From: a virus
Direction: 5' to 3' (one strand)
DNA: 64,000 bases
Virus record (IMG/VR): IMGVR_UViG_3300024054_000362
Span: 62,001-126,000 of that record
Part shown: positions 1 through 64,000 of the stretch, one piece after another
Position numbering within the stretch: the stretch's first letter is position 1
Layout of the letters: the number at the start of each line of letters is the position of its first letter
Notes under the pieces: generated by a model
What the model was told of the DNA's origin: nothing
Database searches by the model: none
Seen by the model: the letters and a program-made list of their open reading frames with translations, nothing else
Made by a program: the position numbers and the translations under genes

Positions 1-6
1 CGCAGT

Positions 7-168
7 TCAGCGTCGACGACGACGGTGGCCGACGGGCTTGTGGAAGCCCATCGCGATCATGATCCCGGCCGACAGAACCAGGCCTGCAACACCGAGCATG
101 ACTGCAGGTCCACGTGACGGCGGCGTCGACGGGGCCGACGTCGGCGGCGCCGCCTGTGCCAACATCAT
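7..168 (-). CDS. small C-terminally anchored membrane protein
   Basis: Fifty-three residues. A Pro/Ala/Ser-rich N-terminus (about 1-21) leads into one hydrophobic segment (about 22-41) and a tail ending RRRRR. The same hydrophobic-plus-arginine ending closes the four larger proteins encoded upstream on this strand (up to 4957), so it is probably the last gene of that membrane-protein operon. Start is ATG 168 with a second ATG directly after it; the ribosome site is weak. No family is recognised. Inferred role: minor virion membrane protein. Confidence 0.6.
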   Translation of the reverse strand: MMLAQAAPPTSAPSTPPSRGPAVMLGVAGLVLSAGIMIAMGFHKPVGHRRRRR

Positions 169-200
169 ATACCGCGAAGGCGACGTCCACTGTGCAGCGA

Positions 201-1037
201 TCACGCAGCCCTCCGACGACGACGCATCAACCAGTAACCGCCACCGCCGACAGCCGCCACCGCTCCGACGATCGCGAACCACATCACTGGATTGTTTACA
301 CGGAAGAAGTTGTCACGCTCCTCGCCCGGACGTGCGGACGTTGTTGCTGGAAATTGCGATCCTGGAAACTGCGATCCTGGAACCTTCGGCGGTACGAACG
401 GCGGCGAGCTGGATGGCGGAACCGTCGTCGGTCCCACGTCAACACGCGGCGGTTCGACGGTCGTTGGTACGGGCTCCGTCGATGTCGAGGCCGGCGGCGT
501 CACCGACGTTGCTCCCCCCGGCGCAGGCTCGCCGACGGCAACCGCGAACGTCGCGATGTCGACTTGCTGCACGCCTTGTGGCGGGGCATCGGTCTCGGCG
601 ACCGACTGGTGGGTCACAGCTTGGCCGAAGTACCCACCGAAGCCCGATCGCGGCGTCGCCATCGCAGCTGCCGGCGTGAGTGCAGTGATGAAACCGGCCG
701 CTGTCGGCGTCATCGGCGTCAACGTACGCGGTGGTACTGGAAGCGGTGGCGGCCGTAGCACGTCGAACGTCACCGCGATGCGCCACTTCCCACGACGCGC
801 GTCGAACGCTGTGATCGTCCCGGCCGGATACAGACAGCCGACGGACGTCGCGATCATCCACGGCGCCGGGCAGAGCGGCGGTTGCGTGGGTTGTGGGTTG
901 GTCGTCAACGCAGGCGCGAACTGTCCCGAACGCAGGCAGCCGCGCGACGTCAACACGGAACCCGGCGGACACGCTTGTGGCGTCACCGTTGGTGTCGTCG
1001 GTGTCATTCCGGGTGCGGTGGGCGATGCCGAGAACAT
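201..1037 (-). CDS. membrane-anchored virion-like protein, Arg-tail family (a)
   Basis: 278 residues. A Pro/Thr-rich N-terminus with paired cysteines is followed at about 69-90 by a short beta module of the pattern PAGTxxAFxxxxGxWRIAV. A long Pro/Ser/Thr linker follows, then one hydrophobic segment (about 250-270) and a tail with five arginines. The module and tail recur in the next three upstream genes, so these are paralogues. Topology suggests the bulk lies on one face of a membrane with the Arg tail on the other. It starts 3 nt after the stop of the gene at 1040 and is probably translationally coupled. Virion membrane location is inference. Confidence 0.75.
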   Translation of the reverse strand: MFSASPTAPGMTPTTPTVTPQACPPGSVLTSRGCLRSGQFAPALTTNPQPTQPPLCPAPWMIATSVGCLYPAGTITAFDARRGKWRIAVTFDVLRPPPLPVPPRTLTPMTPTAAGFITALTPAAAMATPRSGFGGYFGQAVTHQSVAETDAPPQGVQQVDIATFAVAVGEPAPGGATSVTPPASTSTEPVPTTVEPPRVDVGPTTVPPSSSPPFVPPKVPGSQFPGSQFPATTSARPGEERDNFFRVNNPVMWFAIVGAVAAVGGGGYWLMRRRRRAA

Positions 1038-1039
1038 GT

Positions 1040-2119
1040 TCAGGCCGCCTTCGCTGCGGGGACAGTTCTGCGACGACGGATATACCAGTAACCGCCACCC
1101 ACAGCGGCCACACCGCCGATCGTAGCGACCCAGAACAACGGCTTCTTGTAGAACGGCGTCGTGCCGGTCAGCTTCTCCAGCTCGGCCTCAGTAACCTGTC
1201 GAGCAGGCGCTGCGGGTGCGGTCGTCGACGGTGCCGTCTCGGTGAACGTCGCGCTCGCAGCTTGTCCGAGGCCACAGTCCCCGAAGATGCACTGACCGCC
1301 TCCGAACGTGGTGTCACGCATGATGCCAAAGCCAAGACCGGCCGTCTTGGGAGGTGTCGTAGTCGTCGGTGTCGGCGTTGTGACCGGAACCTTTGGGACG
1401 GCGACGCGATACTTGCCGAGCTTCTTGCTGAATGCGTAGACCGTGCCGGCCTTGACCGGGCTGGCCTTGACCGGGCTGGCCTTGAGCACCGTACCTGTCG
1501 TCAAGCTTTTCAGAACGTCCGGCGAGACGTGCGCCGTGATCTTGCGGCCACCGCTTGTCGTTGTCCCTGGTGCACCGGGCGTTCCCGCTTGCGGCGTTGT
1601 GCCAGCGGGGAAGATGACACGTAACGCTTTTTCGATGATCGCTGCTTGTCCGCCGACAGCGTTGTAGATCGTGTCGCGCATCTTCAAGGCCGCATCTGCG
1701 GCTTGATCACCTCTACCTTCACTGATTTCATTGCCGACTCCACGAATTAGCGCAGTAACATCTGTGAAGTGGCGGAACAAATCATATAGATTGAAGAAGC
1801 CTTTCGTCCAGCTCTCGATCTGAGCATTAGCGTCCTTCAACGTCGTAACGATCTCGGTGATGGCCGACTTGACGTCCGGCTGCTTGTCGAGCAACGACAA
1901 CTTGCTGACGAATTCAGCCGTTGCAATGAACTCGTTGAAGATCGCCGCCATCGTGATGTCGTTGATCACGCCGGTTGCTTGATCCTGTGGAATCTTTTTT
2001 CGGCTTATCAAATAAGTCTGGAGCGACTTGATCGCAGGCGAAGACATCTCTGCCCCGAGACCATTCATCGGGCTCAGGAAACCGGCCGGGCTCGCACCGA
2101 GAAGTTGAGTCGTCAGCAT
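1040..2119 (-). CDS. membrane-anchored virion-like protein, Arg-tail family (b), with PG-binding-like N-terminus
   Basis: 359 residues from ATG 2119, chosen because an AAGGAGC ribosome site lies just upstream. Residues about 28-60 resemble a weak peptidoglycan-binding helix bundle (KSLQTYL then GVINDITMAAI). A helical region follows, then the shared beta module at about 225-242 (GTVYAFSKKLGKYRVAV). The end is KKPLFWVA, a Gly-rich hydrophobic segment and RRRR. Before the module the peptide SPVKA is repeated, encoded by a 15-bp tandem repeat near 1450-1485. It has its own promoter at 2163-2192. Function unknown; virion membrane protein inferred. Confidence 0.8.
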   Translation of the reverse strand: MLTTQLLGASPAGFLSPMNGLGAEMSSPAIKSLQTYLISRKKIPQDQATGVINDITMAAIFNEFIATAEFVSKLSLLDKQPDVKSAITEIVTTLKDANAQIESWTKGFFNLYDLFRHFTDVTALIRGVGNEISEGRGDQAADAALKMRDTIYNAVGGQAAIIEKALRVIFPAGTTPQAGTPGAPGTTTSGGRKITAHVSPDVLKSLTTGTVLKASPVKASPVKAGTVYAFSKKLGKYRVAVPKVPVTTPTPTTTTPPKTAGLGFGIMRDTTFGGGQCIFGDCGLGQAASATFTETAPSTTAPAAPARQVTEAELEKLTGTTPFYKKPLFWVATIGGVAAVGGGYWYIRRRRTVPAAKAA

Positions 2120-2136
2120 CCGCGTGCTCCTTGGTC

Positions 2137-2152
2137 GATCGCGCGAGCGATC
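2137..2152. promoter_or_regulatory. 16-bp palindrome, copy 1 (GATCGC-N4-GCGATC)
   Basis: Perfect inverted repeat with spacer GCGA. It begins about ten bases downstream of the -10 box of the promoter at 2163-2192 and ends before the ribosome site of the gene starting at 2119. It therefore lies at about +5 to +20, as an operator or a 5' UTR hairpin. Confidence 0.75.
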
Positions 2153-2162
2153 TAACCCCTTC

Positions 2163-2192
2163 AAGCTACGCGGTGGGGAGCTACCTTGTCAA
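2163..2192 (-). promoter_or_regulatory. sigma70-type promoter, TTGACA-N18-TAGCTT
   Basis: On the minus strand TTGACA (2192-2187) and TAGCTT (2168-2163) are 18 nt apart. The site lies across and just beyond the 3' end of the 2181-4160 gene. The same two boxes with the same spacing occur at 4999-5028, and each is followed at about +5 by the 16-bp palindrome. Confidence 0.7.
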
Positions 2193-4160
2193 ACGTCGTC
2201 GCCGTCGGTACAGCACGTAACCGCCCGCTCCTGCTGCGATTACGCTAGTCCCCACCACGACCCAGAACAACGGTTGCTTGGTGATCGGCAACGTGCCCGT
2301 CGCCTTCTGGAATTCGGTCAGTGCCACGAGCGACGTGCTCGATGGTAACGTCGCCGCAGTTTGCTGGACGACTTCAAAGGGTGCGCTTTGCTCAAAAGCG
2401 CCGAGCCTTGTATGAACTCGTTTCGCGATTCGAAAACGCTGGATCTTCGGATCGAATGCGGCAATCGACCCCCTCGGATAGATCGGCGTCGTAGCAAGCG
2501 GGACAACTGGTGGCGTCAACGGCAGGAGCACCTGGCCGCCAACGGGCGTCTTCCCCGGACAACCCGTCACGTCGTTGGCAGCAGTCGCCATCGTGATCAT
2601 GTTCGCGGAGATGTTCGCGAGGATCGACGCACGCAGCTGTAGGAGGTGATTCGGAATTCCCGTAACTGGTGTCGACGAACCCGCGCCGGGCGACAGCGGC
2701 GCCGGCTTGGGGAAGTCCATCGCGAGGAACTTCAAGATCGCATACACCAGCTCGGCGACGTCGAGCGCCGCGCAAGCCGCGCGACCCTGTGCCGCTGCCG
2801 ATACGACGGCGGCTGACGTCGCCGGTGTTGCGACGAGACCGGTTCCAGCAGCCGCGATCGCGACGACGACATCGTTGTTGATCAGTGCGCAGCCGAACTC
2901 CTTGATGGTGGAGTAGATCTCCCCGATGTTGTCTTCGATCCAATTCCACGCGTCCGACGCAGCGTCGATGACCGTTCGCGCAGCAGCTGCAACAGCATCG
3001 GCAACGTAGTCCCACGGGTACCGCGATTCGTCTGGATCGGGGACGCGCTTGATCACGAGCAGCTCGGTCTGATCGTTCCAGAACGCGCCCATACGCGAGC
3101 CGTCGTTGCCCTTGAAAACGAGGAACGCAATCGCGCCACGCCGAACACTCAGGTCGAGCGAATCACCTTCGTTTTTGTGTTTCTCCCACTCAGCGAGATC
3201 GCGTGCCGCGAGATTCGCGCGCGGAGCCTTACCGGAGTACGACCGTGACGCGCCCCAGTCCGCCGACACGATCTCCTTACCCTTGGGCCACTCACGGTGG
3301 TCGCGTACTGCCTCACGCGCCATGATCCCTGGCGAAGGTGGTGGCAGCACGGGCTGGCAACCGGCTGGCGACGGACACGTCGTCAGCTGCGCCGTCATCA
3401 ACGGATACTTGATCGTTCGATCGACCTTCTTACACCACTGCCCCGAACGAAGTCGCTCCCAGTGGCCCGGCACGCCGGGCGACGCCGCCCAAATGAAGTT
3501 TCCGTCCGCGCTACACGTTCCGACTTCTGGTGCTGCATTGGTCGCACAACCGCCGAGGCCAATTTCACCGTTTCCACCAAGCCCATAGAGCGGACCGTCG
3601 ATCTTGGGGTCGTAGAAACGGGGCGGACGCCAATCCGACGCGAGAACCGCCTCAGCAGATCCCAACCCTGACGACGGCGCAGGCGGCGGGATGACGGCAA
3701 GCAGTGTTGCGATCGGAGCTGCTGCAACGCTCAACGCGCTCTTCACGGCCTTCATCGCGTTGTCGATGCTGCTCGCAACACCGCCACCGCCTGGAATCAA
3801 CCGAATGATGCCGAGCAGCGCGCTGTAGACCGTATCGATGATCCACGGCGAGAGGACGACGTTGATCACTTCCTCGCCGTACGGGATGACGCTGATCGGT
3901 TTTTTGATCAGTCCAACGACGTCGACAGCAGCGCCGACGACAGGATGGATCTGCGTCCCTACGAACTTTCCCGTATGCGCGATCGCGATGATCGTGCTCA
4001 ACGTCATCGTCCCGTCGTAGCGCGCAGGATCGCATTCGAGCTTCCCACGCTCGAATGCAAAACGGCGGAGCTGCTCCTGCAGCGCCTTTACGCCCGCCGT
4101 GACACCCGTCGGAATCGCGGCGGCGTCACCGAGCAAGTCACCTTGGTTGTAGTGGAGCAC
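2181..4160 (-). CDS. large membrane-anchored virion-like protein, Arg-tail family (c)
   Basis: 659 residues, the largest member of the Arg-tail family. The N-terminus (about 18-60) resembles a peptidoglycan-binding helix bundle. Hydrophobic or amphipathic stretches follow at about 75-185, then a Cys-containing Gly/Pro-rich middle and another Ala-rich hydrophobic region at about 425-480. The shared beta module is near 585 (YPRGSIAAFDPKIQRFRIA). It ends KQPLFWVV, a hydrophobic segment and RRRRR. Start is GTG 4160, 8 nt after the upstream stop, with a poor ribosome site, so coupling is likely. Several internal hydrophobic stretches suggest a more intimate membrane role than its paralogues. Not recognised further. 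Confidence 0.75.
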   Translation of the reverse strand: MLHYNQGDLLGDAAAIPTGVTAGVKALQEQLRRFAFERGKLECDPARYDGTMTLSTIIAIAHTGKFVGTQIHPVVGAAVDVVGLIKKPISVIPYGEEVINVVLSPWIIDTVYSALLGIIRLIPGGGGVASSIDNAMKAVKSALSVAAAPIATLLAVIPPPAPSSGLGSAEAVLASDWRPPRFYDPKIDGPLYGLGGNGEIGLGGCATNAAPEVGTCSADGNFIWAASPGVPGHWERLRSGQWCKKVDRTIKYPLMTAQLTTCPSPAGCQPVLPPPSPGIMAREAVRDHREWPKGKEIVSADWGASRSYSGKAPRANLAARDLAEWEKHKNEGDSLDLSVRRGAIAFLVFKGNDGSRMGAFWNDQTELLVIKRVPDPDESRYPWDYVADAVAAAARTVIDAASDAWNWIEDNIGEIYSTIKEFGCALINNDVVVAIAAAGTGLVATPATSAAVVSAAAQGRAACAALDVAELVYAILKFLAMDFPKPAPLSPGAGSSTPVTGIPNHLLQLRASILANISANMITMATAANDVTGCPGKTPVGGQVLLPLTPPVVPLATTPIYPRGSIAAFDPKIQRFRIAKRVHTRLGAFEQSAPFEVVQQTAATLPSSTSLVALTEFQKATGTLPITKQPLFWVVVGTSVIAAGAGGYVLYRRRRRLTR

Positions 4161-4168
4161 GCACGTAC

Positions 4169-4957
4169 CTAGTAGTACGCCGCCTTCGCCACGACAGGTG
4201 CACGACGACGCATGAGCAGCGCCGCGCCGCCACCAAGGATGATCACGCCGCCCGCGATCGCGACCCAGAAGAGCGGCTTCTTGAAGATCGGCTGCGTGCC
4301 CGTCTTCTCTTCGAAGTTACCCTCCGTGATCGTTGTGGCGCTTGCTGAAGGCGTTGCCGCGGATGGAATTTCAGAAATGGTTGGGGATGCACCTAAACCG
4401 AAAAAATCGCGCAAACCGGTTTGCGGCGGCAACGTCGTACCAACGGGAATGCCAACACGCCACAACCCCGTCTTGGCACTGAACGCTTGAACTGATCCGA
4501 CCGGCAGGTTGGTGTATGTCTGCGGTGTGCCAGTACTCGATGGCGTCGTCGGAAACTGCGTCGACGGCGGAAACTGCTGTGTTGATGTCGTCGGGAATGG
4601 CTGGCTCGGTGGGAACTGCTGGTCCGCGCCTGCCGGCTGGAACGTGTTCGATGTCTGGAACGCCGCGAACCGTGGATCCGTCGAAGACGACGATGTCGTC
4701 TGGAACGACGGTCCGAAAGCCGCCTGCGCGAGATGTGCGTTCGCCGTTGTGGTCGGCGTGTGCTGCTCTGCGGGTCGACCGCCACAGATCCCTTGCGCGG
4801 CGGACGTCACGAAGGCACCCATCGCCTGCGGCGTCGAGCGTGGCGCATGAACGCCCTCGACAGCAGGTCCGATCTCGCAAGCGAGATTCTGCAGATCGGC
4901 CACAGTCGAGTCCTCGACTGGGCGCGCATCACGACCGTTCAGCTGCGCGTAAAGCAT
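4169..4957 (-). CDS. membrane-anchored virion-like protein, Arg-tail family (d)
   Basis: 262 residues. First gene of the minus-strand membrane-protein operon. A 70-residue N-terminus with two cysteines precedes a long Gln/Phe/Pro/Thr linker with repeated QFP units. The shared beta module is at about 151-170 (LPVGSVQAFSAKTGLWRVGI). A spacer, KKPLFWVA, a hydrophobic segment and RRR close the protein. Start ATG 4957 has a GGAG ribosome site. The promoter is at 4999-5028. Confidence 0.8.
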   Translation of the reverse strand: MLYAQLNGRDARPVEDSTVADLQNLACEIGPAVEGVHAPRSTPQAMGAFVTSAAQGICGGRPAEQHTPTTTANAHLAQAAFGPSFQTTSSSSTDPRFAAFQTSNTFQPAGADQQFPPSQPFPTTSTQQFPPSTQFPTTPSSTGTPQTYTNLPVGSVQAFSAKTGLWRVGIPVGTTLPPQTGLRDFFGLGASPTISEIPSAATPSASATTITEGNFEEKTGTQPIFKKPLFWVAIAGGVIILGGGAALLMRRRAPVVAKAAYY

Positions 4958-4971
4958 GTTGGCTCCAAGTC

Positions 4972-4987
4972 GATCGCGCGCGCGATC
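4972..4987. promoter_or_regulatory. 16-bp palindrome, copy 2
   Basis: GATCGC, spacer GCGC, GCGATC. It lies eleven bases downstream of the TAGCTT box of the 4999-5028 promoter and upstream of the 4957 start, the same layout as copy 1. Confidence 0.75.
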
Positions 4988-4998
4988 TTGACACTTTC

Positions 4999-5028
4999 AA
5001 GCTACTCGCCGGGTACGCACGTTGTCAA
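4999..5028 (-). promoter_or_regulatory. sigma70-type promoter, TTGACA-N18-TAGCTT
   Basis: On the minus strand TTGACA (5028-5023) and TAGCTT (5004-4999) with 18 nt between them drive the membrane-protein operon starting at 4957. It is arranged back to back with the leaderless start of the gene at 5097. Confidence 0.7.
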
Positions 5029-5096
5029 ATGCCCGATCGCAGCAGCGATCGCCGCGAAGCTACCCAGAAACCCTGAGGTCATGTTAGGTTGAACGT

Positions 5097-5942
5097 ATGA
5101 CCGAAGCGGTACTCGGGCGCGCTTTCACCGTCGGTGCTCAGGCCGGCCGCGCGCTCGCGCGACGACATCGCGTCCGCAGCTCCCTCGGTGCAACCGACGG
5201 GTTGACTACGACTTCCAGTGAAAAGATCGCCATCGCTGCCATCATCGCAGGCGGTGTCGCCGTGCTTGGTGGTGCAATCGCGTATGGAATTGCCGCGCGC
5301 CGTCGTACGGCTACACTGCGAGACACGCTCGGTCGCGTCCAGACACGCGTCAGCAAGGGCGGCATGACGCTCACCCACCACTACGATCCAGAGATGCCGA
5401 TCCAGCAACGCGTCGGCATTCTCCAGGATCTCGTGTGGAAGGGCGTCACCAACCCACAGATGCGCGAACTTGCGCTCGCGATCACGGGCTACGGAACACG
5501 TGACGTCACCGTCGGCAAGCGGCGATTCCGTGTGAAGGGTGCGGGTTGTCCCGCGCGCGACGGACTTTGCGAGTCCGAGGCGGTCTACAACTGGACCAAG
5601 AACAACATCCGCTACACCGGCGACGTCGCGCCCGTGAAGATGCCAGGAGGTGACGTTGAAGGCGTCGACCTCTTCCAGGCACCGCACCGCACCGTCGAAT
5701 TCGGTGGCGAAGACTGCGATGGCCACACGGTCGTCACGACGACGCTTCTCTCACTCAACGGCATCCCTGCAAAGTTTCGCATCACCGCGCCGACGAAATC
5801 TAGTGACTGGGCACACATCTTCGGGCTCGCGGGCCTCCCGAAGACCAATCCGAAGCGTTGGGTGCCCTTGGATACAACCCTTCCAGGAAACATGTTTGGA
5901 CGAGAAGTACCCTCGGCCAAGCACATGGATTTTGTTGCTTGA
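5097..5942 (+). CDS. membrane-anchored transglutaminase-like protein
   Basis: 281 residues. One membrane segment at about 43-66 follows a basic N-terminus. The C-terminal domain has the transglutaminase-like (papain-fold) pattern: Cys207 in GGEDCDGH, His240 in SDWAHIF and Asp259 in WVPLDTT. In this superfamily such a triad supports peptidase, amidase or crosslinking activity. With a membrane anchor and virion-protein neighbours it may cleave or crosslink envelope or structural proteins, which is inference. Start ATG 5097 lies six bases after TAGGTT with no Shine-Dalgarno sequence, so the mRNA is probably leaderless. Confidence 0.85.
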   Translation: MTEAVLGRAFTVGAQAGRALARRHRVRSSLGATDGLTTTSSEKIAIAAIIAGGVAVLGGAIAYGIAARRRTATLRDTLGRVQTRVSKGGMTLTHHYDPEMPIQQRVGILQDLVWKGVTNPQMRELALAITGYGTRDVTVGKRRFRVKGAGCPARDGLCESEAVYNWTKNNIRYTGDVAPVKMPGGDVEGVDLFQAPHRTVEFGGEDCDGHTVVTTTLLSLNGIPAKFRITAPTKSSDWAHIFGLAGLPKTNPKRWVPLDTTLPGNMFGREVPSAKHMDFVA

Positions 5943-5952
5943 GTAGCAAGAG

Positions 5953-6486
5953 TCACGACTTGAAACGTTGTGTGCCGCGAAGGTAGCGCACGGCAGCTTC
6001 AAGAAGTTCAACGTCATCCTTGAAGCTACCGATGCCGACGTTGCATTGATGGCATAGAAGTCCACGGACCTCATTGGTCTTGTGGTCGTGATCGACTGCG
6101 ATCCATTTCACGCGACTGTTTTTAATTCGCGTCTCGATCTGTCGACAGATCGCGCAACGTCCATCGTGAGCGACGTACAACTGATCGTAGTCGGTTTGCG
6201 TGATGCCATAGTTGCGCATGTACTTGTACGCACGCTGGTTGATCTTTTCGCGTTCGTGAACAAGTCCACCACGCTTTCGATATTGCTTTCGGTATTTCGA
6301 AACCTTTTCTCGATGTCCAGGCTTTGCCCACTTTCGCTTCGCGATCGCCTTCACCTTCTTCGGGTTCTTCCTGTACCAATCGCGGAAGTACGCCTTGCAG
6401 CATTCCTTGCACCAGCGTTTCCGGCCGCGTGGATAGAACTCGCCGGGTAGGTTGCACTTCGTGCAGATTTTGGAGATGTCACTCAC
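5953..6486 (-). CDS. recombination endonuclease VII-like HNH nuclease
   Basis: 177 residues. Two N-terminal zinc-binding pairs (C8/C11 and C26/C29) and a Lys/Arg-rich stretch precede the endonuclease VII core: CAIC, then VDHDHKT and RGLLCHQCN, with a YGIT..DYD helix before it. Such proteins resolve DNA junctions in T4-like phages; stand-alone copies in other phages often behave as mobile nucleases. Convergent with the gene ending at 5942. Start GTG 6486. Confidence 0.9.
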   Translation of the reverse strand: MSDISKICTKCNLPGEFYPRGRKRWCKECCKAYFRDWYRKNPKKVKAIAKRKWAKPGHREKVSKYRKQYRKRGGLVHEREKINQRAYKYMRNYGITQTDYDQLYVAHDGRCAICRQIETRIKNSRVKWIAVDHDHKTNEVRGLLCHQCNVGIGSFKDDVELLEAAVRYLRGTQRFKS

Positions 6487-6574
6487 GTCTGATTGGTTGT
6501 AACATGCACGCTGATTGGTCGCAATAACCTCGACGCTATGGTGATCGTACCCGCGACCGTGATACGTTCATCAC

Positions 6575-6799
6575 GTGAGCTGCTCCATCGGCTACGAGGT
6601 CTCGTTCGAAGTTCGCTCGCTGAAGACAACGCGCAACGTGGTCTTCACGAAGAAGCAAGCTGCACGCGACTTCAAGAAGAAATGGCCAGGCGCGACGATC
6701 CGCGCTGTGGAAATCTGCGACGACACCGGCAAGATCACGCGTCGAGGCAAGCGTACCTTCACCGGACGTCGCAAGCATCGGGTGCGTCGTCGACGGTGA
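6575..6799 (+). CDS. small basic protein, unknown
   Basis: 74 residues, strongly basic, ending RRKHRVRRRR. The middle (KKQAARDFKKKWPGATIRAVEICDD, split here only by reading) looks like a small alpha/beta fold. GTG 6575 is six bases after TACGTT without a Shine-Dalgarno sequence. The next gene begins 3 nt after its stop. A nucleic-acid-binding role is suggested only by charge. Confidence 0.65.
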   Translation: MSCSIGYEVSFEVRSLKTTRNVVFTKKQAARDFKKKWPGATIRAVEICDDTGKITRRGKRTFTGRRKHRVRRRR

Positions 6800-6802
6800 A
6801 TC

Positions 6803-7141
6803 GTGCCGATTCACTACTTTCAAGACGACAACGGCTACCTCGTCTACAAGAACACCAAGACGGGTGCGTTCGTTCACGTCTGGGATGGCGATCTCGCGAA
6901 CGCCGTCGACATCTGCGAGGACTGGTACGAGAACCAGCGGAGCCCGTGTCATCGCCTGATCAACAACGACTTCTCGTTTCGAAATTTGCGCGGCGTCCTG
7001 CGTGAGCTGAACCGTGCCGTCGAACTCGCCGACGCAACTAGCGCTGAGATCGACGGCGATGACTACCTCGACTTGCTCACGACCGTAGAAGATCTCGAAG
7101 GCATCATCGATCGCATCATCGCGATCGCAGATCAACGCTAG
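6803..7141 (+). CDS. hypothetical acidic protein
   Basis: 112 residues from GTG 6803. Beta-rich N-terminus with aromatic residues, then two acidic helices (ELNRAVELADA and LLTTVEDLEGIIDRIIAIA). No membrane segment. It follows the basic 74-residue protein by 3 nt, so the pair may be co-expressed. Overlaps the end of the opposite-strand gene at 7138. No family recognised. Confidence 0.65.
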   Translation: MPIHYFQDDNGYLVYKNTKTGAFVHVWDGDLANAVDICEDWYENQRSPCHRLINNDFSFRNLRGVLRELNRAVELADATSAEIDGDDYLDLLTTVEDLEGIIDRIIAIADQR

Positions 7142-7824
7142 TCGTTGACCTGCTGACCACGTCCGCAAATCGGACGACCAGCAGAATCCTTATATGCGAG
7201 CGCGGCCTCGACAGCGCGGTTCTGACCCGTCGCAACGCTGTTGACGAGCCCGTTGTTGAGGCCGCCACGACGGACGCCGTCGCGGTGGATGACGCTCCAG
7301 AAGTGTTTGCCGCCGATGACCGGATCGATCACACCACGTTGCCGAAAGTCTTCCATCTCCTCCGGCGTGAACGACGTGACGCGAAGCGTACAGGCACCGA
7401 GCCTCGCTTCGAGACGCGGTCCACGCCACGCGGCGCCGATACGCTTGCGACCCGGCGGACCCTTCTCACGCCAGTCGAGCGCAATCGGCCCACCCAACGA
7501 TCGACGACGCGTCCGCGCTCGCGCGAAGCCACCCCTCCTGGCGTGTGCGGGCGTGCGCGGAGAGCCTTCAAGGAACTTCTTCGTGAGGAAGACGGTCCCC
7601 GTCATGAACATCGCCGTCAGGATCAGCGGTGGCAGCACTCGCCCGATGATGTCCGTCGTCGGAGGGAGCACTACGTCGTGCTCGATCTTGATCTTGAAAT
7701 CGGACGCGATGGTCGCAAGCTTCTCAGCTGCCGTCGTTAGCTTGTCGACGGCGGTCGCGACCTCGGGTGGAACGGTGATGGTTTGGTTGAACTGACCCAG
7801 TTCGCTGTGTGTTGCAGCCAGCAT
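7138..7824 (-). CDS. single-pass membrane protein with basic C-terminal domain
   Basis: 228 residues. The N-terminal 60 residues are amphipathic helix, followed by one membrane segment at about 66-84. A highly Arg-rich stretch and a compact C-terminal domain ending in two cysteines follow. Start ATG 7824 has a GGAGG ribosome site. It is downstream of 7840-8397 on the same strand, which encodes another single-pass protein. Inferred virion membrane protein that contacts the DNA or capsid through the Arg-rich part. Confidence 0.7.
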   Translation of the reverse strand: MLAATHSELGQFNQTITVPPEVATAVDKLTTAAEKLATIASDFKIKIEHDVVLPPTTDIIGRVLPPLILTAMFMTGTVFLTKKFLEGSPRTPAHARRGGFARARTRRRSLGGPIALDWREKGPPGRKRIGAAWRGPRLEARLGACTLRVTSFTPEEMEDFRQRGVIDPVIGGKHFWSVIHRDGVRRGGLNNGLVNSVATGQNRAVEAALAYKDSAGRPICGRGQQVND

Positions 7825-7839
7825 AACTTCCTCCGAGGG

Positions 7840-8397
7840 TTAGCAACCGCGAACGACACGAACGACGCGCGCCTTCTTTACACCGCCGCGAACCAGATCC
7901 GCTGCATCGGTCTTGTTGGCCGCTTCGACACAGAGGCTCGTCGGCGTCGGGAACTTCGGGTAGCGCACCGTCACGCGGTAACGCGCACCGAGCGCACGAC
8001 CACGCAGTTTCTTGTACTCGACGGTCGACTGATCAAGTTCGATTACGTCGCCTGTGGCTGGATCAACAAAGTAGACGGGCTCCCGCTCCCGCGTCGGCCG
8101 TTTGTACGGTCCACGCTTCGCGCCCGCCAACGCCTCTGACGAACGTCGAAAGATTGTCAGTGCGGCGATGCCAGCCCCGATCGCCGCGATGCCTGCGACG
8201 ACAACAGCAGGAACGAGAACCTTGCGAGCTGCATCCTCGGCGTTACAGCGAACTGTCGAGACTAGCTCGTCGGCGATGCCTTTGGCCGTCGCTTCGTCGA
8301 TGGGTTGAATCGGACCGACTGAAATACTCGTCAGCTTCTGCACGAGCGCGTTCGGGTCACTCGACGGGCAGGCACCCAAACACGAGACGGCGAGCAT
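7840..8397 (-). CDS. single-pass membrane protein
   Basis: 185 residues. The N-terminus has Cys6 and Cys10 and a helical region; a membrane segment lies at about 61-84. A basic linker and a beta-rich C-terminal domain (EPVYFVDPATGDVIELD) follow, ending VVRGC. It overlaps the stop of the excisionase-like gene at 8397 by one base, so the two are coupled. Role unknown. Confidence 0.7.
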   Translation of the reverse strand: MLAVSCLGACPSSDPNALVQKLTSISVGPIQPIDEATAKGIADELVSTVRCNAEDAARKVLVPAVVVAGIAAIGAGIAALTIFRRSSEALAGAKRGPYKRPTREREPVYFVDPATGDVIELDQSTVEYKKLRGRALGARYRVTVRYPKFPTPTSLCVEAANKTDAADLVRGGVKKARVVRVVRGC

Positions 8398-8624
8398 TAG
8401 GTATCTCCCGACGGCTTTCGTTTGGTGACGTGTGCGAGTACTTCGCTTGGCATGAAGCGAACACGATTTCCGATTCGGAAATGCGGCAGTTCATGAAGGC
8501 GTCGACGAATCGTCGCCGAACTCACTTTCAAGAAGCTCGCTAGTTCCCGCGGCGTCAGCGGCCGTTCGATCGTCTGAGGGATCACGACGTCCCCCAGCGC
8601 GCGTTGACGTCGACGCTTCGCCAT
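8397..8624 (-). CDS. excisionase-like helix-turn-helix protein
   Basis: 75 residues. Residues about 23-65 match the MerR/excisionase-type HTH_17 pattern: LTPRELASFLKVSSATIRRR, then FRIGNRVRFMPSEVLAHV. These proteins bind DNA as regulators or recombination directionality factors. The 11-bp direct repeats at 8675-8705 lie just upstream and are a natural operator. It is far from the integrase at 60.8 kb, so a transcriptional role is as likely as excision. Confidence 0.8.
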   Translation of the reverse strand: MAKRRRQRALGDVVIPQTIERPLTPRELASFLKVSSATIRRRLHELPHFRIGNRVRFMPSEVLAHVTKRKPSGDT

Positions 8625-8674
8625 CTCTTCAGCACAACGTACGTGGAGTCGCGGACGCGATCAAGTCACCAACG

Positions 8675-8705
8675 TGATCAGGGATGCTCAGTGATGATCA
8701 GGGAT
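8675..8705. repeat. phased direct repeats TGATCAGGGAT
   Basis: Two exact 11-bp copies at 8675-8685 and 8695-8705 are 20 bp apart start to start, about two helical turns. They lie between the divergent genes at 8624 (minus) and 8777 (plus), and may be the binding site of the excisionase-like protein. Confidence 0.6.
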
Positions 8706-8746
8706 CAACAGGCTAACTCAGCGAAATCGCAGTCCTTTATATTGCA

Positions 8747-8761
8747 GTCGCGCGAGCGATC
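8747..8761. promoter_or_regulatory. imperfect palindrome, copy 3
   Basis: GTCGC, GCGA, GCGATC: one half site is degenerate. It ends three bases before the TACGGT box of the leaderless start at 8777. Confidence 0.55.
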
Positions 8762-8776
8762 GACTACGGTATTCGC

Positions 8777-9640
8777 ATGATGGTCCCGTGGACGCGCAGT
8801 GAGCACGTCTCGATGCATTGGCGCCCCGACGCCATTACGTCGACGAGCGTGATCCAGCCGATGTGGATCCGTCAGCTCTCGCCCGTGGACATGGCAACGC
8901 ACACCGTCGATCCGTTCGTTACGTCCGTTCGCGGTCGTGGTCCGGCGGTATCGCCGTATCCATCGTCCGAGGACGTCGCGTACGCCGCGGGCAAGCTCGC
9001 ACAGCTGTTCGCCCGCGGCCAGACCGGTGTCGTATGTGCCGGCACGGAGAAGATTCGCGTCGACGCGAACACGCCGCCGAGCGGCGGTATCGTCGGCATC
9101 ATCATCCAGGCCGCACAGCAGCTCATGCGCGGTGGCCCGGTGAAGATCCAGATCGGCTCGCGCGCCGTCATGGTCTGCAACAGCGGACCCAATGGTGAAC
9201 CGGCCATCACACCGACGAACGGCGCGGCACCGGCCATCACACCAGCGAACGGTGCAGCTTCGCCCGCACAGCCTACCTCGATGACAGTCGGCCCGACGAG
9301 TGGCCTCGGCCAGATGCAGGAAGTGCTACCGAAGGTCCCACCACCCGGGCATGTCCCTCAACAACCGTTCCTCGACTACGCATTCACGTACCGGAAGCTC
9401 AACTACGACGACAACGTTTGGGGTCGTCGGAACTTCCAGGCGTCAATCGCGAGTCGCTTTGCACCAAACGCGATCGCGGCGACGAACGCCGTTGCATCGA
9501 TTCCGGTGCGCGACGCTCAACGCCAGGTCGATCCGGCGCTCGCGTCGCGCGCACCGATGGTGATGCGGCGATGGCCACACCCCGAAGCGGTGTGGCCGCA
9601 CCAGGCGCACATGGTCCACACCCGCCGAGGGGGTCGCTGA
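8777..9640 (+). CDS. hypothetical structural protein
   Basis: 287 residues. The N-terminal half (to about 135) looks compact, with a helix (EDVAYAAGKLAQLF) and strands. A low-complexity Ala/Pro/Asn/Gly spacer holds two copies of the unit AITPxNGAA, and a C-terminal third carries Arg/Pro/His. First gene of the plus-strand cluster that ends with the capsid candidate. ATG 8777 (or 8780) is six bases after TACGGT with no Shine-Dalgarno sequence. No family recognised; virion protein inferred from position. Confidence 0.65.
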   Translation: MMVPWTRSEHVSMHWRPDAITSTSVIQPMWIRQLSPVDMATHTVDPFVTSVRGRGPAVSPYPSSEDVAYAAGKLAQLFARGQTGVVCAGTEKIRVDANTPPSGGIVGIIIQAAQQLMRGGPVKIQIGSRAVMVCNSGPNGEPAITPTNGAAPAITPANGAASPAQPTSMTVGPTSGLGQMQEVLPKVPPPGHVPQQPFLDYAFTYRKLNYDDNVWGRRNFQASIASRFAPNAIAATNAVASIPVRDAQRQVDPALASRAPMVMRRWPHPEAVWPHQAHMVHTRRGGR

Positions 9641-9888
9641 TGCCCAGCGTCTTCACCATCGACGGCGCTCCTGTGGCGCCGCCCAAGAAGTCCAAGTCCA
9701 AGCGAGTGTCCAAAGCGCTCGGTGACGCCCCCGTCGTCGGCTTCTGCAAGACCGTCAAGAACCCGCGAACCGGATGCGAGATGCAGCTCTGCTACGTCGG
9801 CGTCGGTTCACGGACCAAGAACGGCAAGAAGAGTCGAACCGGCTGGGAATTCCAAGAAGGGTCTTCGCGCTGCCCGACGCGGCGCTGA
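9640..9888 (+). CDS. small basic Cys-containing protein
   Basis: 82 residues; ATG 9640 shares a base with the upstream stop (TGATG), so translation is coupled. Lys-rich N-terminus (PPKKSKSKRVSK), then a small Cys-containing beta domain (FCKTVKNPRTGCEMQLCYVG). No membrane segment. Between two candidate virion genes. Function unknown. Confidence 0.7.
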   Translation: MPSVFTIDGAPVAPPKKSKSKRVSKALGDAPVVGFCKTVKNPRTGCEMQLCYVGVGSRTKNGKKSRTGWEFQEGSSRCPTRR

Positions 9889-9918
9889 GCACAACCGACA
9901 AGAGAGGTCGAAAGCATC

Positions 9919-10680
9919 ATGAAGAACAACGGCAATCTGGGTGACACCGACGGCTTCTCCGACGTCGGCGAGGTCGACATGTTCGGCCTCGATGAATTCG
10001 GACAACCTGCGGGCGGCGACTCCATGTGGGGTGCCGTCATCGGTGGTGGTGTCGGAACCGGCGTCGCGATGATCGCGCGCAAGATGACGAATAATCCGAC
10101 GAAGTCCATCCACAAGTTCTCCGAGCTGCTCGGCCTCGCGGCCGGCGGTATCGCAGGCGGCGTGATGATGGCGTTCCCGAGCACGCGTCGCATGGGCTGG
10201 GCTGCAGCCGCGACCGCGCTCGTGACGAACGGCCTACGTCAGCTGGAGAACTCGCTCGACAAGCAGGCGCAGCAGGCGGCGGCGAGCCCGACGGGTACGG
10301 CGCCGACGCCGACGCCGGCCGCGTTCGGTCGCGGCTTCGGCATCCCGACGATCGAGCCAGGCTACGTCGTCCCGGCCAACCTCCCAGCGATGGCGAACAA
10401 CGGCTTCGGTGCTGTGACGATCGATCCGGCCTTCCCGGTTCCGGGCTCGATCCACGGTGGCGGCATGGGCGGTGTCGTGATCGACCCGACCGCGGTGATC
10501 CAGCCGGGGCAGGGCTTCGGTCGCCCGGTCGAGCTGGTCGGTCCGCCGACGCTCGTCGGTGCCGGCGACTACGGTATGAGCGACAACGCGGGCGCGAACC
10601 AGACCAAGATCCTGGGCGGCCCGAGCCTGTCAGCCATGGGCGCGCACTTCGGCGCGACCCTGTTCGGCGGCAACAACTAG
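9919..10680 (+). CDS. membrane-associated Gly-rich structural protein
   Basis: 253 residues. After an acidic N-terminus there are two hydrophobic Gly/Ala segments (about 35-53 and 72-95), then a helix, and a long Gly/Pro-rich C-terminus with repeated units of the kind GFGxxTIxPxxxVP. It sits immediately before the main capsid candidate. A GAGAGG ribosome site precedes ATG 9919. Possible major membrane or scaffold protein of the particle; inference from position and composition. Confidence 0.7.
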   Translation: MKNNGNLGDTDGFSDVGEVDMFGLDEFGQPAGGDSMWGAVIGGGVGTGVAMIARKMTNNPTKSIHKFSELLGLAAGGIAGGVMMAFPSTRRMGWAAAATALVTNGLRQLENSLDKQAQQAAASPTGTAPTPTPAAFGRGFGIPTIEPGYVVPANLPAMANNGFGAVTIDPAFPVPGSIHGGGMGGVVIDPTAVIQPGQGFGRPVELVGPPTLVGAGDYGMSDNAGANQTKILGGPSLSAMGAHFGATLFGGNN

Positions 10681-10830
10681 CGACCAACGCTGTTCAAGCG
10701 ATCCAGTCGCAACAACGACTGGGTCGTTTGGGCGATCGCTGGTCGGCGATCACGACGCCCGAAGCATGTTGCTTCGGGGTCATCAGGCGGCGTTGAGCCG
10801 CTCCTCCCTCGACAACAAGGATACAAGACC
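10681..10830 (+). promoter_or_regulatory. structured leader upstream of capsid candidate
   Basis: Three inverted repeats are packed into 150 bp: CCAGTCG/CGACTGG near 10704-10722, a palindrome relative (GATCGC-N6-GCGATC) at 10734-10751, and a stem of eight pairs (CCCGAAGC/GCTTCGGG, loop ATGTT) at 10758-10778. No T-run follows, so none is a clear terminator. They may regulate or stabilise the capsid mRNA. Confidence 0.5.
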
Positions 10831-11580
10831 ATGGCCGGAGCAGTTGGCGTAGCGCCATCAACCACCACCCTCACGCTGCCCGACGGCAGCACCATCGCCC
10901 TCGCGGACTGGATCGACGACAAGCTGTACGGCTCGGTCCAGTTCCAGAACGGGCTCACCACGCCGCTGGAGGCCTACTCGTCGGGCCGCAGCCAGCCGAT
11001 CCCCGGCGGCCAGCGCGTGCAGACGCGCGTCGACACCAACATCCCGCGCAACGGCGACTCCGGTCTGCCCAAGGACTGGGAGATGCTCGTCTATGGATGG
11101 GGCATCGAGGTCGTGCGCGTGATGCGCGCGCCGGACACCGCACCGGATCGCCCGACGCTGAAGGACGACTTCTCGACGGTGATCCCGGGCGCGGGCGCCC
11201 CGATCGCGCCGTTCGCGCTGTCGGATCCGCCGATGCTCGTGACGCTGTTCCAGATGGATCGTGTGACGTTCTTCCAGTACGAGTACAACGCCAAGTTCTA
11301 CACGCAGGGCGTCCTCCAGGACTACCCGCAGGGACACGGCTACAACGTGTTCTCGACGAACACGGCGTTCGAGCTGGCGCAGAACGGCGTGCCGTCGCCG
11401 CGCGACCGCGTCGCGCTCGTGCTCCCCGTGCACGAGCGCGAGAACCTCGGCTACAAAGGCATCTTTCAGCCCGAGGCACCGGTGCGCATCGCGCAAGCTG
11501 CATCGGATGGTGCTACGGCACTGAACTTCGCGGACGTCAAGCTCTACAAATACGGTCTAATCAAAAGAACCGTGGTGTGA
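10831..11580 (+). CDS. candidate major capsid protein
   Basis: 249 residues, beta-rich with many aromatic residues, no membrane segment and no recognisable enzyme motif. Motifs include TLPDGSTIALADWID near the start and LVLPVHERENLGYKGIFQ near the end. Evidence for a capsid role: a structured leader, a good AAGGA ribosome site, very high G/C third positions suggesting strong expression, and the best terminator of the window directly after it (11609-11640). It could instead be another abundant virion protein. No jelly-roll fold can be proved from sequence alone. Confidence 0.6.
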   Translation: MAGAVGVAPSTTTLTLPDGSTIALADWIDDKLYGSVQFQNGLTTPLEAYSSGRSQPIPGGQRVQTRVDTNIPRNGDSGLPKDWEMLVYGWGIEVVRVMRAPDTAPDRPTLKDDFSTVIPGAGAPIAPFALSDPPMLVTLFQMDRVTFFQYEYNAKFYTQGVLQDYPQGHGYNVFSTNTAFELAQNGVPSPRDRVALVLPVHERENLGYKGIFQPEAPVRIAQAASDGATALNFADVKLYKYGLIKRTVV

Positions 11581-11608
11581 GCAACTACGCGTTATTTAAC
11601 GCGTAATA

Positions 11609-11640
11609 CGGCTACCAAGGGAAACCTTGGTAGCCGTTTT
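11609..11640 (+). terminator. strong intrinsic terminator
   Basis: A perfect 12-bp stem (CGGCTACCAAGG and its complement) with a GAAA tetraloop is followed by TTTT and more T-rich sequence. It ends transcription after the capsid candidate. Confidence 0.9.
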
Positions 11641-11738
11641 GGTTATGTAGTCAAATTTTCACGTCGATCAGTCGCGTACATGAAGAAGTTAGCGTGAAAG
11701 ATTGACAGCTAACGTGAAAACGTGACAAAACTTTCTCG

Positions 11739-13364
11739 ATGACAAGTTTGTCCACGCGTTTTTGGGCACTTACCGAGCAAGTTGATGGATGTTGTGTGTG
11801 GCGTGGCGGACAGTCAAACGGCCATGCGCGGTTTCATCTTCTCGCCGACGAGCGTGCTGTCTTCGAAGGTCGACGCGACATCTCTGCGCAACTTGTCGCA
11901 TGGTATCTGACCCACAACACCACCGAGCGCTTCGTCGATCGCACGTGTGGCAACACGCTCTGCGTCGAGCCAACACATCTTGAAGTGCGAACGATCGCCT
12001 CACGCTTCTGGCGAAACGTCGATCGTAGTGACGCGAACGGTTGTTGGCCGTGGAGAGGCGGCAAACACACCTTCGGATACGGCTCGACGAGTCACGGCTC
12101 GGCACATCGTATGGCCTACGAGCTTACTTACGGCGCAATCCCCGAAGGTGCCGTCGTGCGGCATACCTGCCATCAGCCGACGTGCTGTCGTCCCGATCAT
12201 CTCAAACTCGGTACGCAACGCGACAACGTCCACGACGCCATAGAAGCCGGACGAATGAACTACGCACGCGGTGAACGGATCCCACTCGCGAAATTCACCG
12301 ATGCACAAGCGGCAGCCATTTGTGAAGTCTTCACGGCGATGCGTAAAAACGCTGCTGAACCCAAACGTGAATCCATAGACAAGCTCGCACGCGCGTTGAA
12401 CGTCAATGCACGTACGGTCTGGCGGGTCGTCACCAACCGTGCATATCAAGATGTCGCCGTCGACGGTTCAACCGCGGGTGTTCTTCAGGCACTGCGTAGG
12501 CAAGGCTTCCCATGGCAAACAGTTCTCGACGTCGAAGAAGATCCTATCGCGCGTGTGCGCAATGCCAAGCTTGTCGTCGAGCACGACATCGTTACCAGCG
12601 TTGGAAGCGGCGGTCAGGCAACCTGTCTTCAGGCGCATCCACACCGATTCGCGGCGCGGCACCGCGGGCAACTATCTCTGATTGAAGCGTTCAACGATGA
12701 TGCCACGCTGACGCGCGCCATTCAGTACCAACAACGTCGCGGCGATCCCACTACACCAGCTAGCGTCGTACGCGCGCTTCAAGCGTTGGTGCGTTCACCG
12801 CGCAACTTCCCGCCTGCACTCGCGCGTTGGATCGTCGATGAATATGCACCAGAACATGGAACTGTTCTCGATCCGTGTTCTGGTTACGGTGGTCGCTTGC
12901 TTGGTGCAATAGCAAGCACGAAGAACGTGTGTTACATCGGACGTGACATCAACCCCGACTCCGTCCGCGGCAACCAACAGCTAGCGCAACAGTTGAAGGT
13001 CGACGAACGCGTCACGCAAACGCTCGCGTCCGTCCTCGACGACGATTGGCCCTCGGCGGATTTGATTTTCACGAGCCCGCCGTACTTCAACATCGAGGAC
13101 TACAGCAACGAGCCTGGTACGGAAACGTACGAGAGCTGGCGCGACGGCTTTTTGACGACGCTGATTGCACGCGCGCTCGCGGCTGCACCGCGACTTGTGC
13201 TCAACGTGGCTGCCGTAGGCGAACATGATCTTCCAACTGACGCTGTGCGGATTGCTGAGGTGCTAGGCGGTCGCATTGAGCGGATGTTGACATGGCCGCT
13301 ACGAAGTTTCGGTCGTGGTCCGCGCCGCGAGGAGAAGATCCTTGTCTTTCGATGTACCTTGTGA
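11739..13364 (+). CDS. HNH-HNH-HTH-DNA methyltransferase fusion
   Basis: 541 residues. Two successive HNH/His-Me-finger modules occupy about 1-90 (GCCVWRGG, then CGNTLCVEPTHLEV) and 90-185 (GCWPWRGG, then HTCHQPTCCRPDHLKLGTQRD, split by reading). Next is an HTH (IDKLARALNVNARTVWRV) at about 210-235. The C-terminal half is an amino-methyltransferase: motif I DPCSGYGGRLLGA and motif IV TSPPYFN, typical of N4-cytosine or N6-adenine enzymes. Nuclease and methylase in one chain suggest either a self-protecting restriction-modification enzyme or a homing nuclease fused to a phage methylase. ATG 11739; short GTGAAA repeats lie upstream. Confidence 0.85.
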   Translation: MTSLSTRFWALTEQVDGCCVWRGGQSNGHARFHLLADERAVFEGRRDISAQLVAWYLTHNTTERFVDRTCGNTLCVEPTHLEVRTIASRFWRNVDRSDANGCWPWRGGKHTFGYGSTSHGSAHRMAYELTYGAIPEGAVVRHTCHQPTCCRPDHLKLGTQRDNVHDAIEAGRMNYARGERIPLAKFTDAQAAAICEVFTAMRKNAAEPKRESIDKLARALNVNARTVWRVVTNRAYQDVAVDGSTAGVLQALRRQGFPWQTVLDVEEDPIARVRNAKLVVEHDIVTSVGSGGQATCLQAHPHRFAARHRGQLSLIEAFNDDATLTRAIQYQQRRGDPTTPASVVRALQALVRSPRNFPPALARWIVDEYAPEHGTVLDPCSGYGGRLLGAIASTKNVCYIGRDINPDSVRGNQQLAQQLKVDERVTQTLASVLDDDWPSADLIFTSPPYFNIEDYSNEPGTETYESWRDGFLTTLIARALAAAPRLVLNVAAVGEHDLPTDAVRIAEVLGGRIERMLTWPLRSFGRGPRREEKILVFRCTL

Positions 13365-13366
13365 CC

Positions 13367-13783
13367 ATGTCCTGGCGCCAAACCATCGACGCTTTGAAGC
13401 GCGACGCCTTCACGAACACGATCGAAGATCCGACACCGACGCCCGAAGCGCGCGCCGTCATCGAAGACGCTCTCCGCGCGCCCACAGCCGACGCCCAGAT
13501 GGCCCAAATCCGAACCGCAGCCCGTCAAGGTCTCGACGTCGGATTTGGTGTAGGCGCGACGTGCTCCGCACACGGCTGGAAGATCTCACTGAGCCGGATG
13601 CGACGCCCTAGCGGCTACATCTGGCATCTCGTTGCGTCACGGCGCACGTTCGTGAACGTCGCGCAGGATCTAAAAAAGCTCGGCCAGATCGTCGCACACC
13701 TTGGCGGACCGCGCGATGCGCTCGTGATCCCCGAAGATCCGACGCAGGTACATCATTGGCGTTGGCCGGAGATCGCCAGCTGA
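13367..13783 (+). CDS. hypothetical protein
   Basis: 138 residues from ATG 13367 (ATG 13352 and GTG 13361 are alternatives). Helical N-terminus, then a mixed domain with WKISLSRMRRPSGYIWHLVA and a helix. It begins directly after or slightly overlapping the methyltransferase fusion and may be co-transcribed. No family recognised. Confidence 0.65.
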   Translation: MSWRQTIDALKRDAFTNTIEDPTPTPEARAVIEDALRAPTADAQMAQIRTAARQGLDVGFGVGATCSAHGWKISLSRMRRPSGYIWHLVASRRTFVNVAQDLKKLGQIVAHLGGPRDALVIPEDPTQVHHWRWPEIAS

Positions 13784-13811
13784 CACCGCGCACCTGTGTT
13801 ACGTTGAGCCT

Positions 13812-14021
13812 ATGACCACCCAGCGCCCAACTTCCACCAAGGCGCTCAACGCCTTCCTCGTCGCTCGCGGCCTGACGTTGACCGTCGCACTCTCACAGGT
13901 CGGCGGCGATGTCGCCCTCCTCAACGAGGAGACTATCAGCGACGACATGATCGGCAAGATCGCACGTCGCTACGGCCTGACGTTCGAGCAACTGCGTGAC
14001 GGCGCCGCAGCGCACGCGTAA
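13812..14021 (+). CDS. small hypothetical protein
   Basis: 69 residues. Short helices (TKALNAFLVARGL, DDMIGKIARRYGLTFEQLRD); the second resembles a small DNA-binding helix pair but is not decisive. ATG 13812 is six bases after TACGTT with no Shine-Dalgarno sequence, so a leaderless start is likely. Confidence 0.65.
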   Translation: MTTQRPTSTKALNAFLVARGLTLTVALSQVGGDVALLNEETISDDMIGKIARRYGLTFEQLRDGAAAHA

Positions 14022-14043
14022 GCGTAGCGTCCATATACACAGA

Positions 14044-14382
14044 TCACTCACAGATCACCGTGATCTTCTTCTTGGTACGGATGATCTTCGCCAGCATTTC
14101 GAAAAACGCTGCGATGTCTTCACCGTCCGCACTCGAAAATTCACAAATCACGCGCGCTGCCAGAAGCTGTCTCGGCAGAGGCTTGGTAGGTACGCGACTC
14201 TCCGGTGGCTCGATGTCGTCAACGATCGTCTTCTCGACCTCGTCTATCGCCGACCGCGCCGCATGGCGCTGACCAACATCATGGCCACACGGTGTAACTA
14301 ACGTCGTTCCAATCGGGCACGTGTTGCATGCGTCGCCGCGACAGAACGGACACGTCGGACCTGGGCACGTGAGCGGCGAGAT
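14044..14382 (-). CDS. Cys-rich zinc-ribbon-like protein with non-canonical start
   Basis: An open frame of 112 codons between a TAA (14392-14394 region) and TGA 14044. The N-terminal third has CPGPTCPFC, CNTC and PCGHD, a likely zinc-ribbon or RING-like cluster. The C-terminal half is a normal-looking helical domain (LLAARVICEFSSADGEDIAA, then FFEMLAKIIRTKKKITVIC). No ATG, GTG or TTG lies before the cysteine cluster. The TAACCT box is followed by six bases and then ATC (14382), exactly the spacing of the leaderless starts elsewhere in the window. Start at ATC is inferred from that. Confidence 0.55.
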   Translation of the reverse strand: MSPLTCPGPTCPFCRGDACNTCPIGTTLVTPCGHDVGQRHAARSAIDEVEKTIVDDIEPPESRVPTKPLPRQLLAARVICEFSSADGEDIAAFFEMLAKIIRTKKKITVICE

Positions 14383-14405
14383 GTCTCTAGGTTACCCGAG
14401 TTGTC

Positions 14406-14421
14406 GATCGCTGGAGCGATC
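14406..14421. promoter_or_regulatory. 16-bp palindrome, copy 4
   Basis: GATCGC, TGGA, GCGATC, eleven bases upstream of the TAACCT box of the minus-strand Cys-rich gene, and also upstream of the VWA gene at 14608. Confidence 0.7.
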
Positions 14422-14607
14422 CAGTCGCGCACGGCATCTTGCTCTCGACTTGGCGGTCGTGTTACGGCTGACACCGCGATCGATGAGTTAGGGGTTGGTC
14501 TGCACCGTACGTAACGCCTCGATTTGATTTGGGAAAATCTCCGTTGTCAGACAGCTCCTGTAGCGTTGATCGCGTTCAACCGACCGTTTCAGAAGGAGCA
14601 CGAGAGC

Positions 14608-16917
14608 ATGGGGAAGAAGATCGACGCCGTTTCGTTCGAGATCGACAAGGGCCTCTACCTGATCGAGCAGACGATCAGTCCGGGACAATCAACCAAGGCT
14701 GCCGAAACGCCGACCAATCACATCGCCGTCATCGACTGCTCGGGCAGCATGACCAGCGATCTGCCGCGCATCCGCGAACAGCTCAAGAAGAAGCTGCCGA
14801 AACTGCTCAAGGACGGCGACACGCTCTCGATGATCTGGTTCTCGGGCAAGGGCGAGACTGGCGCTCTGTTCGAGGCCGAACCTGTCGCGACGCTCGCCGA
14901 TCTCAACGACGTCAACAAGGCCGTCGACCGCTGGCTGCGCCCGATTGGCCTGACCGGCTTCAAGGAGCCGCTCGTCGAGGTCGAGAAGCTCGTCGGCCGC
15001 GTCGCCAAGAAGAACAAGAACCCGTTCTCGCTCTTCTTCATGAGCGACGGCTGCGACAACCAGTGGCCGCGCGCCGACATCCTGAAGGTCGTCGAGAAGA
15101 CGGCCGGCGTTCTGGCTTCGTCAACGTTCGTCGAGTACGGCTACTACGCCGACCGACCGCTGCTCGCCGCGATGGCCGAGAAGGCCGGCGGAACGCACAT
15201 TCACGCCGATGCCTTCGACAAGTACGAGGTCACGTTCGAGGCTTCGATGCAGAAGCGGCCGATGGCGGGCAAGCGCGTCGAGGTCGCTGTCGGCGGCGAC
15301 CCGATCGGCGGCTTCGCGTGGACGATCACGTGCGACGACGATCTCGTCACCTATGACGCGTCGACCGGCAAAACGTCCGTCCCCGAATTCACCGAAGCTA
15401 TCTACTACTTGTCGCCGACCGCCGTCGGCAACACAGGACTCCTGGCAGACCGCGCCGAGAGGGAGGCATCCGGCAAGGCGCGTTGCGCGATCAGCCCCGC
15501 GCACGCGGCGATGTCACTCTTCGCCGTTCGCATGAAGCCGGACATCGTCTACCCGATCCTGAAGGCACTCGGCGACGTCGCATTCATCGATCAATTCAGC
15601 GTGTGCTTCGGCAAGCAGAAGTACTCCGAATTCATGGACGCCGCGAAACTCGCCGCCGTCGACGAGACCAAGCGCTACACGAAGGGCCGCGACCCCAAGA
15701 AAGTCCCAACCGACGATGCGTTCACGGTGCTCGATCTACTCCGCGTGCTTTCTGAAGACGATAACACGCGGTTGCTCCTCGATCACCCCGACTTCAAGTA
15801 CTCGCGGATCAGCCGCGGACGCGTCGACGCCGACGAAAACCTGACCGCCGACGAACAGCTCGCCGTCGAGGTCATCCGTCAACAGATGGCCGGCGAGAAG
15901 TCCGCCAAGCGTCTCAAGGAGCTACAGTCTGAACTGGACGGCGTTCTCGCAGCCAAGCGCGACGCACTCAAGTTCGTGGCCGACGAAGCGCCGGACGGCT
16001 ATGCGATCTCAGGCCTCGTGTTCAACGAGAACAGCCCGAACATCAGCGTGCGCGTCAGGAAGACCGGCAAGGTCGATCTGTCGTCGCGTCCGGATCACGC
16101 CAAGTACAAGATCCCGACGAGCTTCCAGACGCACATCTGGCGCAACTACGCGATCGTGAGCCACGGCCTCGTGAACGTCGACAAGCTACCGGTTCGAATG
16201 TCGAAGACGGTGTGGGACACGCTTCACAAGGCGGGTGTTGCGATGTCCGATGACGGACACGGAACCGTCGTCATCGATGTGAAGCCGCTGCCGATCATCA
16301 ACCGCAAGATGGTCAAGGCGGTCTCCGCGAAAGACATCATCGAGCTGGAATATGAGCTGACGCGGGCTCGCGCCGCGCAGAAGGTCTACAAGGCCTACCA
16401 GGGCGAGCTGTTCCCGGACGCGAAGACCAAGAGCTTTGCCGATCTCTACGGTGAAGACGGCGCGACGTGGCTCAAGGACAACGGCTTCACGTACAACGGC
16501 TTCGCGCCGAAGATGGTCCAGGCCGAGAGCAAGGACTTCATCGTCGGCAAGGAGCTGGAGGTGAAGCTCAAGGGCTACTCGACGCTGCCGTCGCTCAAGG
16601 ACGCCAAGGCGAAGATGGGCGGCAAGATGAACGGCCCGACTGCGCTCATGGCGAAGGTGATCAACGAGGTCGACGACTTCCTCAAGAAGAACCCGAAGAA
16701 CCTCCACGAGAAGTGGCTCACGGGACAGACGCAGGCGCAGATCGCGAAGACCCGTGGCCTCATCTACCAGACGGCGCAGATCAAGTTCGGGATCATCGTG
16801 GGCCAGGTCTGGTTCAATGAATGGTCGAGCCTCGACGAAAACACCATGACGGTGAAGATCGACGGGCAGGAGATCGTCGGCGTCTGCGAGATGCGCGAGA
16901 TTGAGATCAGGATCTAG
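14608..16917 (+). CDS. VWA (MIDAS) domain protein
   Basis: 769 residues. The MIDAS motif DCSGS is at 43-47 (metal-binding DxSxS), followed by a von Willebrand A-like fold to about 230. A beta domain, a long helical region (about 340-480) and a C-terminal alpha/beta region rich in lysine follow. VWA proteins of this kind often partner with MoxR AAA ATPases; one is encoded at 43593 together with a second VWA protein at 44711. Start ATG 14608 is set by AGAAGGAGC upstream; longer upstream reading is not supported. Overlaps the convergent gene by 4 nt. Confidence 0.85.
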   Translation: MGKKIDAVSFEIDKGLYLIEQTISPGQSTKAAETPTNHIAVIDCSGSMTSDLPRIREQLKKKLPKLLKDGDTLSMIWFSGKGETGALFEAEPVATLADLNDVNKAVDRWLRPIGLTGFKEPLVEVEKLVGRVAKKNKNPFSLFFMSDGCDNQWPRADILKVVEKTAGVLASSTFVEYGYYADRPLLAAMAEKAGGTHIHADAFDKYEVTFEASMQKRPMAGKRVEVAVGGDPIGGFAWTITCDDDLVTYDASTGKTSVPEFTEAIYYLSPTAVGNTGLLADRAEREASGKARCAISPAHAAMSLFAVRMKPDIVYPILKALGDVAFIDQFSVCFGKQKYSEFMDAAKLAAVDETKRYTKGRDPKKVPTDDAFTVLDLLRVLSEDDNTRLLLDHPDFKYSRISRGRVDADENLTADEQLAVEVIRQQMAGEKSAKRLKELQSELDGVLAAKRDALKFVADEAPDGYAISGLVFNENSPNISVRVRKTGKVDLSSRPDHAKYKIPTSFQTHIWRNYAIVSHGLVNVDKLPVRMSKTVWDTLHKAGVAMSDDGHGTVVIDVKPLPIINRKMVKAVSAKDIIELEYELTRARAAQKVYKAYQGELFPDAKTKSFADLYGEDGATWLKDNGFTYNGFAPKMVQAESKDFIVGKELEVKLKGYSTLPSLKDAKAKMGGKMNGPTALMAKVINEVDDFLKKNPKNLHEKWLTGQTQAQIAKTRGLIYQTAQIKFGIIVGQVWFNEWSSLDENTMTVKIDGQEIVGVCEMREIEIRI

Positions 16918-17825
16918 GACATCGCCTTCCAGCCGTCGTAGCTGTGCACAGACTGCCCCAGGAAGCTCGCGTTCGCGGTCACGCGAAACTGGTTTGAGAT
17001 CAGCGAGTGCTGTGCTTCCATTGTGGCCTTGCTCATGCCGAAGTACGTCACGTATGCGGGCGTGACACTGATGGTCTCCGAGCCTGCATAGAGCCCGAAG
17101 TTCTTGCCCTGCTGGCTCGCGTAGTCGTACCAAGGCTGGAACAGCGAGATTTGACCGGGGCCGTCGGTGCCGTTGTCGGCGGCGTGGTTGCGGTAGGAGC
17201 CGACAGCAACGAAGTCACACACGTCCATCAGATGCTCGCCGTCCTGCGCGCTCTTGCCGTTGTACGAGATGCTCGGGCGCGTGCCGGTGTTGTCCTTCAA
17301 ATAGAACGCCGCGAAGCAGCCGACTTCGAGGTTCGTCATCTGCTTCGTCGCCTTGATCAGATCGCACAGACCCGGCAGGTTCGTCGCGGGCGGGTACGTG
17401 ACTTCGTCGCTCCAGTACTCGACATCGTAGATGACGCCGTCGAAGCAACCTGAGATGTCCTGCGACTGTGCGTTGAACGCCATGATCGCGTTCAGGATGT
17501 TTTTGGTCACCCACGACTGGTTGGTGCCCCAGTCCGGCGAGCCGCACAGCGCGTAGACCTTGATGCCTGAACGCTTCGCGCGGTCTACGAACTGGCGCAT
17601 ACGGTCACGCTTTGTGTTCGTCCAGTTGCTACCGCCGAGGTAGAGCCAGATGTCGAGGAAGATGACGTTGCAGCCGACGGTGCCGCAGAAGTTGAGCAGG
17701 TTCTGCTGATCGGTATCGGTGTCGAGCGGATCTTGTGCTGCGTTCGATGTCACCCACGTGAACATTGCGCGGTTGATGTTGCTGTTGGGCGGGACAGGAC
17801 GATTGGTCAGCGGGGTCACAGCCAT
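16914..17825 (-). CDS. glycoside-hydrolase-like (TIM-barrel) virion protein
   Basis: 303 residues from ATG 17825 (AGGAG upstream). The pattern of alternating strands and helices with VIFLDIWLYLGG, IKVYALCGSPDW, FDGVIYDVEYW and VCDFVAVGSYRN fits a TIM barrel. DVEYW sits where the catalytic DxE of GH18-like folds would be. Possible roles: cleaving or binding host surface polysaccharide as part of a spike. Last gene of a minus-strand structural cluster (20561 to 16914). Enzyme activity is not proved. Confidence 0.6.
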   Translation of the reverse strand: MAVTPLTNRPVPPNSNINRAMFTWVTSNAAQDPLDTDTDQQNLLNFCGTVGCNVIFLDIWLYLGGSNWTNTKRDRMRQFVDRAKRSGIKVYALCGSPDWGTNQSWVTKNILNAIMAFNAQSQDISGCFDGVIYDVEYWSDEVTYPPATNLPGLCDLIKATKQMTNLEVGCFAAFYLKDNTGTRPSISYNGKSAQDGEHLMDVCDFVAVGSYRNHAADNGTDGPGQISLFQPWYDYASQQGKNFGLYAGSETISVTPAYVTYFGMSKATMEAQHSLISNQFRVTANASFLGQSVHSYDGWKAMS

Positions 17826-17844
17826 AGTGGTTTCTCCTCTTGAG

Positions 17845-18603
17845 TTAGAACTGCATGTACTCGAAACCGGCGACCGCTGTCGAGGCCGTTGCTGCGACAG
17901 GTCGTTCGACGAGCCATACAAAGTCAGGGCCCGGAACAGCAAGAGGGATCTTAAGTTCGTTCTTGAACGAGTTTGCTGCCGCGTGGACGATCGTCGGGCC
18001 GATCTGCAGCTGCGGTAAGTTCGTCGCCAACGGATTTCCCGACCGGTTCAGGTTGGTCTGTCCTGCGACAACCGTCGCCCCCGCGACGATGCCGAGCAGA
18101 TAGCACGTCACGCCTGCAGGAACGTAGTGGTGCGCCCAAAACGTTTGGTTGTCGCTTGCAGCGATCGATCCCCAGATCGCGCCTGTGCCGTTGTTCGCGG
18201 TCCACAGCTGGATCGTGCCGACGTTACCGCCCGCCGAGCCGACTGTGTCGACGACGATCGACTCGATGAATGCAATGTCGGTCGCGACCGTCGCGACCGC
18301 CGTCAAACCGTTGAGTGCAACGACCTCACTCTTGAGCACGAAGTTCGTGTCGAGATAATTGATCGTGACGGTGCGGGCACCCGTACCGGCCGCTGTGTCG
18401 TTCGCGTTCGTCGAATTGACGCTGCGCTGCGCGTTCGCACCCTGTGGCGCGTACGTCGTCGCGCGGATCACCTTGCCGGTGGTTGCGCTCGTCGCGGTGT
18501 AGCCTTGCACACGTCCTGTGACGGCAACACCGTTACCGACCTGCCCCATGGCCAAGGACCAGGAGCCGTCGAGGATCGTGAGAGCGGTATCGAAGAGGGC
18601 CAT
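17845..18603 (-). CDS. spike/receptor-binding-like structural protein (paralogue 1)
   Basis: 252 residues, beta-rich, high in Thr, Ala, Gly and Asn, no membrane segment. Residues about 45-170 align with the C-terminal part of the neighbour at 18607: NAQRSVNSTNANDTAAGTGA, then IAFIESIVVDTVG and NQTFWAHHYVPAG. Such repetitive beta proteins are typical of spikes, knobs or tail fibres. Starts right after the neighbour's stop. Confidence 0.7.
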   Translation of the reverse strand: MALFDTALTILDGSWSLAMGQVGNGVAVTGRVQGYTATSATTGKVIRATTYAPQGANAQRSVNSTNANDTAAGTGARTVTINYLDTNFVLKSEVVALNGLTAVATVATDIAFIESIVVDTVGSAGGNVGTIQLWTANNGTGAIWGSIAASDNQTFWAHHYVPAGVTCYLLGIVAGATVVAGQTNLNRSGNPLATNLPQLQIGPTIVHAAANSFKNELKIPLAVPGPDFVWLVERPVAATASTAVAGFEYMQF

Positions 18604-18606
18604 AGA

Positions 18607-19965
18607 TTACTGATCGTAGTAGTCGAAGCTCGCACGGGTGGTGATGCTCGGTGTGCCTTCAGGCGCGCCGTAGAGGAGTAGACGTGCCGGACCTGTCACG
18701 ATCAGCGGAACGGTGCGAGGCCGTGATGCTTGAATTCCGCCCCTACCGCCGACGCGGATGAAGTCGCTGATCTGAATGTCTGGGGCCGTACCACCAAGCG
18801 ACTTACTGCGCAATGTCACGATCGTACCGTTGGACGCGTTGCTGTTGTGGCCCGAGATGATCGAGACGCTACATTGTTTACCCGTCGCGACATAGTGCTG
18901 CGCCCACAGTGTTTGGTTGTCACCTGCGTTGACTGTCGCGAGCGTACCGCCACCGCCTGCCGTCGCGTTGAACAGCGTCAAGATACCCGCGTTCTGACCG
19001 CCCGAGCCGACGGAGATGACCTTGATCGACTCGATGTAGCAGATGTTCGTTGCGACGGTGTTGACCGCCGCGACGCCGTTGAGCGTGACATCTTCCGTGA
19101 ACGGACCTGTGAACGTCGCGGTGTAGTACGTGATCCGAACCTGGCGTGCACCGGTACCGGCGGCTGTATCATTTGCATTCGCCGACGAAATCGAACGTTG
19201 CGCGTTCGCGGCAGGCTCGTTGTACGTCGATGCACGGATCGGCACGTTGGTCGTCGCCGCGGTTGTGACCGTACCGAACTGTGTGCCTTTGATGTTCGTT
19301 GAATCGAGTGTTGTGAGCGTCGAGTTTTCAACCGCCGACGCACGAAGCTGACACGACGCCGTGCCTGATGTGAACGCCGACACACGCACGCGAACGTGCG
19401 AAGCGCCGCTCGACGCGAAGAACGATCGTGCCGTTGCCGTGTTCGCGGCACTAAATACCAAACTCGATGCTGTCAGATCTGTCGTCGGATCGAAAAAGAA
19501 CGTCGAGACCCACGTCGTACCGCCATCAAACGAAAGCTCGGCGACGAGCGTGCCGATCAACGTACCGGCCGAGAGTTGCATGCCCGCGCCTGCGAGACCC
19601 GCAAGCGCGACTTGCACCGCAACGTTGAGCGCGTTCAGGTTACCGGTCGACGTGACATCCGTGGCGCCCGTCGTACCGATGATCAACTTGCCGGTGGCGT
19701 CGGTCAGTAGCGTACGCGCGTTTGCGCCGTCGGAGCCCGCGACAAGTACTGGGTTGCCCGCGACCGCCGCGCCGCTCGCTGCCGCACCGACCGCCAACTG
19801 ACGCCCTGACGCGTCGAGGAGAATAAACCGCGCGTTCGTGCCGTCGGAACCTGCTGCGAGAAGCCCGCGTGTACCGACCGGAATCGCGACACCGTTGGCG
19901 ACAGCCAGCTCGACCCCGTTGGAGTCGTAGAGCATGACGTCGGGTGTCTGATCGGTAACCGGCAT
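18607..19965 (-). CDS. spike-like structural protein (paralogue 2) with N-terminal repeats
   Basis: 452 residues. The N-terminal part has two copies of a beta unit: VAGSDGxNARxLLxDAxGxxL, broken here as consensus. A middle beta domain (EGxSFDGGTTWVSTFFFDP-like) follows. The C-terminal 250 residues are homologous to the 17845 protein (NAQRSISSANANDTAAGTGA). Likely a larger spike subunit made by duplication and addition of domains. Start ATG 19965; weak ribosome site. Confidence 0.7.
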   Translation of the reverse strand: MPVTDQTPDVMLYDSNGVELAVANGVAIPVGTRGLLAAGSDGTNARFILLDASGRQLAVGAAASGAAVAGNPVLVAGSDGANARTLLTDATGKLIIGTTGATDVTSTGNLNALNVAVQVALAGLAGAGMQLSAGTLIGTLVAELSFDGGTTWVSTFFFDPTTDLTASSLVFSAANTATARSFFASSGASHVRVRVSAFTSGTASCQLRASAVENSTLTTLDSTNIKGTQFGTVTTAATTNVPIRASTYNEPAANAQRSISSANANDTAAGTGARQVRITYYTATFTGPFTEDVTLNGVAAVNTVATNICYIESIKVISVGSGGQNAGILTLFNATAGGGGTLATVNAGDNQTLWAQHYVATGKQCSVSIISGHNSNASNGTIVTLRSKSLGGTAPDIQISDFIRVGGRGGIQASRPRTVPLIVTGPARLLLYGAPEGTPSITTRASFDYYDQ

Positions 19966-20006
19966 CGGTCGGGTCCGACGCTATCCCATCGCAGTCGCTG
20001 GTGCGA

Positions 20007-20561
20007 CTACGGCGTCAGCTCGGTGGCGAGCATCGTTGCTGTTCCCACAGCCGTGATCGCCGTAATGATGCCGGTATAGACCGGGAACGGGATTTCCCAC
20101 TCGCTCTGGTTCGCAAGACGCGCCGTGAAGCTTGCTGTCGTCGCTGCGGCGCCGAGCTTGACGTATGCCTGCTGGGCGCCGTTGTTCCACAGAATCGCAC
20201 CTAGGCGGTTCGCGTTCGATGCGAGGACCGTTGCGACGACGGTCGAGAGCGCGACGCTCGTGACTGTCGATGTGGCAGGTTGCGCGATTGTCGTGGTGAT
20301 AGAACCTGCGACACGAACGACGAGACCGAAGGCGCCCGCGCCCGGTGCGGCGTTCACGACCTCGGCGGTGTCGACGCCGTCCGTGACCAGAATCGGCCAC
20401 GCACTCGCGACAGCAGCTGCAGTGCCCTGATTCGCCGTAACCGTGCCGCTCACAGGCTGCGTGGTCGTGCCTGTCGGGTCGATGCGTAGCGGGTTGGCAG
20501 CGGTGCCGGTCTCGACGTCCGCGGAGTTGTACAAAACCGTGTAGGCGTTCGTTAACGACAT
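20007..20561 (-). CDS. virion surface protein with phage-structural beta domain
   Basis: 184 residues. N-terminus has the PVSGTVTANQGT and WPILVTDG motifs seen in many phage structural proteins. The C-terminal 100 residues form a beta domain (NRLGAILWNNGAQQAYVKLG, then EWEIPFPVYTGIITAI) that is repeated in the protein at 21866. ATG 20561 has a GAGGAG ribosome site; a TAGACT box followed by palindrome copy 5 lies upstream. Confidence 0.75.
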   Translation of the reverse strand: MSLTNAYTVLYNSADVETGTAANPLRIDPTGTTTQPVSGTVTANQGTAAAVASAWPILVTDGVDTAEVVNAAPGAGAFGLVVRVAGSITTTIAQPATSTVTSVALSTVVATVLASNANRLGAILWNNGAQQAYVKLGAAATTASFTARLANQSEWEIPFPVYTGIITAITAVGTATMLATELTP

Positions 20562-20579
20562 CCGTCTATGCTCCTCGTC

Positions 20580-20595
20580 GATCGCAGGAGCGATC
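20580..20595. promoter_or_regulatory. 16-bp palindrome, copy 5
   Basis: GATCGC, AGGA, GCGATC between the divergent genes at 20561 (minus) and 20649 (plus). It is eight bases downstream of a minus-strand TAGACT box, the same layout as copies 1 and 2. Confidence 0.7.
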
Positions 20596-20648
20596 GCCCC
20601 CCAAGTCTACCTCGATCGACCCGTCTTCGTGCGTGTTACCGTGCCGCC

Positions 20649-21569
20649 GTGAAGACGATCATCCGTATTAGCCCTCACGCCCTCGACACACCCGAGCGAA
20701 TTGTCGCGGAAAAGCTGCCCCCACTGGCGGTACGAATGCTTGCCGAAGCGTACTCGACGCGTCGTGCCGAGCTAGGAGACGACGCCCTTCTCGTGCTCGA
20801 CCAAGGTAAAGACGGCAAGCCTGTCTACTTGACAATCGGCTCGAAGCCGCCCGAGCTAACCATCGGCGGTCGGCGCGTTCACGCCGTCTTTGCCCCACCT
20901 GAAAGCCAAGAACCGCTTGCAACGTTCTTCGATCGAGAGGACGCCAAGAAGTGGGCACTCGCGAAGTGGCCCGTCGATCCAACGCATCCAGTGTCCGACG
21001 AATTCAAGATCGGCGAGATCGATGCAACAGACAAACCCGTCGTTCGCGTCGCCGTCACCGCGCTGATGATCCACGAGGGCAAAGTCCTCATGGGCAAGCT
21101 CAAGAAGAGTGGCTTCTGTGTACTCCCAGAAGGCACGCTCGAAGTCGGCGAGTCGGTCGAGAGCGCCGTACAGCGCGCCGTGAAGGTCACGACCGGGCTC
21201 GACGTTGGGCGCATCTCAGTCTCGAAGTTTGCGCCCTACGTCTCGACGTTCGTCGAGAAGGCGGGTCAGCACTTCTTGACGCTCGTGATGTCCACCGAGT
21301 ACGTCGGTGGCGATCCACAGGCGCTCGATGCGATGTGGGAGAGCTGCGGTTGGTTCGACGCCGAACAGCCGCCCGAACCACGCAGCGTGATCGTTCAACA
21401 GATCATCGCGCTTGCGAAGTACAACACCGCGTCGCCCGTGCCGCCGGCACCGCCCGTGACGTTGCCCGAAAATCCGCCGAGTCTCGTCGCAGCTGCGGCG
21501 AAGGCCCGAGAGAAGGCGAAGACGAAGAAGGTGAAGAAGCCCGCGCGACGTCAGCGTCGTTCGGCTTAA
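20649..21569 (+). CDS. degenerate Nudix-domain protein
   Basis: 306 residues. N-terminal 100 residues are unassigned; residues about 135-265 follow a Nudix fold with LPEGTLEVGESVESAVQRAV in the Nudix-box position. The first Gly and Glu and the Arg are kept, but the catalytic REUXEE part reads RAVKVTT, so the metal-binding glutamates are missing. It may bind a nucleotide or sugar-nucleotide without hydrolysing it, or be a regulator. Lys-rich C-terminal tail. Start GTG 20649 is six bases after TACCGT (leaderless type). Confidence 0.75.
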   Translation: MKTIIRISPHALDTPERIVAEKLPPLAVRMLAEAYSTRRAELGDDALLVLDQGKDGKPVYLTIGSKPPELTIGGRRVHAVFAPPESQEPLATFFDREDAKKWALAKWPVDPTHPVSDEFKIGEIDATDKPVVRVAVTALMIHEGKVLMGKLKKSGFCVLPEGTLEVGESVESAVQRAVKVTTGLDVGRISVSKFAPYVSTFVEKAGQHFLTLVMSTEYVGGDPQALDAMWESCGWFDAEQPPEPRSVIVQQIIALAKYNTASPVPPAPPVTLPENPPSLVAAAAKAREKAKTKKVKKPARRQRRSA

Positions 21570-21856
21570 CCGTTCGCTTTGGCGGCGTCCGCGGCGAGCT
21601 TCGCTGCACGCTCCTCGGCGAGCTTCGCAGTTGCTTCCTCGTGTTCCTTCTGCACGATGGCAGCATCCATGTCGCAGATCTTCTGCAGCGCGAGATTTGC
21701 GGCAGGATCCTTGCCTTCACCGTCCATCGATGCCGTTACGATGACGAGCGATGCGCCACCTCCGGCATCCTGGATCGTGAGCTTGGCCTTCGAATCGGTG
21801 ACGGCCTTGTCAACCTGCGCACGGGTGAGCTTGCGGATGAGAGCTTGAACGGGCAT
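21566..21856 (-). CDS. small helical protein with Ala/Glu/Lys-rich C-terminus
   Basis: 96 residues. A small alpha/beta N-terminus (LIRKLTRAQVDKAV, LTIQDAGGGASLVIVTA) and a long helix rich in Ala, Glu and Lys from about 55, possibly coiled coil. ATG 21856 is six bases after TAGGAT with no Shine-Dalgarno sequence. Overlaps the end of the Nudix-like gene by 4 nt. Function unknown. Confidence 0.65.
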   Translation of the reverse strand: MPVQALIRKLTRAQVDKAVTDSKAKLTIQDAGGGASLVIVTASMDGEGKDPAANLALQKICDMDAAIVQKEHEEATAKLAEERAAKLAADAAKANG

Positions 21857-21865
21857 GGCTTCATC

Positions 21866-22270
21866 CTACGTCAACTCGGTGACCGTCGCGAAGCCACCAA
21901 CGCCGGGCCCCCAAACGCCTTCGATGACGCCCGTGTACGCGGGAAACGGCAGCTCGAAGTAGCTGTGCGGCCCCAGGCGTACCGAGTAACTAACGCTGCT
22001 CACACCGCCGCCGAGCTTGATGTACATGAAGCGGTTCGCCGAGTCGTTGTTGATCGTCGCGCCGAGCCGCGCGGGATTGGCTGCCAGATAGACTGCCGGG
22101 ACAGCCGACGCTGGGATCGTCGTCGTCACGCCGATAGACGGCTGCGTGATCGTGACGATGATCGGAATCCCGCCGCCCTTGAGCAGGACAACCATCGCCC
22201 AGTCGTCGGGCGCTGCAGGCGCGTCCTGACGAATCGTCGGTGACGTGACTAGCGCCCGCGCCGGGTCCAT
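21866..22270 (-). CDS. virion surface protein, beta-domain paralogue
   Basis: 134 residues. Homologous to the C-terminal domain of the 20007 protein: NPARLGATINNDSANRFMYI aligned with NRLGAILWNNGAQQAYV, and YFELPFPAYTGVI with WEIPFPVYTGII. Probably a capsid decoration or spike-base protein. ATG 22270 is six bases after TAGGCT (leaderless type). Confidence 0.7.
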   Translation of the reverse strand: MDPARALVTSPTIRQDAPAAPDDWAMVVLLKGGGIPIIVTITQPSIGVTTTIPASAVPAVYLAANPARLGATINNDSANRFMYIKLGGGVSSVSYSVRLGPHSYFELPFPAYTGVIEGVWGPGVGGFATVTELT

Positions 22271-22300
22271 GTCCTCAGCCTATCACGCGCACCCAAACGC

Positions 22301-23164
22301 TCAGCGCGAAGCATAGTTGTCGACGCCGCTGATCGAGACGACCACGGGGCCCGTCGGGTTCAGCGTAGGCGACATGTTGCCCTTGGCATACAAGACTTGC
22401 TTTGCATTCATCCGAATCAGTTGATGTTGACCAGCTGGAACGGTCAGCGTGTCTCCGGCGGGCACCGTTGACAAGCCGGCGGCAATCACGTTCTGTGGGA
22501 TATTCAGCTCGTTCGCCGAAAACGAAAACGATGCGAGCGCTCCCGGCGGAGCGACCACGCGAACGATGACTTCGTGAGAGACGCCGCCTGCTGTAGCGAT
22601 GCGAATCGCAGGTGTGTTTGCGTCAGCGAGCCACGGCAACCGATACGTTCGCATCGTTGATTGTCCGAAAGGACGCTCTGAGTGGCTCACGAGTGCACCG
22701 ATCCCCGATTCGAGACGGCCGATCGCCGCCAGCATGTTGCTGTCGTCGAAGATCGGCGGCTCCGGCGATATAGGCTCCGCGCGAACCACTTGCGCTTGAC
22801 CGTTACCGGTGTTGATCAAGTACACTTGCGGCGATGGCGCCGACATGAACCGTGGCTCGGACGCGCCAAGCGCCGTTTTTGTCGAATCGTCCTTACGGAG
22901 AAGTAGGTATACGATCACGCCAGTCAAGCCGATGAAGGCGATCGCACCCAGACCGATCGCGAGCGGTACCCATGGAGAAAGGCGATCCGTCGACGTCGGT
23001 GAAGAGCCCGTAAGAGTTGGCGTAGACGATGATGGTTCTGACGGTTCTGGGGCATCACGATGGACGATTACAGCCGTAGTCGGCGCTCGCACGGAAGGAC
23101 CGCGTGCGAACCGTCGTACCATCCCACGGCCAGCAAGAAACACGCCTGTAGGGTATCCGGCCAC
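22301..23164 (-). CDS. single-pass membrane protein with large C-terminal domain
   Basis: 287 residues from GTG 23164. A Ser/Thr/Pro-rich N-terminus of about 65 residues is followed by one membrane segment (about 66-91: WVPLAIGLGAIAFIGLTGVI within it). A spacer and a beta-rich C-terminal domain of about 130 residues follow, with PAGDTLTVPAGQHQLIRMN. The C-terminal domain recalls the beta proteins at 25558 and 26791 (VPAGESAVFQL, GQQHALVLAPKQG). Likely a membrane-anchored virion protein. Confidence 0.7.
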   Translation of the reverse strand: MAGYPTGVFLAGRGMVRRFARGPSVRAPTTAVIVHRDAPEPSEPSSSTPTLTGSSPTSTDRLSPWVPLAIGLGAIAFIGLTGVIVYLLLRKDDSTKTALGASEPRFMSAPSPQVYLINTGNGQAQVVRAEPISPEPPIFDDSNMLAAIGRLESGIGALVSHSERPFGQSTMRTYRLPWLADANTPAIRIATAGGVSHEVIVRVVAPPGALASFSFSANELNIPQNVIAAGLSTVPAGDTLTVPAGQHQLIRMNAKQVLYAKGNMSPTLNPTGPVVVSISGVDNYASR

Positions 23165-23205
23165 GCGCGCCCAATCAACCCCAGTAAGTCGCTGAAGATG
23201 AACGC

Positions 23206-23688
23206 GTGATCACGATGGTCGACAAACGGGTCGGCAGGGCGCTTGTCGCCGCTGTCTACGCGACCGATCGGCACATCTCGATCATGGAAGTCGCGCTGAA
23301 GGCATCACGACAAGGTCTTTCACCCGTCGACGTTGACACACCGAACGGTGTCGATGCGTTGATCGCAATCGCCGTCGCACTGATGGCCACACCGATCCTG
23401 TACCGACCGGTGATCGATCGACCGCGAGGTCTCTGGGCTAGCGCGGTCGACTGGGCACTCAAGATCGTCTCGTCCAAATTTGAAACGCCGGCTCAAGTTG
23501 CGGCTGCACACTGGCGCGCCGAGGTCGACCGTAAGCGCGAGATCAACCGTCGTATAGAGATGCTGAGACGTGCCGCGACCGTTTGCGGTACGGGCTTCGC
23601 CCAGAAGGCCACCGTAGACGCTCAAGCTCATCCAGAAGTTGCTCCGCTTCATGAGGTTCAAGATCAGCTCGGTAACGCGTCAGGATGA
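23206..23688 (+). CDS. RQGL-family small protein, copy 1
   Basis: 160 residues from GTG 23206 (ATG 23215 also possible). Residues about 35-65 carry RQGLSPVDVDTPNGVDALIA, shared with the proteins at 49302 and 52930. The family has a helical N-terminus and a second helix after the motif. The C-terminal 50 residues overlap, antisense, the end of the LAGLIDADG gene. Function unknown; three scattered copies argue for a real conserved role. Confidence 0.65.
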   Translation: MITMVDKRVGRALVAAVYATDRHISIMEVALKASRQGLSPVDVDTPNGVDALIAIAVALMATPILYRPVIDRPRGLWASAVDWALKIVSSKFETPAQVAAAHWRAEVDRKREINRRIEMLRRAATVCGTGFAQKATVDAQAHPEVAPLHEVQDQLGNASG

Positions 23689-24532
23689 GATCGACTTCTG
23701 CGGCCTTTTCGATCACGTATGGCCGAACGTCTTGTAGAAATTTGAAAACGGCCTCGCGCGCGATCAGACGATACATGATTGATGAACGTTCTCGCCCTGT
23801 ACGGGCGACGTACTGAAAGCATCCACCATAGACCTGCCAGATGCGTTTGACGCCGTCTGCAAAGGTTTGATCGAACGCAACACGTACGTGCCACGTACGA
23901 CCGATTTTCTGGACGTCGATGTTACCGTCGCCGTCGAAGTACCCCGCGAAATAGTTCAAGTCCGTTTCATTTGGTTGACGTACGTACTCGAACGTTCGCA
24001 ACTTGTTTCGCGGTCCGACAACGAACGCACCATCGCGCTTCGCTTGTTGATAGTGACAACCACACAAGCCGCGACAAACGGCCACGAAACGACAGCCTTC
24101 GTGACTGCACGAGCCGCGACGTTTCTTCGTCAACGGGACATCAGTTTTCTTGAGACGACGTCTCTTCGCGCGCGCAAGATCTCGCATCAACGCTCGGCCC
24201 ACTGTGCGCGGTAACCGCGATGCGAAACGATCCAAAACCATCTGTGCTTGATCACGCTTCTCACCGAGGAAAGGCAAAACGTCGTTGAGGAAACATGCAA
24301 CGACAGCGTAGCGACGCATTTGCCAGCACGTCTTGTTGCCACTACGACGTAATGTTCCACCGTAGATCTGTTGAATACGTTCGAGGACGATCGGCTTTAC
24401 TTGCTGGAAGGCGACAGTCGCCTGCCAGAACTGCTCGTGATTCGTCGCGACACGAATACAACCTTCGGCGTCGAAGTAGCCCGCAAGATATGCACGGAAG
24501 CTAGACGACGGGGCAGGCAAACCGCGTGTCAT
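23543..24532 (-). CDS. LAGLIDADG homing endonuclease with inserted zinc motif
   Basis: 329 residues. Two LAGLIDADG motifs: YLAGYFDAEG at about 15-24 and YFAGYFDGDG at about 193-203, each with the active-site acidic residue, so one chain forms the two-fold nuclease. Between them a basic region and a zinc-like cluster (CSHEGCRFVAVCRGLCGCHY, about 142-161) similar to clusters in phage HNH proteins. It lies 138 bp from, and divergent to, the capsid-like gene split by a group I intron, so it may mobilise that intron. ATG 24532 is six bases after TAAGAT (leaderless type). Overlaps the 23206 gene tail by 146 bp. Confidence 0.9.
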   Translation of the reverse strand: MTRGLPAPSSSFRAYLAGYFDAEGCIRVATNHEQFWQATVAFQQVKPIVLERIQQIYGGTLRRSGNKTCWQMRRYAVVACFLNDVLPFLGEKRDQAQMVLDRFASRLPRTVGRALMRDLARAKRRRLKKTDVPLTKKRRGSCSHEGCRFVAVCRGLCGCHYQQAKRDGAFVVGPRNKLRTFEYVRQPNETDLNYFAGYFDGDGNIDVQKIGRTWHVRVAFDQTFADGVKRIWQVYGGCFQYVARTGRERSSIMYRLIAREAVFKFLQDVRPYVIEKAAEVDLILTRYRADLEPHEAEQLLDELERLRWPSGRSPYRKRSRHVSASLYDG

Positions 24533-24617
24533 AAGGAGATCTTAGCAACGACATGTTGCGATCCGCAAGGGAACTTTGCTCGACAGACGCACGTCGGTCT
24601 TCGCTTGCGTTAAGTTC

Positions 24618-24633
24618 GATCACAACAGCGATC
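24618..24633. promoter_or_regulatory. palindrome-like element, copy 6 (one half degenerate)
   Basis: GATCAC, AACA, GCGATC, upstream of the split capsid-like gene at 24671. Confidence 0.5.
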
Positions 24634-24670
24634 AACATCGATCGCGCCCGTGACTAGCGAGGAGGACAAC

Positions 24671-24797
24671 GTGGGCCGATTGCCACTACAATTTGCCGGA
24701 AAGGACATCACCTTTCGGATTCCGTACAACATCGCTGCTGAATTGGACGTTGGTCCAAATCTCAACGGTGTTGTCTTCCCCGAAGCGTCCAACTACT
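24671..24797 (+). CDS. capsid-like protein, exon 1 (gene split by group I intron)
   Basis: Encodes the first 42 residues plus one base of the next codon, from GTG 24671 (GAGGAGG ribosome site) to the 5' splice site; without splicing it stops at TGA 24797-24799. After removal of the intron the frame joins exon 2 (25118-25536) to give a 181-residue beta-rich protein. It has motifs such as DITFRIPYNIAAELDVG near the start. Size and strand-rich character recall the small single-jelly-roll capsid proteins of membrane-containing phages, but this is only a resemblance. No enzyme motif. Confidence 0.75.
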
Positions 24798-25117
24798 GAA
24801 CGCCGCCCAAGGTAACTTGGGACGAAAAACCACGTGAACTGCTGGAACCCCCTAAAGCTCGAACGCCACAGCGTGGCCGGCAACGGCGAGCGCGACGGCT
24901 TGAAAAGCGTCGAGATGTACAATGGGCAATCAGCAGCCAAGCGACTCGGCGACGAGTCGAAGGTTCAACGACTAGGGCATGGAGTCTCAGCGGCGCAGGT
25001 CGGTGAGATGGTAGAGCCCCACGAGTGCGTGGCAACCGGTCACACCGGTTGAAGATATAGTCTGAGCTACCGGGAAACCGGTAGGAGCCGCATAAACAGC
25101 GGCTCGCTAACACACCT
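24798..25117 (+). ncRNA. group I self-splicing intron
   Basis: About 320 nt with no ORF. Core elements seen: the J3/4-P4 signature GGGCAATCAGCAGCCAAGC; a stem CGACTCG/CGAGTCG; GGTTCAACGACTA (P7 5' strand GACTA 24970-24974) pairing with TAGTC (25058-25062) in AAGATATAGTC; P9 (25067-25084, GAAA loop); and a further hairpin 25085-25105. P1 can form with U24797 opposite G24811. The sequence CTG occurs at both junctions, so the boundary is ambiguous by up to three bases; in-frame splicing gives an uninterrupted protein. The terminal G normally expected would be G25118. Confidence 0.9.
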
Positions 25118-25536
25118 GCTTCCTCCACAACGTCGACAAACCGTTCGAGATCCACCGCGTCAAGATCGAGCTGACGGCCAAGGGCACCCCAGAAGGCTTC
25201 AGCACGCCGACTGTATTGGAGCCCCAACCGACGACGATGCAGCGTCGCGTGCGGCTCAACATCCTCGACTTCTCGAAGAACGAGAAGCTGACGAAGTCGT
25301 CGACGCTCGTCGGGCTTCTTCTTGCGCGCAACACGGGTGCGTGGGATCTCGAAGAGCCCTACACGATCGTCCGCAGCGAGGGCTTCCAAGTCGGCGTCGA
25401 CACGCTCGACTTTCCCGCCGTCGTCATCCTCGACGAGAACATCGAACCCGAGCGCGTGCTCGTCGAGTTCGTTCGCGTCGAGGTAAATCTTCAGGGCTAT
25501 CTCGACATCGTCGGTCCACCCAGCGAGGTCCGCTAA
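25118..25536 (+). CDS. capsid-like protein, exon 2
   Basis: Encodes about 139 residues (CFLHNVDKPFEIHRVKIEL onward, ending VGPPSEVR). It has no start codon of its own before residue 60 or so and opens just after an in-frame TAA inside the intron, which supports splicing. Alternating hydrophobic strands (RRVRLNILDFS, TLVGLLLARNTGAW, VLVEFVRVEVNLQGYL) suggest a beta barrel. It is followed by two small structural genes. Strong candidate for a capsid or penton-type protein. Confidence 0.75.
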
Positions 25537-25557
25537 CGCTCACGCGTTCGGTGAACC

Positions 25558-25860
25558 ATGCAGAATACGACCTTCGAGACCTTCAACGTTCAACCCGTCG
25601 GTTCCAACACGCCGACAACGCTGGCCAAGGCCGCGACGCATCCGTTGCGCGTCCTTGTCAACAACGTCGGTCCGGTCACGATCTTCGTCAGCCTCAACAC
25701 GACAGATCTACAGCCGACGCCGTCGATGCAGACCTATCGCGTGTTCCCGGGTCAACAGCACGCGCTCGTGCTCGCACCCAAACAAGGCCTCCACGCCGTT
25801 GGTGTCGCTGCCGGCGGTCTCATGTCGGTCACCGCTTCCGAAGCGTTGCCGGTCGGCTGA
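25558..25860 (+). CDS. small beta-rich virion protein
   Basis: 100 residues. Strands with VNNVGPVTIFVSL, YRVFPGQQHALVLAPKQGLH and a Gly/Ala-rich end. Its pattern (a sandwich with a PGQQ loop) recalls the C-terminal domains at 22301 and 26791. ATG 25558 lies 21 nt after the split gene. Probable capsid or spike-base component; inference. Confidence 0.7.
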   Translation: MQNTTFETFNVQPVGSNTPTTLAKAATHPLRVLVNNVGPVTIFVSLNTTDLQPTPSMQTYRVFPGQQHALVLAPKQGLHAVGVAAGGLMSVTASEALPVG

Positions 25861-25870
25861 AAGGACAGTC

Positions 25871-26218
25871 ATGAAGGATCAAGAGACCTGGGACGATCGC
25901 TACAATCTGATCAACCACCCGTACCTGCACTACGGCACCTTCACGACGACGGTGTCCATTACGGCTGGTGAAGAAAGCGCTGCGGCCGTCATCCTCGCGA
26001 ACGGCGCCATCACGATCACGCTGCCGCTCGCCGTCGACAACAAAGGCCGCGCGTTCTACATCAAAAACATCGGCGTTGGCGCAGTCACCGTGGCACCATC
26101 GGGCGGAGACCTGATCGATGGCGGGGCCGGCGGATCGCTGCCCGATCAGTACGACGTTATGTTGGTCGTGTCCGACGGCACAACCAACTGGTGGATCCTG
26201 TCGTTCAGCGATCTGTAG
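25871..26218 (+). CDS. phage fibre/spike-type beta protein
   Basis: 115 residues. The segment ANGAITITLPLAVDNKGRAF, IKNIGVGAVTVAP and GDLIDGGAGGSLP follows the well-known repeat of phage fibre tips and capsid decoration proteins. ATG 25871, with AAAGGAC upstream. Third in the run beginning with the split capsid-like gene. Confidence 0.75.
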   Translation: MKDQETWDDRYNLINHPYLHYGTFTTTVSITAGEESAAAVILANGAITITLPLAVDNKGRAFYIKNIGVGAVTVAPSGGDLIDGGAGGSLPDQYDVMLVVSDGTTNWWILSFSDL

Positions 26219-26352
26219 CGTTCCGTCGTCGGAAACTTACCGTCGGGTTGACAGCGCGTCGGGTAACTTATTGAATTTTCAGCGTATTACAGGCCCGGAA
26301 ACCTACCGTTTGCAGGGCTTCGTACAGCATGCCAACATACTCTTGACAAGTT
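26219..26352 (+). promoter_or_regulatory. promoter region with direct repeats
   Basis: Contains TTGACA in GGGTTGACAGCGCG followed by TAACTT/TATTGA, and two copies of GGAAAC(T/C)TACCGT at 26231-26243 and 26297-26309. A second TCTTGAC occurs just before ATG 26353. Likely drives the lipoprotein gene. Confidence 0.45.
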
Positions 26353-26787
26353 ATGAAGCAGATCAAGAAGATGATGATGATGGTTCTGATGCTCACGCTC
26401 GCCGGGTGCGGTTGCAGAGACAACCACGGCGACGATGATGACGCCGACATCGACGCGCCTGCGGTCGTCATCGACGCGCCCCCCGACGGGCCCAAGTCGT
26501 ACGCGCCGTGTGAAGGCTGCTGCGATCCGATCAACCAGACCGGCTGTGCGACGGGACAGGCTTGTTACCATCACGCAACCGGGCCCGATGCCGGACGGAC
26601 GTACTGCGATACGATGGGTACTGCGCCTTACGGCGGAAACTGTTTTGTTGATACTGACTGCTCAGCAGGCACAGGGTGCTTCAACGGCAAGTGCATCAAG
26701 TTCTGCACCGTCGCCGCCGAGTGCGCACCGATCCACAACAATTGTTTCCCAGCACAAGACCCGTTCATCTACGGCGTCTGTAGTTAG
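26353..26787 (+). CDS. Cys-rich lipoprotein
   Basis: 144 residues. Type II signal peptide with lipobox LAGC (cysteine near residue 19), then an acidic linker DADIDAPAVVIDAPPDG of the kind common in Myxococcota lipoproteins. Twelve or more cysteines follow in EGF-like spacing (CDPINQTGCATGQACY, CFVDTDCSAGTGCFNGKC). It resembles host surface proteins more than phage proteins, so it may be a captured host gene used for lysogenic conversion or exclusion. Confidence 0.85.
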   Translation: MKQIKKMMMMVLMLTLAGCGCRDNHGDDDDADIDAPAVVIDAPPDGPKSYAPCEGCCDPINQTGCATGQACYHHATGPDAGRTYCDTMGTAPYGGNCFVDTDCSAGTGCFNGKCIKFCTVAAECAPIHNNCFPAQDPFIYGVCS

Positions 26788-26790
26788 TGG

Positions 26791-27777
26791 TTAGTCGAAC
26801 GCGTCGATGCTGATCGAGACACCTGCGATGACGATCGCCGACGTCTTGACGAGCATGAAACTGACGCCGGGGTTACAAAGTTGAAAAACGGCGCTCTCCC
26901 CTGCAGGAACAGTCGTCGCTGCAAGCATCTCGACCTCTTCGTTCGTGTGCGACGCGAATACGGGACCTGAAACTTCCACGACCTGATGAAAGGTCCCGGA
27001 TACCGCGAGGTCGAAATCCGAACCGCCGATGTTGCGCACGCTGACCGAGATGTTTCGTCGGCCAGCAATCGGAACGACCATGGTTCCTTGAGGCACGTTG
27101 AGCGGGTAGGTGTACGCACGGTGGAACGGCGCACGTCGTCCCGTCGGAAGCGCCCCGAGACTGCTCATGTAAAGCAACAAGCGTAACTCAGGGTTCGTCC
27201 ACGTATCCGGCAGTGCAACCGTTCCTGAATTCATCGCGGTGCCGTATGGCAAGCTCGCGCCTGTTGTCAGCTGCAGGTACGTGTCGCTGTACCAGTGCGC
27301 GGGATCCGCGCGCACGATGAACGGCCCCGGTACGACGCCAATCAACGGCGATTCCTTGTTGAGAACGAACTCCGTCTCCAGGATGCCGCCGCGATTCACG
27401 AAGCCCGACTCGAACGGCACGTTGCCGCCGGGGGGCGGCACCTGTGGCAACGGCGGCGGAACGAACAAAGGCGACGGCGGAACGTTCGGCAAACTGGGCG
27501 GCGTCTGCGGCAACGAGTTGAAGTGCAAGATGCAACGGTCGATGTCGCTACGCGGCGAGATCGCGATGGCGTAGACGCTCGGGATCAACGGCGCCATGAA
27601 CCGTCCCTCGATGGGGATCGATCCGTTGGCGTTGGTCTTGACCGGCGGATACTGAATCGAGCCGTTGTCGGCGTCCTGTTTTTGTCCGCGGTTTCCCCAG
27701 TTCGTCAGGATCAGCTCGTAGATGTTGTCACCGAGCTTGATCGCGTCTGCGAACGTTCGCGGGTTGATCTGGGCCAT
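26791..27777 (-). CDS. virion structural protein
   Basis: 328 residues. A beta domain at 1-85, a Pro-rich linker (repeats of PPxPxxPPP type, about 88-115), and a C-terminal beta region of about 210 residues ending VKTSAIVIAGVSISIDAF. The end (GESAVFQLCNPGVSFMLVK) is similar to those at 22301 and 25558. No membrane segment. Start ATG 27777. Pro hinge suggests an extended spike or vertex protein. Confidence 0.7.
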   Translation of the reverse strand: MAQINPRTFADAIKLGDNIYELILTNWGNRGQKQDADNGSIQYPPVKTNANGSIPIEGRFMAPLIPSVYAIAISPRSDIDRCILHFNSLPQTPPSLPNVPPSPLFVPPPLPQVPPPGGNVPFESGFVNRGGILETEFVLNKESPLIGVVPGPFIVRADPAHWYSDTYLQLTTGASLPYGTAMNSGTVALPDTWTNPELRLLLYMSSLGALPTGRRAPFHRAYTYPLNVPQGTMVVPIAGRRNISVSVRNIGGSDFDLAVSGTFHQVVEVSGPVFASHTNEEVEMLAATTVPAGESAVFQLCNPGVSFMLVKTSAIVIAGVSISIDAFD

Positions 27778-27855
27778 AGCGCCTCGGTCCCAATGTACGA
27801 GGCCTCGAAGAGAGGGTCAAACGGTCGCTGCTGGGATCCCTCATGTTCCTGCGGC

Positions 27856-27871
27856 GATCGCTTGCGCGATC
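27856..27871. promoter_or_regulatory. 16-bp palindrome, copy 7
   Basis: GATCGC, TTGC, GCGATC, upstream of the leaderless start at 27900 and of the opposite gene starting at 27777. Confidence 0.7.
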
Positions 27872-27899
27872 GCTCCTGGGATCGTGCTAGGATGGCCGC

Positions 27900-28037
27900 A
27901 TGCTCGGTCGTCGTGCTCCCAAGGCAGCTGGCAACAACTGTTGTGTTCGGCAGGTCCCCACTCGTCCTGCAGTCACACCGCGTCCAGTGCCACAACCGAC
28001 ACAGCGCCCGATCCAACGCCCCCTCGTGAAGCGATAA
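27900..28037 (+). CDS. tiny basic Pro-rich protein
   Basis: 45 residues, Arg/Pro/Gln-rich with a CC pair, ending RPLVKR. ATG 27900 is six bases after TAGGAT with no Shine-Dalgarno sequence, just like many genes here. It opens the run of small virion-like genes to 29634. Composition suggests DNA or membrane contact. Confidence 0.65.
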   Translation: MLGRRAPKAAGNNCCVRQVPTRPAVTPRPVPQPTQRPIQRPLVKR

Positions 28038-28049
28038 GAGGAGATCAAG

Positions 28050-28370
28050 ATGCTCGGAGACATGTTCGGCAACCTCGGTGCTCGTCGACGCAAGCGCAGC
28101 CGCAAGAGCCGCAGGGGCCGCGGTGGATGTGCTGTCAAGACGATCACGATCAAGACGCGTCGGGGCAAAGTCGTCCGGTTCCGCGGCAAGAGCGGCGCCG
28201 GCTGCGGTCCGCGTCCGAAGCCGCGTACCGGCCACCTCGCCCCGTACAAACGCGCTATGGCAAGCGCCGCACGCTCCTGCAAAGGCCTCAAGAAGCGCCA
28301 GTTCGAGAGCTGCGTCGCGAGCGCAATGCGCAGTGGTGGCGGCAAGCGCCGTCGCCGTCGCCGCAAGTAG
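28050..28370 (+). CDS. protamine-like basic protein
   Basis: 106 residues. Arg/Lys-rich at both ends (RRRKRSRKSRRGRGG near the start, KRRRRRRK at the end) with a short Cys-containing middle (SCKGLKKRQFESCVASAM). It resembles small DNA-condensing core proteins of viruses. A good GAGGAG ribosome site precedes ATG 28050. Likely packages or neutralises DNA in the particle; inference from charge and neighbours. Confidence 0.75.
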   Translation: MLGDMFGNLGARRRKRSRKSRRGRGGCAVKTITIKTRRGKVVRFRGKSGAGCGPRPKPRTGHLAPYKRAMASAARSCKGLKKRQFESCVASAMRSGGGKRRRRRRK

Positions 28371-28378
28371 GTCACGCC

Positions 28379-28600
28379 GTGGACTTCTTGCAGATGGTCA
28401 TCGAACGATGGGGCTTTCCAGCCTTCTTCGTCGTGTGGCTCATGCGAGACGTCATGCGTGAACAGCGGGCGCAGCGAGCACAGATCACCAAGTTGGTCGT
28501 CGTCAACACGGTGATTCTGAAAACGCTGGACATCCCGGAGGCAGAAAAGGCGGCGCTTCTCGCCGAGGACGAGGGCAAGGACGGGGGCAGAAAGGACTAG
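28379..28600 (+). CDS. small single-pass membrane protein
   Basis: 73 residues from GTG 28379. One hydrophobic stretch at about 10-22, a basic heptad region and an acidic C-terminus (EAEKAALLAEDEGKD). Likely coiled coil after the membrane anchor. Part of the small membrane-protein run. Confidence 0.65.
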   Translation: MDFLQMVIERWGFPAFFVVWLMRDVMREQRAQRAQITKLVVVNTVILKTLDIPEAEKAALLAEDEGKDGGRKD

Positions 28601-28603
28601 CCC

Positions 28604-28840
28604 ATGGAGTCATTTCTCGTTTCGATCATCGTGTTCATCGTCGCCGGGATCGCGCTCGGCATTTGGAAACACGCGACGCGGAAGCGATTCAAAATCGAGG
28701 TCGCACACCTTGATGAACAGATCGCCGAGGTCGCTGAAGTCGCCCAACGACGACACAAGAAGCGCTTCGGCCGTGCCAGCACCGACCTCAACGCCTCGTT
28801 CACAATCACCGCTAACGGCGGTGCACACCGAAAGGTGTGA
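28604..28840 (+). CDS. small single-pass membrane protein
   Basis: 78 residues. N-terminal membrane segment (about 3-22) and a basic coiled-coil-like helix (HLDEQIAEVAEVAQRRHKKR). ATG 28604, 4 nt after the previous stop. Confidence 0.7.
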   Translation: MESFLVSIIVFIVAGIALGIWKHATRKRFKIEVAHLDEQIAEVAEVAQRRHKKRFGRASTDLNASFTITANGGAHRKV

Positions 28841-28892
28841 AAACATCGTGAGGGCCGCCCACACCCAACGTGAATCACCGAGTAGTACCCAA

Positions 28893-29189
28893 GTGAATCA
28901 CCACGAAGTCCCCATTGCAGCCTCCGTCCTTGTCGCGCTCGCGTGGCTGCCTGTGCTGCTCCGGTTCTTCCGGTCGTGGCGCATTCGGAACAACCCGATC
29001 AGCTTCGCAATCTGCATGCTGGTGCTCTTCGCACTGTACATGCCGGTCTTCGCGATCGCGTCGTTCGACTTCCAGTTGTGGCCGCTCGCGACGATCCTCA
29101 CGCTCAACACCATGGTGTGCATCACGTTCTACGTGACGTTTCGCCTGTCCGACCGGAAGTTCCACGACGCTCGAAAACACGGCGGCTGA
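28893..29189 (+). CDS. small multi-pass membrane protein
   Basis: 98 residues from GTG 28893. Three probable membrane segments (about 10-27, 35-55, 60-82) and a basic C-terminus. No recognised family; a holin is possible from size and topology but cannot be told apart from a virion membrane protein. Confidence 0.65.
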   Translation: MNHHEVPIAASVLVALAWLPVLLRFFRSWRIRNNPISFAICMLVLFALYMPVFAIASFDFQLWPLATILTLNTMVCITFYVTFRLSDRKFHDARKHGG

Positions 29190-29205
29190 CGCCAAGGAGA
29201 TACTG

Positions 29206-29634
29206 ATGCTCGCCCTGCAACACGAAAATGCACAAATGATGTTCGGTCAGGCGACTGCCCCGAGCGTCACGCAACAAGTCACCCAGTCGATCGCAGACCG
29301 CATCGCGGCAATTCGCGCGAAGATGGTCAAGGTTGGCATCCCGGCCGCCGTCGGCACTGGCGTTGTGGCAACGTTCGTGTCCGCGGGCGCTTTCGGACTC
29401 GCACGCACCGAGCGCGTCTGGACGCCGAGCCTCTTCCTCGGCGGTGTCGCCGTCGCAGCAGGCCTCATTGCAACAGCGCTGGCTGCCAAGGTCGCCAAGG
29501 ACACAGCAACTGCGCAGGCGACCGCGGCGGCGACAGCACCTACTGCAGCGCCTGCAACTGCACCGGTCGTCGATGCCTCAGCAGTCGCGACGGGCAACGG
29601 CTTCGGCTTCGGCTTCGGCTTCGGCGGCTACTAG
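29206..29634 (+). CDS. two-pass membrane protein with Gly/Phe tail
   Basis: 142 residues. Helical N-terminus (VTQSIADRIAAIRAKMVK), two Gly/Ala-rich membrane segments (about 47-66 and 78-97), an Ala/Thr-rich spacer and a C-terminal GFGFGFGFGGY repeat. AAGGAGATA upstream of ATG 29206. Candidate abundant virion membrane protein. Confidence 0.7.
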   Translation: MLALQHENAQMMFGQATAPSVTQQVTQSIADRIAAIRAKMVKVGIPAAVGTGVVATFVSAGAFGLARTERVWTPSLFLGGVAVAAGLIATALAAKVAKDTATAQATAAATAPTAAPATAPVVDASAVATGNGFGFGFGFGGY

Positions 29635-29686
29635 ACGACGTGCTAGCTTCCTCCTGTCGCCACTTCGTGACGACATGGGTAGAAAC

Positions 29687-30019
29687 CTAGAGCGATGTGT
29701 GGTGGTGCGTGTAGATGCCCGGCGGTAGCCCCACTGGACAGTTGATCGCGTGCTCGGTCCACGTCACCTGGCCGTTCGAGAGGCGCGTCAGGAAGCGCAT
29801 GCGGCAGATGAACGGCCGCGACTGCGAGACCGGTTGCGGCGGTCCCGGCGGCATGAACGCCGGCTGCGGCGGCCGTGCGTTCTGGGGCAGGCCGCCTTGC
29901 TGCTGGAGCTTGACCATTGCGTCGGCGAAGGCACTCTGCAGGTTGTTGTGGGCCGACGGATCGATGGCGACCGAACCGAGAACTTGTCCGTTGGCGCTGC
30001 GCAGGTTGGCGTACATCAT
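29687..30019 (-). CDS. hypothetical protein with Pro-rich linker
   Basis: 110 residues. A small N-terminal part (MMYANLRSANGQVLGSVAID), a Gln/Pro-rich middle and a beta-rich end (CRMRFLTRLSNGQVTWTEH). AAGGGAG upstream of ATG 30019. Unknown; follows the thioredoxin-like gene on the minus strand. Confidence 0.65.
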   Translation of the reverse strand: MMYANLRSANGQVLGSVAIDPSAHNNLQSAFADAMVKLQQQGGLPQNARPPQPAFMPPGPPQPVSQSRPFICRMRFLTRLSNGQVTWTEHAINCPVGLPPGIYTHHHTSL

Positions 30020-30034
30020 GTGCGTGTTTCTCCC

Positions 30035-30364
30035 TTAATGATTGGTTGCGGCCTCGCGCGCAGCGATACCGAGCAGTCGCGCGATTTCAGAATCTGGAGC
30101 CCCGCCTTCGAGACGAGCAACACCCGTTGGGCGTCGCAATACAAACGTGACCGGAACGTTGTACACGCCCAGTCGCGTCGCGATCTCAGCACAGCGGGGG
30201 TCGTTGGCGTCGTACATGAAGATGGGGACGTGTTGGAGTGCAGGGACTTGCTGACGGTAATGCTGCACGGCGCGAATGAAGCGGGGTTTGTACTCAAGAC
30301 ACGCTTCACAGCCTGGAATCGTAAAAACCAAGATCACGACACGCGCTTCGACGAGATTTGTCAC
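30035..30364 (-). CDS. thioredoxin-like protein
   Basis: 109 residues from GTG 30364. Redox motif CEAC in VFTIPGCEACLEYKPRF, the following strands, and the cis-Pro loop YNVPVTFV fit the thioredoxin fold. A phage thioredoxin may form disulphides in structural proteins, several of which here are Cys-bearing. The GTG overlaps the TGA of the upstream HTH gene (GTGA), so it is coupled. A broken second copy of its N-terminus lies at 30488-30574. Confidence 0.85.
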   Translation of the reverse strand: MTNLVEARVVILVFTIPGCEACLEYKPRFIRAVQHYRQQVPALQHVPIFMYDANDPRCAEIATRLGVYNVPVTFVLRRPTGVARLEGGAPDSEIARLLGIAAREAATNH

Positions 30365-30501
30365 GGAACGTGTCTCCAGCTTTGGCCATTCACAGCACTT
30401 CGACAGGTCCACGCCGAGACATTGAACTTACGCGCAAGCGCAGCCCAGGACAACCCGCAGTCTCTCGCCTGACGCAGTTCAACCATTTTAGAACGCGCCA
30501 C
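30361..30501 (-). CDS. small HTH peptide, possible nuclease remnant
   Basis: 46 residues from GTG 30501. The helix-turn-helix WAALARKFNVSAWTCRSAVN and the end GQSWRHV resemble the C-terminal HTH tail found on phage HNH homing nucleases. No nuclease core remains. It sits exactly between a truncated and an intact thioredoxin start. May be a small regulator or a relic. Confidence 0.55.
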   Translation of the reverse strand: MARSKMVELRQARDCGLSWAALARKFNVSAWTCRSAVNGQSWRHVP

Positions 30502-30574
30502 GGCTATGTCCCCTACAGGCTTCGCAACCTGGGATCGTGAACAGCGCCACGACGACGTTCGGTCCATGCGGCAT
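30488..30574 (-). pseudogene. truncated thioredoxin N-terminus
   Basis: 28 codons: NVVVALFTIPGCEAC then eight unrelated residues and a stop. It matches VVILVFTIPGCEAC of the intact copy at 30035. After CEAC the sequence switches to the HTH peptide in another frame. Interpreted as a duplicated start left by an insertion, though a tiny CXXC peptide could still be made. Confidence 0.6.
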
Positions 30575-30648
30575 GCGTTTTTGCCTTGCAGCCATCATCC
30601 TACTCTGGAACGGACGTTTGATCGAGGTTTCAGCGCACTTCGGAGGGC

Positions 30649-30664
30649 GATCGCGCGAGCGATC
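30649..30664. promoter_or_regulatory. 16-bp palindrome, copy 8
   Basis: GATCGC, GCGA, GCGATC, identical to copy 1, followed at once by TTTGACC. It is upstream of the three-gene peptidoglycan-binding-like operon at 30734. Confidence 0.7.
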
Positions 30665-30733
30665 TTTGACCGGTCCGGTAGGTGCGTGATACACGTTTGA
30701 GGGACGTAGGCGCACGATCCGACACGGAGATCC

Positions 30734-31396
30734 ATGAGTCTCACCCAAGATACGGACTTCAAGTGCGTCGACAAAGCGGGCAACCCGCTGAACTTCTGCT
30801 TCGGGATCGGTGCAGCAAACCACACGCTGCTTCAGAAGTTGCAACAAGCAGTCAACCGGCTCGCGAACCTCGGTGGATTCCCCGCGTTGACCGTCGACGG
30901 TTTTATCGGACCTGATACGGTGGCTGCCGTTCGAAAGGTGCTCTTCATCGGCCCCGTAGGCAGCCTTCCTTGGACCAAGGAGACAATCTCCAACAACGCG
31001 TCTGAAGTCATCGACGGGTTGAACAGTATCGCCGCCGATCTTCAAACCAGGGGCGACGTACTAGCGCCCGAGGGTACGCCCGTCGAGCCGACCATCCAGA
31101 CGATGGCGACGTCGACCGGTATTCCTCAAGAAAGCGCAGCTGACATCATCGCCGCCGCACTCGGACCGGCACCGAGTAACCAAAAAACCTTCAAGCTCCT
31201 GCCGTGGATCTTGGGTGGCTTGGCGGTCGTCGCCGCTGTCGGCGTCGGCGGCTACTTCTACCACCGCCACAAGGCGCGTCAGCAACTCGGATGGGGCGAC
31301 GACGATGATTTCGGAGACGATGATCTCGGAAACGATGATCTCGGCGACGACGATCTCGGCGACAACGACTTCGACGGCGGTAGCGAGGAGCTATAG
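30734..31396 (+). CDS. PG-binding-like membrane protein, tandem copy 1
   Basis: 220 residues. N-terminus has DFKC and FCFGIG, then a peptidoglycan-binding-like helix bundle at about 30-70 (LQKLQQAVNRLANLGGF, LTVDGFIGPDTVAAVRK). A helical spacer, one membrane segment (KLLPWILGGLAVVAAVGVGG inside, about 157-180) and an acidic tail of repeated DDDLG units follow. Copies 2 and 3 come directly after. Family knowledge: such domains bind cell-wall peptidoglycan. Inferred role: virion membrane protein contacting the wall during DNA entry. Confidence 0.8.
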   Translation: MSLTQDTDFKCVDKAGNPLNFCFGIGAANHTLLQKLQQAVNRLANLGGFPALTVDGFIGPDTVAAVRKVLFIGPVGSLPWTKETISNNASEVIDGLNSIAADLQTRGDVLAPEGTPVEPTIQTMATSTGIPQESAADIIAAALGPAPSNQKTFKLLPWILGGLAVVAAVGVGGYFYHRHKARQQLGWGDDDDFGDDDLGNDDLGDDDLGDNDFDGGSEEL

Positions 31397-31398
31397 CC

Positions 31399-32037
31399 GT
31401 GAGTCTTCTCCCCGAGCAGTTCCCACTTCCCGACAGTCTTGTCCCTGGAACAGACTTCAAGTGCGCCGATCGTGCCGGGACGCCGCTGAACTTCTGTTTC
31501 GGAATCGGCGCCGGCAACCACGCGACCCTTCAACTCCTACAGCAGGCCATCAACCAGTTCTCGGTTCTGAAGGGCTTCGCACAGCTCACCGTCGACGGTT
31601 TTGTTGGTACCAACACCGTCAACGCCGTACAAGCCATCCTCCCGATCGATCCGCCATGGACCAAGGAGCAAGTCACGGAACGTGCAACGGGCCTGTTGAT
31701 ACAGATCGACAACGCTGCAAGGCAGCTAGAACAACAAGGACACACGCTCGCATCAATCGGCGAGCCCGTCCCTCCAGCACAGAGCGTGGCGTCGACCGGG
31801 GTTCCGTCGTCGACCGGCAGTGAAATCGTCGCTGCGACGACAGCACCGACAACCGCAGCAGGCATCGCTGCCGTTGTCCCAAAGTCGAAGTTGCTACCGT
31901 GGATCCTCGGCGGTCTCGCTGTTGTCGCCGCGGTCGGCGTCGGCGGTTTCTTCTATCATCGAAACAGACTCCTGAAACAGGCGGGATGGGGTGACTACGA
32001 CGACGCTGACGACCTCGGCGCCGACGAGGAGGACTGA
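31399..32037 (+). CDS. PG-binding-like membrane protein, tandem copy 2
   Basis: 212 residues from GTG 31399, 2 nt after copy 1. Same order: DFKCADRAGTPLNFCFGIG, helix bundle with LTVDGFVGTNTVNAVQA, a spacer, the nearly identical membrane segment KLLPWILGGLAVVAAVGVGG, then an acidic tail (DDADDLGADEED). Closest to copy 1; clearly a tandem duplication. Confidence 0.8.
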   Translation: MSLLPEQFPLPDSLVPGTDFKCADRAGTPLNFCFGIGAGNHATLQLLQQAINQFSVLKGFAQLTVDGFVGTNTVNAVQAILPIDPPWTKEQVTERATGLLIQIDNAARQLEQQGHTLASIGEPVPPAQSVASTGVPSSTGSEIVAATTAPTTAAGIAAVVPKSKLLPWILGGLAVVAAVGVGGFFYHRNRLLKQAGWGDYDDADDLGADEED

Positions 32038-32040
32038 TCC

Positions 32041-32775
32041 ATGTGGGGTGCTGCGCTCACACAAAACGTCGACTTCAACTGCAACAAGGACATCTGCTTT
32101 GGAATCGGTCCCGTCCACGACAAGTACAAGCTGTTTCAGCAAACGCTGAACCGCTTCGCACCGCTCGGGAAGGGTTTCAAGCCGCTCGATGTCGACGGAT
32201 TCATCGGAGATCTAACCGTCGCTGCCGCAAACGCGGCTGCTGAAGTTGCAACACTACCGTCACCAGGTCTCACGCACGAAGCCGTCGCAGCCAGCGTCGA
32301 CGACTTCACGTCGCAGCTGTCGAGTATCATCGACATGCTTGTCACGGCAGGCGTGATCGCGCCGATCAACGATGCCGAACGCGCCAAGATCGCGGCCACC
32401 GATACCGACCTCACCAAGCCACCGCCGGCTGCTGCAACCGCCATCGTCGGCACATCGACGCCGTCGCCTGAGATCGACGGTGTGATCCAACAGACCGTTG
32501 CCGCGTGTCGTGCCAGTCGTTCGAGTCCTGCGTGTACCCGCGCCAAGACGATGTGCAAGAGCATCCGCGGGACGCCCCAGGCTTCGCTCGCCGAAGTCAA
32601 AGAAATCTGCGACTCGACTTCGACACCGCTCTGGGTGTTCCTGCTCGCAGGAGGCCTCGGCGTAGGCGCCATCATCGGAATCGGCGTCCTCCACGCCCGT
32701 CGACGTCGCGCCGCCGAAGCCGTGGCACTCGGGAACGATGCACGTCCGGCCCGTCGGTATAAGCGCGTTCGTTGA
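32041..32775 (+). CDS. PG-binding-like membrane protein, tandem copy 3
   Basis: 244 residues. DFNC, ICFGIG and the bundle with LDVDGFIGDLTVAAANA mark it as the diverged third copy. It has an extra Cys-containing helical segment (about 155-195) before the membrane segment (about 200-220), and a basic instead of acidic tail (RRRRAAEAV, ARRYKRVR). The opposite tail charge suggests a different partner on the inner side. Confidence 0.8.
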   Translation: MWGAALTQNVDFNCNKDICFGIGPVHDKYKLFQQTLNRFAPLGKGFKPLDVDGFIGDLTVAAANAAAEVATLPSPGLTHEAVAASVDDFTSQLSSIIDMLVTAGVIAPINDAERAKIAATDTDLTKPPPAAATAIVGTSTPSPEIDGVIQQTVAACRASRSSPACTRAKTMCKSIRGTPQASLAEVKEICDSTSTPLWVFLLAGGLGVGAIIGIGVLHARRRRAAEAVALGNDARPARRYKRVR

Positions 32776-32777
32776 GC

Positions 32778-32793
32778 GATCGCTTGCGCGATC
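32778..32793. promoter_or_regulatory. 16-bp palindrome, copy 9
   Basis: GATCGC, TTGC, GCGATC, upstream of TAGGCT and the start at 32828. Confidence 0.7.
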
Positions 32794-32827
32794 AAGTTTG
32801 TGGTAGGCTCTGCTAGAGGCACCCCAC

Positions 32828-33772
32828 ATGCTCGCAACCTATGTCAACGGTTACGCGTACGGCTTCGGACAGGCGCCAACGTCGTTCGTGCAGTACTTCG
32901 CCCAGATGAGCAAAAAACGGCAACTGGGTGCAGGATTTCAAGGACTAGGGCAACCGGCGAACGACTTTATCGCCTTCAACAACGGCCAGTCGTCACCTGC
33001 ATCCTTTGTCGGTGACCCTGCAGGGTTCGGTCTCGGCAATGTGGTCTTCTGCAACAAGGAAGCAGGGACCAACCGTCCGCAGTGCATCTTGAATCAGACC
33101 GGTGATGGAGCGCGTGCACCCATTCGTGCAATGCAGCTAGCAGCTGATCGGATCATCACACTCATCAATCAAGGCCTTCGTAACCAACTCGCAGGCGACC
33201 AACTGTGTGCACAGTTCCCGCGCGCAGATGGTTCCGGTACGTTCGAGAACTGTGCTCCGATCGGTCAGATTCAAGACAATCCAATCGCGAGCGGCGGTGG
33301 CGGCGGAATCGACGGCATTGTTGGCGACACCACACGAGGTGTCGTCGGCCTAGCACTGACATTTGCCGGAGCCCTCAAACAAGTTCCTCTGGATGCCCGA
33401 GGGCGGAACGTGATGATCGCGATCATCGAACCGCTCAACAACGGCATTCAGGCCGAAATGTCTGGCGATATTGCGGCCTACCTGAACGATGTCGCCGACA
33501 ATTTTCCAGCGCTTGTTGAAGCATTCAAGGCACGCGGCGGTACGTCGATTCAGACGGTGATCGATCCCGCCACGATCGAAGCGCTTCCATTCGTGCTTCC
33601 GGCCGCTGTCGCCGGCACGTCGAACAAGAAGGCGATCATCGCTGCGACGGCCGCAATGATCGGCCTGACCTCGGTCGCAGCGTACGCTGCCGGCGTGAAG
33701 AAGCCGATGGCGCTCTACGCCGACAAGCCCGCGCTCGGTCGCGGTCGTCGCCGTCGCTCGCGGAGGTACTAG
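32828..33772 (+). CDS. membrane protein with PG-binding-like motif and basic tail
   Basis: 314 residues. Four cysteines in the middle, a peptidoglycan-binding-like half motif GGIDGIVGDTTRGVVGLAL at about 157-176, a helical C-terminal half, one membrane segment (about 268-287) and a tail GRGRRRRSRRY. It follows the three-copy cassette but has its own palindrome and promoter. Probably related in function to that cassette. Confidence 0.75.
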   Translation: MLATYVNGYAYGFGQAPTSFVQYFAQMSKKRQLGAGFQGLGQPANDFIAFNNGQSSPASFVGDPAGFGLGNVVFCNKEAGTNRPQCILNQTGDGARAPIRAMQLAADRIITLINQGLRNQLAGDQLCAQFPRADGSGTFENCAPIGQIQDNPIASGGGGGIDGIVGDTTRGVVGLALTFAGALKQVPLDARGRNVMIAIIEPLNNGIQAEMSGDIAAYLNDVADNFPALVEAFKARGGTSIQTVIDPATIEALPFVLPAAVAGTSNKKAIIAATAAMIGLTSVAAYAAGVKKPMALYADKPALGRGRRRRSRRY

Positions 33773-33810
33773 CCCGTGCTCGCCTCCTCGACAAACTGGA
33801 GAGGTCGTCT

Positions 33811-34269
33811 ATGCTCTCCGTGACGCAATCCCAACGCGTCGAGGATAGAAACGGCGAGAGCGCCAACGAACTGATCGCGGCGTGGGGGCGGAGCGGCTAT
33901 CGCTACGGCTTCCCCGACTTCTACGCAGCGCAGTTCCCGGTCCGTCCGATGTACTACGACCAAAGCTGCATCTACAACGGTGTGATCGGTCGGCACTACC
34001 CGGACGCGCAGACCGGCCGCTACCACTACATGTTCGATCAGAACATGTACCTGCAGCCCGGCAACTACGATCCCAACCCGTTCCCGACGCGGGGGTTTGG
34101 TCAGACCGAACCAGCGTCGACACCGCCGGTAACACAGGCCGCCGTTCAGACCCCGTCATCAGGTACAGCCCGCGCAGGTCGCGTCGCAATCGGTGTAGGG
34201 ATCACGGCAGTTCTGATCGGCGCCGGCATCTTCATCAGCTCGCGATCGCGGCGTTCTTCCCATCGCTAG
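33811..34269 (+). CDS. single-pass membrane protein, Tyr-rich
   Basis: 152 residues. N-terminal 85 residues are rich in Tyr, Asn, Gln and Asp (YRYGFPDFYAAQFPVRPMYY), then a Thr/Pro linker, a membrane segment (about 127-145) and a basic tail. GGAGAGG upstream of ATG 33811. Probable minor virion membrane protein. Confidence 0.7.
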   Translation: MLSVTQSQRVEDRNGESANELIAAWGRSGYRYGFPDFYAAQFPVRPMYYDQSCIYNGVIGRHYPDAQTGRYHYMFDQNMYLQPGNYDPNPFPTRGFGQTEPASTPPVTQAAVQTPSSGTARAGRVAIGVGITAVLIGAGIFISSRSRRSSHR

Positions 34270-34302
34270 CAAGTAGGGCAAAGCGCGAGTATAATCACAC
34301 TC

Positions 34303-34533
34303 GTGAACAAGCCCAAACGCCCCAAGTCCCGTGCGCGACCCAGTCGCAGCGGCGATCGAATCTCCCATCTGCACGTCGTGATCGACGAGGAACTGCAAGA
34401 AGGCCTCGAAGCGCACGCCGTCAAGCTTGACCCTCGCGCAAAGGTTGTCGGTCGCCGGCTGAACCTCTCCGCGGCGGCGCGAGACGCCATGCGGAAGGGC
34501 CTGGGGCTCCGCACTGCTGCGCGCGCAGCCTGA
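34303..34533 (+). CDS. basic ribbon-helix-helix-like protein
   Basis: 76 residues from GTG 34303. Lys/Arg-rich start, then ISHLHVVIDEELQEGLEAHA and two helices (LNLSAAARDAMRKGL), the layout of ribbon-helix-helix regulators. TATAAT lies seven bases before the GTG, the only perfect -10 box noticed here, and there is no Shine-Dalgarno sequence. A candidate regulator for the palindromes. Confidence 0.65.
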   Translation: MNKPKRPKSRARPSRSGDRISHLHVVIDEELQEGLEAHAVKLDPRAKVVGRRLNLSAAARDAMRKGLGLRTAARAA

Positions 34534-34534
34534 C

Positions 34535-34550
34535 GATCGCTCCAGCGATC
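34535..34550. promoter_or_regulatory. 16-bp palindrome, copy 10
   Basis: GATCGC, TCCA, GCGATC, seven bases upstream of the TATCGT box of the leaderless start at 34570. Confidence 0.75.
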
Positions 34551-34569
34551 GGTGTGGTATCGTCGCGGT

Positions 34570-35067
34570 ATGCGCCGACTCGGCCGATCTCGGATTCCCA
34601 ACGGCTATGCGCGTCGTCACGGCTGTACGGCCAAGGATGTCGATCCTGCGCAGCTCAAGATCGGAATGGAAGTCGAGATGGAGCACACGAGCGACCCAAA
34701 AATCGCTCGTGAAATCGCCCTCGATCACATCTGCGAAAACAAGGGACGTCCCTACTACATCCCGGCAGGTGTTCGACACGAACAGCTGCTTCTCAAACGT
34801 CGTGGTGGATTCGGTGCCGTCGGAGGGACGAGTTGTTCGACGAGCCCACGATGGGTCCGTGGCGGTATCGGACTTTTGTTGGGCGGCGTCCTCGGCGGCA
34901 TGATCGGCGGCGGCATCGCCATGGTGATGGTCAACTCGGCCAGCATCACCGAGCCGCTACAGTCGGCGATTCGGCTGAAGACCGCAACTATGCTCCCGAT
35001 CTTCGGAGCCCTCGTTGGTGGCGCGGGCGTCGGCATCTTCGCCGCCGCCAAGCCGGAGTGCACGTGA
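34570..35067 (+). CDS. PEC-family membrane protein 1, with DUF5661-like N-terminus
   Basis: 165 residues. Residues about 22-65 (LKIGMEVEMEHTSDPKIARE, then IALDHICENKGRPYYIPAG) match the DUF5661 type seen in phages. The C-terminal 80 residues are two Gly-zipper membrane segments and end AAAKPECT. The next two genes encode only that membrane part. ATG 34570 is six bases after TATCGT (leaderless type). Confidence 0.75.
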   Translation: MRRLGRSRIPNGYARRHGCTAKDVDPAQLKIGMEVEMEHTSDPKIAREIALDHICENKGRPYYIPAGVRHEQLLLKRRGGFGAVGGTSCSTSPRWVRGGIGLLLGGVLGGMIGGGIAMVMVNSASITEPLQSAIRLKTATMLPIFGALVGGAGVGIFAAAKPECT

Positions 35068-35324
35068 GACGCCGACACCGTCAGTTAGGCGCGGAATGTG
35101 CCACCAGCTCACGCCTGTCGCGTGGCGTCGTCGGCGGCATCATGGGCGGCGTCGCAGGCGGCGTAATCGGCCTCCTTGTCGGCGCTGTCGTCGGTTTCAA
35201 AAAGATCAACGATGCATCGTCGCAGACGGCACCGTTCAAGGCCTCGATTGGAGCTGCCGCCGGGGTCACCGCTCTCGGCATTCTTGTCGGCGCGACGGCG
35301 AGCGCCATCCAACCGGAGTGCTGA
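35064..35324 (+). CDS. PEC-family membrane protein 2
   Basis: 86 residues from GTG 35064, overlapping the upstream stop (GTGA). A basic Cys-containing N-terminus, two Gly/Ala/Val membrane segments (about 20-42 and 60-80) and the ending AIQPEC. Same plan as its neighbours, so a tandem duplicate. Confidence 0.8.
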   Translation: MRRRHRQLGAECATSSRLSRGVVGGIMGGVAGGVIGLLVGAVVGFKKINDASSQTAPFKASIGAAAGVTALGILVGATASAIQPEC

Positions 35325-35557
35325 TGGCACGCGACATCCTTGTGAAGCGCAGCTGTAAGGGAAGCTCGCGTGCTGCACGCGCAGTCGAAGGTGCAGCCCT
35401 CGGCGCGATCGTCGGTCTGTTTGCAGGCGGTTTGATCGGCGGCCTTGTATTTGCGGGCGGGTCTTCGAAGAAGACCGCGATCCTTGTCGGACTGGGCGTG
35501 ATGGGCGCCGCCACGGCCGGCGAGAGCGTGCTTACGGCTCTGCCGCCCGAATGCTAG
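35324..35557 (+). CDS. PEC-family membrane protein 3
   Basis: 77 residues; ATG 35324 overlaps the upstream stop (TGATG). Basic N-terminus with one Cys (VKRSCKGSSRAARAV), two Gly-zipper segments and the ending ALPPEC. The shared N-terminal Cys and final Glu-Cys suggest paired thiols on one side of the membrane. Confidence 0.8.
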   Translation: MARDILVKRSCKGSSRAARAVEGAALGAIVGLFAGGLIGGLVFAGGSSKKTAILVGLGVMGAATAGESVLTALPPEC

Positions 35558-35615
35558 CGAGGTAGCGCTCGCGGTCTCTTGCGTCGTGCTTCATGTTAGT
35601 GGTGCTGCGTGGACG

Positions 35616-35852
35616 TTACTTGACCCCCTTATTGCAGCCCTTCCCCTTGCGACAGAAGAAGTACGTGCCGTCGTAGTAGACATGCGCGATCAGGTTCTTC
35701 GCCGGTCGCCGTGCAGGCTTGCGTCGAACCTTGCAACAGCTCGTCGGAAGCAGTCGGTTCGGCGGGTTCTTGACCCAGTGGTTGCGGTCCAACAACGCGA
35801 TCGCGTAACGCGTCGCCGGCTGATCCACAGCACGGTAGATGTGGAAGCTCAT
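35616..35852 (-). CDS. small basic protein with Cys pairs
   Basis: 78 residues from ATG 35852, overlapping the upstream stop by 4 nt. Contains TSCCKVRRKPARRPAKN and ends YFFCRKGKGCNKGVK, a possible zinc site. Last gene of the minus operon that starts at 36822. Confidence 0.65.
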   Translation of the reverse strand: MSFHIYRAVDQPATRYAIALLDRNHWVKNPPNRLLPTSCCKVRRKPARRPAKNLIAHVYYDGTYFFCRKGKGCNKGVK

Positions 35853-36016
35853 CGGGACCTGCGCTCCTTCTGAACGACGTCGTACGCCGCCTCGGCCTGT
35901 GCGTACGTCGTGACGATGCCCTCGCGAGCTTGGGTCGCGATGATGGTCGGGACCATCAACCTTCGACGAAGAACCGGATCGGCCAAGATCGCCCGGATAT
36001 CGACTCGTCTCAGCAT
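35849..36016 (-). CDS. small helical protein
   Basis: 55 residues from ATG 36016, overlapping the upstream stop by 7 nt. Two helices (VDIRAILADPVLRRRLMVPT, YAQAEAAYDVVQKE). Unknown function. Confidence 0.65.
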   Translation of the reverse strand: MLRRVDIRAILADPVLRRRLMVPTIIATQAREGIVTTYAQAEAAYDVVQKERRSR

Positions 36017-36441
36017 GGCCAACCCTCCGTTTCGAGATGGTGCGCCCACGCGCCTGCCTCGTAGTCTTCGAGCTGATCGGCGAACCACTGTCGCTGCCGC
36101 TCGTCGCCGTTGTGGGCGGAACGCCAAGACTCCATCCGCTCGTTGTAGTTGCGATAGCCGTCATGGAAGGCGGTCGACGGAAAGCCGCCTGTGATGTGCT
36201 CGAACTTCCCGATCAGGAAGTCGTAGGCGAGCTGCTCGACGTACGGGTTCAGCGACTCGCCGAACGGCAGCAGCGCGAAGCAATGATCGCAGTGAAACGT
36301 CCGCGCGGTTTTGAAATCGCGCCGCATGTGGCACTTGTACCCGTTGGCGTCCTGCCAGTGACGTCCGGGCGGATGCTCGCAGCGTTTCTGGAGAGCCTTG
36401 AGCTTCCGCAGGGCCTTCGCTCGACGTTCATCTTCGGTCAT
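36010..36441 (-). CDS. phage zinc-binding hypothetical protein
   Basis: 143 residues. Basic helix at the start, then C20..H..H (RCEHPPGRHW), C37..H38, and FHCDHCFALLPFG, a zinc-ribbon pattern. The rest is aromatic-rich helix (YNERMESWRSAH, QRQWFADQLEDYEAGAW). Similar zinc proteins are common in phage early regions. Confidence 0.7.
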   Translation of the reverse strand: MTEDERRAKALRKLKALQKRCEHPPGRHWQDANGYKCHMRRDFKTARTFHCDHCFALLPFGESLNPYVEQLAYDFLIGKFEHITGGFPSTAFHDGYRNYNERMESWRSAHNGDERQRQWFADQLEDYEAGAWAHHLETEGWPC

Positions 36442-36444
36442 GGG

Positions 36445-36822
36445 CTAGTCCTTCCCCATCACGTCGACGTGGAAGCGGCCAGCACTGTACGCTGCCTTGA
36501 GCGCTCGCGCGTGGCCGTTGCGGTACTGCGTCGCGAGCAGCGCCACCAGCTCGTTCCGTGACCGCGGCTTGTTGCCGATCATGGCATCGGTGACGCCGAT
36601 CTTCGCCGCCATGTTGAGCTGCTCGCACCATTCGTGCGGCGAACAGTTGACGAGATCGACGCGCTTGAAGGTGATGCTCTTCGGTTCATTCGACGAGATC
36701 TCATCGATGGTGAACGGCCCGCCAGACGTGTACTGCAAGAGGCCGAGACCGTCGATCGAGACCTGGCAGGAGTTGCGGCCCTGACCTGCGTGGATTCGCG
36801 CTGCGAGCTTGGGAGACTTCAT
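36445..36822 (-). CDS. hypothetical early protein
   Basis: 125 residues from ATG 36822 (GGAAGG upstream). Beta-rich first half (CQVSIDGLGLLQYTSGGPF), helical second half (EWCEQLNMAAKIGVTDAMIG). First gene of the leftward operon 36822-35616, divergent from the SNF2 gene and sharing with it an inverted-repeat promoter region. Confidence 0.65.
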   Translation of the reverse strand: MKSPKLAARIHAGQGRNSCQVSIDGLGLLQYTSGGPFTIDEISSNEPKSITFKRVDLVNCSPHEWCEQLNMAAKIGVTDAMIGNKPRSRNELVALLATQYRNGHARALKAAYSAGRFHVDVMGKD

Positions 36823-37257
36823 CGGGGTGTTTCCTTCCGTTCGTTCGCTGGTTCGCTTGACAGACGTATGAATAGGGCCGGCTATTCGACAAAGCAAGAG
36901 CTAGTTGATAAGAAAGCAAAACCACGAGTGAAAGTCAGGCTGATCTGTCGATAGTCCCGGCGATCTGCCGACAGATCCGGCGATCGACGTGCTGTCGTTT
37001 GAGGGCGGATCCAGGCTTGGATCGCTGCAGATCCGCCCCTGATTCACGGGCTATTGACGTAAATTCACATAGTTACGCGAGTCCGCAAGCTCCCGCGCGA
37101 GGTCTCTCGCGCGCAGAAAGGATACAGGCTTCCCTGAGCTTAAAGACCTGATGAAGAAGCTGGTTTTTGGAGCCTCCAAAACCCCTTGAAATTACGCATA
37201 TTTAGCAAATAGCTCTTGCTTTGCGAATAAACCGGCCGTATCAACCGTCCTACAGAC
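36823..37257. promoter_or_regulatory. divergent control region with long inverted repeat
   Basis: 435 bp without a gene. Outer arms at 36876-36903 and 37210-37237 form a 28-bp nearly perfect inverted repeat sharing the 14-bp core CAAAGCAAGAGCTA, so each divergent operon has the same upstream sequence. Inside are CGCGCGAG/CTCGCGCG (37094-37113), TTTTGGAG/CTCCAAAA (37165-37181), and paired GCGGATC/GATCCGC repeats near 37006-37037. It is more A/T-rich than its surroundings. It looks like a paired early promoter-operator; an origin of replication is also possible. Confidence 0.65.
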
Positions 37258-39381
37258 ATGGCAACGAACAAACACCCCGGAAAGTGCGCGACCTGCCAGA
37301 CTCCCGTTCCTGCCGGTCAGGGCGAGCTGCGCATGGGCAACAAGGGCTGGATGGTGCTGTGCGCTGCGCACGGCTCGGTGTCTGCTGCTCAGGCAGTCGT
37401 CGCACTGGTCATCCGGGTGTGGCTGGCTGCCGGCCGCGTGTTCTGTGCGCCGGTTGCCCGGCTGAACGGCACCTTCGAGAAGTACGTCGCCATCACCCGC
37501 GAGGCGGGCTTCGGCTACAGCAAGGCGGACAACGCGCAGGTCGGCACGGTGGCTCAGGCGCTCGCGTTGGTGAACAACCTCCGTGCAGGAGGGTTCACGC
37601 CGGACGTCTCACCCGAGCTGTTGGTGCAGCTCCAGGCACGTGAAGCACAGGCCCGTCAAGAGGTCACCGATGCACAGGGTCGTGCTGTCGAAGTCAACGC
37701 GCGCCTCGCCGAGCGTGGCCTCGGACTGATGGCGTTCCAGAACATCGGCATCGAGTGGCTTGCGCCGCGCCAGAAGGCCCTACTCGGCGACGACATGGGC
37801 CTCGGCAAGACTGTTCAGGCACTCGCGGCGTCGCCCGTTGGTGCACCGATTGTCGTGGTGTGCCCTGCCGTCGCCAAGGGTGTGTGGCTCCGCGAGGTCT
37901 CGCGCTTCCGTCCTGATATCACGCCGGTCGTGCTGTCCGGTCGCAACTCGTTCCGCTGGGCGCAGCCAGGCGAGATGATCATCGTCAACTACGACATTCT
38001 CCCGGGCGAGCCGGCCACGGAGAAGGGCTACGCCGCCACGCTGTCGGCCGATCTCGCGAACGCGCCCGAGGGCACGGTGCTGATCGGCGACGAGGCCCAC
38101 ATGCTCAAGGAAAGCGACGCCAACCGCACGAGCCAGTTTCGCGCGCTGCGCCAGGCCGCGCTCGCTTCGAACGGTCGCGTGTGGCTGCTGACGGCGACGC
38201 CGATTCTGAATCGGCCGACGGAGCTGTGGGCGCTTCTGCAGGCGATGGACGCCGGTCGCGAAGTCTACGGCAGCTACGACAAGTTCAAGCGCCTGTGGAA
38301 CGCACAGCAGGGCCGTTACGGCACCGTGTGGGGCGATGCACAGCCCGAGGTCGCGTCGCTGCTCAAGAAAATCATGCTCCGCCGCATGAAGCGCGACGTG
38401 CTCACGCAGCTGCCGCCGAAGACGGTCCGCGACGTCGAAGTGAACGGCCTGTCCGATTCCGTTCGCCGTCTCTGTGACCAGGCGCTCGCCCAGCTGGAGG
38501 CCGACGGCGTCTCCATCGAGGAAGCGCTCCGCATCGCCTCCGAAACGGAGAACATCACGCGTCCGAGCATCCAGATCTGGTCCAAGGCGCGCGCCGCCCT
38601 CGCTACGGTCAAGCTCGGCGCCGCCCTCGACATGATCGAGGCCTTCGAGGACGCCGAGGAGCCCGTCGTCGTGTTCAGCGCGCACCGCGCGTCGGTGGAC
38701 ACGCTTGGCAAGCGTCCCGGTTGGGCGGCGATCACTGGTGACACGCCGGGCACGGAGCGTGAAGCGATCGCGGCACGCTTCCAGGCCGGTGAGCTGGCCG
38801 GTGTGGCTGCGACGATCAAGGCTGGCGGTGTTGCCATCACGCTGACTCGCGCCTCCAACGCGATCTTCATCGATGAGGAAGTCACCCCGGCACTCAACAA
38901 CCAGGCACAGGATCGCGTCTACCGCATCGGCCAGTCGCGCGGCGTGGTCATCACCCGCCTGGTTGCGACGCACGCACTCGATCGCCACACGGCGATGCTG
39001 CTCGATCGCAAGAGCGAGATCATCGCCAGCAGCGTGGACGCTGCCGTCGTCGGCGGCGATGAAGTCGTGTCGAGCGTCCCGACGGTCGACGTCGCCGCGA
39101 TCACCGCCGGCGCTGAGAAGGCGATCGCAGCCGAGATCGCCGTGCTCGAAGCCGAGCAGGCTGTCCCGGCGCCTGTCGCCCCGGCACTGTCGCCGACGGA
39201 CGCACGCATCGCCGTCATCAACCACGACCTGCGCGAGCTGAACATCGGCCGCACGATGCTCGCCGGCAATCGGGCGGCCTGCGAAGTGCTCGACGCACGC
39301 ATCGCCGAGTTGATGGCCGAGTACACCAAGCTCGCGTACGACGACATCGAGATCGTCGTCCCCGCCGAGTGCCCGTTTTGA
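37258..39381 (+). CDS. SNF2-family DNA helicase/translocase
   Basis: 707 residues. N-terminal zinc-like cluster (C10, C13, C35, H38). Then the SNF2 ATPase: Walker A LLGDDMGLGKT at about 175-185, DEAH at about 280, LLTATPILN, and the C-terminal helicase half with QAQDRVYRIGQS near 547. A C-terminal extension of about 110 residues is helical. Such phage proteins remodel DNA-protein complexes during replication or expression. First gene rightward from the control region; antisense reading is a shadow. Confidence 0.95.
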   Translation: MATNKHPGKCATCQTPVPAGQGELRMGNKGWMVLCAAHGSVSAAQAVVALVIRVWLAAGRVFCAPVARLNGTFEKYVAITREAGFGYSKADNAQVGTVAQALALVNNLRAGGFTPDVSPELLVQLQAREAQARQEVTDAQGRAVEVNARLAERGLGLMAFQNIGIEWLAPRQKALLGDDMGLGKTVQALAASPVGAPIVVVCPAVAKGVWLREVSRFRPDITPVVLSGRNSFRWAQPGEMIIVNYDILPGEPATEKGYAATLSADLANAPEGTVLIGDEAHMLKESDANRTSQFRALRQAALASNGRVWLLTATPILNRPTELWALLQAMDAGREVYGSYDKFKRLWNAQQGRYGTVWGDAQPEVASLLKKIMLRRMKRDVLTQLPPKTVRDVEVNGLSDSVRRLCDQALAQLEADGVSIEEALRIASETENITRPSIQIWSKARAALATVKLGAALDMIEAFEDAEEPVVVFSAHRASVDTLGKRPGWAAITGDTPGTEREAIAARFQAGELAGVAATIKAGGVAITLTRASNAIFIDEEVTPALNNQAQDRVYRIGQSRGVVITRLVATHALDRHTAMLLDRKSEIIASSVDAAVVGGDEVVSSVPTVDVAAITAGAEKAIAAEIAVLEAEQAVPAPVAPALSPTDARIAVINHDLRELNIGRTMLAGNRAACEVLDARIAELMAEYTKLAYDDIEIVVPAECPF

Positions 39382-39383
39382 TC

Positions 39384-39581
39384 ATGGACCGTTTCATCAT
39401 CGTACAGCGCACCGGTTTCTGTACGTACTTCCTGTACGCGTGGGACGGCGGTGAAGACCGATGGCTCGCGCACATCGACCTCGCGCAACAGTTCACCGCG
39501 AAGCAGGCGCGAAAGATCGTCAAGCAGATCAACGCGCGGTACCCCCTCGCACCGATCCCTGTCCACGTCCAACGCCTCTAG
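39384..39581 (+). CDS. small hypothetical protein
   Basis: 65 residues from ATG 39384. Beta strands (DRFIIVQRTGFCTYFLYAWD) then a helix (AKQARKIVKQINARY). It starts 2 nt after the helicase stop and is probably coupled. Unknown. Confidence 0.65.
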   Translation: MDRFIIVQRTGFCTYFLYAWDGGEDRWLAHIDLAQQFTAKQARKIVKQINARYPLAPIPVHVQRL

Positions 39582-39589
39582 GAGCCACC

Positions 39590-39964
39590 ATGCAGATTCA
39601 GAATCCTGACCTCGGCATGCCCGAAGGCCTCAGCGATAAGGGCCAGAAGGCTCACGCGATCATCGTCGAGTACCTCGTCGCCAACGGCCTCACCAGGACC
39701 GAGGTGCAAGCGTTCTACGCGCCCGCGGAGTGGTGCGAACGCGGTGAGGAGTACGGCCGCGACTCGCTGCTGGTCGTCATGTACGACGGCTGTGCTGCGC
39801 TGAAGACGGCCTTCTCGTTGGACTACTGCTACGAGGTTGTCGCGTCGAGGCGCGGCTATCCCGAGTGCTACGAGCACCACACGGCCATGCAGGCGAAGTT
39901 GGAAGAAGCTGGCCTGCGCGTCGAGGAATGCACCCGATGGTATGCCGCGATCTACGCGAACTAA
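39590..39964 (+). CDS. hypothetical acidic protein
   Basis: 124 residues from ATG 39590 with a CTAGGAG ribosome site. Helix-rich, with LIVVMYDG-like strand and many Tyr, Glu and Cys (WCERGEEYGRDSLLVVMYDG, YPECYEHHTAM). No family recognised. Confidence 0.7.
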   Translation: MQIQNPDLGMPEGLSDKGQKAHAIIVEYLVANGLTRTEVQAFYAPAEWCERGEEYGRDSLLVVMYDGCAALKTAFSLDYCYEVVASRRGYPECYEHHTAMQAKLEEAGLRVEECTRWYAAIYAN

Positions 39965-40040
39965 CATCGCGCAAGTTACTCTTGACTTGTTCGAATAACC
40001 AACGACACTGAAGCGTCTCACCGGCGAAGGCAGACACCCC
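39965..40040 (+). promoter_or_regulatory. promoter resembling the divergent control region
   Basis: TTACTCTTGACTTG, then TTCGAATAACC. It matches the repeat arms at 36876 and 37210 (CTCTTGC, TTTG, CGAATA). TTACTCTTGACTTG also occurs at 48773. Probably the same class of early promoter. Confidence 0.55.
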
Positions 40041-41924
40041 ATGAGCAAGTTTACCCCCGGCACCTACCGCCTGACCGTCGAGGTCGTGAACCCTACGCCC
40101 GATCGTCGCGTCAAGGACGATTGGCGCAAGCGCCCGACGGTCCCCAACGGGAAAATTTTCCGCGTGATCAGCATGTACTCGGGCATGGAGAACCCCGAGA
40201 CGGGTGAGGCGATCAGAATTGCCAAGCTCGTTCCCGTCGGAGATCGTTTCTGGATCCTACACGACGTCACGATCGACGGGCGCTACGAGCACAAGGAGCT
40301 GTGGACCGCGCCCGACGGTGCATGGCGCCTTGCCATGTGTCTCAATAACGACGCCAGCGACGATCGCGAAGAGGGTCTTGCAGACGTCGCGCTCGGGATC
40401 TTAAAGGGTACAAAAAAGCTCGTCGGGAACGAGAGCGGCATGAAGCTCGTCAAGGAGCACAAGAAGGTCACCGAGGCCTACTTGAAGCAGGTCGCGTTCA
40501 TCTACGCCGGCCGCATTCGCATCCGCGACAAGTGGTACCGCCCGATCGCGTACGTGACCAACTGCGGTCGACACGACATGCGCAACGATCACAACAAGCC
40601 TGTGTACCGTTGCCGGGACAACATGGGCTACGCCAACCGCGCGTGGCATTACGCCGGACCCGACGAAATCGTCTCCGAGAGCGCCACCTACCCCGACCCC
40701 GATCATCCCAGCATCAAGCGCGAGGTCATCTTCCGCGCCTGCGGCGACCGCCCCCACTGGCTGGACGTGCCGATCACCGAACAGGCCGCCGTCGACGAGT
40801 ACCTCGCGGCAGGACAGTTCCTTGAAGAGCGCAGCCACTCGATCATGTACCGCAACGAAGATGTGTCATCCGACGAGGAGACGCCGATCAATCGAAAGCG
40901 GATCCTCGCGCTCGGCGAGCGCGTCTCGCGCGAGCGCAAGGCCATCAAGAACGGCGACCTGACGCCGATGAACGCGCGCCTCAACGCTGAGCTGGAGCTA
41001 GCGCAGGTGCTCGACGAGGACGATCGTCCGATCGTGCAAGTGCTGCGCACCGACAAGGCGCCCAAGAAGAAGTCCGAAGCTCCGCTCGAAGAACATCTCG
41101 GTCCCGACACGCTCGCCTCCGTCCAGAAGAAGATCGTAGGTCTTCGTGAAGATTTGTACCTAGCCCGAGAGATCGACGACGAGGACGAGCGTGAGCTTGC
41201 CGAAGAACAAATCGAGCGCGAGTTGGAAGATCTGCGCGTGCGAGAACTTGCCGTGTTGCGCGAAGCGATTCTGAAACAGGCGAACGGCGATCTGATCGAT
41301 CTCACCTGGGACGCAGTCATGAAGACCCGCCCCCTCGACGGGGAGGAGGCTCGCATCCCTGCTGGCAGTATCAAGGTCCCGCGCGCGCCGTTCCTACACT
41401 GGGCGTTCGCTCGCATGAAGATGTTCGAGTCGCAACTCCCACCATGGAAATGCGTCTGCCCCTCAGGCATGAAGATGGCGATGGACGATCCGTTCCACAC
41501 CGACTGGGTCGTCGGTGGCGGTCTCGATCCACAGAACCGCGAACTACTCTACTACCCGGGTCCTGTTTGCGAAGCGTCGCTCAAACTCGCCCACGAGCTA
41601 CAGGACAAGTTCGATGCGCCTAGCGACGTGCACGTCCTCGTCGACGGTGCACCTGTCGGCGGCGCCATCCACCATGGCCGTAAGAAGAAACCGTGTCCCG
41701 ACGGTGCGATCGTCGTGCTCCCCAACCTGCATCCTGACTACGTCGAGACCATCGAGAACGCGGCGGCGGTCATCACCGAAGAAGGCGGCATGACGGCACA
41801 CCTCGCCCAGGTTGGTCGTGAGCGCGCTCTACCGATCGTCCGCATCGCGAACGCACGTACGCGCTTTCAGGAAGGCGACATGGTGGTGGTCAACACGGCG
41901 AACCGGACGGTAATGGGCGTATGA
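40041..41924 (+). CDS. large protein with C-terminal PEP-utiliser swivelling domain
   Basis: 627 residues. The last 120 residues follow the mobile phosphohistidine domain of PEP synthase and PPDK: AAAVITEEGGMTAHLAQVGR, then ALPIVRIANA and EGDMVVVNT, with His587 in the phosphohistidine position. The N-terminal 500 residues are unassigned: a beta region, a Cys/His part (CGRHDMRNDHNKPVYRC) and coiled-coil-rich acidic helices (about 280-410). No ATP-grasp or PEP-binding domain is evident, so the swivel may act as a carrier or processing element. Function unknown. Confidence 0.75.
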   Translation: MSKFTPGTYRLTVEVVNPTPDRRVKDDWRKRPTVPNGKIFRVISMYSGMENPETGEAIRIAKLVPVGDRFWILHDVTIDGRYEHKELWTAPDGAWRLAMCLNNDASDDREEGLADVALGILKGTKKLVGNESGMKLVKEHKKVTEAYLKQVAFIYAGRIRIRDKWYRPIAYVTNCGRHDMRNDHNKPVYRCRDNMGYANRAWHYAGPDEIVSESATYPDPDHPSIKREVIFRACGDRPHWLDVPITEQAAVDEYLAAGQFLEERSHSIMYRNEDVSSDEETPINRKRILALGERVSRERKAIKNGDLTPMNARLNAELELAQVLDEDDRPIVQVLRTDKAPKKKSEAPLEEHLGPDTLASVQKKIVGLREDLYLAREIDDEDERELAEEQIERELEDLRVRELAVLREAILKQANGDLIDLTWDAVMKTRPLDGEEARIPAGSIKVPRAPFLHWAFARMKMFESQLPPWKCVCPSGMKMAMDDPFHTDWVVGGGLDPQNRELLYYPGPVCEASLKLAHELQDKFDAPSDVHVLVDGAPVGGAIHHGRKKKPCPDGAIVVLPNLHPDYVETIENAAAVITEEGGMTAHLAQVGRERALPIVRIANARTRFQEGDMVVVNTANRTVMGV

Positions 41925-42232
41925 ATCAGTTCTACGAGACGATCGCGAAGCTTTGTGAGCCCAAGACCCGTGCGCTGATTGCCTGCCAGATCCCATGCGG
42001 CGACGGTTGGATGGATCGAACGTACGAGGTCGTTCGGTCGCGCGACGGTCAGTGGATGGTCGACTTCGGCGCTGGCCCGCTCGAACCTCGACGGAGCTGG
42101 GAAGACATCCTGAACTGGCTCTGTCGCCTGTCGCCGCGCGACGTCGAGATGATGGAGGAGGAGCGCAGTGTTTTCGAGAAATCTGTACGAAGACGTTCCC
42201 GTGAACGAGGTCGAGCGCTTCTTATGGCGTGA
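41921..42232 (+). CDS. small hypothetical protein
   Basis: 103 residues; ATG 41921 overlaps the upstream stop (ATGA). Strand pair with WMDRTYEVVRSRDGQWMVDF, then helices, Arg-rich end. Unknown; first of four overlapping small genes. Confidence 0.65.
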   Translation: MNQFYETIAKLCEPKTRALIACQIPCGDGWMDRTYEVVRSRDGQWMVDFGAGPLEPRRSWEDILNWLCRLSPRDVEMMEEERSVFEKSVRRRSRERGRALLMA

Positions 42233-42362
42233 GAAGCACGTACGCGGCTTCTTGACAAACATCCAACGCGAGCTGATTGATTCGGCACTCACGCGTGACG
42301 ATGTCGAACAGGCCAAAAAATTTCTGCGTGACTGGAAGGTTCTACGTGATGACGCTCGATGA
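42168..42362 (+). CDS. small hypothetical protein
   Basis: 64 residues from GTG 42168, with GGAGGAG upstream inside the preceding gene (65-nt overlap). All helix: NEVERFLWREKHVRGFL, RELIDSALTRDDVEQAKKFL. Unknown. Confidence 0.6.
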   Translation: MFSRNLYEDVPVNEVERFLWREKHVRGFLTNIQRELIDSALTRDDVEQAKKFLRDWKVLRDDAR

Positions 42363-42624
42363 GATGAAGACGCTGTACGTGAAGACGATGGGACCATCGT
42401 CGTTCGAGATCGAAGGCGACGGCCCGTTCACGGTGCGTGTCTACGACGGCATGGACCACTGTTGGTGCGATGTACTTGTCGGCGTCGATTTAGCGTTCGC
42501 GTTGCAGCGTTGGTGCAAGGAAACCAAGAACGGCACCGAGAAGACCTGCTTCGACGACATCGACTACTACCGGATCTTCCCGGCGAACACGCGCATGCTC
42601 AACCCTTGGGCCCGGGACGACTGA
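42349..42624 (+). CDS. small hypothetical protein
   Basis: 91 residues from ATG 42349 (GTG 42346 possible). Mixed fold with FEIEGDGPFTVRVYDG and HCWCDVLVGVDLAFALQRW. Overlaps the upstream stop. Unknown. Confidence 0.65.
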   Translation: MTLDEMKTLYVKTMGPSSFEIEGDGPFTVRVYDGMDHCWCDVLVGVDLAFALQRWCKETKNGTEKTCFDDIDYYRIFPANTRMLNPWARDD

Positions 42625-42626
42625 TC

Positions 42627-43433
42627 GTGAAGATCTTGAAGGGCCGCGTCGACTGGCGGGAAGACGATCACACGGAACGCCCCGACGTTCTGCTCCTGGT
42701 TGATGCTGTTCCCGCACGCGAGGACATGCGTTTCGATCAACGAAACTACGCACTCAACAACGGCTGCCACCGTAGCGTCTTCTACGCCGAGGACGACGGC
42801 TTCTGTCGAGCGTTCTCGACAAGCATGGGAGTGTTCGAAGAGGAACCTCGCTCGGTAGTCGGCCGTACGACTTGGCGACCGATCACGATGCACGATGGCT
42901 CACGTCGGTGGGCATCTACTTCGACCGTCGCACCGTCCGGTTTTCGTCTCAACGATCTAGGTTTCGGCCCGTGCATGCCGATTCGCTATACGACCTGCGA
43001 ACATCGCTACCGACAAGGACACGCGCTGACGGGCTGGGTGCTCGTCTCGAAGCTTCGCGCGAATGCACATCTGATCGACGTCGGAGAAGGCTATAGCTGG
43101 CGACCCGGCCTCGCTTCAGCTGCTGGCGTCGTCTTCCCCGGAGGTAGTCGGTTCTCGTTGGCGTGCTGTGCCGCTGGGAACGAGTACAGCAGCACCGGGT
43201 ATCGAAGCGAAAAGCGAATCGTCACCGATCGTTTCCCTGACGGCGTTCTCGTCGAAGACGCCCGCAACGCCATCCAAGCTTCGCTTGCTGCAGGACACGC
43301 GAACGTCGCGAAGGAAATCGCCGACCGCTACGTCCGTTACTTGGGGGCGAACGCAACTGGTGTCCTACTGACCTTGCTGAGCTACGAGCCGGCTGTCAAG
43401 CTGCCAGACGGCACGTTTTGGGTCCGCCCATAG
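42627..43433 (+). CDS. hypothetical protein
   Basis: 268 residues from GTG 42627, 2 nt after the upstream stop. Mixed alpha/beta with RTTWRPITMHDGSRRW, GWVLVSKLRANAHLIDVG and a helical C-terminus. No catalytic motif recognised. Confidence 0.7.
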   Translation: MKILKGRVDWREDDHTERPDVLLLVDAVPAREDMRFDQRNYALNNGCHRSVFYAEDDGFCRAFSTSMGVFEEEPRSVVGRTTWRPITMHDGSRRWASTSTVAPSGFRLNDLGFGPCMPIRYTTCEHRYRQGHALTGWVLVSKLRANAHLIDVGEGYSWRPGLASAAGVVFPGGSRFSLACCAAGNEYSSTGYRSEKRIVTDRFPDGVLVEDARNAIQASLAAGHANVAKEIADRYVRYLGANATGVLLTLLSYEPAVKLPDGTFWVRP

Positions 43434-43483
43434 GGGCCCCTCAAGAGCTTTCTCGTCGAAGATCGCCTCACCGCCAACAGGTC

Positions 43484-43527
43484 GATCGCTGATGCGATAA
43501 AGCTCTTGACAAGTCGCGCGAGCGATC
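43484..43527. promoter_or_regulatory. palindrome pair, copy 11, with TTGACA
   Basis: GATCGC, TGAT, GCGATA at 43484-43499, then CTCTTGACA, then GTCGC, GCGA, GCGATC at 43513-43527. They lie in the 159-bp gap before the MoxR gene at 43593. Confidence 0.6.
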
Positions 43528-43592
43528 GCAGACTCGTCGCTGACACGATCGAGCTACGGCCCGCGGGGCCAAACTAGGGAGCCACGAAGAAC

Positions 43593-44687
43593 ATGCCACT
43601 GTCGTTCGAGAAGACCGAGCAAGCACTGCTCGCTTGCGTCAAGACCCAGATCACGCCCGTCGTCGTCGGACCGCCCGGAATCGGCAAGACGGCGATCGTC
43701 CGCGCCGTCGGCGTCAAGGCCAAGCTGCCGGTGCACGAGCTGTTGGCATCGAACTGCGACGCCGTCGACATCGCCGGTTTCCCGTTCGTCGATGCCAAGA
43801 CCGCAACGCTGAAGCGCGCACTGCTGCCGGAGATCGAAGCCTGTGTCAAGGCGCCCGGCATCCTGTTCCTGGACGAACTGACGGCTGTCCCGCCGAGCGT
43901 ACAGGGGCCGCTGATGCGGCTGCTCCTCGAACGATACGCAGGTGGGACTCGTCTGCACCCCGAGAGTTGCGTCGTCGGCGCCGCCAACCGTCCCGAAGAG
44001 TGTCCCGGCGGCATCGAATTGTCGGCAGCCAGCATCAACCGCGTGATCAAGATGGTCGATTTCATGCCGACCCTCGACGAGATCCGTGGCTACTTCGAGC
44101 GTGTCGGCGATGCTGGTACGCGTCTCCACGAGGAGATGGTCGATTTCGCAGCCACGCTCGCGGTCAACGCAGACCTTCTCGACATGTCGCCACCACGCGC
44201 GTCGATCGATGCCGGTGCGCCGTTCGCGTCGCCGCGCGCGTGGGATCGAGGACTCACGGTGTACGCCAGCTACTGCGACGCGGCCAAGGTTGGATTCAAC
44301 CTCGGTCAGAACGAGGATGACGTCGGCTTCGCGCTGCTCTCCGGCGCTGTGGGGGAGACCAAGGCGGTCGCGTTCTTCGCGATCCGCAAGATGCGCAAGC
44401 ATCTACCGAGCATCGACGACATCCTCAACGATCCTGTGAAGGCCAAGGTCCCAGAGAAGAAGGACCAGCAGATCGCAGCCGTTGGGCTCATCGCGCGCGT
44501 CGCCGAGAAGGATCTCTGGGCGTCATGGATCTACGTCGAGCGCCTCCTGCCCGAGATCAGTGCCGCGTGCGCGCGTGTCCTCATGACCAAGAACGACCCC
44601 GGCAAGTCGAAGTGGCTCATGCAAGGCAAGAACGCGCAGGTCAACGGCCTCGCTGCGATTCATCGTAGCATGAACACCAAGCCGTAA
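43593..44687 (+). CDS. MoxR-family AAA+ ATPase
   Basis: 364 residues. Walker A VVGPPGIGKT at about 24-33, Walker B GILFLDELT near 90, sensor-like AANRPEE near 133. The C-terminal 120 residues are helical. MoxR ATPases act as chaperones that insert metals or remodel VWA partners; the next gene encodes exactly such a partner. Found as a pair in many bacteria but rarely in viruses. Confidence 0.9.
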   Translation: MPLSFEKTEQALLACVKTQITPVVVGPPGIGKTAIVRAVGVKAKLPVHELLASNCDAVDIAGFPFVDAKTATLKRALLPEIEACVKAPGILFLDELTAVPPSVQGPLMRLLLERYAGGTRLHPESCVVGAANRPEECPGGIELSAASINRVIKMVDFMPTLDEIRGYFERVGDAGTRLHEEMVDFAATLAVNADLLDMSPPRASIDAGAPFASPRAWDRGLTVYASYCDAAKVGFNLGQNEDDVGFALLSGAVGETKAVAFFAIRKMRKHLPSIDDILNDPVKAKVPEKKDQQIAAVGLIARVAEKDLWASWIYVERLLPEISAACARVLMTKNDPGKSKWLMQGKNAQVNGLAAIHRSMNTKP

Positions 44688-44710
44688 CTCAGCTCGTAGG
44701 AGCGCCGTCC

Positions 44711-46024
44711 ATGTCCAATCGCAACAAGAGCCCCCATCAGGTCAACACGTCGACGGAAAAGCCGCTGCGGCCTCGCGTGGTTGATCCGGCTGTTGCGGCG
44801 GCACTGATTTCACGGTGCAAGGCCAACGCACTGTATTTGGGATGGAAACAGACGCCGTTTTTCCTGCCCGCGGTAGGACGCGTCGAGTTCCGTCCCACAA
44901 CAGAAATCCCGACCGCGGCTGTTGATTTGCGTGGACGGATCTACGTCAACGTCGATTTCGCTGCCAAGCTGAAGGACGCTGAGCTGCAGTTCGTGATCGC
45001 ACACGAGCTGATGCACCTCCTGTTGCTCCACCACGATCGTCGTGGACACCGCGATCGACTGAAGTGGAACATCGCCACCGACCTGATCATCAACCGTACG
45101 CTCAAGGACGTTGCTGACGCTGTCGGCGCGGGCGCGTTCGAGATGCCCAAGGTGGGACTGATCGCCGACGAGAGCCAGGCTGGCTTGACTGCAGAACAGC
45201 TCTACGCCGACATCCCAGATCCGCCGGCCGAGATGCGCGCAGCCTTTGAGGCTGGGACAATCCCCGTCGGCCAAGGGTGTGGTGTCGACGACGGCACCGA
45301 TCCCAACGGCAACCCGGATCCCGATGATCCGGACGGTCAAGAAGCCAAGACGCCCGACCAGCTCAAGCGTGATTGGCAGGAGTGTGCGGTCCAGTGTCAG
45401 ATGCAAGGCCGTCAAGCTGGTGATGTCGCAGGCAACATGCTCGCCGACATTCTCGACGTTCCCGATCCTCTCGTGCGCTGGTCCGAGGTTCTGCGTGGTG
45501 CGCTTCTCCGTGCCATCGCCGAAGCCGGCCGCGACGATGTGTCGTGGCGACGCCGCTCGCGACGTAGCACGGTGGAGTTCATCCTACCTGGCGGCGTCAA
45601 CTACCGCTGCAAGGCAGCCGTCGTGATCGATGCGTCCGGATCGGTCGACGATGAAGCTCTTGCACGCTGTACCGCCGAGACCACGGCCATCGTCAACCAC
45701 TGTGGCGTCGCAGTCTTTCTCGTCGTTCACGATCACGCCGTACAGTCTGCTACCTGGATCCGTCCTGGCGTCAAGTCCAAGGTCCATCAGGACATCAAGA
45801 AGGAAATGAAAGGCCGTGGCGGTACCAGCTTCGACGAGGCGTATGATCGTGTTCAAGAAGAAGGCGAAAAGTTCAACGTCATGGTCCACCTGACTGATGC
45901 AGAAATCGGCGGTGTGTGGCCTCCACGTCCATCGTCGGTACGGCGCCTCGTCGTCGCACTGGTGGGTTCGGCTTGCAAAGACAACTGTCCGCCGGATGCA
46001 CGCGTCATCGAAGTCGAAATCTGA
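44711..46024 (+). CDS. VWA-like metallopeptidase (DUF2201 type)
   Basis: 437 residues. N-terminal zinc-peptidase-like domain with HELMH at 98-102 and WNIATDLIIN after it, an acidic Asp/Pro linker (about 195-215), and a C-terminal VWA-like domain with VVIDASGSVDD near 310 and GGTSFDEAYD near 375. This is the DUF2201 architecture (putative metallopeptidase plus VWA-like). 23 nt after the MoxR ATPase, so they form a two-gene module. Substrate unknown. Confidence 0.9.
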   Translation: MSNRNKSPHQVNTSTEKPLRPRVVDPAVAAALISRCKANALYLGWKQTPFFLPAVGRVEFRPTTEIPTAAVDLRGRIYVNVDFAAKLKDAELQFVIAHELMHLLLLHHDRRGHRDRLKWNIATDLIINRTLKDVADAVGAGAFEMPKVGLIADESQAGLTAEQLYADIPDPPAEMRAAFEAGTIPVGQGCGVDDGTDPNGNPDPDDPDGQEAKTPDQLKRDWQECAVQCQMQGRQAGDVAGNMLADILDVPDPLVRWSEVLRGALLRAIAEAGRDDVSWRRRSRRSTVEFILPGGVNYRCKAAVVIDASGSVDDEALARCTAETTAIVNHCGVAVFLVVHDHAVQSATWIRPGVKSKVHQDIKKEMKGRGGTSFDEAYDRVQEEGEKFNVMVHLTDAEIGGVWPPRPSSVRRLVVALVGSACKDNCPPDARVIEVEI

Positions 46025-46040
46025 AGCTGGCACGTCGCAG

Positions 46041-46065
46041 CGTCGGTGCTTACTGATCACCGACG
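46041..46065. other. hairpin between metallopeptidase and next gene
   Basis: Stem CGTCGGTG/CACCGACG with a nine-base loop and no T-run. It might attenuate or process the transcript. Confidence 0.4.
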
Positions 46066-46089
46066 AGGGTTGAAATCTAGGGAGAAATC

Positions 46090-46893
46090 ATGAGCAAGAG
46101 CAAGAAGAGCGAGAGCGGTGTGTTCCACTTCAGGCCAGGGTGGATGATCGTCGACTGTTCGTCGGCGAGCGGCGGCATCCAGTACGATCGGGAGCTTCTC
46201 AAAGAGAAGTCGATCAACGAAGGCAACGGCATGCAGGCCGATCACAAGACCCGCAAGACCGTCGACAACGTCGAATTCTGCGCGGCGGTCGATGCTGTCG
46301 TGAAAAAGGTCGATTACGTGCTGCGTAAGCACTGCGCGCGCACCGAGATGGGCTGGTTTGCCGACGACCGTGCCCTCCAGAGGGTCAAGGCTGAAGTCGC
46401 CGAGATCGAGGCCGAAGCCGAGGAGCTGAACACGGCGGGTGCGCGCCGCGCCAAGAGCGCACGCCGCGCCAAGATCCGCGTCGTGCCGCTCCGACTCGAT
46501 CTCGCGAAGCCGGAAGCCGTGCAGGAGATCGCGCACACGATCCGCTCGATTCTGATCGAGCTGCGCGACACGCTCCGCGCCGGTGACCTGGCGAACCTTC
46601 ACAAGCTCAAGATCCGCTCGAAAAACCTCCACCAGCTGGCCGTCGGTTTTCAGTCGGACGCCATCCGCTTTGCGCTCGATCGCGTACCGCTCGCGGCAAA
46701 CGAGATCCGCGAGGAGATGAAGAACGCCAAGCGCGGTGCGCAGAACGACGGCAAGAGCAAGGAGAGGGTCGAGAGGGACGTCAACGCCGCCGCCAGGCGG
46801 GCAGGCGCCAAGGTCGACATCCAGGCGATCGAGGCGGCGATCATGCACTTCACCGACGACTCCGTCGACGCCGATCTCGACGAGGCTGCGTAG
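46090..46893 (+). CDS. coiled-coil protein
   Basis: 267 residues. A 40-residue N-terminus, then long charged helices with heptads (VKAEVAEIEAEAEELN, Ala/Arg-rich stretch, LRAGDLANLHKLKIRSKNL). GGGAGAAA before ATG 46090. No family recognised; may be a scaffold or partner of the MoxR/VWA module upstream. Confidence 0.7.
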   Translation: MSKSKKSESGVFHFRPGWMIVDCSSASGGIQYDRELLKEKSINEGNGMQADHKTRKTVDNVEFCAAVDAVVKKVDYVLRKHCARTEMGWFADDRALQRVKAEVAEIEAEAEELNTAGARRAKSARRAKIRVVPLRLDLAKPEAVQEIAHTIRSILIELRDTLRAGDLANLHKLKIRSKNLHQLAVGFQSDAIRFALDRVPLAANEIREEMKNAKRGAQNDGKSKERVERDVNAAARRAGAKVDIQAIEAAIMHFTDDSVDADLDEAA

Positions 46894-47181
46894 ATGCAGC
46901 GTGCGGTCTGGAAGTGGGTGCTGGAGCCAGCGCTCAACGAGATCTCGATGCCGCGCGGCGCGCGGATTCTCACCGTTCAGCTTCAAGGCGACAAACCGGT
47001 CGTCTGGGCGCTCGTCGATCCAAACGCACCGTGTGAGGTTCGTAAGCTACGTGCGGTCGCGACGGGCATCGAGTGGTCGTGCGACGCGTTCCACTACATC
47101 GGCACGTTCCAGTTCAATCATGCGGTCCCGCTCGTGTTCCACGTATTCGAAGAACTGCGCGATTCGAATGAGATCTCCTGA
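46894..47181 (+). CDS. DUF7352-like phage protein
   Basis: 95 residues. Pattern IWKWVLEP-like start, ISMPRGARILTVQLQGDKP, VVWALVDPNAP, ATGIE, YIGTFQ and LVFHVFE is the small phage/bacterial DUF7352 beta fold. Starts on the base after the upstream stop. Confidence 0.8.
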   Translation: MQRAVWKWVLEPALNEISMPRGARILTVQLQGDKPVVWALVDPNAPCEVRKLRAVATGIEWSCDAFHYIGTFQFNHAVPLVFHVFEELRDSNEIS

Positions 47182-47507
47182 TGTCAGACGAAAAGCCCGA
47201 CAACCAGTGGTTGCTCGACGCCATCGAGCGCGCCAAGAAGAGCGCCCTCCCGGTCTTCCTGCGAACTCTCGTCGAAGATCCCGACGACGAGGTAGCTATC
47301 GAAGCGCTCTGTGACGCCATCGAGGTGAGCCTCTTGGCCATCACGGGCGACGTCACTGAAGAGAAGTTGCGCAACGCGCTTCGCGCGGTCGCTGAATCAC
47401 TCGCCGCGAACATCGGCTGCCAGTGGCAGAAGCTCGTCGACGCACTTCTCGGGACCATGGAGTGGCTTCCGCCGGACAAGTCGACGCACGTCATCGGCGG
47501 TCGGTAG
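47181..47507 (+). CDS. hypothetical acidic helical protein
   Basis: 108 residues, ATG 47181 overlapping the upstream stop (TGATG). Acidic helices (LVEDPDDEVAIEALCDAIEV). Unknown. Confidence 0.65.
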   Translation: MSDEKPDNQWLLDAIERAKKSALPVFLRTLVEDPDDEVAIEALCDAIEVSLLAITGDVTEEKLRNALRAVAESLAANIGCQWQKLVDALLGTMEWLPPDKSTHVIGGR

Positions 47508-47519
47508 AGAGGAACGAAC

Positions 47520-47696
47520 ATGTACAACCGAGACATCGAATTCATGACCCTGGATGAGATCAACACAGAGATCGCCGCTTTCAAGAAGTTGCCGATCGGA
47601 CAGCGGTCGGTACGCGATGCCGATCGCCTGCGAGATTTGGAATTTGCACAACGCCGCATCCGCGGTCTGCCCGGTCGGCGCTTCGGCTGTCGCTAA
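47520..47696 (+). CDS. small hypothetical protein
   Basis: 58 residues from ATG 47520 with GAGAGGAA upstream. Helices MTLDEINTEIAAFKKLP and VRDADRLRDLEFAQRRI, basic end. Unknown. Confidence 0.6.
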   Translation: MYNRDIEFMTLDEINTEIAAFKKLPIGQRSVRDADRLRDLEFAQRRIRGLPGRRFGCR

Positions 47697-47700
47697 CGCC

Positions 47701-47889
47701 GTGAACGCCTTCGCATTCTGTCGTCGATGTGGTGACGTCGACGTCGTACACGTCAACGGTGCTGGACGTGTCGTCGAGCACAACCATGTCTGCCGCACGT
47801 CGACAGCACCCGCCACCAAGTACACCAGTCGCCGGGTCTACTTCCGCGCCCGCAACGGACTGATCCGATGCGTGCCCGTGTCCCTGTAG
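47701..47889 (+). CDS. small zinc-ribbon-like protein
   Basis: 62 residues from GTG 47701. FCRRCGDVDVVHVN and VVEHNHVCR suggest a one-finger zinc site, followed by a basic beta part. Unknown. Confidence 0.6.
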   Translation: MNAFAFCRRCGDVDVVHVNGAGRVVEHNHVCRTSTAPATKYTSRRVYFRARNGLIRCVPVSL

Positions 47890-47896
47890 GAACTTC

Positions 47897-48538
47897 ATGA
47901 AGCACGAACAGCTGCTCGCGATCCTCGCCGACATCAAAATCTTCGATCGGCTCTTCATCGCGACGCCCTCGGACCGAGGGGGATGGCATCTTCAGGTCAC
48001 GTATCCTGAGGCCGACGTCGAAACTGGTCAGATCGAGCCACAGTACTCGCGCAAGTGGTTCATCGAGCCCGACGCGACCGAGAGCGACGTCGTCGCCACG
48101 GCCTACGCCGCCACACGGCGCAGCTATAAGCACGTGGTGCAGGAGCATTTTACGTACAAGGGCCATCGCGTCTTCTCGCCGCACTTCACGGTCGATCAAC
48201 GTTTGCGCATGTGCGAAGAGAGTGACGGCGTCAAACGCACGCAACAAATCGTCGAAGGCAAGGCAAGGCGTTCTATCGCGCAGAGCATCACCGAAGTGAT
48301 TCTCGGATCGTTCGAGTTCGTGCTGAGGATGGGGAAGTTCGACGACGCCGACGTTCTACTCACGCAGCTCAACATCGCGACCTTGCCGCCCGAGGCGTTG
48401 TTGAGTGCGTTGTCGATCACGTTTCACGCCAAGGACAAGCTCAAGAACCGCGAAACGTTCTTGGTGCAGGTCGAAGCGCGGCTCCGCGCCGATCTCGGTG
48501 ACGTGCGCACGGAAGACCTGCTCAAGCATCGTCGATGA
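47897..48538 (+). CDS. hypothetical protein
   Basis: 213 residues. N-terminal beta part (GGWHLQVTYPEADVETG), then helices to the end. Overlaps the next start by 4 nt. No family recognised. Confidence 0.7.
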   Translation: MKHEQLLAILADIKIFDRLFIATPSDRGGWHLQVTYPEADVETGQIEPQYSRKWFIEPDATESDVVATAYAATRRSYKHVVQEHFTYKGHRVFSPHFTVDQRLRMCEESDGVKRTQQIVEGKARRSIAQSITEVILGSFEFVLRMGKFDDADVLLTQLNIATLPPEALLSALSITFHAKDKLKNRETFLVQVEARLRADLGDVRTEDLLKHRR

Positions 48539-48759
48539 CCGCTGAGCGACCGCTGTCGAAGACGCAAGTTCGCATGCTGCGTCTCGTTCGCGAAGGTGAA
48601 CCGTACGATCGCGGCGCCTACGGCATGTCCGGTCACGCTGGCGTCGAGAGTACGCTGCACTCGTTGGAGCGTCGCGGACTTCTAGCGACGCTCGATCGCG
48701 AGGTCGTCATCACCGCTGCGGGACGCGTCGCGTTGATGGAGATCTCCGACGAGGACTGA
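48535..48759 (+). CDS. winged-helix-like small protein
   Basis: 74 residues, ATG 48535 overlapping the upstream stop (ATGA). LSKTQVRMLRLVREGEP, VESTLHSLERRGLLATL and a wing-like strand VVITAAGRVAL fit a winged helix. Possible DNA-binding regulator. Confidence 0.65.
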   Translation: MTAERPLSKTQVRMLRLVREGEPYDRGAYGMSGHAGVESTLHSLERRGLLATLDREVVITAAGRVALMEISDED

Positions 48760-48772
48760 CGGTTGCTAGGTT

Positions 48773-48815
48773 ACTCTTGACTTGCTAGGCTCGGGTGCAG
48801 TACTTGGAGGGTGCC
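48773..48815 (+). promoter_or_regulatory. candidate promoter
   Basis: TTACTCTTGACTTG followed by CTAGGCT. The first part is identical to that at 39973. It precedes the gene at 48816, which has its own GGAGGG ribosome site. Confidence 0.45.
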
Positions 48816-49067
48816 GTGGGCATGCATTTCGAAATGCCGACCATTGAACTGTCGCCCGAGAACGTGGCGAAGAACGCGCACGAGATCGCGGCAGCGCGTG
48901 TCACGCTGAAGGCGATGTTGAAGGCTTTGGACGGCTACGAAAACGCCAACCTGGCGATCTGCGATCACGAAGGCAGTATCGAGGTCTGGAAGGGCGCAAA
49001 CTACGGCGGATACAGCCCCGAGCGCTACCTTCGTTGCCCGAAGTGCAGACACGATCGGAGGGCCTGA
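48816..49067 (+). CDS. small hypothetical protein with C-terminal Cys pair
   Basis: 83 residues from GTG 48816 (ATG 48822 possible). Helix (NAHEIAAARVTLKAMLKAL), a strand region with ICDHEG, and a final CPKCRHD. Unknown. Confidence 0.6.
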   Translation: MGMHFEMPTIELSPENVAKNAHEIAAARVTLKAMLKALDGYENANLAICDHEGSIEVWKGANYGGYSPERYLRCPKCRHDRRA

Positions 49068-49315
49068 TGGTCGAGCCGAAGTACCCGAAGTGGATCGTCA
49101 TCTACAACATCCACACGCCGGGCAGTGATTGGCTCGGGAAGAGCGTCGAGTTTTTCGACGATGCGGTTCCCGCTCGCGCACGCAGTCACGAAACCAGCGG
49201 CTCGTGTCGTCCGTTCTACCCTCCGTACGACCGGCAGTATCTCGCCGCCACACAAGGCTACAAGCCGGCCGTGTCTTGGGAGGACTACATCAAGGAGTGC
49301 AATGACGCTACGTAG
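49067..49315 (+). CDS. small hypothetical protein
   Basis: 82 residues, ATG 49067 overlapping the upstream stop (TGATG). Beta-rich with WIVIYNIHTPGSDW and aromatic residues. Unknown. Confidence 0.6.
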   Translation: MVEPKYPKWIVIYNIHTPGSDWLGKSVEFFDDAVPARARSHETSGSCRPFYPPYDRQYLAATQGYKPAVSWEDYIKECNDAT

Positions 49316-49613
49316 CCGCAAGAGGGCGGCCAAGGCGCTCCTTCTGATCGTCCTGAAGGAATTCAAGGTGACGTTCACCGACGTCCAACTGCTCAACGGC
49401 ATGCGTCGCCTCGCGGCGCAGGCACAACGTCAAGGGCTCACGCCAGATGACCTGGTTACACGCAACGGCTACGACGCCTTCATCGTGATCGCGCGCGCGA
49501 TCGCCCACCAGCAGGCACGAAACGGTGATGTGGGCGCCGAGTGGGCGCTCGTGATCGCGCTTGCCGAGCCCAAGACCAAACGCCCGAAGAAACAGGAATT
49601 GCTCGCTGTATGA
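49302..49613 (+). CDS. RQGL-family small protein, copy 2
   Basis: 103 residues from ATG 49302. RQGLTPDDLVTRNGYDAFIV aligns with copies at 23206 and 52930. Helical before and after; basic end. Overlaps the next start. Confidence 0.7.
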   Translation: MTLRSRKRAAKALLLIVLKEFKVTFTDVQLLNGMRRLAAQAQRQGLTPDDLVTRNGYDAFIVIARAIAHQQARNGDVGAEWALVIALAEPKTKRPKKQELLAV

Positions 49614-50596
49614 CGTTCGAACGACTCAACCGCATCGGCCACGACGGCGGACCGTTGTGGACCATGCGCCTCAACAAGAACGGTTACGGTGAGCGAGGAC
49701 GCAACCGCGCGCTCGTTTTCGAACCAACGCAATCGCGAAACCCGTCACGAGGTGCCGAGTTGTACTTCTGGATGGAAGAAGACCGTCCACGTTTGTATTG
49801 GCGCGTCGATTACGACAGGGAGATGGCACGACCACCGGCCACGACAACTCCAGAGTTTGTCGTTGACCGCGTCGAGGTCAACAACTCACGGCGCGTTCTC
49901 GGATCAGCGTCCCCTTACGAGTACATCTGTGTGCGCGCTCTCGCCACTAGCGAACTGCTCGGTGAGAGTGCGACGTCCGCCGTGTACAGCATCTTCTGGC
50001 AGAACTTCGTCGAAAATGACGGCGGTCTGCACTACTTGCACCGGTTCGCGGATCGCGAGACCGCCAACTACTACGCGCGTCAACGGCTGCTTCGTTACAT
50101 CGGACACGACGGCCCGCAAGCCCACTACGTAGCGCGCTCTCTCGTCGAGGATTCGATGACGCATGACCACGCGCTCGCCGAACGATTCTCGATGCGACTC
50201 GTACGTGATCGAAACCTGGTCGCAGCCATCGAAGCGATTGGGATGACGAACGACGACAAAGACACGCAGCATACCAACGTCCGTCGTATCGTCGAGCTGA
50301 ACGCGAGCCGCATGGATCACGTCATCACGCGTGTCGTCGATACGACGCGTGACAAACAAGCGCTGCTCGGGCTCCGTGCCTGTCAGCGCATCGAAGCCGA
50401 CGCAACGTTCTTCGCCGCGTGCGACGCGTACGTGCTCGCCCATCCCGACGGCAAAGGCCTCAGCAAGATGTTGAGACCGCACTGCCCGACGCCCAAAACG
50501 CACTGGCCGCCGGATTCGTCGCGGTACGACACCGATGAGACCGAAGCGGACCTCGACGATCCCTCCGACGACGAGGAGTCACAAGATGCCGCCTGA
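49610..50596 (+). CDS. hypothetical protein
   Basis: 328 residues, ATG 49610 overlapping the upstream stop (ATGA). N-terminal beta region with PRLYWRVDYDREM, then an all-helical C-terminal half with paired repeats such as RETANYYARQRLLRYI, ending in an acidic tail. No family recognised. Confidence 0.7.
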   Translation: MTFERLNRIGHDGGPLWTMRLNKNGYGERGRNRALVFEPTQSRNPSRGAELYFWMEEDRPRLYWRVDYDREMARPPATTTPEFVVDRVEVNNSRRVLGSASPYEYICVRALATSELLGESATSAVYSIFWQNFVENDGGLHYLHRFADRETANYYARQRLLRYIGHDGPQAHYVARSLVEDSMTHDHALAERFSMRLVRDRNLVAAIEAIGMTNDDKDTQHTNVRRIVELNASRMDHVITRVVDTTRDKQALLGLRACQRIEADATFFAACDAYVLAHPDGKGLSKMLRPHCPTPKTHWPPDSSRYDTDETEADLDDPSDDEESQDAA

Positions 50597-50990
50597 GAAC
50601 CATCACACGCGCGAACCCCATCAGCCAACCTACGCGATCCTCGTCGACGGTACGTACTACTGCAGCCACTGCAGCGCGAATCATCATCAACGCTCCGCCA
50701 TCCCCTACGAGATCAAGCTCACGCGAACAGGACCCGGTGCTGTCGAGTTCAAGCTGACGATCGACGGCAGCGCCTACGGCACCATGCCGTTCGACAACCT
50801 GGTGAAAGCTGCGACGCGCATCGATCCTGATCATGCCGTCGGTCCCGAGAAGCAGATCCGCGAGCTTCGTGAAGAGGTCGCGAAGGCTCGTGCTGCGATG
50901 TACGACCAGCAAGCGCGCGCCGATCAAGCTGAACAACGCGTTCACGCCCTCGAAGCTGAGCTGAAGCAAAAGAACGATGCGACCGACTGA
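50586..50990 (+). CDS. coiled-coil protein with Cys/His cluster
   Basis: 134 residues. GTYYCSHCSANHHQ is a possible zinc site; the last 45 residues (QIRELREEVAKARAAMYDQQ onward) are a coiled coil. Start ATG 50586 lies inside the preceding gene. Unknown. Confidence 0.65.
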   Translation: MPPENHHTREPHQPTYAILVDGTYYCSHCSANHHQRSAIPYEIKLTRTGPGAVEFKLTIDGSAYGTMPFDNLVKAATRIDPDHAVGPEKQIRELREEVAKARAAMYDQQARADQAEQRVHALEAELKQKNDATD

Positions 50991-51615
50991 CACCACGCCG
51001 ATTCAGGATCCGCGCAACGCCGTCGGTCTCATGATCGACGTCGCCGAGCTTACGATCCCAACCGACGACAGCATCCCGGACGTGACGAACAGCGTGTTCA
51101 TCACAGCGCGCGACCTCGGGCGCGAGTTTTCCAGAGCATCGCGCCGCGTGTTCAACGGCTACCGACGACAGGACGGCGCGGATCTCTATGAACGCACACA
51201 ACGCGTCTACCGCGACGAACTACGAGACCACAGCAAATTGATGATTCGTCCAGGTTCGGCCGCCGAACGAACGTCGACCATCACACATCTCTTCGAGCGC
51301 GCGCTCGGCATCGCCGAGCTGGTCATGCGCAATTTCGACGGCTGGAAGGCCTACACGCACGAACAGGTCCCCCCACGCAGTCCGTATAGCGGCGTCCGCG
51401 CGACTACTCCTGCCCTTTGGGCCAAGACCTGGCACGACTTCGTCAGCACAGCCCTTCGTGCCGGCGTCGACGGCACCAAGATCGAACTGATCGAATGCAA
51501 CTGGCGCTTTCGCGATCTGACCGACCGCAAACATCGTGGCCTCAACCGTCGCGCTGCCTTCGAAGCTGCTTGGCTCGTCGGCAACTACAAGTTCGCCAAG
51601 CAACTGCTCGAATGA
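50977..51615 (+). CDS. hypothetical helical protein
   Basis: 212 residues, overlapping the upstream gene by 14 nt. Helix-rich with FEAAWLVGNYKFAKQLLE at the end. No family recognised. Confidence 0.7.
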   Translation: MRPTDTTPIQDPRNAVGLMIDVAELTIPTDDSIPDVTNSVFITARDLGREFSRASRRVFNGYRRQDGADLYERTQRVYRDELRDHSKLMIRPGSAAERTSTITHLFERALGIAELVMRNFDGWKAYTHEQVPPRSPYSGVRATTPALWAKTWHDFVSTALRAGVDGTKIELIECNWRFRDLTDRKHRGLNRRAAFEAAWLVGNYKFAKQLLE

Positions 51616-51625
51616 AAGGACGAAC

Positions 51626-52648
51626 ATGACTGTCTCTGTTGCCCTCTCCGAAGCCCTCCGCGCCGAGATCCGAACCGCCCTCGAAGCCGACGGCAAGCCG
51701 TTCTCGATCGCCGTCGCACGGCGCGTCTACGACATCGCGATCGCGGCCCGAGATCTGCTCGTGACTGCTTCCGGCAACAGCGTTGGAAGCGCGATCGAAG
51801 CCGTCGAGGACGCACAAGGCCCGCTCGACAACATCAGCGGACCGTCAGCGACGCCTGCACCATCCATCGTCGCCGAGACCTACGGCGCTCGCATGATCCG
51901 TGAGCTGCTTGCCGCACTTCCAATGCTGCGTGGTGAGACTCAGTCGCCGCCAGGCGAAGACCCCAAGGCGCTCGTTCACGCACTCGCAGAAGCTCGTCGG
52001 CATGGCATGAACGACATCGGTGACGAGCTGGAGCGGAAGCTGTTCGGCCGCGTCCTCACGGTGCCCAAAATGATCTCGGACGCACCTCCCGACGACTTCC
52101 CCAAAGACAGTTTCGAACAAGGCTTCGTCGACGGTCAGGACGGCCTACCGCCGGACGTCGACACGTCCGAGTACAAGGCTGGGTATCAGGAGGGCGTGCA
52201 CGCGCGGTACATCACGCCGTTTCGATTCGAGCCGCCGCGTTGCTCGATGTGCGCAGCCGAACGCAGTGATCGCAAGGCGTCCGACTGCGAACTTCGCAAG
52301 GCCAAAGCTCTCAAGCTCACAAGCGGCGAGTGCATCCGTGTCGTTGCGGGCGGTCCGTTCGAACGATGGGGACAGAAGGCGAAAACGCTTCAACGCGAGT
52401 TTCGTGTCTGCTCGATCGGCGGCGCCGGGAAGGCTGCTTCGATTCAGATCTCGACGCCGGACATTCCCGATCCAGACATGCCCGGCGAGCGAACGACACG
52501 CAAGATCCTCGTCGGCGACGTCAACAAGATGTGCCGCTTCGGCTGGCCGCAGGTCTCCTACGAGTCGGATCTGGAGCCGTACAAGAAGAACGTCAAAGAA
52601 ATCCATGGACGTCGGCGGTCACGTTCTCGGCGCAAGAGGAGCCGCTAG
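51626..52648 (+). CDS. hypothetical protein with Cys motif and Arg tail
   Basis: 340 residues from ATG 51626. Helical first half; a region with FEQGFVDGQDGLP and YKAGYQEGVHARY (phage repeat type); CSMCAAERSDRKASDC, a zinc-like site; ends RRRSRSRRKRSR. Unknown. Confidence 0.7.
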   Translation: MTVSVALSEALRAEIRTALEADGKPFSIAVARRVYDIAIAARDLLVTASGNSVGSAIEAVEDAQGPLDNISGPSATPAPSIVAETYGARMIRELLAALPMLRGETQSPPGEDPKALVHALAEARRHGMNDIGDELERKLFGRVLTVPKMISDAPPDDFPKDSFEQGFVDGQDGLPPDVDTSEYKAGYQEGVHARYITPFRFEPPRCSMCAAERSDRKASDCELRKAKALKLTSGECIRVVAGGPFERWGQKAKTLQREFRVCSIGGAGKAASIQISTPDIPDPDMPGERTTRKILVGDVNKMCRFGWPQVSYESDLEPYKKNVKEIHGRRRSRSRRKRSR

Positions 52649-52650
52649 TC

Positions 52651-52863
52651 ATGGCGCGCAAGAAAGCGGCACGTGAAGCATCCGGGCAACAGCAGAAGCA
52701 GGTGGCACGCGCTGCGGAGCAGCGCATGTTCAACGTCTGCAACACCTTCAACGAGATCCAATCCGGCCCCAACCCGCTCACGCAGGCCGAGATCGAGAAG
52801 CTGATCGCGAAGCGTCCTGACGTCTACGGCGTCTTGCGCGCCTGTTCACGAAGGAGAAGCTAG
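52651..52863 (+). CDS. small basic helical protein
   Basis: 70 residues. Basic helix (RKKAAREASGQQQKQVARAA) then VCNTFNEIQSG and PLTQAEIEKLIAKRP. 2 nt after the upstream stop. Unknown. Confidence 0.65.
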   Translation: MARKKAAREASGQQQKQVARAAEQRMFNVCNTFNEIQSGPNPLTQAEIEKLIAKRPDVYGVLRACSRRRS

Positions 52864-52865
52864 CC

Positions 52866-52958
52866 ATGGCGCACAAGAGCACGCTATCCGTAACGGGCAG
52901 GGCCATCGCGAACTACGTCCGCGACGATCGTGCGACAGGCGAAACGGCAAGGGCTTGA
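52866..52958 (+). CDS. short ORF, likely N-terminal part of a frameshifted RQGL protein
   Basis: 30 codons from ATG 52866. GRAIANYVRDD matches the N-terminal helix position of RQGL copy 1 (GRALVAAVYATD). It runs out of frame before the RQGL motif, which continues in the frame starting at GTG 52930. Either a decayed gene or a coupled pair. Confidence 0.45.
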   Translation: MAHKSTLSVTGRAIANYVRDDRATGETARA

Positions 52959-53205
52959 GCCCATAGACATCGATGCCGCGAACGGCGATCCCAAACGCCT
53001 GTTCGACGGTCAGAAGGGTGTCGAGGCGTTGGAGGCGATCGCTGCAGTGATCTTGCGGCCCGATCCAAACGATTCTATCGACGGCGTTCTAGGTCCGCGC
53101 GAAACGACCATCCGCGTAGCACTTTCCGACGAGTGGCGTCATGTCGTCCAGGCCGCCGCTCGCATCCTCGCTAGGGCAGTAGATGCTAGGTTCGGCGGCC
53201 TGTAA
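52930..53205 (+). CDS. RQGL-family small protein, copy 3 (5' end displaced)
   Basis: 91 residues from GTG 52930. QAKRQGLEPIDIDAANG matches copies 1 and 2; the C-terminus is helical (RHVVQAAARILARAVDAR). It lacks the N-terminal helix unless joined by frameshift to 52866-52958, which overlaps it by 29 nt. Confidence 0.6.
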   Translation: MRQAKRQGLEPIDIDAANGDPKRLFDGQKGVEALEAIAAVILRPDPNDSIDGVLGPRETTIRVALSDEWRHVVQAAARILARAVDARFGGL

Positions 53206-53214
53206 ACTTGCGTC

Positions 53215-53877
53215 ATGGGCAAGAAATTCTGGAAAGGCGGCGGCAACGTCACCGAGTCGTGGCGTTCGTCGCTGGAGAAGATCGCCGACTGGGTGCCCGT
53301 CGACTTCTTGCTCGGCTGGATCGATGTCGAGTCGAACGGCATCCCGACCATCATCGAGCTTGGCGCTGACCCGCGCGGCGAGCGTGGCCTCTTCCAGGTT
53401 CACCCCGACGAGCGTGAATATTTGGGCCTGACGCAGGAACAGTTCGAGGCACTGACGAAAGACATCGGTCTTGCGCTACGTACGGGCGTGAAGCACGCCA
53501 AGATGTTCGCGTACCAGGCCAAGCGTGCGCTCAACAACGTCGGTCAGGAGTGGCACGGGCGCGACTTCTGGAAGCTCGTGAAGCTCTATCACGGCGCGTT
53601 CGGCATGCCGAACACTGCCGTCAACGCGTTCAAGCGTTCCAAAGGACGCGGTCCTGACACGTGGGACGAGTTGATGGCGTTCGCCCTCGATGAGGCCAAG
53701 AACGGTCGCGCACTCGATCCCGCCAACCCACAGCTCTCGACGACACTTCGCAACCTCACCAAAAGCACCTTCGAAAACGCGCAAGACACGGGTGAGCGTT
53801 CCGAGCTGCCGATTATCGCGCGCAGCACGGTGTCGTCGGTCGCCCCAGTGTTGCGACAGGGCGGCCTCTTGCTCTAA
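53215..53877 (+). CDS. lytic transglycosylase (SLT type)
   Basis: 220 residues. Glu39 in GWIDVESNG and the following ERGLFQVHPDE are the SLT core; later helices contain LVKLYHGAFGMPN and WDELMAFA. Such enzymes cut peptidoglycan glycan strands. It lacks a signal peptide. May be a virion enzyme for entry or work in lysis. ATG 53215 is six bases after TAAACT without a Shine-Dalgarno sequence. Confidence 0.9.
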   Translation: MGKKFWKGGGNVTESWRSSLEKIADWVPVDFLLGWIDVESNGIPTIIELGADPRGERGLFQVHPDEREYLGLTQEQFEALTKDIGLALRTGVKHAKMFAYQAKRALNNVGQEWHGRDFWKLVKLYHGAFGMPNTAVNAFKRSKGRGPDTWDELMAFALDEAKNGRALDPANPQLSTTLRNLTKSTFENAQDTGERSELPIIARSTVSSVAPVLRQGGLLL

Positions 53878-54191
53878 TGGCGCTGTACGGTCCCTACGGC
53901 GCGATGGTGGCGCTTCTCAAAAAGACCTACTCGGTGGAGGAGTACTTGACCCGCGAGAAAGAGCTTGGCGTCTGGACGTACCCGCACTTCGTGCGATACC
54001 TGCGCGCGTTGATCCCACATCTCACGCCCGAGCCGCATCACACCGTGAAGCAGCTCCTCACAGCACTCGACAGCGGCACGCTCAACAACCCGACGCCGAC
54101 AGCCCTGCGATCGCTACAAACTGTCCCGCCGAACAAAAACAGCCCCGGCCAGGCTGCGCGCGTAATCGCGAACGCGATTTGCGACATCTGA
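53877..54191 (+). CDS. hypothetical protein
   Basis: 104 residues, ATG 53877 overlapping the upstream stop (TAATG). Helical with YGPYGAMVALLKKTYS at the start. Coupled to the transglycosylase; unknown. Confidence 0.65.
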   Translation: MALYGPYGAMVALLKKTYSVEEYLTREKELGVWTYPHFVRYLRALIPHLTPEPHHTVKQLLTALDSGTLNNPTPTALRSLQTVPPNKNSPGQAARVIANAICDI

Positions 54192-54210
54192 GCTTGCTGC
54201 GCCCGACCAC

Positions 54211-54351
54211 GTGCTCTCGTTCAGCATGGTCCCGAACGACATGCTCTTCATCGACAACACGGCGATCGCGCACGATCGCGACGCCTATATCGATGATCCG
54301 ACCGCGCCGCGTCTCATGTTGAGGCTCTGGCTATCCGAGAGGCAGCCATGA
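54211..54351 (+). CDS. small hypothetical protein
   Basis: 46 residues from GTG 54211: FSMVPNDMLFIDNTAIAHDR then RLMLRLWLSERQP. Its stop overlaps the start of the phosphatase gene (ATGA). Unknown. Confidence 0.55.
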   Translation: MLSFSMVPNDMLFIDNTAIAHDRDAYIDDPTAPRLMLRLWLSERQP

Positions 54352-54779
54352 CCGACACGAACGACGATCCCCCGAGCGAGATCCTTCCAGGCCAGCTTTA
54401 CATGGGTAGACACCAGCAGCCCGGCACGTTGACTGCGTTCGACGTCGTCATCGGCGTGTCGAAACAGAAGCCGGTCTACGTCATCGATCATCCACATGCG
54501 ATCGTCATCCACGTCCCACTTCAAGACGAAGGACCGCCAACGCCAGAAGAGCGTGTTGCCGCCCGCGCGGCGGCCCAACTTGTCAACCAACACATCGACG
54601 CCGGCAAGAAGGTCTACGTGAGCTGTTCGATGGGCCAGAATCGATCCGGCTGGGTCGTCGGTTTGGCGCTCCGCGCTCGCGGCTACTCTGGCGTAGCGGC
54701 GGTCTTGTTGATGCGTGAACGGCGAAGCTACGCAGTGCTCAACAACGAGTTCTTCGAGCGCGACGTGAAGCGAGACTGA
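54348..54779 (+). CDS. dual-specificity phosphatase-like protein
   Basis: 143 residues. The P-loop CSMGQNRSG (Cys93, Arg99; CX5R) and the upstream acid Asp60 in PLQDEG fit the DSP family; the usual His before the Cys is Ser. Substrate may be a protein or an RNA 5' end. Context: host-facing genes (transglycosylase, lanthipeptide-like precursor). Confidence 0.85.
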   Translation: MTDTNDDPPSEILPGQLYMGRHQQPGTLTAFDVVIGVSKQKPVYVIDHPHAIVIHVPLQDEGPPTPEERVAARAAAQLVNQHIDAGKKVYVSCSMGQNRSGWVVGLALRARGYSGVAAVLLMRERRSYAVLNNEFFERDVKRD

Positions 54780-54781
54780 TC

Positions 54782-55009
54782 ATGGAGACGCACATCTCGT
54801 TCTGCGACCGCGTGACCGGCGTCGTTCTCTACGGCGTGAACGGTTCCTTCGATCATCTTCCGCGACAACATGAGCACGTGCTCGTCGAGCACGTTCGCTA
54901 CACCGTCGATCGCGTTGAATGGTGGTTCGACTTCACGAACGATCGTGTTGTAGTCAAGGTTCTCATCGGCAAGCTCATGGACGAACCCGAACGAAAGGAG
55001 CGCACGTGA
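54782..55009 (+). CDS. small hypothetical protein
   Basis: 75 residues. Beta-rich: HISFCDRVTGVVLYGVN, YTVDRVEWWFDFTNDRVVVK. Its stop overlaps the GTG of the lanthipeptide-like gene (GTGA), and its last codons contain that gene's ribosome site. Confidence 0.65.
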   Translation: METHISFCDRVTGVVLYGVNGSFDHLPRQHEHVLVEHVRYTVDRVEWWFDFTNDRVVVKVLIGKLMDEPERKERT

Positions 55010-55248
55010 AGAAGACCATCAAGAAGCTGACCCTCAAGACCGAGACCATCAAGCAACTCAACGACGTCCAGCTCGGACAGGTCGCTGGAGGTATGACCGG
55101 TAGTATCTGTGTTGGGTGCTCGGGAACCGTGTGCCCAAGCGGCGGCCAGAACCCGTGCCCGCAGAGCGTGACGCTGTGTTCCGGCCTCAACTGCACCGCC
55201 AACACATGCGTCACGGCGTGTGGGAGTTGTCAGGGGTGCAACGGGTGA
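55006..55248 (+). CDS. orphan class I lanthipeptide-like RiPP precursor
   Basis: 80 residues from GTG 55006 with AAAGGAG upstream. The leader (1-29) ends IKQLNDVQLGQVAGG, matching the GG-type leader of class I lanthipeptide precursors in Bacteroidota and Myxococcota. The core (30-80) has ten Cys and twelve Ser/Thr (for example ICVGCSGTVC and CQGCNG). No LanB, LanC, LanM, transporter or protease gene is in the window, so maturation would need host enzymes. Alternative: a secreted disulphide-rich peptide. Overlaps the convergent gene by 19 nt. Confidence 0.75.
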   Translation: MKKTIKKLTLKTETIKQLNDVQLGQVAGGMTGSICVGCSGTVCPSGGQNPCPQSVTLCSGLNCTANTCVTACGSCQGCNG

Positions 55249-55436
55249 GAACAGGCGTTCCCGTCGGGATCGTGATCGTCTCCCGTCGGGACGGTGATCG
55301 TCTCCGTCGGGATCACCGTCCCGGCCGGAATCAGAATCGCCGGGATGACCTCGAACCATGTCGAGTGCGCCGCGCAGCGGCCGGTCTGAGCCGCACAGTC
55401 GCGACAGAAACGCCATGGCTCGGTTACGAGTTGCAC
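55230..55436 (-). CDS. small Cys-containing protein
   Basis: 68 residues from GTG 55436. CRDC and CAAHSTW, then a Pro/Thr/Ile region encoded by short repeats (GTCGGGA, GATCGTCT), ending CSHPLHP. Overlaps the stop of the upstream gene by 13 nt and the lanthipeptide-like gene tail. Unknown. Confidence 0.5.
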   Translation of the reverse strand: MQLVTEPWRFCRDCAAQTGRCAAHSTWFEVIPAILIPAGTVIPTETITVPTGDDHDPDGNACSHPLHP

Positions 55437-55741
55437 GACCGAACCTCTGCAACTCGCTTGGTGCCGAGCGGATGCTCGCCGAGCGGCGTGCCCGATTCCC
55501 ACAACCGGTGATAGCTCTTGGGGGTGACCGGTGGCGGTTCGATCGTCACGCCACGCGTTGCGTAGTCCGCAACCGCCGCGTCGCGGATGTCGAACATGTC
55601 GCCGAGCGCGGCGACAGCATCGAGTGCTGTCTCGTCGGGGAGGACTTGCGTGGCGAGATCTTCTTCGAGAGCTTGCGCAACCCACACAGGGACGTGTTCG
55701 CCGCTCGATTCGCGTTTCACGAGCACACGGAGTTTAGTCAT
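55424..55741 (-). CDS. hypothetical protein
   Basis: 105 residues. N-terminal strand-helix (LRVLVKRESSGEHVPVWVAQ, ALEEDLATQ) and a helix with GDMFDIRDAA. Resembles small phage proteins that tune host factors; no specific family. ATG 55741 overlaps the upstream stop. Confidence 0.65.
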   Translation of the reverse strand: MTKLRVLVKRESSGEHVPVWVAQALEEDLATQVLPDETALDAVAALGDMFDIRDAAVADYATRGVTIEPPPVTPKSYHRLWESGTPLGEHPLGTKRVAEVRSCNS

Positions 55742-56037
55742 CCCGAGAGCTTAACGGGAAACTTCTCCGCAAGGCGCGCGACGCACGCCGCGTCAAGATC
55801 GACGACGTTCTGTCCAAACCGCGCGGCGCAAATGACGAGATCGGCGAGATACTTCCCGATCTCGTCGGTGCGAAGCGCGTGTCGTTCGTGCTCCGCGTCG
55901 TTCAACGCCGAAGCGACCTTGCCGAGCGCCTTGGTTATGTGAAGAAGTGCGTGCTCAGGATCCGAGAGATGGCACGGGTTGTCCTTTTGGCTGCCCCACC
56001 GGTCGTTCACTTCGCACTGCAGCTCCTTGAGATCCAT
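55738..56037 (-). CDS. MazG-like protein
   Basis: 99 residues. LSDPEHALLHITKALGKVAS, RTDEIGKYLADLVICAARFG and a Leu-rich end follow the four-helix MazG-type fold, with the acidic residues Glu and Asp near EIGKYLADL. MazG proteins hydrolyse nucleoside triphosphates or alarmones and are common in phages. The EExxE part is incomplete, so activity is uncertain. Confidence 0.7.
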   Translation of the reverse strand: MDLKELQCEVNDRWGSQKDNPCHLSDPEHALLHITKALGKVASALNDAEHERHALRTDEIGKYLADLVICAARFGQNVVDLDAACVARLAEKFPVKLSG

Positions 56038-56080
56038 GTTCGTGCCTCACGGATTTGATGCTCGAACGGCGCTGCACGCT

Positions 56081-56365
56081 TCAGGTTGTAAGTCGTCCCC
56101 AGTCGTCGAGCTGCACGAATTCGTGGAACGTACATGGTGGGAACGGACAGACATACGACGGCGACACCGTGCCGTCATCGGCGACCGTGTGGTTGTGACC
56201 GACCATCGAGACTTTCTTGCAGATCGGGCAGGCACACTCCGCCCAGAAACGCTGCGTCGGCGTCTTCAGGTGATATGCCTTCCACATCTCGGCGATGCGG
56301 CGATACGTACCCGGCACCGTCGGGAGATCGTGATCATTCGCGACGCGTCGGAACAGGAACATCAC
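56081..56365 (-). CDS. zinc-ribbon protein
   Basis: 94 residues. CACPICKK and CPFPPC with GHNH between suggest one zinc site; helical N-terminus. Overlaps the next upstream stop by 4 nt. Unknown. Confidence 0.65.
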   Translation of the reverse strand: MMFLFRRVANDHDLPTVPGTYRRIAEMWKAYHLKTPTQRFWAECACPICKKVSMVGHNHTVADDGTVSPSYVCPFPPCTFHEFVQLDDWGRLTT

Positions 56366-56631
56366 TTCGCCTGATCGTCGGGATCGACCGGCAAGCCGGG
56401 CAGTTTCTCACGACACTTGGGACAGACCATCGTGAGCGTCGACTTGCCGAGCCGACCTCCGGCGCCGATCCAGCCGTAATGAATTTTCAGAAAGCGCATC
56501 ACGAACGCGCGCGGATCTGAGACGTGCCTGCCGAATGCGAAGTCCCCGCTCTTGATCAGTTGCTCCTTGGCGTACTGAACGTCGACCTTGACGCGTGCCC
56601 TGCACTCGCACTGAACGGTGACCACGGCCAC
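56362..56631 (-). CDS. zinc-ribbon protein
   Basis: 89 residues from GTG 56631. CEC near the start and CPKCREKLPG near the end; SDPRAFVMRFLKIHYGW helix. The start lies well inside the preceding gene in another frame. Unknown. Confidence 0.6.
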   Translation of the reverse strand: MAVVTVQCECRARVKVDVQYAKEQLIKSGDFAFGRHVSDPRAFVMRFLKIHYGWIGAGGRLGKSTLTMVCPKCREKLPGLPVDPDDQAK

Positions 56632-57061
56632 ACACTGTACCGCGTGACGGGCGTAGCGCGACGCGATCAACGAGCCAGACGATTCCTTCGACGGCGACAC
56701 CGAGGATGCCCCACAAGAGACCGTGATCGAGATCGATGCAGCCGGCCCACGGGTTCGCGCAATTCTGATTCGAGTAGTCCCACGAGCACGATCCGAAGAC
56801 GCGACGGTTGATCTGACAACCGGCGAATTCAACGCCCGTCAACAACGCTGAGTAGATCGGCACGCGCACGATCCATGGCAGCTTGTCGAGGTACGGCCGC
56901 GTCGCCATGATGGTCATGCCGCCGAAGGCGTACACAGGAAGAAACGGGATTTGGACGCCGTCGAAGACCGTCGAAAAGCGCGGTCCGAAGAAGACATTCT
57001 CTAGTGTCCAGCCGCCAACGCCGAACAGCGTTCCCTGGAGCGCAAGTTCGGCGGCGTCCAT
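56408..57061 (-). CDS. membrane protein of the putative ABC-transporter type IV (PF06541) kind
   Basis: 217 codons from ATG 57061. Residues 1-140 hold about four membrane segments and the family pattern: PVYAFGGM, GVEFAGCQIN, CSWDYSNQ and GLLWGILG. After about 140 the reading becomes Arg-rich (a shadow of the 56362 gene), so the true end may be lost: a 220-nt overlap is unusual and suggests a frameshift or a missing stop near 56640. Cellular role of the family is unclear. Confidence 0.6.
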   Translation of the reverse strand: MDAAELALQGTLFGVGGWTLENVFFGPRFSTVFDGVQIPFLPVYAFGGMTIMATRPYLDKLPWIVRVPIYSALLTGVEFAGCQINRRVFGSCSWDYSNQNCANPWAGCIDLDHGLLWGILGVAVEGIVWLVDRVALRPSRGTVCGRGHRSVRVQGTRQGRRSVRQGATDQERGLRIRQARLRSARVRDALSENSLRLDRRRRSARQVDAHDGLSQVS

Positions 57062-57414
57062 CAGTGCACCGTCTCCTCGACGAACATGCTCTTGCCCGTC
57101 TTCACATCGCAGTGCGCGCAGCCCCACGCTGGGATGTCTTCACAGCCTGGCGTCGCCGTGATCACGGTGTCGATCGTGTATTCGTGTTCGAGACGCGTGA
57201 AACTGCAGCGGCCGGTCAGGATGCGCACGATGTCCCAGGCCATGAAGACGGCGCCTTCGGGTGTCGGATCACATCCGATCTGAACGCCGCACGAGAGGCC
57301 GATAATCTTGGCAACCCACAAGTTGTCATCGCCGATCGACTTCTCGACGACGATCGTGAACGGCTGCTTGATGTCGATCAGGCCCTTGTCGATACGGCGG
57401 CGCACGTCATCCAT
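57061..57414 (-). CDS. hypothetical protein with C-terminal Cys cluster
   Basis: 117 residues. Beta/alpha with ITIVVEKSIGDDNLWVAK-type strands and PEGAVFMAWDIVRIL; the end has PGCEDIPAWGCAHCD, a possible zinc site. Stop overlaps the next start (TGATG). Unknown. Confidence 0.65.
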   Translation of the reverse strand: MDDVRRRIDKGLIDIKQPFTIVVEKSIGDDNLWVAKIIGLSCGVQIGCDPTPEGAVFMAWDIVRILTGRCSFTRLEHEYTIDTVITATPGCEDIPAWGCAHCDVKTGKSMFVEETVH

Positions 57415-57415
57415 C

Positions 57416-57664
57416 CTAGAACGTCTTGTGCGTGTGTTCTACGGGTCCCATCGAACAGCGCCGCTCCCAACGATCAGTCCCGTCGACGGGCTCGTGCACC
57501 ATGTCTGTGAAACGACCGCAGTTGTAACAGATGTCCGAGTGAACCTGGCCGCAGTTGCACTCGAACACGAACGCCTCGTAGCAGCCGCACCTCGTACAAG
57601 GCTTGTCGGAGATGTAGATCGGCGTGTTGCCGTTTTTCGTGACGATGTTGGTCGGCGTCTTCAC
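57416..57664 (-). CDS. double zinc-ribbon protein
   Basis: 82 residues from GTG 57664. CTRCGCYEAFVFECNCG and CYNCGRF give two knuckles of a zinc ribbon. The GTG lies six bases after TAAAGT with no Shine-Dalgarno sequence. Unknown. Confidence 0.7.
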   Translation of the reverse strand: MKTPTNIVTKNGNTPIYISDKPCTRCGCYEAFVFECNCGQVHSDICYNCGRFTDMVHEPVDGTDRWERRCSMGPVEHTHKTF

Positions 57665-57673
57665 GCGACGACT

Positions 57674-58519
57674 TTACCGACGTCGGCGGCGGCGTGACAG
57701 ATCCTTCGGCGCAGGGCACGTCAGCCGGTAGCGCACGCAGCCATCGCGTCCCGCCGTCGCCATCCAGTCGGGCACCTCATCCTCGTCGACGGCGCGCATA
57801 TCAGAGACGCACGACGCGCGACCCTTCTTGACCTGCTTCTGCCAGAAACCCTGTGACATCGCCGAGCGTTCGACGTCGCTGTGCAGTGGTTCCTTGAACG
57901 TCTTGCACGCGAACTGTGCAGCCTGCTCGTAGAGCTTGGTACCGACGCCGCAACGTTTCATCTCAGCAGCGACACGAATGTCGGAAACATAGGGGACGCC
58001 TTCGCCGTAGACAACGATCGCCTGCCCAACGCTCTCGCCGTTGACGATTGCGGCGATCGCCGCGCCGCGAATGCCGCTGCCTTTCGGTGGTTGGCGCGTT
58101 TCGAATTTGACCACTGGACACGAATCGGCGAGCTGTCGGCGACGTTTCATGGTGAACCTCCGTAGCGTTCTTCCGAGCGCAGCCACAAAACCCGTAGCAT
58201 TCGGATCGATCAACCCTGTTACATCGATCGCACGCACCGTCGACATTCCACGACGCTGTGCCTCGGCGACGCGATGACCACCATCAATCAGCTTGCCGTC
58301 GGCGATGACAACGGGCGGTAGGTTCAACGGGTCGTACGAGCGCGTCTGAGCGGCGGGATACCCCGAGACGTCGATGCGCGCGATGTCGATCTCGCGAAGC
58401 GGGACCGTTCGCGCCTCGAACCCACGCTGGGTGGCTCTTGGGTTGACGCCGGTCGCGTGCAGGCCGAACAACTCCTCGCGCATGTCACGCGGAAGATCTC
58501 CGATGCGCATCCGCTTCAT
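57674..58519 (-). CDS. ParB-like/GNAT fusion protein
   Basis: 281 residues from ATG 58519. N-terminal ParB/sulfiredoxin-like part (VPLREIDIARIDVS, VVIADGKLIDGGHRVAEAQR). C-terminal GNAT acetyltransferase (YVSDIRVAAEMKRCGVGTKL) with the ending SQGFWQKQVKKGRA and a basic tail. The GNAT half begins at an internal Met (MKRRRQLADSCP) and is homologous to the stand-alone protein at 59087, so fusion is the likely origin. Substrate unknown. Confidence 0.8.
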   Translation of the reverse strand: MKRMRIGDLPRDMREELFGLHATGVNPRATQRGFEARTVPLREIDIARIDVSGYPAAQTRSYDPLNLPPVVIADGKLIDGGHRVAEAQRRGMSTVRAIDVTGLIDPNATGFVAALGRTLRRFTMKRRRQLADSCPVVKFETRQPPKGSGIRGAAIAAIVNGESVGQAIVVYGEGVPYVSDIRVAAEMKRCGVGTKLYEQAAQFACKTFKEPLHSDVERSAMSQGFWQKQVKKGRASCVSDMRAVDEDEVPDWMATAGRDGCVRYRLTCPAPKDLSRRRRRR

Positions 58520-58824
58520 GGCGTTCCTCTCCGACGTTTCGCGCGCCTGCGTCGCGCGAGTGCCGCCGGTCGTTGGAGCAGCGTCGGGTCGGCCATGAAG
58601 CTGTGGGCCCACGCCTGACGGTAGTTGCAGACGGGGCACTTCCAGCCTTCGGACGTCGCGACAAGTTGACCGTTGTCTTCGTCGTGCTGCTCAGCGTACG
58701 CGCTGTGCGCGGCGTTACCGCGGTCGCGCCCACACGTGAATGGGTGGAACGCGCCGGATCGTTGGTACGCGTTCAACGCGTCGACCTGCTCCGGCGTCCA
58801 TGGTTGGTAGATCTCGTCGGTCAC
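58516..58824 (-). CDS. small zinc-binding protein
   Basis: 102 residues from GTG 58824 (GAAGGA upstream). YQPWTPEQVDALNAYQRSG, FHPFTCG and GWKCPVCNYRQAWAH define a phage zinc-ribbon type; Arg-rich end. Overlaps the ParB-GNAT start by 4 nt. Confidence 0.75.
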   Translation of the reverse strand: MTDEIYQPWTPEQVDALNAYQRSGAFHPFTCGRDRGNAAHSAYAEQHDEDNGQLVATSEGWKCPVCNYRQAWAHSFMADPTLLQRPAALARRRRAKRRRGTP

Positions 58825-59072
58825 TTCCTTCGACGCCTTCGGCGGCGAGCGCGATTCGCGAGCCCTCGACGTACGCGATCCGCGACGATCTGTTTCGCAG
58901 TCGTGTGAGCTTTGCTGCACGGCCCCGGTTCAGAACCAGTCATTCTCCATCCCGTGCGGTCATCGGTGATCACGAACTCACACGATCGGCCCGTCTTACG
59001 CGTGAACACGTGATGGTTGTCGATGGTTTCGTCGACGTACGTATCCAGATCACTCGTCCATTTGCGCGCCAT
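58821..59072 (-). CDS. small basic protein
   Basis: 83 residues. HHVFTRKTGRSCEFVITDD beta part, then KAHTTAKQIVADRVRRG and an Arg-only tail. ATG 59072 is six bases after TAGATT (leaderless type). Stop overlaps the next GTG. Confidence 0.7.
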   Translation of the reverse strand: MARKWTSDLDTYVDETIDNHHVFTRKTGRSCEFVITDDRTGWRMTGSEPGPCSKAHTTAKQIVADRVRRGLANRARRRRRRRK

Positions 59073-59086
59073 TCAACTAATCTACC

Positions 59087-59581
59087 TCACTTCTTGCGCC
59101 TTCGACGGCGGGATAGGTCCGTCGAGCTGCAACTGATCAGCTGGTACATCCCACAGCCACCGCGTCCCATGCGCGGGCCGTCCGTGTCTTGCGTCGAGGC
59201 CTTCTGCGACGCACCGACCATGCACCGTGCGCGGCCCTTCTTGACCTGCTTCTCCCAGAAGCCCTGCGAATCGGTCGTTCGAAGCACGTCGCTCGTAAGC
59301 TTCATGCCGTTGGCGCATCCCCATTTGGCCGCCGCCTCGTACAGTTTGGTCCCCAGGCCACAACGCCGAAACTTTGCGTCCTCGATCGCGATCGATTCGA
59401 CCTCTAGCGCGCTCCCCGACGTCTTCGTCTGAAGCAGTCCGATTTGGCGTACCCCTACAGTCATCTCGAAGTCGACCGCCAGCACGCCGCCCGTGATCGA
59501 ACGGTGCTCGTACTCGTGGATCTTGAAACGCGGACAGCTCGCCGCGTCCGTCAACTGTCGTCGACGCTGTCGTTTCGCCAT
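59087..59581 (-). CDS. GNAT acetyltransferase-like protein
   Basis: 164 residues. VESIAIEDAKFRRCGLGTKL, YEAAAKWGC, and SQGFWEKQVKKGRAR match the C-terminal half of the 57674 protein; basic tail RRRRRRKK. The Q/RxxGxG/A acetyl-CoA loop reads RRCGLGT. ATG 59581 is six bases after TAGGCT (leaderless type), with the same 19-bp upstream sequence as 59803. Confidence 0.8.
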   Translation of the reverse strand: MAKRQRRRQLTDAASCPRFKIHEYEHRSITGGVLAVDFEMTVGVRQIGLLQTKTSGSALEVESIAIEDAKFRRCGLGTKLYEAAAKWGCANGMKLTSDVLRTTDSQGFWEKQVKKGRARCMVGASQKASTQDTDGPRMGRGGCGMYQLISCSSTDLSRRRRRKK

Positions 59582-59590
59582 CCGACAAGC

Positions 59591-59803
59591 CTATCGCGGC
59601 TCGTCGAAACCATCGAGGGCTTCGTCCTCGGGCGGGACCTCGTCTTCCATCAACGATTCGGCACGCTTGAACAGCTCGTTGTGTTCGACGTTGAAGACGA
59701 TGCCTTCACGCTTCGCGACGCGCACGAGGGTCAGCATGTTGTTGAGAGCGGTCAACGCCTGATCCAGCCGTTGCCGATGGACCATTTTCGGACGCTCCGT
59801 CAT
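59591..59803 (-). CDS. small hypothetical protein
   Basis: 70 residues, helical, acidic end (EDEVPPEDEALDGFDEP). ATG 59803 is six bases after TAGGCT; the 19-bp upstream sequence is identical to that at 59581. Unknown. Confidence 0.65.
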   Translation of the reverse strand: MTERPKMVHRQRLDQALTALNNMLTLVRVAKREGIVFNVEHNELFKRAESLMEDEVPPEDEALDGFDEPR

Positions 59804-59906
59804 CCGACAAGCCTATCGCACCCGCGCGCCGTCTCGCGGGTGCTGCTTTGCGCCGGACGGCCAGCCTCAGGGCCCACGTAAGCCTCAAGGAGGACAGTTT
59901 ACCGCG

Positions 59907-60197
59907 TCAGCTCGCGTTCTGACGTGTTTCCAGTTCGTGCTTCGCGAGGTCGACGATCGCCTGCAACACCTTCGGTTCGGCAAGCTGGATCACGCGGCGT
60001 ACGATGTCGAAATCGTGTTCGCCGATCGCGGCTGCTGACGGCGGCGCGATCGGACCTGTCGTCGTGCGACGGACGGCGTCGGCGATCACGTCGCTGAGGC
60101 GCGAGTCCGAGAACCGCGCCTCGATGTCGACGCCCTTCCCGTGAATCGACACCGTCAAGAGCTGGATCGGCGTCTTCACGTTTCGCTTGCGAGGCAT
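59907..60197 (-). CDS. hypothetical protein
   Basis: 96 residues. Strand-helix start (PIQLLTVSIHGKGVDIEARF) and a helical end (FDIVRRVIQLAEPKVLQAIV). ATG 60197 is six bases after TAGCTT (leaderless type). Unknown. Confidence 0.65.
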   Translation of the reverse strand: MPRKRNVKTPIQLLTVSIHGKGVDIEARFSDSRLSDVIADAVRRTTTGPIAPPSAAAIGEHDFDIVRRVIQLAEPKVLQAIVDLAKHELETRQNAS

Positions 60198-60240
60198 CGT
60201 CGCAAGCTAGTAATCGGCCACGCCCTCCGCAAGCCAACAG

Positions 60241-60663
60241 CTATCGCGCCTTCGGCGGCGTCACCCTCTGGCGACCTGTTCGCCGGCTTGAGGTCGCGGG
60301 GGGTGATGACCCTGCGCCCGGCTTAGCCTTCGACCTAAATTTAGCCGGCGGACTCAATCGAGCTGGTTTTTGTCCGCGTCGTGCCTTCGGCAGGCTCGCC
60401 GCGAGCGGCCGGACCCGTAGGTTCGACGGGTGCCAGTTCCATGGGTCCCCGTCGATCACGACGACGGCCTCGCCGCGAGTAACCCACCGGCCGAGCTGCT
60501 CGCTCGCGACGAATCGGTGGATCGACACGTATCCGCGGCGATCCGCGATCGCGCGCTCCGGCGCCGTCGGCGCCGCGAGGAAGGTCGGCGAGGTCCCGTT
60601 GAGCACGACCTCGCGGCCTCGAAAGAAGGCGCCTGAGCTTGGTTGTGGTCCACGTTGGCCCAT
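60241..60663 (-). CDS. degenerate HNH-like protein
   Basis: 140 residues. RGYVSIHRFVASEQLGRWVT and VVIDGDPWNWHPSNLRV follow the HNH_3-type fold, but the first catalytic His (usually HHxD/N) is replaced (AVVVIDGD). The C-terminal half is Pro/Arg/Lys-rich. Probably a decayed homing nuclease or one reused as a DNA-binding protein. Confidence 0.6.
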   Translation of the reverse strand: MGQRGPQPSSGAFFRGREVVLNGTSPTFLAAPTAPERAIADRRGYVSIHRFVASEQLGRWVTRGEAVVVIDGDPWNWHPSNLRVRPLAASLPKARRGQKPARLSPPAKFRSKAKPGAGSSPPATSSRRTGRQRVTPPKAR

Positions 60664-60798
60664 GGCTCGACGTTGCCGGAATCCTTAGGAGTCGGACAAG
60701 CGACTCAACGAGGATAACGTATAAATGCTTGAAATTATTAAGGAAACACCAAATCTGGGATCTGTTGACATAAGTAGCAGTTATGTTACTCCTGGACA
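60664..60798 (+). promoter_or_regulatory. A/T-rich integrase leader, candidate att region
   Basis: 135 bp, notably A/T-rich in the middle (GGATAACGTATAAATG, TTGAAATTATTAAGGAAAC). TTGACA at 60765-60770 with a 16-nt spacer before TACTCC gives a promoter six bases ahead of the integrase GTG. An attachment site is plausible here but no core could be defined. Confidence 0.5.
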
Positions 60799-61689
60799 GT
60801 GTCCGATCAGGCCCTTGCGCGACCCGTTGGTGACTTCCAGTTCGAGCAGGCCGCCCGCGCCCTGATCGCCGCGAAGCGCTCTGAGAACACCCGCGCTGCC
60901 TACCTGCGGGACCTCGATCGTTGGCTCGACTTCTGTCACGTGATCGACGCGAATCCGGGCTCGCCGCCCCTCGACGCGACGACGGCCTTTCGCGACCACC
61001 TACAAGCGAGCCTGTCCAACGAGAGCGCTCGCCGAGCAATCGCTGCGATGTCGTCGATCTATCGCGCGCTTCTCGCCGCCCGCGCGGTGCGCGTCAATCC
61101 CTTTCACCCGGCCGTCCTCAGCTGGCCCCCAGCGAACGCGCTGCCCAAGACGCAGCTCGTCGGTGACACCCACGCCTGCGCCATGATCGCGAACGCGGAA
61201 GCCGACGCCGATCCACTTCGTGGGGCGCGCGACGCCGCGATCCTACAGCTGCTCTACGACACGGGGCTCCGCCGCGCGTCAGTCGCGCGCATCCTGCGGG
61301 CGACCTATCGAAACGGCGTTCTGCGGGCGATCGTGAAGGGCGCCAAGGAGGTCGAGATCGCACTGCCGGCATCCAGCGTAGCTGCCGTCGACCGGTGGTT
61401 GAGGAACGCGTCGGGGCCGTTCCTGTTTCCTGGGCCGCGCGGAGCGATCAACGTCGCCACGATCAACAAGATCGTGAAGCAGCGCGCGAAAGCCGTCGGT
61501 GCGGGTCACGTTCATCCCCACTGCTTCCGTGCTGCATTCGTGACCGCCGGCTATGACGCAGGGCTGCCGGAACACGAGATCCAGGCGTCGGTACATCACA
61601 GCGATCCCAAGACGACGCGTCGCTACGATCGCCATGCTCGCGGCGGTGCAGTACCTGCGGCAGTAGCGGCGTTCCGAGGACAGAAGTGA
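60799..61689 (+). CDS. tyrosine recombinase (integrase)
   Basis: 296 residues from GTG 60799. SAM-like N-terminal domain (about 12-105), catalytic domain with Arg158 (TGLRRAS), Lys180 or Lys183, His241 and Arg244 (HPHCFRA), His266/267 (VHHSD) and Tyr276 (RRYDRH). A complete active site. Likely integrates the element into the host chromosome. Leaderless-type start. Overlaps the HNH gene by 4 nt. Confidence 0.95.
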   Translation: MSDQALARPVGDFQFEQAARALIAAKRSENTRAAYLRDLDRWLDFCHVIDANPGSPPLDATTAFRDHLQASLSNESARRAIAAMSSIYRALLAARAVRVNPFHPAVLSWPPANALPKTQLVGDTHACAMIANAEADADPLRGARDAAILQLLYDTGLRRASVARILRATYRNGVLRAIVKGAKEVEIALPASSVAAVDRWLRNASGPFLFPGPRGAINVATINKIVKQRAKAVGAGHVHPHCFRAAFVTAGYDAGLPEHEIQASVHHSDPKTTRRYDRHARGGAVPAAVAAFRGQK

Positions 61690-62441
61690 TCGACGACGAC
61701 AAGCAGATGGTCGTCGTTGGTCGTGCGGATCTCGAATTTGAAGACACGTCCGACGAGGTGCTGCTTCAACAAGATCGACGGGCCTACGCGGCGCGCGTGC
61801 AGGCGCGCATCGACCTACGGCGTCATGAATTGCTCGACGCACACGGAGTCCCGAACGAGTTGTTTGCGACGTTGGTACTTCTGAGAGACCCTGTCCGTTG
61901 CCAGGAGGTCTTGGACCTCTTGAGTCGCGTAGACATCGACGGCATCGAGCAGGCGCTCACGCGAATCTGGGACGAGGAACACGGTCTGGCGTTACGTCTC
62001 TGTGCACAGTGTCAAGGAGTGCTTCATCCAAACGATCTACGGTTCCCTGCGACGGGGCGGTTCAGTGGATCGATCTGTGATTCATGTGAACAGCGGCGCC
62101 TCGCCGCGCCAAGCAGGCCGCCGCGAGGCGGCATCAGATCGGCGCTTGTGCGTGCGCGCCGAGCGCATCTTCCGGCGACGCTTACCGAGAAAGAATGGGC
62201 ACGCACGGTCGAGTTTTTTGGTGATCGTTGTGCGCTTTGTGGTGGTGCTTGGTCCCTCGTCGAGCATGCGGTGCCTATCGATTTGGGGGGCGGCACGACG
62301 GTAGGAAACTGTTTGCCGGCATGTGTCGGCTGCAACGTTCGCAAGGGCAAACGAGTTCTCGATGCCCTCAGCACACATGAATTTTCGTCGGAACGGCTTC
62401 GCAACGCACGTGAATGGCTTCTCAGGAGTGAACATGGTTGA
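61686..62441 (+). CDS. HNH endonuclease
   Basis: 251 residues from GTG 61686. Helical N-terminus; a zinc-like pair set (CAQCQGVL, CDSCEQR) at about 107-135; then HNH: FGDRCALCGGAW, VEHAVPIDLGGG, CLPACVGCNVRKG. Coupled to the integrase by GTGA overlap. May be a mobile nuclease or packaging-type HNH. Confidence 0.85.
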   Translation: MIDDDKQMVVVGRADLEFEDTSDEVLLQQDRRAYAARVQARIDLRRHELLDAHGVPNELFATLVLLRDPVRCQEVLDLLSRVDIDGIEQALTRIWDEEHGLALRLCAQCQGVLHPNDLRFPATGRFSGSICDSCEQRRLAAPSRPPRGGIRSALVRARRAHLPATLTEKEWARTVEFFGDRCALCGGAWSLVEHAVPIDLGGGTTVGNCLPACVGCNVRKGKRVLDALSTHEFSSERLRNAREWLLRSEHG

Positions 62442-62700
62442 TGACGATGATCGGATCGCGGCCAAGGAGGCTCTTCGAAGGGCTCAGCTCGAAGCCGCAA
62501 GAAACCTGGAGCCGGACTGCGCCTACGGGGCCGTCGGCGCCGGGCGGTATCGTGCGGACAACGAGCGTAGGCGGGCGACCGCCGGCATTGACCCAGCAGC
62601 GACCCCGCAGGCCGGCGACTTTATCGCTGTGTACCCCAACGAGCAGATGTACTTGTTCGAGGACGAGCGCGGGCGTCGCGCGCTTCGGATGAAGGAGTAG
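62434..62700 (+). CDS. small hypothetical protein
   Basis: 88 residues from ATG 62434, overlapping the HNH stop. AAKEALRRAQLEAARNL helix and FIAVYPNEQMYLFEDERG strands. Unknown. Confidence 0.65.
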   Translation: MVDDDDRIAAKEALRRAQLEAARNLEPDCAYGAVGAGRYRADNERRRATAGIDPAATPQAGDFIAVYPNEQMYLFEDERGRRALRMKE

Positions 62701-62703
62701 TCG

Positions 62704-62943
62704 ATGAACACACCCACGAAGCAGCGTCGTCGCCACGAGATCTACGAAGCCACCAAGCCGTGCAAGAACCACAAAGGCTGTGCTTTGTACGGTGAGTGTG
62801 CCGATCCACCGTGTGAGATCACCGTCGTCGACATGATCGAGTACGTCCCCAAGGAGAACTGGGAGGATTTCGAGAAGCAACGCCTTGCGAACTACGTCAG
62901 GCAGACGGGCCGCTTTGCCAATGGAAGGAGCCGACCAATATGA
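62704..62943 (+). CDS. small Cys-containing protein
   Basis: 79 residues. CKNHKGCALYGECADPPCEI suggests a zinc or disulphide cluster; helical end. Overlaps the next start by 4 nt. Confidence 0.65.
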   Translation: MNTPTKQRRRHEIYEATKPCKNHKGCALYGECADPPCEITVVDMIEYVPKENWEDFEKQRLANYVRQTGRFANGRSRPI

Positions 62944-63317
62944 ACGTCGCCGACACTAAGAAGTGGCTTCTCGTCGCCGGGCGCGCTTACGTGCGAGCGA
63001 TGGAAGCCAAGTCGTGTTCTCTCGCCACCACGAACCTTCGGCTCGGTCAGCAAGCCGAGCAGCGTGCTCGTGAAGGTCTACGTGAACATCTTCCTCGTAA
63101 GCTGGAGCCCCGGTTTTATTCGTCAGTGCAGCGCGAGTTGAGCAAGCTTGATGCACAACTCCCCAACGCGGAGATGAACGCGCACCTGCACCGCCTCGAA
63201 CGGTGCGGCATCACGCAGATGCAACACGAACAGCGTACCGCGAAGGAACGTCAGGCTGTCGACGACAATCGGGCGCGTGATCGTCACGATCGCAAGCGCC
63301 CCAAGGTCAGGAAGTGA
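62940..63317 (+). CDS. basic helical protein
   Basis: 125 residues, almost all charged helix, Lys/Arg-rich end (RARDRHDRKRPKVRK). Coupled by overlap at both ends. Unknown. Confidence 0.65.
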   Translation: MNVADTKKWLLVAGRAYVRAMEAKSCSLATTNLRLGQQAEQRAREGLREHLPRKLEPRFYSSVQRELSKLDAQLPNAEMNAHLHRLERCGITQMQHEQRTAKERQAVDDNRARDRHDRKRPKVRK

Positions 63318-63859
63318 TGAACAAACGCGACAAGGAGCGCCTGAAGGCGGCCTACGAGATGGAAGGCGACGCTACGATTGGTGCGGGCGCCGGTTTCGAC
63401 AAGTACACCAAGGAGGTCGCGATGCGTATCCGTTGGCGCGGCACCAAGTTTGATCCGCGGTGCGGTTCACAGGGCGTCGACGGCGACGGTCACTGTATGC
63501 GTTGCGGCCTGCGTGTTCACGAAGACGCCGATGAGAACTGTCCTCCAGGTTTCCTGCCGGCGCCGCCGACAGAAGCCAAGACCGAGGCCGCGCCCGTCGA
63601 ACGCATCGTCGCAGCCGCGATCAATTTCGATGACATCACCATGTCCATGCCGCCGCCTGCGCGGCACCACACGATCTTGTGGAAACTGGTCGAGCTGAAC
63701 CTACCCGAAGGCTTCATGGACATTCGCAACCAGGGCTTCGTGACAAGCACGGGCCGCTTCGTCGATCGCTACGAAGCGTGCAAGATCGCGCGTGCTGCAC
63801 GGCAGCTGGTTCGAGAGCCGACGCCGAAGGACGTGTTGACCTCGGAGGACGTCTGGTGA
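63314..63859 (+). CDS. hypothetical protein with Cys pair
   Basis: 181 residues. GVDGDGHCMRCGLRVHED is a possible zinc knuckle; the C-terminal part (GFMDIRNQGFVTSTGRFVDR, EACKIARAARQL) resembles small phage proteins with a region for T-loop contact. Function unknown. Confidence 0.65.
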   Translation: MMNKRDKERLKAAYEMEGDATIGAGAGFDKYTKEVAMRIRWRGTKFDPRCGSQGVDGDGHCMRCGLRVHEDADENCPPGFLPAPPTEAKTEAAPVERIVAAAINFDDITMSMPPPARHHTILWKLVELNLPEGFMDIRNQGFVTSTGRFVDRYEACKIARAARQLVREPTPKDVLTSEDVW

Positions 63860-64000
63860 GTCGCTTCGAAGACCGAAATCACGCCATTTCCGGTTTGCGT
63901 AACGCGAACGGCTCAGCCTTACGCGAGATGTACGACGCAGGACGTTCCCTCGACGAGATGCGTGAGTATCTGCGCCATCACATTGATCTGGCCTGGCTAC
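63856..64000 (+). CDS. hypothetical protein, truncated by window end
   Basis: At least 48 residues from GTG 63856, overlapping the upstream stop (GTGA). Helical (ALREMYDAGRSLDEMREYL). Continues beyond base 64000. Confidence 0.5.
   Translation, partial: MSRFEDRNHAISGLRNANGSALREMYDAGRSLDEMREYLRHHIDLAWL

Follow-up and report, generated by a model that had tools for sequence, protein, structure and literature searches.

A tandem family of membrane-anchored proteins with a predicted peptidoglycan-binding-domain fold in a probably tailless bacterial virus group

The window analyzed here, 64,000 nucleotides of an IMG/VR virus record (221 kb, 333 proteins), encodes tandem members of a protein family for which there is strong evidence, in the form of sequence profiles and a structural model, of a predicted N-terminal peptidoglycan-binding-domain fold. 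With a probability of roughly 0.48, these would be wall-gripping, tail-anchored proteins of an internal virion membrane that act during genome entry, alongside membrane-anchored enzymes that cut the wall.

Gene arrangement and paralogy

Four head-to-tail genes on the plus strand, separated by 2, 3, and 52 bases, fill positions 30734–33772 exactly, as the first-pass annotation had delimited them. The product of g1 (30734–31396, 220 aa) comprises a Cys11/Cys22 hairpin and a peptidoglycan-binding-like domain (approximately residues 1–110), followed by a low-complexity linker, one C-terminal membrane helix (residues 157–184 in the model), and an acidic tail. Its nearest paralogue, g2 (31399–32037, 212 aa, GTG start), has the same anatomy and also an acidic tail. 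The third paralogue, g3 (32041–32775, 244 aa), has a different membrane helix, a basic tail, and an extra Cys-rich stretch in common with the third copy of the relative G013. An IDGIVGDTT motif, a C-terminal membrane helix, and a strongly basic tail characterize g4 (32828–33772, 314 aa), which has orthologues in G002 (39% identical) and G013. The conserved next gene, g5 (33811–34269, plus strand), likewise encodes a C-terminal membrane helix and a basic tail, and over 70 residues shows 73% identity in G002; no similarity to the g1–g3 family was found.

Judged by BLASTP, g1, g2, and g3 (30734–32775) are tandem paralogues: g1 and g2 are 52% identical (E 1e-52), while g3 matches g1 at E 2e-12 and g2 at E 2e-9. 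The VDGFxG motif reported earlier for the three adjacent genes is indeed present in each (VDGFIG in g1, VDGFVG in g2, and VDGFIG in g3), and the tails are charged as first described, i.e., acidic in g1 (net charge -14) and g2 (-6), and basic in g3 (+8) and g4 (+9). Two other features, originally ascribed to all the genes, have a narrower distribution. FCFGIG is present in g1 and g2, but g3 has ICFGIG and g4 has no counterpart; the near-identical membrane segment holds for g1 versus g2 only (89% identity over residues 154–180), whereas g3 and g4 have different segments. For the g1/g2 helix, recent gene conversion was considered and rejected: third-position identity in the helix is 0.46, no higher than elsewhere, and its combination with 89% protein identity indicates that selection kept the helix, rather than recent copying.

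The fourth gene is probably a relative of g1–g3 that has diverged much further, in line with the earlier suggestion, although BLASTP detects no similarity between them (E > 1). The two are linked only by comparison of family profile with family profile (hhalign), with P of 1.6e-4 once the membrane segment is left out, compared with 0.11 for the best-scoring of 31 control clusters. The link runs through IDGIVGDTT, equivalent to YDG[IV]VG.ST in two orthologues, and the single g4 sequence ranks only 10th among the 333 proteins of its own record. A clearer extra paralogue lies outside the window (L004, positions 16031–16633 of the record; E 1.3e-4 among 333 proteins). The product of 2181–4160 (minus strand), a long protein with a C-terminal helix and an RRRRR tail, is a possible proline-rich member of the family; its G002 version is related to the family with P of 3.6e-8, the own copy with only 0.028. 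PHROGs tape-measure matches of this protein (0.0018) and of g4 (0.041) look like low complexity.

Triplication, the history proposed at first, is too simple: g1–g3 are paralogues, but g1 and g2 form a lineage-specific pair, with likewise lineage-specific acidic tails, while the g3-type copy is shared with a relative. Arrays of two or three copies occur in close relatives only, most relatives having one copy at the locus. In the copy tree, the pairs g1 + g2, G002c1 + G013c1, and G002c2 + G013c2 are firm, and the tree is otherwise weak.

Fold of the N-terminal domain

The likeness to wall-binding folds, also anticipated in the first-pass annotation, is borne out by several comparisons. Among 22 family members drawn from related viruses, PG_binding_3 matches 15 (best 3e-4) and PG_binding_1 matches five, both at E<=1; g1, g2, and g3 individually stay under the Pfam cut-offs (e.g., 16.8 bits vs 23 for g1). 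Against PDB sequences, the family profile matches 6v3z (1.9e-4), 7rum (6.7e-4), and 1lbu (0.0076). The AlphaFold2 model, with pLDDT of ~95 over most of residues 1–110, displays a three-helix fold that aligns best to peptidoglycan-binding domains. Enzymes with such domains account for eight of the nine top structural matches (Z 4.1–7.1), the best value, 7.1, being below 8, the warning level of the tool, under which a score is not proof. The best matches by structure and by PDB sequence include SleC, SleB, endolysins, and the S. albus Zn DD-peptidase. Below the top nine the structural matches are mostly unrelated helical proteins, with the wall enzyme 6v40 at rank 12, and the comparison, which covers the matches listed, does not exclude other families. 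A Foldseek search with the domain model gives a best PDB E of 0.12. In an independent tblastn search with the third copy of G013, which retrieves 44 phage records, the ten listed are all annotated as endolysins, lysins, or a GH25. The top viral-library match (E 0.034) is no wall protein but a mimivirus protein whose name refers to a minor capsid domain.

The helical fold is common to the family and to PG_binding_3/PG_binding_1 domains (6v3z Sen1395, 9h68 SleC, 6tci SleB, and 1lbu), and the LQ..LN...VDG.IG..T core of such domains in muramidases, lysins, and spore cortex enzymes is also found in the viral proteins. Unlike the enzymes, the family has no catalytic domain and possesses a C-terminal membrane helix with a charged tail. 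Part of it also adds an N-terminal cysteine hairpin: at least two cysteines fall within the first 60 residues in 14 of the 23 members, the other nine being without them. Sequences are very divergent (mean column identity of 22%); the invariant positions are Q37, N41, D55, G59, T62, and one proline in the linker.

Membrane anchor and topology

A C-terminal window of at least 1.5 is found in 19 of 23 members, and a net-positive tail likewise in 19 of 23. No member (0/23) has an N-terminal hydrophobic stretch resembling a signal peptide, so in the infected cell the domain is expected to remain on the cytosolic side. C-terminal helices are encoded by 27 of the 333 genes of the record, which suggests that the virion may have an internal lipid membrane; tails of +3 or more number 18. 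The same anchor, found genome-wide, is carried by an M23 peptidase (6.6e-23) and also by C39 (1.8e-16) and GDSL (7.8e-8) enzymes.

Related viruses and the nature of the group

Relatives were collected by means of the most conserved structural-type protein, a candidate major capsid protein of 249 aa (10831–11580, plus strand) that is 54–92% identical in 15 IMG/VR records. The profile of the wall-binding-like family (A3) matches all 15 records carrying this protein and none of three fragments found without it. At least one family member is also present in an Actinomycetes MAG contig, and at least one in a provirus-like stretch of a Gemmatimonadota MAG chromosome. Direct searches gave no match in IMG/VR with g1 or the g1–g3 alignment, none in INPHARED with g1, and none in PLSDB with g1–g3 as DNA.

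The group is probably tailless with an internal membrane, and distantly related to SSIP-1. In the cited portions of the literature, SSIP-1 is described as a tailless phage with an internal membrane, and SSIP-1-like viruses as having two types of vertical single beta-barrel capsid protein (PMC6356626, PMC6260650, PMC5332951, PMC4958249). A transglutaminase-like protein (5097–5942, plus strand) is homologous to SSIP-1 gp34 (E 1.6e-16), and a family with members at 20007–20561 and 21866–22270 (both minus strand) is homologous to gp48 (E 2.1e-7); both SSIP-1 proteins are labelled 'structural protein' in the annotated record. Among 50,697 phage records, the gp34-like protein matches SSIP-1 alone (two records). 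The other SSIP-1 structural proteins give no convincing match, gp44 being weakly matched (E 0.0028) by the same profile as gp48. As here, several structural proteins of SSIP-1 end in one hydrophobic helix. In contrast, its genome is 5 times smaller than this record, and its only match to the wall-binding-like family is the endolysin gp31, with no membrane-anchored wall-binding protein found.

The model of the capsid candidate is all-beta and of low confidence (pLDDT 51), with no structural match at E < 0.1; SPV1 is the best Foldseek match (0.11), P23-77 VP16/17 is far down the ranking, and the profile matches no SSIP-1 protein. The assignment to tailless viruses with an internal membrane therefore rests on SSIP-1 homology and absent tailed-phage markers. 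Terminase large subunit (PF03237 and phrog_2) and portal (PF04860) were each found in 0 of 16 records, some of which may be fragments, while controls for PF03237, PF04860, and phrog_2 were positive in 6, 4, and 13 of 14, respectively. As to a packaging ATPase of the HerA/FtsK type, four of the 16 records have DUF87 (in a 573-aa protein in the own record), and the packaging ATPase of Natrinema versiforme icosahedral virus 1 is weakly matched (E 0.7). A GP88-like protein, the first guess for the capsid protein, was ruled out as such.

Proposed role and alternatives

The family is likely located in the virion membrane. A role in DNA delivery or wall contact is plausible because the family accompanies the 249-aa protein in 15 of 15 related records and homologues of SSIP-1 virion proteins are encoded as well; since no fewer than one copy is found in each related virus, the family probably takes part in the entry of DNA into cells in this group. 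Wall binding, the entry role, and mixed oligomers of the copies are what we infer from these observations, and the earlier interpretation, a hetero-oligomeric device built by duplication, is partly supported overall.

Each protein would consist of the N-terminal fold followed by a flexible linker, a single membrane helix near the C terminus, and a charged tail that is short. If the virion vesicle derives from the host membrane, its cytosolic face, with the domain, would be directed outward, toward the capsid, with the charged tails facing the packaged DNA. When infection begins, the vesicle would be driven through the envelope, and the domains might grip murein and keep the tube in place where wall hydrolases that have the same anchor work (an M23 peptidase, with C39 and GDSL enzymes also carrying it), while duplicated copies might build mixed, helix-packed assemblies. 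Against this reading, cysteine pairs in a cytosolic domain would need an oxidant; the neighboring gene for a thioredoxin-like CxxC protein (30035–30412, minus strand), divergent from g1 and with a homologue in 15 of 18 group genomes, is a guess in this respect. In PRD1, as far as the cited passages go (PMC3782422), virion enzymes digest the wall, and the single-pass P7/P14 and P32 and the multi-pass P18 are virion membrane proteins proposed to form a wall-piercing tube; no sequence relation of these to the family is known, and a wall-binding domain is not in their description there. PM2 P3/P6, virion proteins that span the membrane and lie between vesicle and capsid, have a proposed template role, with no wall-binding fold mentioned in the excerpted account (PMC6356626).

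That template role, proposed for capsomers (PMC6356626, in part), would suit a repurposed fold which has lost murein binding and connects the internal membrane with the capsid's inner surface, with the copies at different capsid positions. The presence of the family in all 15 records that encode the capsid candidate and its high divergence with few invariant residues are consistent with this; however, the steady closeness to domains of wall enzymes and the membrane-anchored M23 peptidase encoded in the same genome make it rather unlikely. Because the matching domains are those of lysins and are combined with a membrane anchor, the proteins might instead serve in the host envelope of the infected cell, where they would control lysis, exclude superinfection, or remodel the wall, and never enter the particle. 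Lacking signal peptides, such proteins would expose the domain to the cytosol when in the host membrane, and the family co-occurs with conserved structural-type genes, both of which render such a role quite improbable. Finally, copy numbers of 1, 2, and 3, with a single copy in most relatives, would fit neutral or dosage-only duplication, i.e., three copies doing the same job with no hetero-oligomeric meaning. Very little probability is attached to this explanation, as the copies have diverged to 35–52% identity and have tails of opposite charge, yet all are open, and the g3-type copy has been retained in two genomes (the own and that of one relative).

Returning to wall-gripping virion proteins, a broader and somewhat more tentative proposal is that a jumbo (at least 221 kb) lineage of tailless bacterial viruses with an internal membrane crosses the wall with a built-in kit in which duplicated domains that grip the wall and enzymes that cut it share one C-terminal anchor; loaded with no signal peptide, these proteins would come to lie on the outside of the virion vesicle.

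Significance

As to how membrane-containing tailless phages bring a lipid tube through murein, the scaffolding proteins that are tube candidates in PRD1 have, according to the cited passages, no significant similarity to known proteins (PMC3782422). In the literature searched, as judged from titles and abstract openings, neither tailless phages of such size nor their possession of membrane-anchored wall-binding proteins is described. A recognizable wall-binding fold that is membrane-anchored and conserved together with the capsid candidate would allow the contact step to be tested with individual domains in purified form. The findings also point to a broad set of bacterial viruses, probably tailless and with genomes of up to at least 221 kb, that apparently extends to Gemmatimonadota.

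A partly duplicated gene array

Four genes stand head-to-tail on the plus strand at 30734–33772 of the window, itself bases 62001–126000 of a 221,422-base IMG/VR virus record. The first-pass annotation, which proposed a tandem triplication with a related fourth gene, is partly confirmed. The genes g1 (30734–31396), g2 (31399–32037), and g3 (32041–32775) are clear paralogues (BLASTP; g1/g2, 52% identity, E 1e-52; g1/g3, E 2e-12; g2/g3, E 2e-9). The FCFGIG motif, claimed for every copy, occurs in g1 and g2 but reads ICFGIG in g3, and the near-identical membrane helix is common to g1 and g2 only. The tails are, as described, acidic in the first two genes and basic in the third and fourth (net charge -14, -6, +8, and +9). 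By BLASTP, g4 (32828–33772) has no likeness to g1–g3 (E > 1); however, three g4 orthologues (own record and related contigs G002 and G013), aligned together, match the family with P 5.4e-5 over 117 columns, and with P 1.6e-4 once membrane parts are removed (best of 31 control clusters, 0.11), whereas the own g4 alone is unremarkable (0.014, 10th of 333).

Further members lie at record positions 16031–16633 (clear before joining the profile) and 130765–131649 (P 4e-4). G002 adds a long protein rich in proline (P 3.6e-8), to which the gene at window 2181–4160 may correspond; the latter scores only 0.028 and is alike in two short stretches. In the tree of copies, the deeper forks of which are weakly supported, the first copies of G002 and G013 pair with strong support, as do the second copies, and g1 pairs with g2; g3 and the third G013 copy have in common a Cys-rich insertion. 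Copy number therefore turns over, a single triplication being too simple. Among 23 members, net-negative tails are confined to g1, g2, and one member each of contigs G018 and G010.

Peptidoglycan-binding-like fold

Taken singly, window proteins give only sub-threshold Pfam matches (e.g., g1 with PG_binding_1, E 0.0079, 16.8 of the 23 bits required). Within the family, PG_binding_3 matches 15 of 22 members (best 3e-4) and PG_binding_1 five. The 22-row profile finds 6v3z (1.9e-4), 7rum (6.7e-4), and 1lbu (0.0076) in the PDB; human membrane proteins also appear (from 0.012), because the profile includes the linker and helix. AlphaFold2 on the same alignment (pLDDT about 95 over most of residues 1–110) places Cys11 and Cys22 in a hairpin, followed by helices 27–42, 60–70, 82–87, and 89–105 and a long helix 157–184. 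With this model, Foldseek returned nothing at E<=0.001 (best 6v40 at 0.12, then many ferritin rows) and the viral library no match below E 0.034; eight of the first nine VIA-align rows are 9h68 (Z 7.1), 4xxt, 6tci, 5anz, 7rum, 1lbu, 6v3z, and 8da2, the other being Lon protease. The third G013 copy matched 44 phage records by tblastn (best E listed, 0.008), of which the ten listed are all lysins or wall hydrolases. Together, these comparisons make a peptidoglycan-binding-domain fold very likely, and the proposed likeness to wall-binding folds is well supported.

C-terminal anchors and a possible delivery role

A helix near the C-terminus is found in 27 of 333 genes (Kyte-Doolittle scan). Among the 258 genes of at least 90 aa, a hydrophobic stretch is C-terminal in 32 (18 with tails of +3 or more) and N-terminal in 11; none of the 23 family members has an N-terminal one. 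Enzymes of M23 (L008:14681–15379), GDSL (L008:12987–13754), and C39 (L009:508–1122) type, on other stretches of the record, carry the same C-terminal anchor. Adjoining the M23 and GDSL genes is a conserved, C-terminally anchored protein (L008:13726–14694) with homologues in G002 and the Gemmatimonadota stretch and no Pfam match of note. A start with M[LFI] soon before an [FLY]G pair characterizes 10 of the 27 C-terminal-helix genes versus 13 of the 306 others (e.g., window 29206 and 32828, L004:6272, and L008:15381), and is possibly a shared start signal of membrane proteins.

As no signal peptide is present, the family domain should face the cytosol and so come to lie on the outer side of a virion vesicle derived from the inner membrane, with the charged tail pointing to the DNA, if assembly resembles that of PRD1. 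In PRD1, the candidate scaffolds of the tube are the single-pass proteins P7/P14 and P32 together with the multi-pass P18, and the wall is degraded by enzymes carried in the virion (PMC3782422); the family may grip murein at such a step. The g1/g2 helix has 89% protein identity against 0.46 third-position identity, implying selection, which suggests helix packing. A CxxC thioredoxin-like protein, which 15 of the 18 group genomes encode within the stretches examined (one weakly, 1.4e-6), might make the hairpin disulphide, but 9 of 23 members do not have two early cysteines. The fold itself is well supported, and the predicted delivery role plausible.

The virus group

As a direct query, g1 reached no relatives. 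The GP88-like protein of the same record led to five contigs, including G002 (195,792 bases), which has two tandem family copies and is collinear with the record in the thioredoxin-like gene, family copies, g4, and g5 (33811–34269). The 249-aa major capsid candidate (10831–11580), 90% conserved between the two, retrieved 15 IMG/VR records (54–92% identity) and two bacterial MAG contigs. The family profile matches all 15 records (E<=0.01; weakest best value 5.4e-5) and none of three fragments found by the GP88-like protein only; secondary matches with stops were left out of the member count. Among relatives, tandem copies occur only in G013 (three) and G002, others having one at the locus. A provirus-like stretch lies at ~3.665–3.720 Mb of CP070815.1, a Gemmatimonadota chromosome assembled as a MAG and thus possibly chimaeric, where the viral genes start beside ordinary metabolic genes on one side; one family copy there, ~20 kb from the 249-aa protein, has a profile E of only 0.099 and was counted on motif, anatomy, and place.

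Three genes at window 43593–46893, two of them by eye a MoxR-like ATPase and a VWA-type metallopeptidase-like protein, also occur together in this stretch (32–45% identity). A conserved structural-type gene (24650–24799 and 25237–25536), uninterrupted in G002, is split here by a group I intron (24763–25084, plus strand; Rfam RF00028, E 3e-16); a LAGLIDADG-like ORF, recognized by eye only, lies on the opposite strand (23543–24532). At the record end (L011:11853–14721; record 217853–220721), Cas3c-like (3.7e-60) and Cas5c-like (4e-25) genes are found, apparently part of a virus-borne type I-C CRISPR-Cas system that extends past the contig end.

The TerL (PF03237, phrog_2) and portal (PF04860) models match none of 16 records. 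The 249-aa protein has no sequence match in the PDB or the phage collection; its low-confidence model (pLDDT 51) is all-beta, with SPV1 as best Foldseek match (E 0.11). Clustering of 880 predicted proteins yielded 32 families with at least four members; two of these families match SSIP-1 proteins labelled structural in its record, gp34 (1.6e-16) and gp48 (2.1e-7), and the remaining SSIP-1 matches (0.0005 and weaker) appear to reflect common domains or chance. In a separate search of the phage collection, SSIP-1 was the sole match of the gp34-like protein (7e-6). SSIP-1 is grouped in reviews (PMC4958249, PMC5332951, PMC6260650) with the tailless viruses that have an internal membrane and vertical single beta-barrels. 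On these grounds, the group is probably tailless with an internal membrane (about two chances in three), and the group itself is a larger finding than its wall-binding-like array.

Follow-up and report, generated by a model that had tools for sequence, protein, structure and literature searches.

A promoter-like module of three blocks with ECF-like spacing recurs ahead of genes in a jumbo-phage lineage

An inverted repeat between two diverging gene runs

The window analyzed here is a 64,000-nucleotide stretch of viral DNA, corresponding to positions 62001-126000 of the 221,422-bp record IMGVR_UViG_3300024054_000362 (hereafter G000). According to a simple gene caller of our own, two gene runs diverge within it. 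The leftward run comprises four genes on the minus strand and is headed by 36445..36822 (-), which encodes a 125-aa product with no family match. The rightward run comprises 31 genes on one strand, reaches 55248, and is headed by 37258..39381 (+), which encodes an SNF2-type DNA helicase of 707 aa. Further along, gene 40041..41924 (+) encodes a 627-aa protein with a C-terminal PEP-utiliser mobile domain; its closest protein relative among named phages belongs to Virus Rctr197k (38.5%). The DNA of 36000-41000 has no match among named phages, and family matches are absent for most of the tested genes of these genomes. Intergenic DNA makes up 12% of the window. Elsewhere, at 30734-32775, three consecutive ORFs look like tandem paralogues; each carries, by eye, an LNFCFGIG/ICFGIG-type motif near the N-terminus and a membrane-like stretch at the C-terminus.

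Two related records were available for comparison. IMGVR_UViG_3300037483_000793 (G001; 195,792 bp) was reached through the helicase gene and IMGVR_UViG_3300019487_000032 (G002; 64,848 bp) by motif scan, and the helicases they encode show 64% and 62% identity, respectively, to the protein of the window. The leftward gene, used alone as a query against a viral contig database, returned no relatives; the first 41 aa of its product are similar (39%) to an interior segment of the leftward gene of G001.

A first-pass annotation of this DNA had described a 28-bp inverted repeat with one arm at the start of each of two divergent operons. Both parts of that description hold, with genes 36445-36822 and 37258-39381 each heading a run, and the repeat itself is slightly wider. 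Repeat search places a left arm at 36872..36911 (-), which contributes to the putative leftward promoter module, and a right arm at 37202..37241 (+), which contributes to the rightward one. The arms are 40 nt each, lie 290 nt apart, and are complementary at 31 of 40 positions (78%). No inverted 40-nt match within 36600-37500 is better, and the maximum over 200 dinucleotide shuffles was 30. In a BLAST search of the arm region against its own record, the only alignments besides the self-match were the reciprocal arms (85% over 40 nt, E 4.2e-5). The hexamer GGCCGG is common to both arms, as had been noticed, but sits in a spacer and outside the wider motif described below. Both G001 and G002 retain the two arms in the same place and orientation beside the helicase gene, and the DNA between the arms differs.

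The same comparison bears on whether the repeat is a replication origin or the ends of a mobile unit, both of which the annotation had raised. Inverted arms do enclose palindromes here, one at 37162-37184 found by repeat search and another readable in the sequence at 37094-37113, and G+C is lower from arm to arm (52%) than in the window (61%), which speaks for such readings. The site shows no GC-skew switch, however, and neither palindrome is visible by eye in the intergenic regions of G001 and G002, although the arms are kept. Mobile ends are contradicted by the differing interior and by the remaining copies of the motif, most of which are single and stand ahead of other genes. We give these two readings hardly any credence.

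Two further palindromes of the form GATC-N8-GATC lie between the arms (36962-36977 and 37008-37023), outside the module. This spacing occurs 33 times in the window (for example at 2137, 4972, 14406, 20580, 30649, 32778, 34535, 36962, and 37008), whereas the other spacings from 0 to 20 occur 1-17 times each. Fifteen of the 33 are intergenic, compared with the 12% of intergenic DNA, and in 11 of these 15 the inner pairs are complementary too, mostly as GATCGC-N4-GCGATC. Some of the module boxes of G001 and G002 are likewise closely preceded by palindromes of this kind. Judged by its pattern, GATC-N8-GATC appears to form a second family, of operators or hairpins.

A module of three blocks in three related records

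Each arm is an outward-facing copy of a promoter-like module that this jumbo-phage lineage reuses ahead of many genes. The module consists of a 17-bp box (AAc/gTTACTCTTGCTTTG); the block GAATA, 1-3 nt after the box (overlapping it in one copy); and the block CGTC, 15 or 16 nt after GAATA. We propose GAATA and CGTC as -35 and -10 elements. On the left (-), the box AACTAGCTCTTGCTTTG occupies 36890..36906, GAATA 36883..36887, and CGTC, followed by T, 36863..36866, at a distance of 16 nt from GAATA (whole-module matrix score 47.9). On the right (+), the box AAATAGCTCTTGCTTTG occupies 37207..37223, GAATA 37225..37229, and CGTC, followed by C, 37246..37249 (score 42.5). The related sequence that had been noticed ahead of gene 40041 proves to be a third complete copy at 39973..40017 (+), with the box at 39973-39989, GAATA at 39993-39997, and CGTC at 40014-40017 (score 47.0).

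Searches for the box were made without reference to GAATA or CGTC. A 17-mer taken from the arms, with up to three mismatches, matched seven times in G000 and nine times in G001 (reversed control, zero in both), and a degenerate 14-mer with up to one mismatch matched 13, 15, and four times in G000, G001, and G002 (control, zero). The forward strand of the records carries 28 of these 32 matches. Thirty of the 32 were inspected: in 16 sites the box is followed after 1-3 nt by GAATA or GAATG, which in one more site overlaps it by one base, and CGTC (once TGTC) follows 15-16 nt further on in these 17; GAATA and CGTC are missing from the other 13. Conversely, a search of the three records for TGAATA-N14..17-CGTC alone gave 11 matches (control, zero), ten of them previously found by the box; the eleventh, at G000:162654, has the box too.

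Altogether there are 18 copies, seven in G000 (three of them in the window), eight in G001, and three in G002. Each lies 7-69 nt upstream of an ORF and faces it. The copies are partly non-independent, in that both arms and at least one further promoter are orthologous between records. A matrix built from the 18 scores them at 33-52, and across both strands of the window only the three known copies, all intergenic, exceed 12 (42-48). Two other GAATA-N-CGTC matches in the window, at 19821 (+) and 31124 (-), fall inside genes, have no box, and were set aside as chance. Information is concentrated in the box, GAATA, and CGTC (followed by T in 13 of 18), and the spacer holds little except for a T five bases ahead of CGTC in 12 of 18. 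Since GAATA and CGTC were used to select the copies, some of their near-invariance follows from the selection itself. What can nonetheless be read directly from the DNA is the module with its spacing, its place ahead of genes, and its conservation in three records.

Candidate readers of the module

Spacing sets the three blocks apart. GAATA and CGTC are separated by 15 nt in six copies and by 16 nt in 12, and a search permitting 14-17 nt gave these two distances alone. The variance of this distance is 0.22, as against 1.10 for box to GAATA and 1.14 for box to CGTC. GAATA and CGTC therefore look like one rigid unit, with the box as a second. GAATA-N15/16-CGTC matches the -35/-10 layout of promoters read by ECF-type sigma factors. 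The SigW promoter is given as TGAAAC-N16,17-CGTA (PMC2375139), and CGTC at -13 to -10 is shown to matter for Tt-RpoE1 and proposed to be common to many ECF promoters (PMC3397946).

A sigma70-type reading appears to fit this layout less well. On that account the box would supply the -35 (TTGCTT/TTGACT) of phage promoters both with and without the other blocks, the -10 would be weak, and a phage co-factor would bind GAATA and CGTC as spacer and discriminator elements. The 13 box sites without GAATA and CGTC speak for it: there the box tends to coincide with the -35 of sigma70-like promoters, and -10 sequences are enriched 16-18 nt past TTGACT (mean score 4.18 versus 3.09, P 0.001, n = 13). Among the 18 copies, several, including the helicase promoters, have TACAAC or TATCAA at the -10 place, and there is weak enrichment of a sigma70-like -10 at 16-18 nt from the box (P 0.017); with one copy per orthologous promoter (13 non-redundant), the enrichment falls to P 0.07. 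About half of the 18 lack a -10-like hexamer at the expected place, no conserved -10 hexamer is visible when they are aligned on the box, and the tight distance is that from GAATA to CGTC, not from box to CGTC. We hold a sigma70 reading of all these sites to be unlikely but far from negligible. With -10 enrichment weak in the 18 copies and clear in the 13 other sites, one box apparently serves two promoter contexts. Two further intergenic CTCTYGACTTG boxes without GAATA or CGTC occur in the window at 14442 and 48774.

The box also occurs in inverted arrangements elsewhere. The promoter region at G000:50698 (L060) has a perfect box dyad, GTAGCTCTTGAC-TT-GTCAAGAGCTAC, and that at G001:100728 (L071) has the box plus a reverse box, which suggests that the box may be a regulator half-site. 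Such pairs would suit the module being purely an operator, bound by a phage regulator while the real promoters lie elsewhere. That view leaves aside two further blocks at promoter-like spacing, all oriented to the gene and close to the ATG, and we judge it very improbable.

Profile searches recovered no obvious sigma gene. Sigma region 2 (PF04542) gave no match in G000 and G001 at E <= 0.1, and PF08281 (sigma region 4) and TIGR02937 (the ECF model) gave five sub-threshold matches each in the three records, at seven distinct places at most. Those that were read proved to be other proteins: two are LuxR-type (L072, L073) and, by eye, others are integrase-like (L074), Xre-like (L075/L091), or HNH-like with a helix-turn-helix (L089). 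The LuxR-type pair (L072 in G000 near 148535, L073 in G001 near 99568) are proteins of 134-137 aa with a LuxR-type (GerE) helix-turn-helix and several cysteines and histidines in the N-terminal half. We regard this short regulator as a candidate for binding the box and as nothing firmer; by eye, the 220 nt ahead of each gene show no box.

The failure to recognise a sigma gene, together with a motif restricted to one phage lineage, would also fit a diverged phage-encoded RNA polymerase that recognizes the whole module, and diverged phage polymerases can escape Pfam models. Yet the Rpb1_2 domain of multisubunit RNA polymerases (PF00623) was found in none of the three records while its controls were detected, the D-x-DGD motif is absent from the proteins called in the window, and the variable spacing from box to GAATA would be unusual for a single rigid contact surface. 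A search for single-subunit polymerases (PF00940) was silent, as were its controls. Overall, we consider a phage polymerase improbable.

The explanation we favor, with moderate confidence, starts from an RNA polymerase carrying an ECF-type specificity factor, either the host's own or a phage-encoded one unrecognised by sequence, which would read GAATA as -35 and CGTC as -10 at a distance of 15-16 nt. A separate DNA-binding protein would occupy the adjacent upstream 17-bp box, at a distance that can shift by a few bases, and would activate or control the promoter. The pair of arms would then switch both diverging gene runs together, and many mRNAs would begin at the ATG or within a few bases of it. 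In proposing this we infer that the module is transcribed, that its blocks are assigned correctly to -35 and -10, and that both the activator and the leaderless mRNAs exist.

Leader length offers one comparison that touches indirectly on the last of these. In nine of the 18 copies the start that was chosen comes 7-14 nt after CGTCn, and in the other nine 17-69 nt after it; with CGTC as the -10, roughly half of the transcripts would be leaderless or nearly so. The register described in PMC3397946 would put the +1 of the window's helicase mRNA at about its ATG, 37258. Short or missing leaders predict weaker Shine-Dalgarno pairing, as found at the near starts, where the median pairing energy is -2.5 kcal/mol, compared with -5.9 at the far starts and -2.2 at random window sites. 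The difference between near and far starts (one-sided P 0.009) comes from one test made after inspection and hangs on the start choices: G000:164925 and G000:137266 were given their second possible ATG, and at G001:36675 and G002:42975 an ATG was preferred to an earlier GTG.

Distribution and relation to known promoters

Of 80 helicase loci scored, two are those of G001 and G002; on the module matrix, where the 18 training copies reach 33-52, no score above 20 was obtained for any of the other 78, more distant helicase-bearing viral loci. TGAATA-N14..17-CGTC is absent from Virus Rctr197k. One further record, IMGVR_UViG_3300044996_000468, repeats the sequence at G000:164925 and was excluded as non-independent. 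In a collection of bacterial and archaeal genomes the module pattern matched ten stretches, against about 30 expected from rough uniform-base arithmetic, and we therefore attribute these matches to chance. Three of the ten are one sequence shared within Mesorhizobium/Hyphomicrobiales. Two Enterovibrio species (L096, L105) share a box-GAATA-CGTC match about 30 nt ahead of the same gene, which is either chance or a cellular ECF promoter.

The suggestion of a phage-specific promoter class, made earlier from the repeat, is on sequence grounds well supported by the 18 copies in three related records, all facing a start codon 7-69 nt away, with bacterial matches at or below the chance level. We file the module as a putative class of this kind with ECF-like architecture, a description of its layout that makes no claim to membership among ECF promoters.

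Phage takeover of transcription is usually told via sigma70 promoters with phage co-factors, or via phage polymerases. If a phage with no recognisable sigma gene uses a compact, ECF-spaced module, that would indicate a further route. Titles and the opening lines of abstracts yielded no ECF-type phage promoter, which does not prove their absence from the literature. More tentatively, we suggest that the lineage may possess a regulon whose promoters have ECF architecture and a dedicated activator box upstream, whose mRNAs are mostly leaderless, and which is driven by a captured host ECF sigma factor or by a phage factor unlike known sigmas. The 18 sites form an exact list with which to fish out the missing factor, and the module allows promoters and operons to be called in genomes whose tested genes mostly lack family matches.

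Among known systems, the promoters of the multisubunit RNA polymerases of phiKZ and AR9 likewise carry a motif specific to one lineage of large-genome phages; here, however, the Rpb1_2 domain was not found in the records, and the module is built of three blocks, the first gap being variable. T4 middle promoters, with their MotA boxes, and CII-activated lambda promoters pair an activator box with a core element, and the module similarly sets a phage-wide upstream box next to core promoter elements. It differs from both in the sequences of box and core, in a core that looks ECF-like rather than sigma70, and in a distance from box to core that varies by up to 4 nt. In layout the module resembles ECF promoters such as those of Bacillus subtilis SigW and Thermoanaerobacter tengcongensis Tt-RpoE1 (tGTTAC ... 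CGTC), which share with it a GAA-type upstream block, an unconserved spacer of 15-16 nt, and a CGTC downstream block. To this arrangement the module adds a conserved 17-bp box directly upstream, and it would serve a phage.
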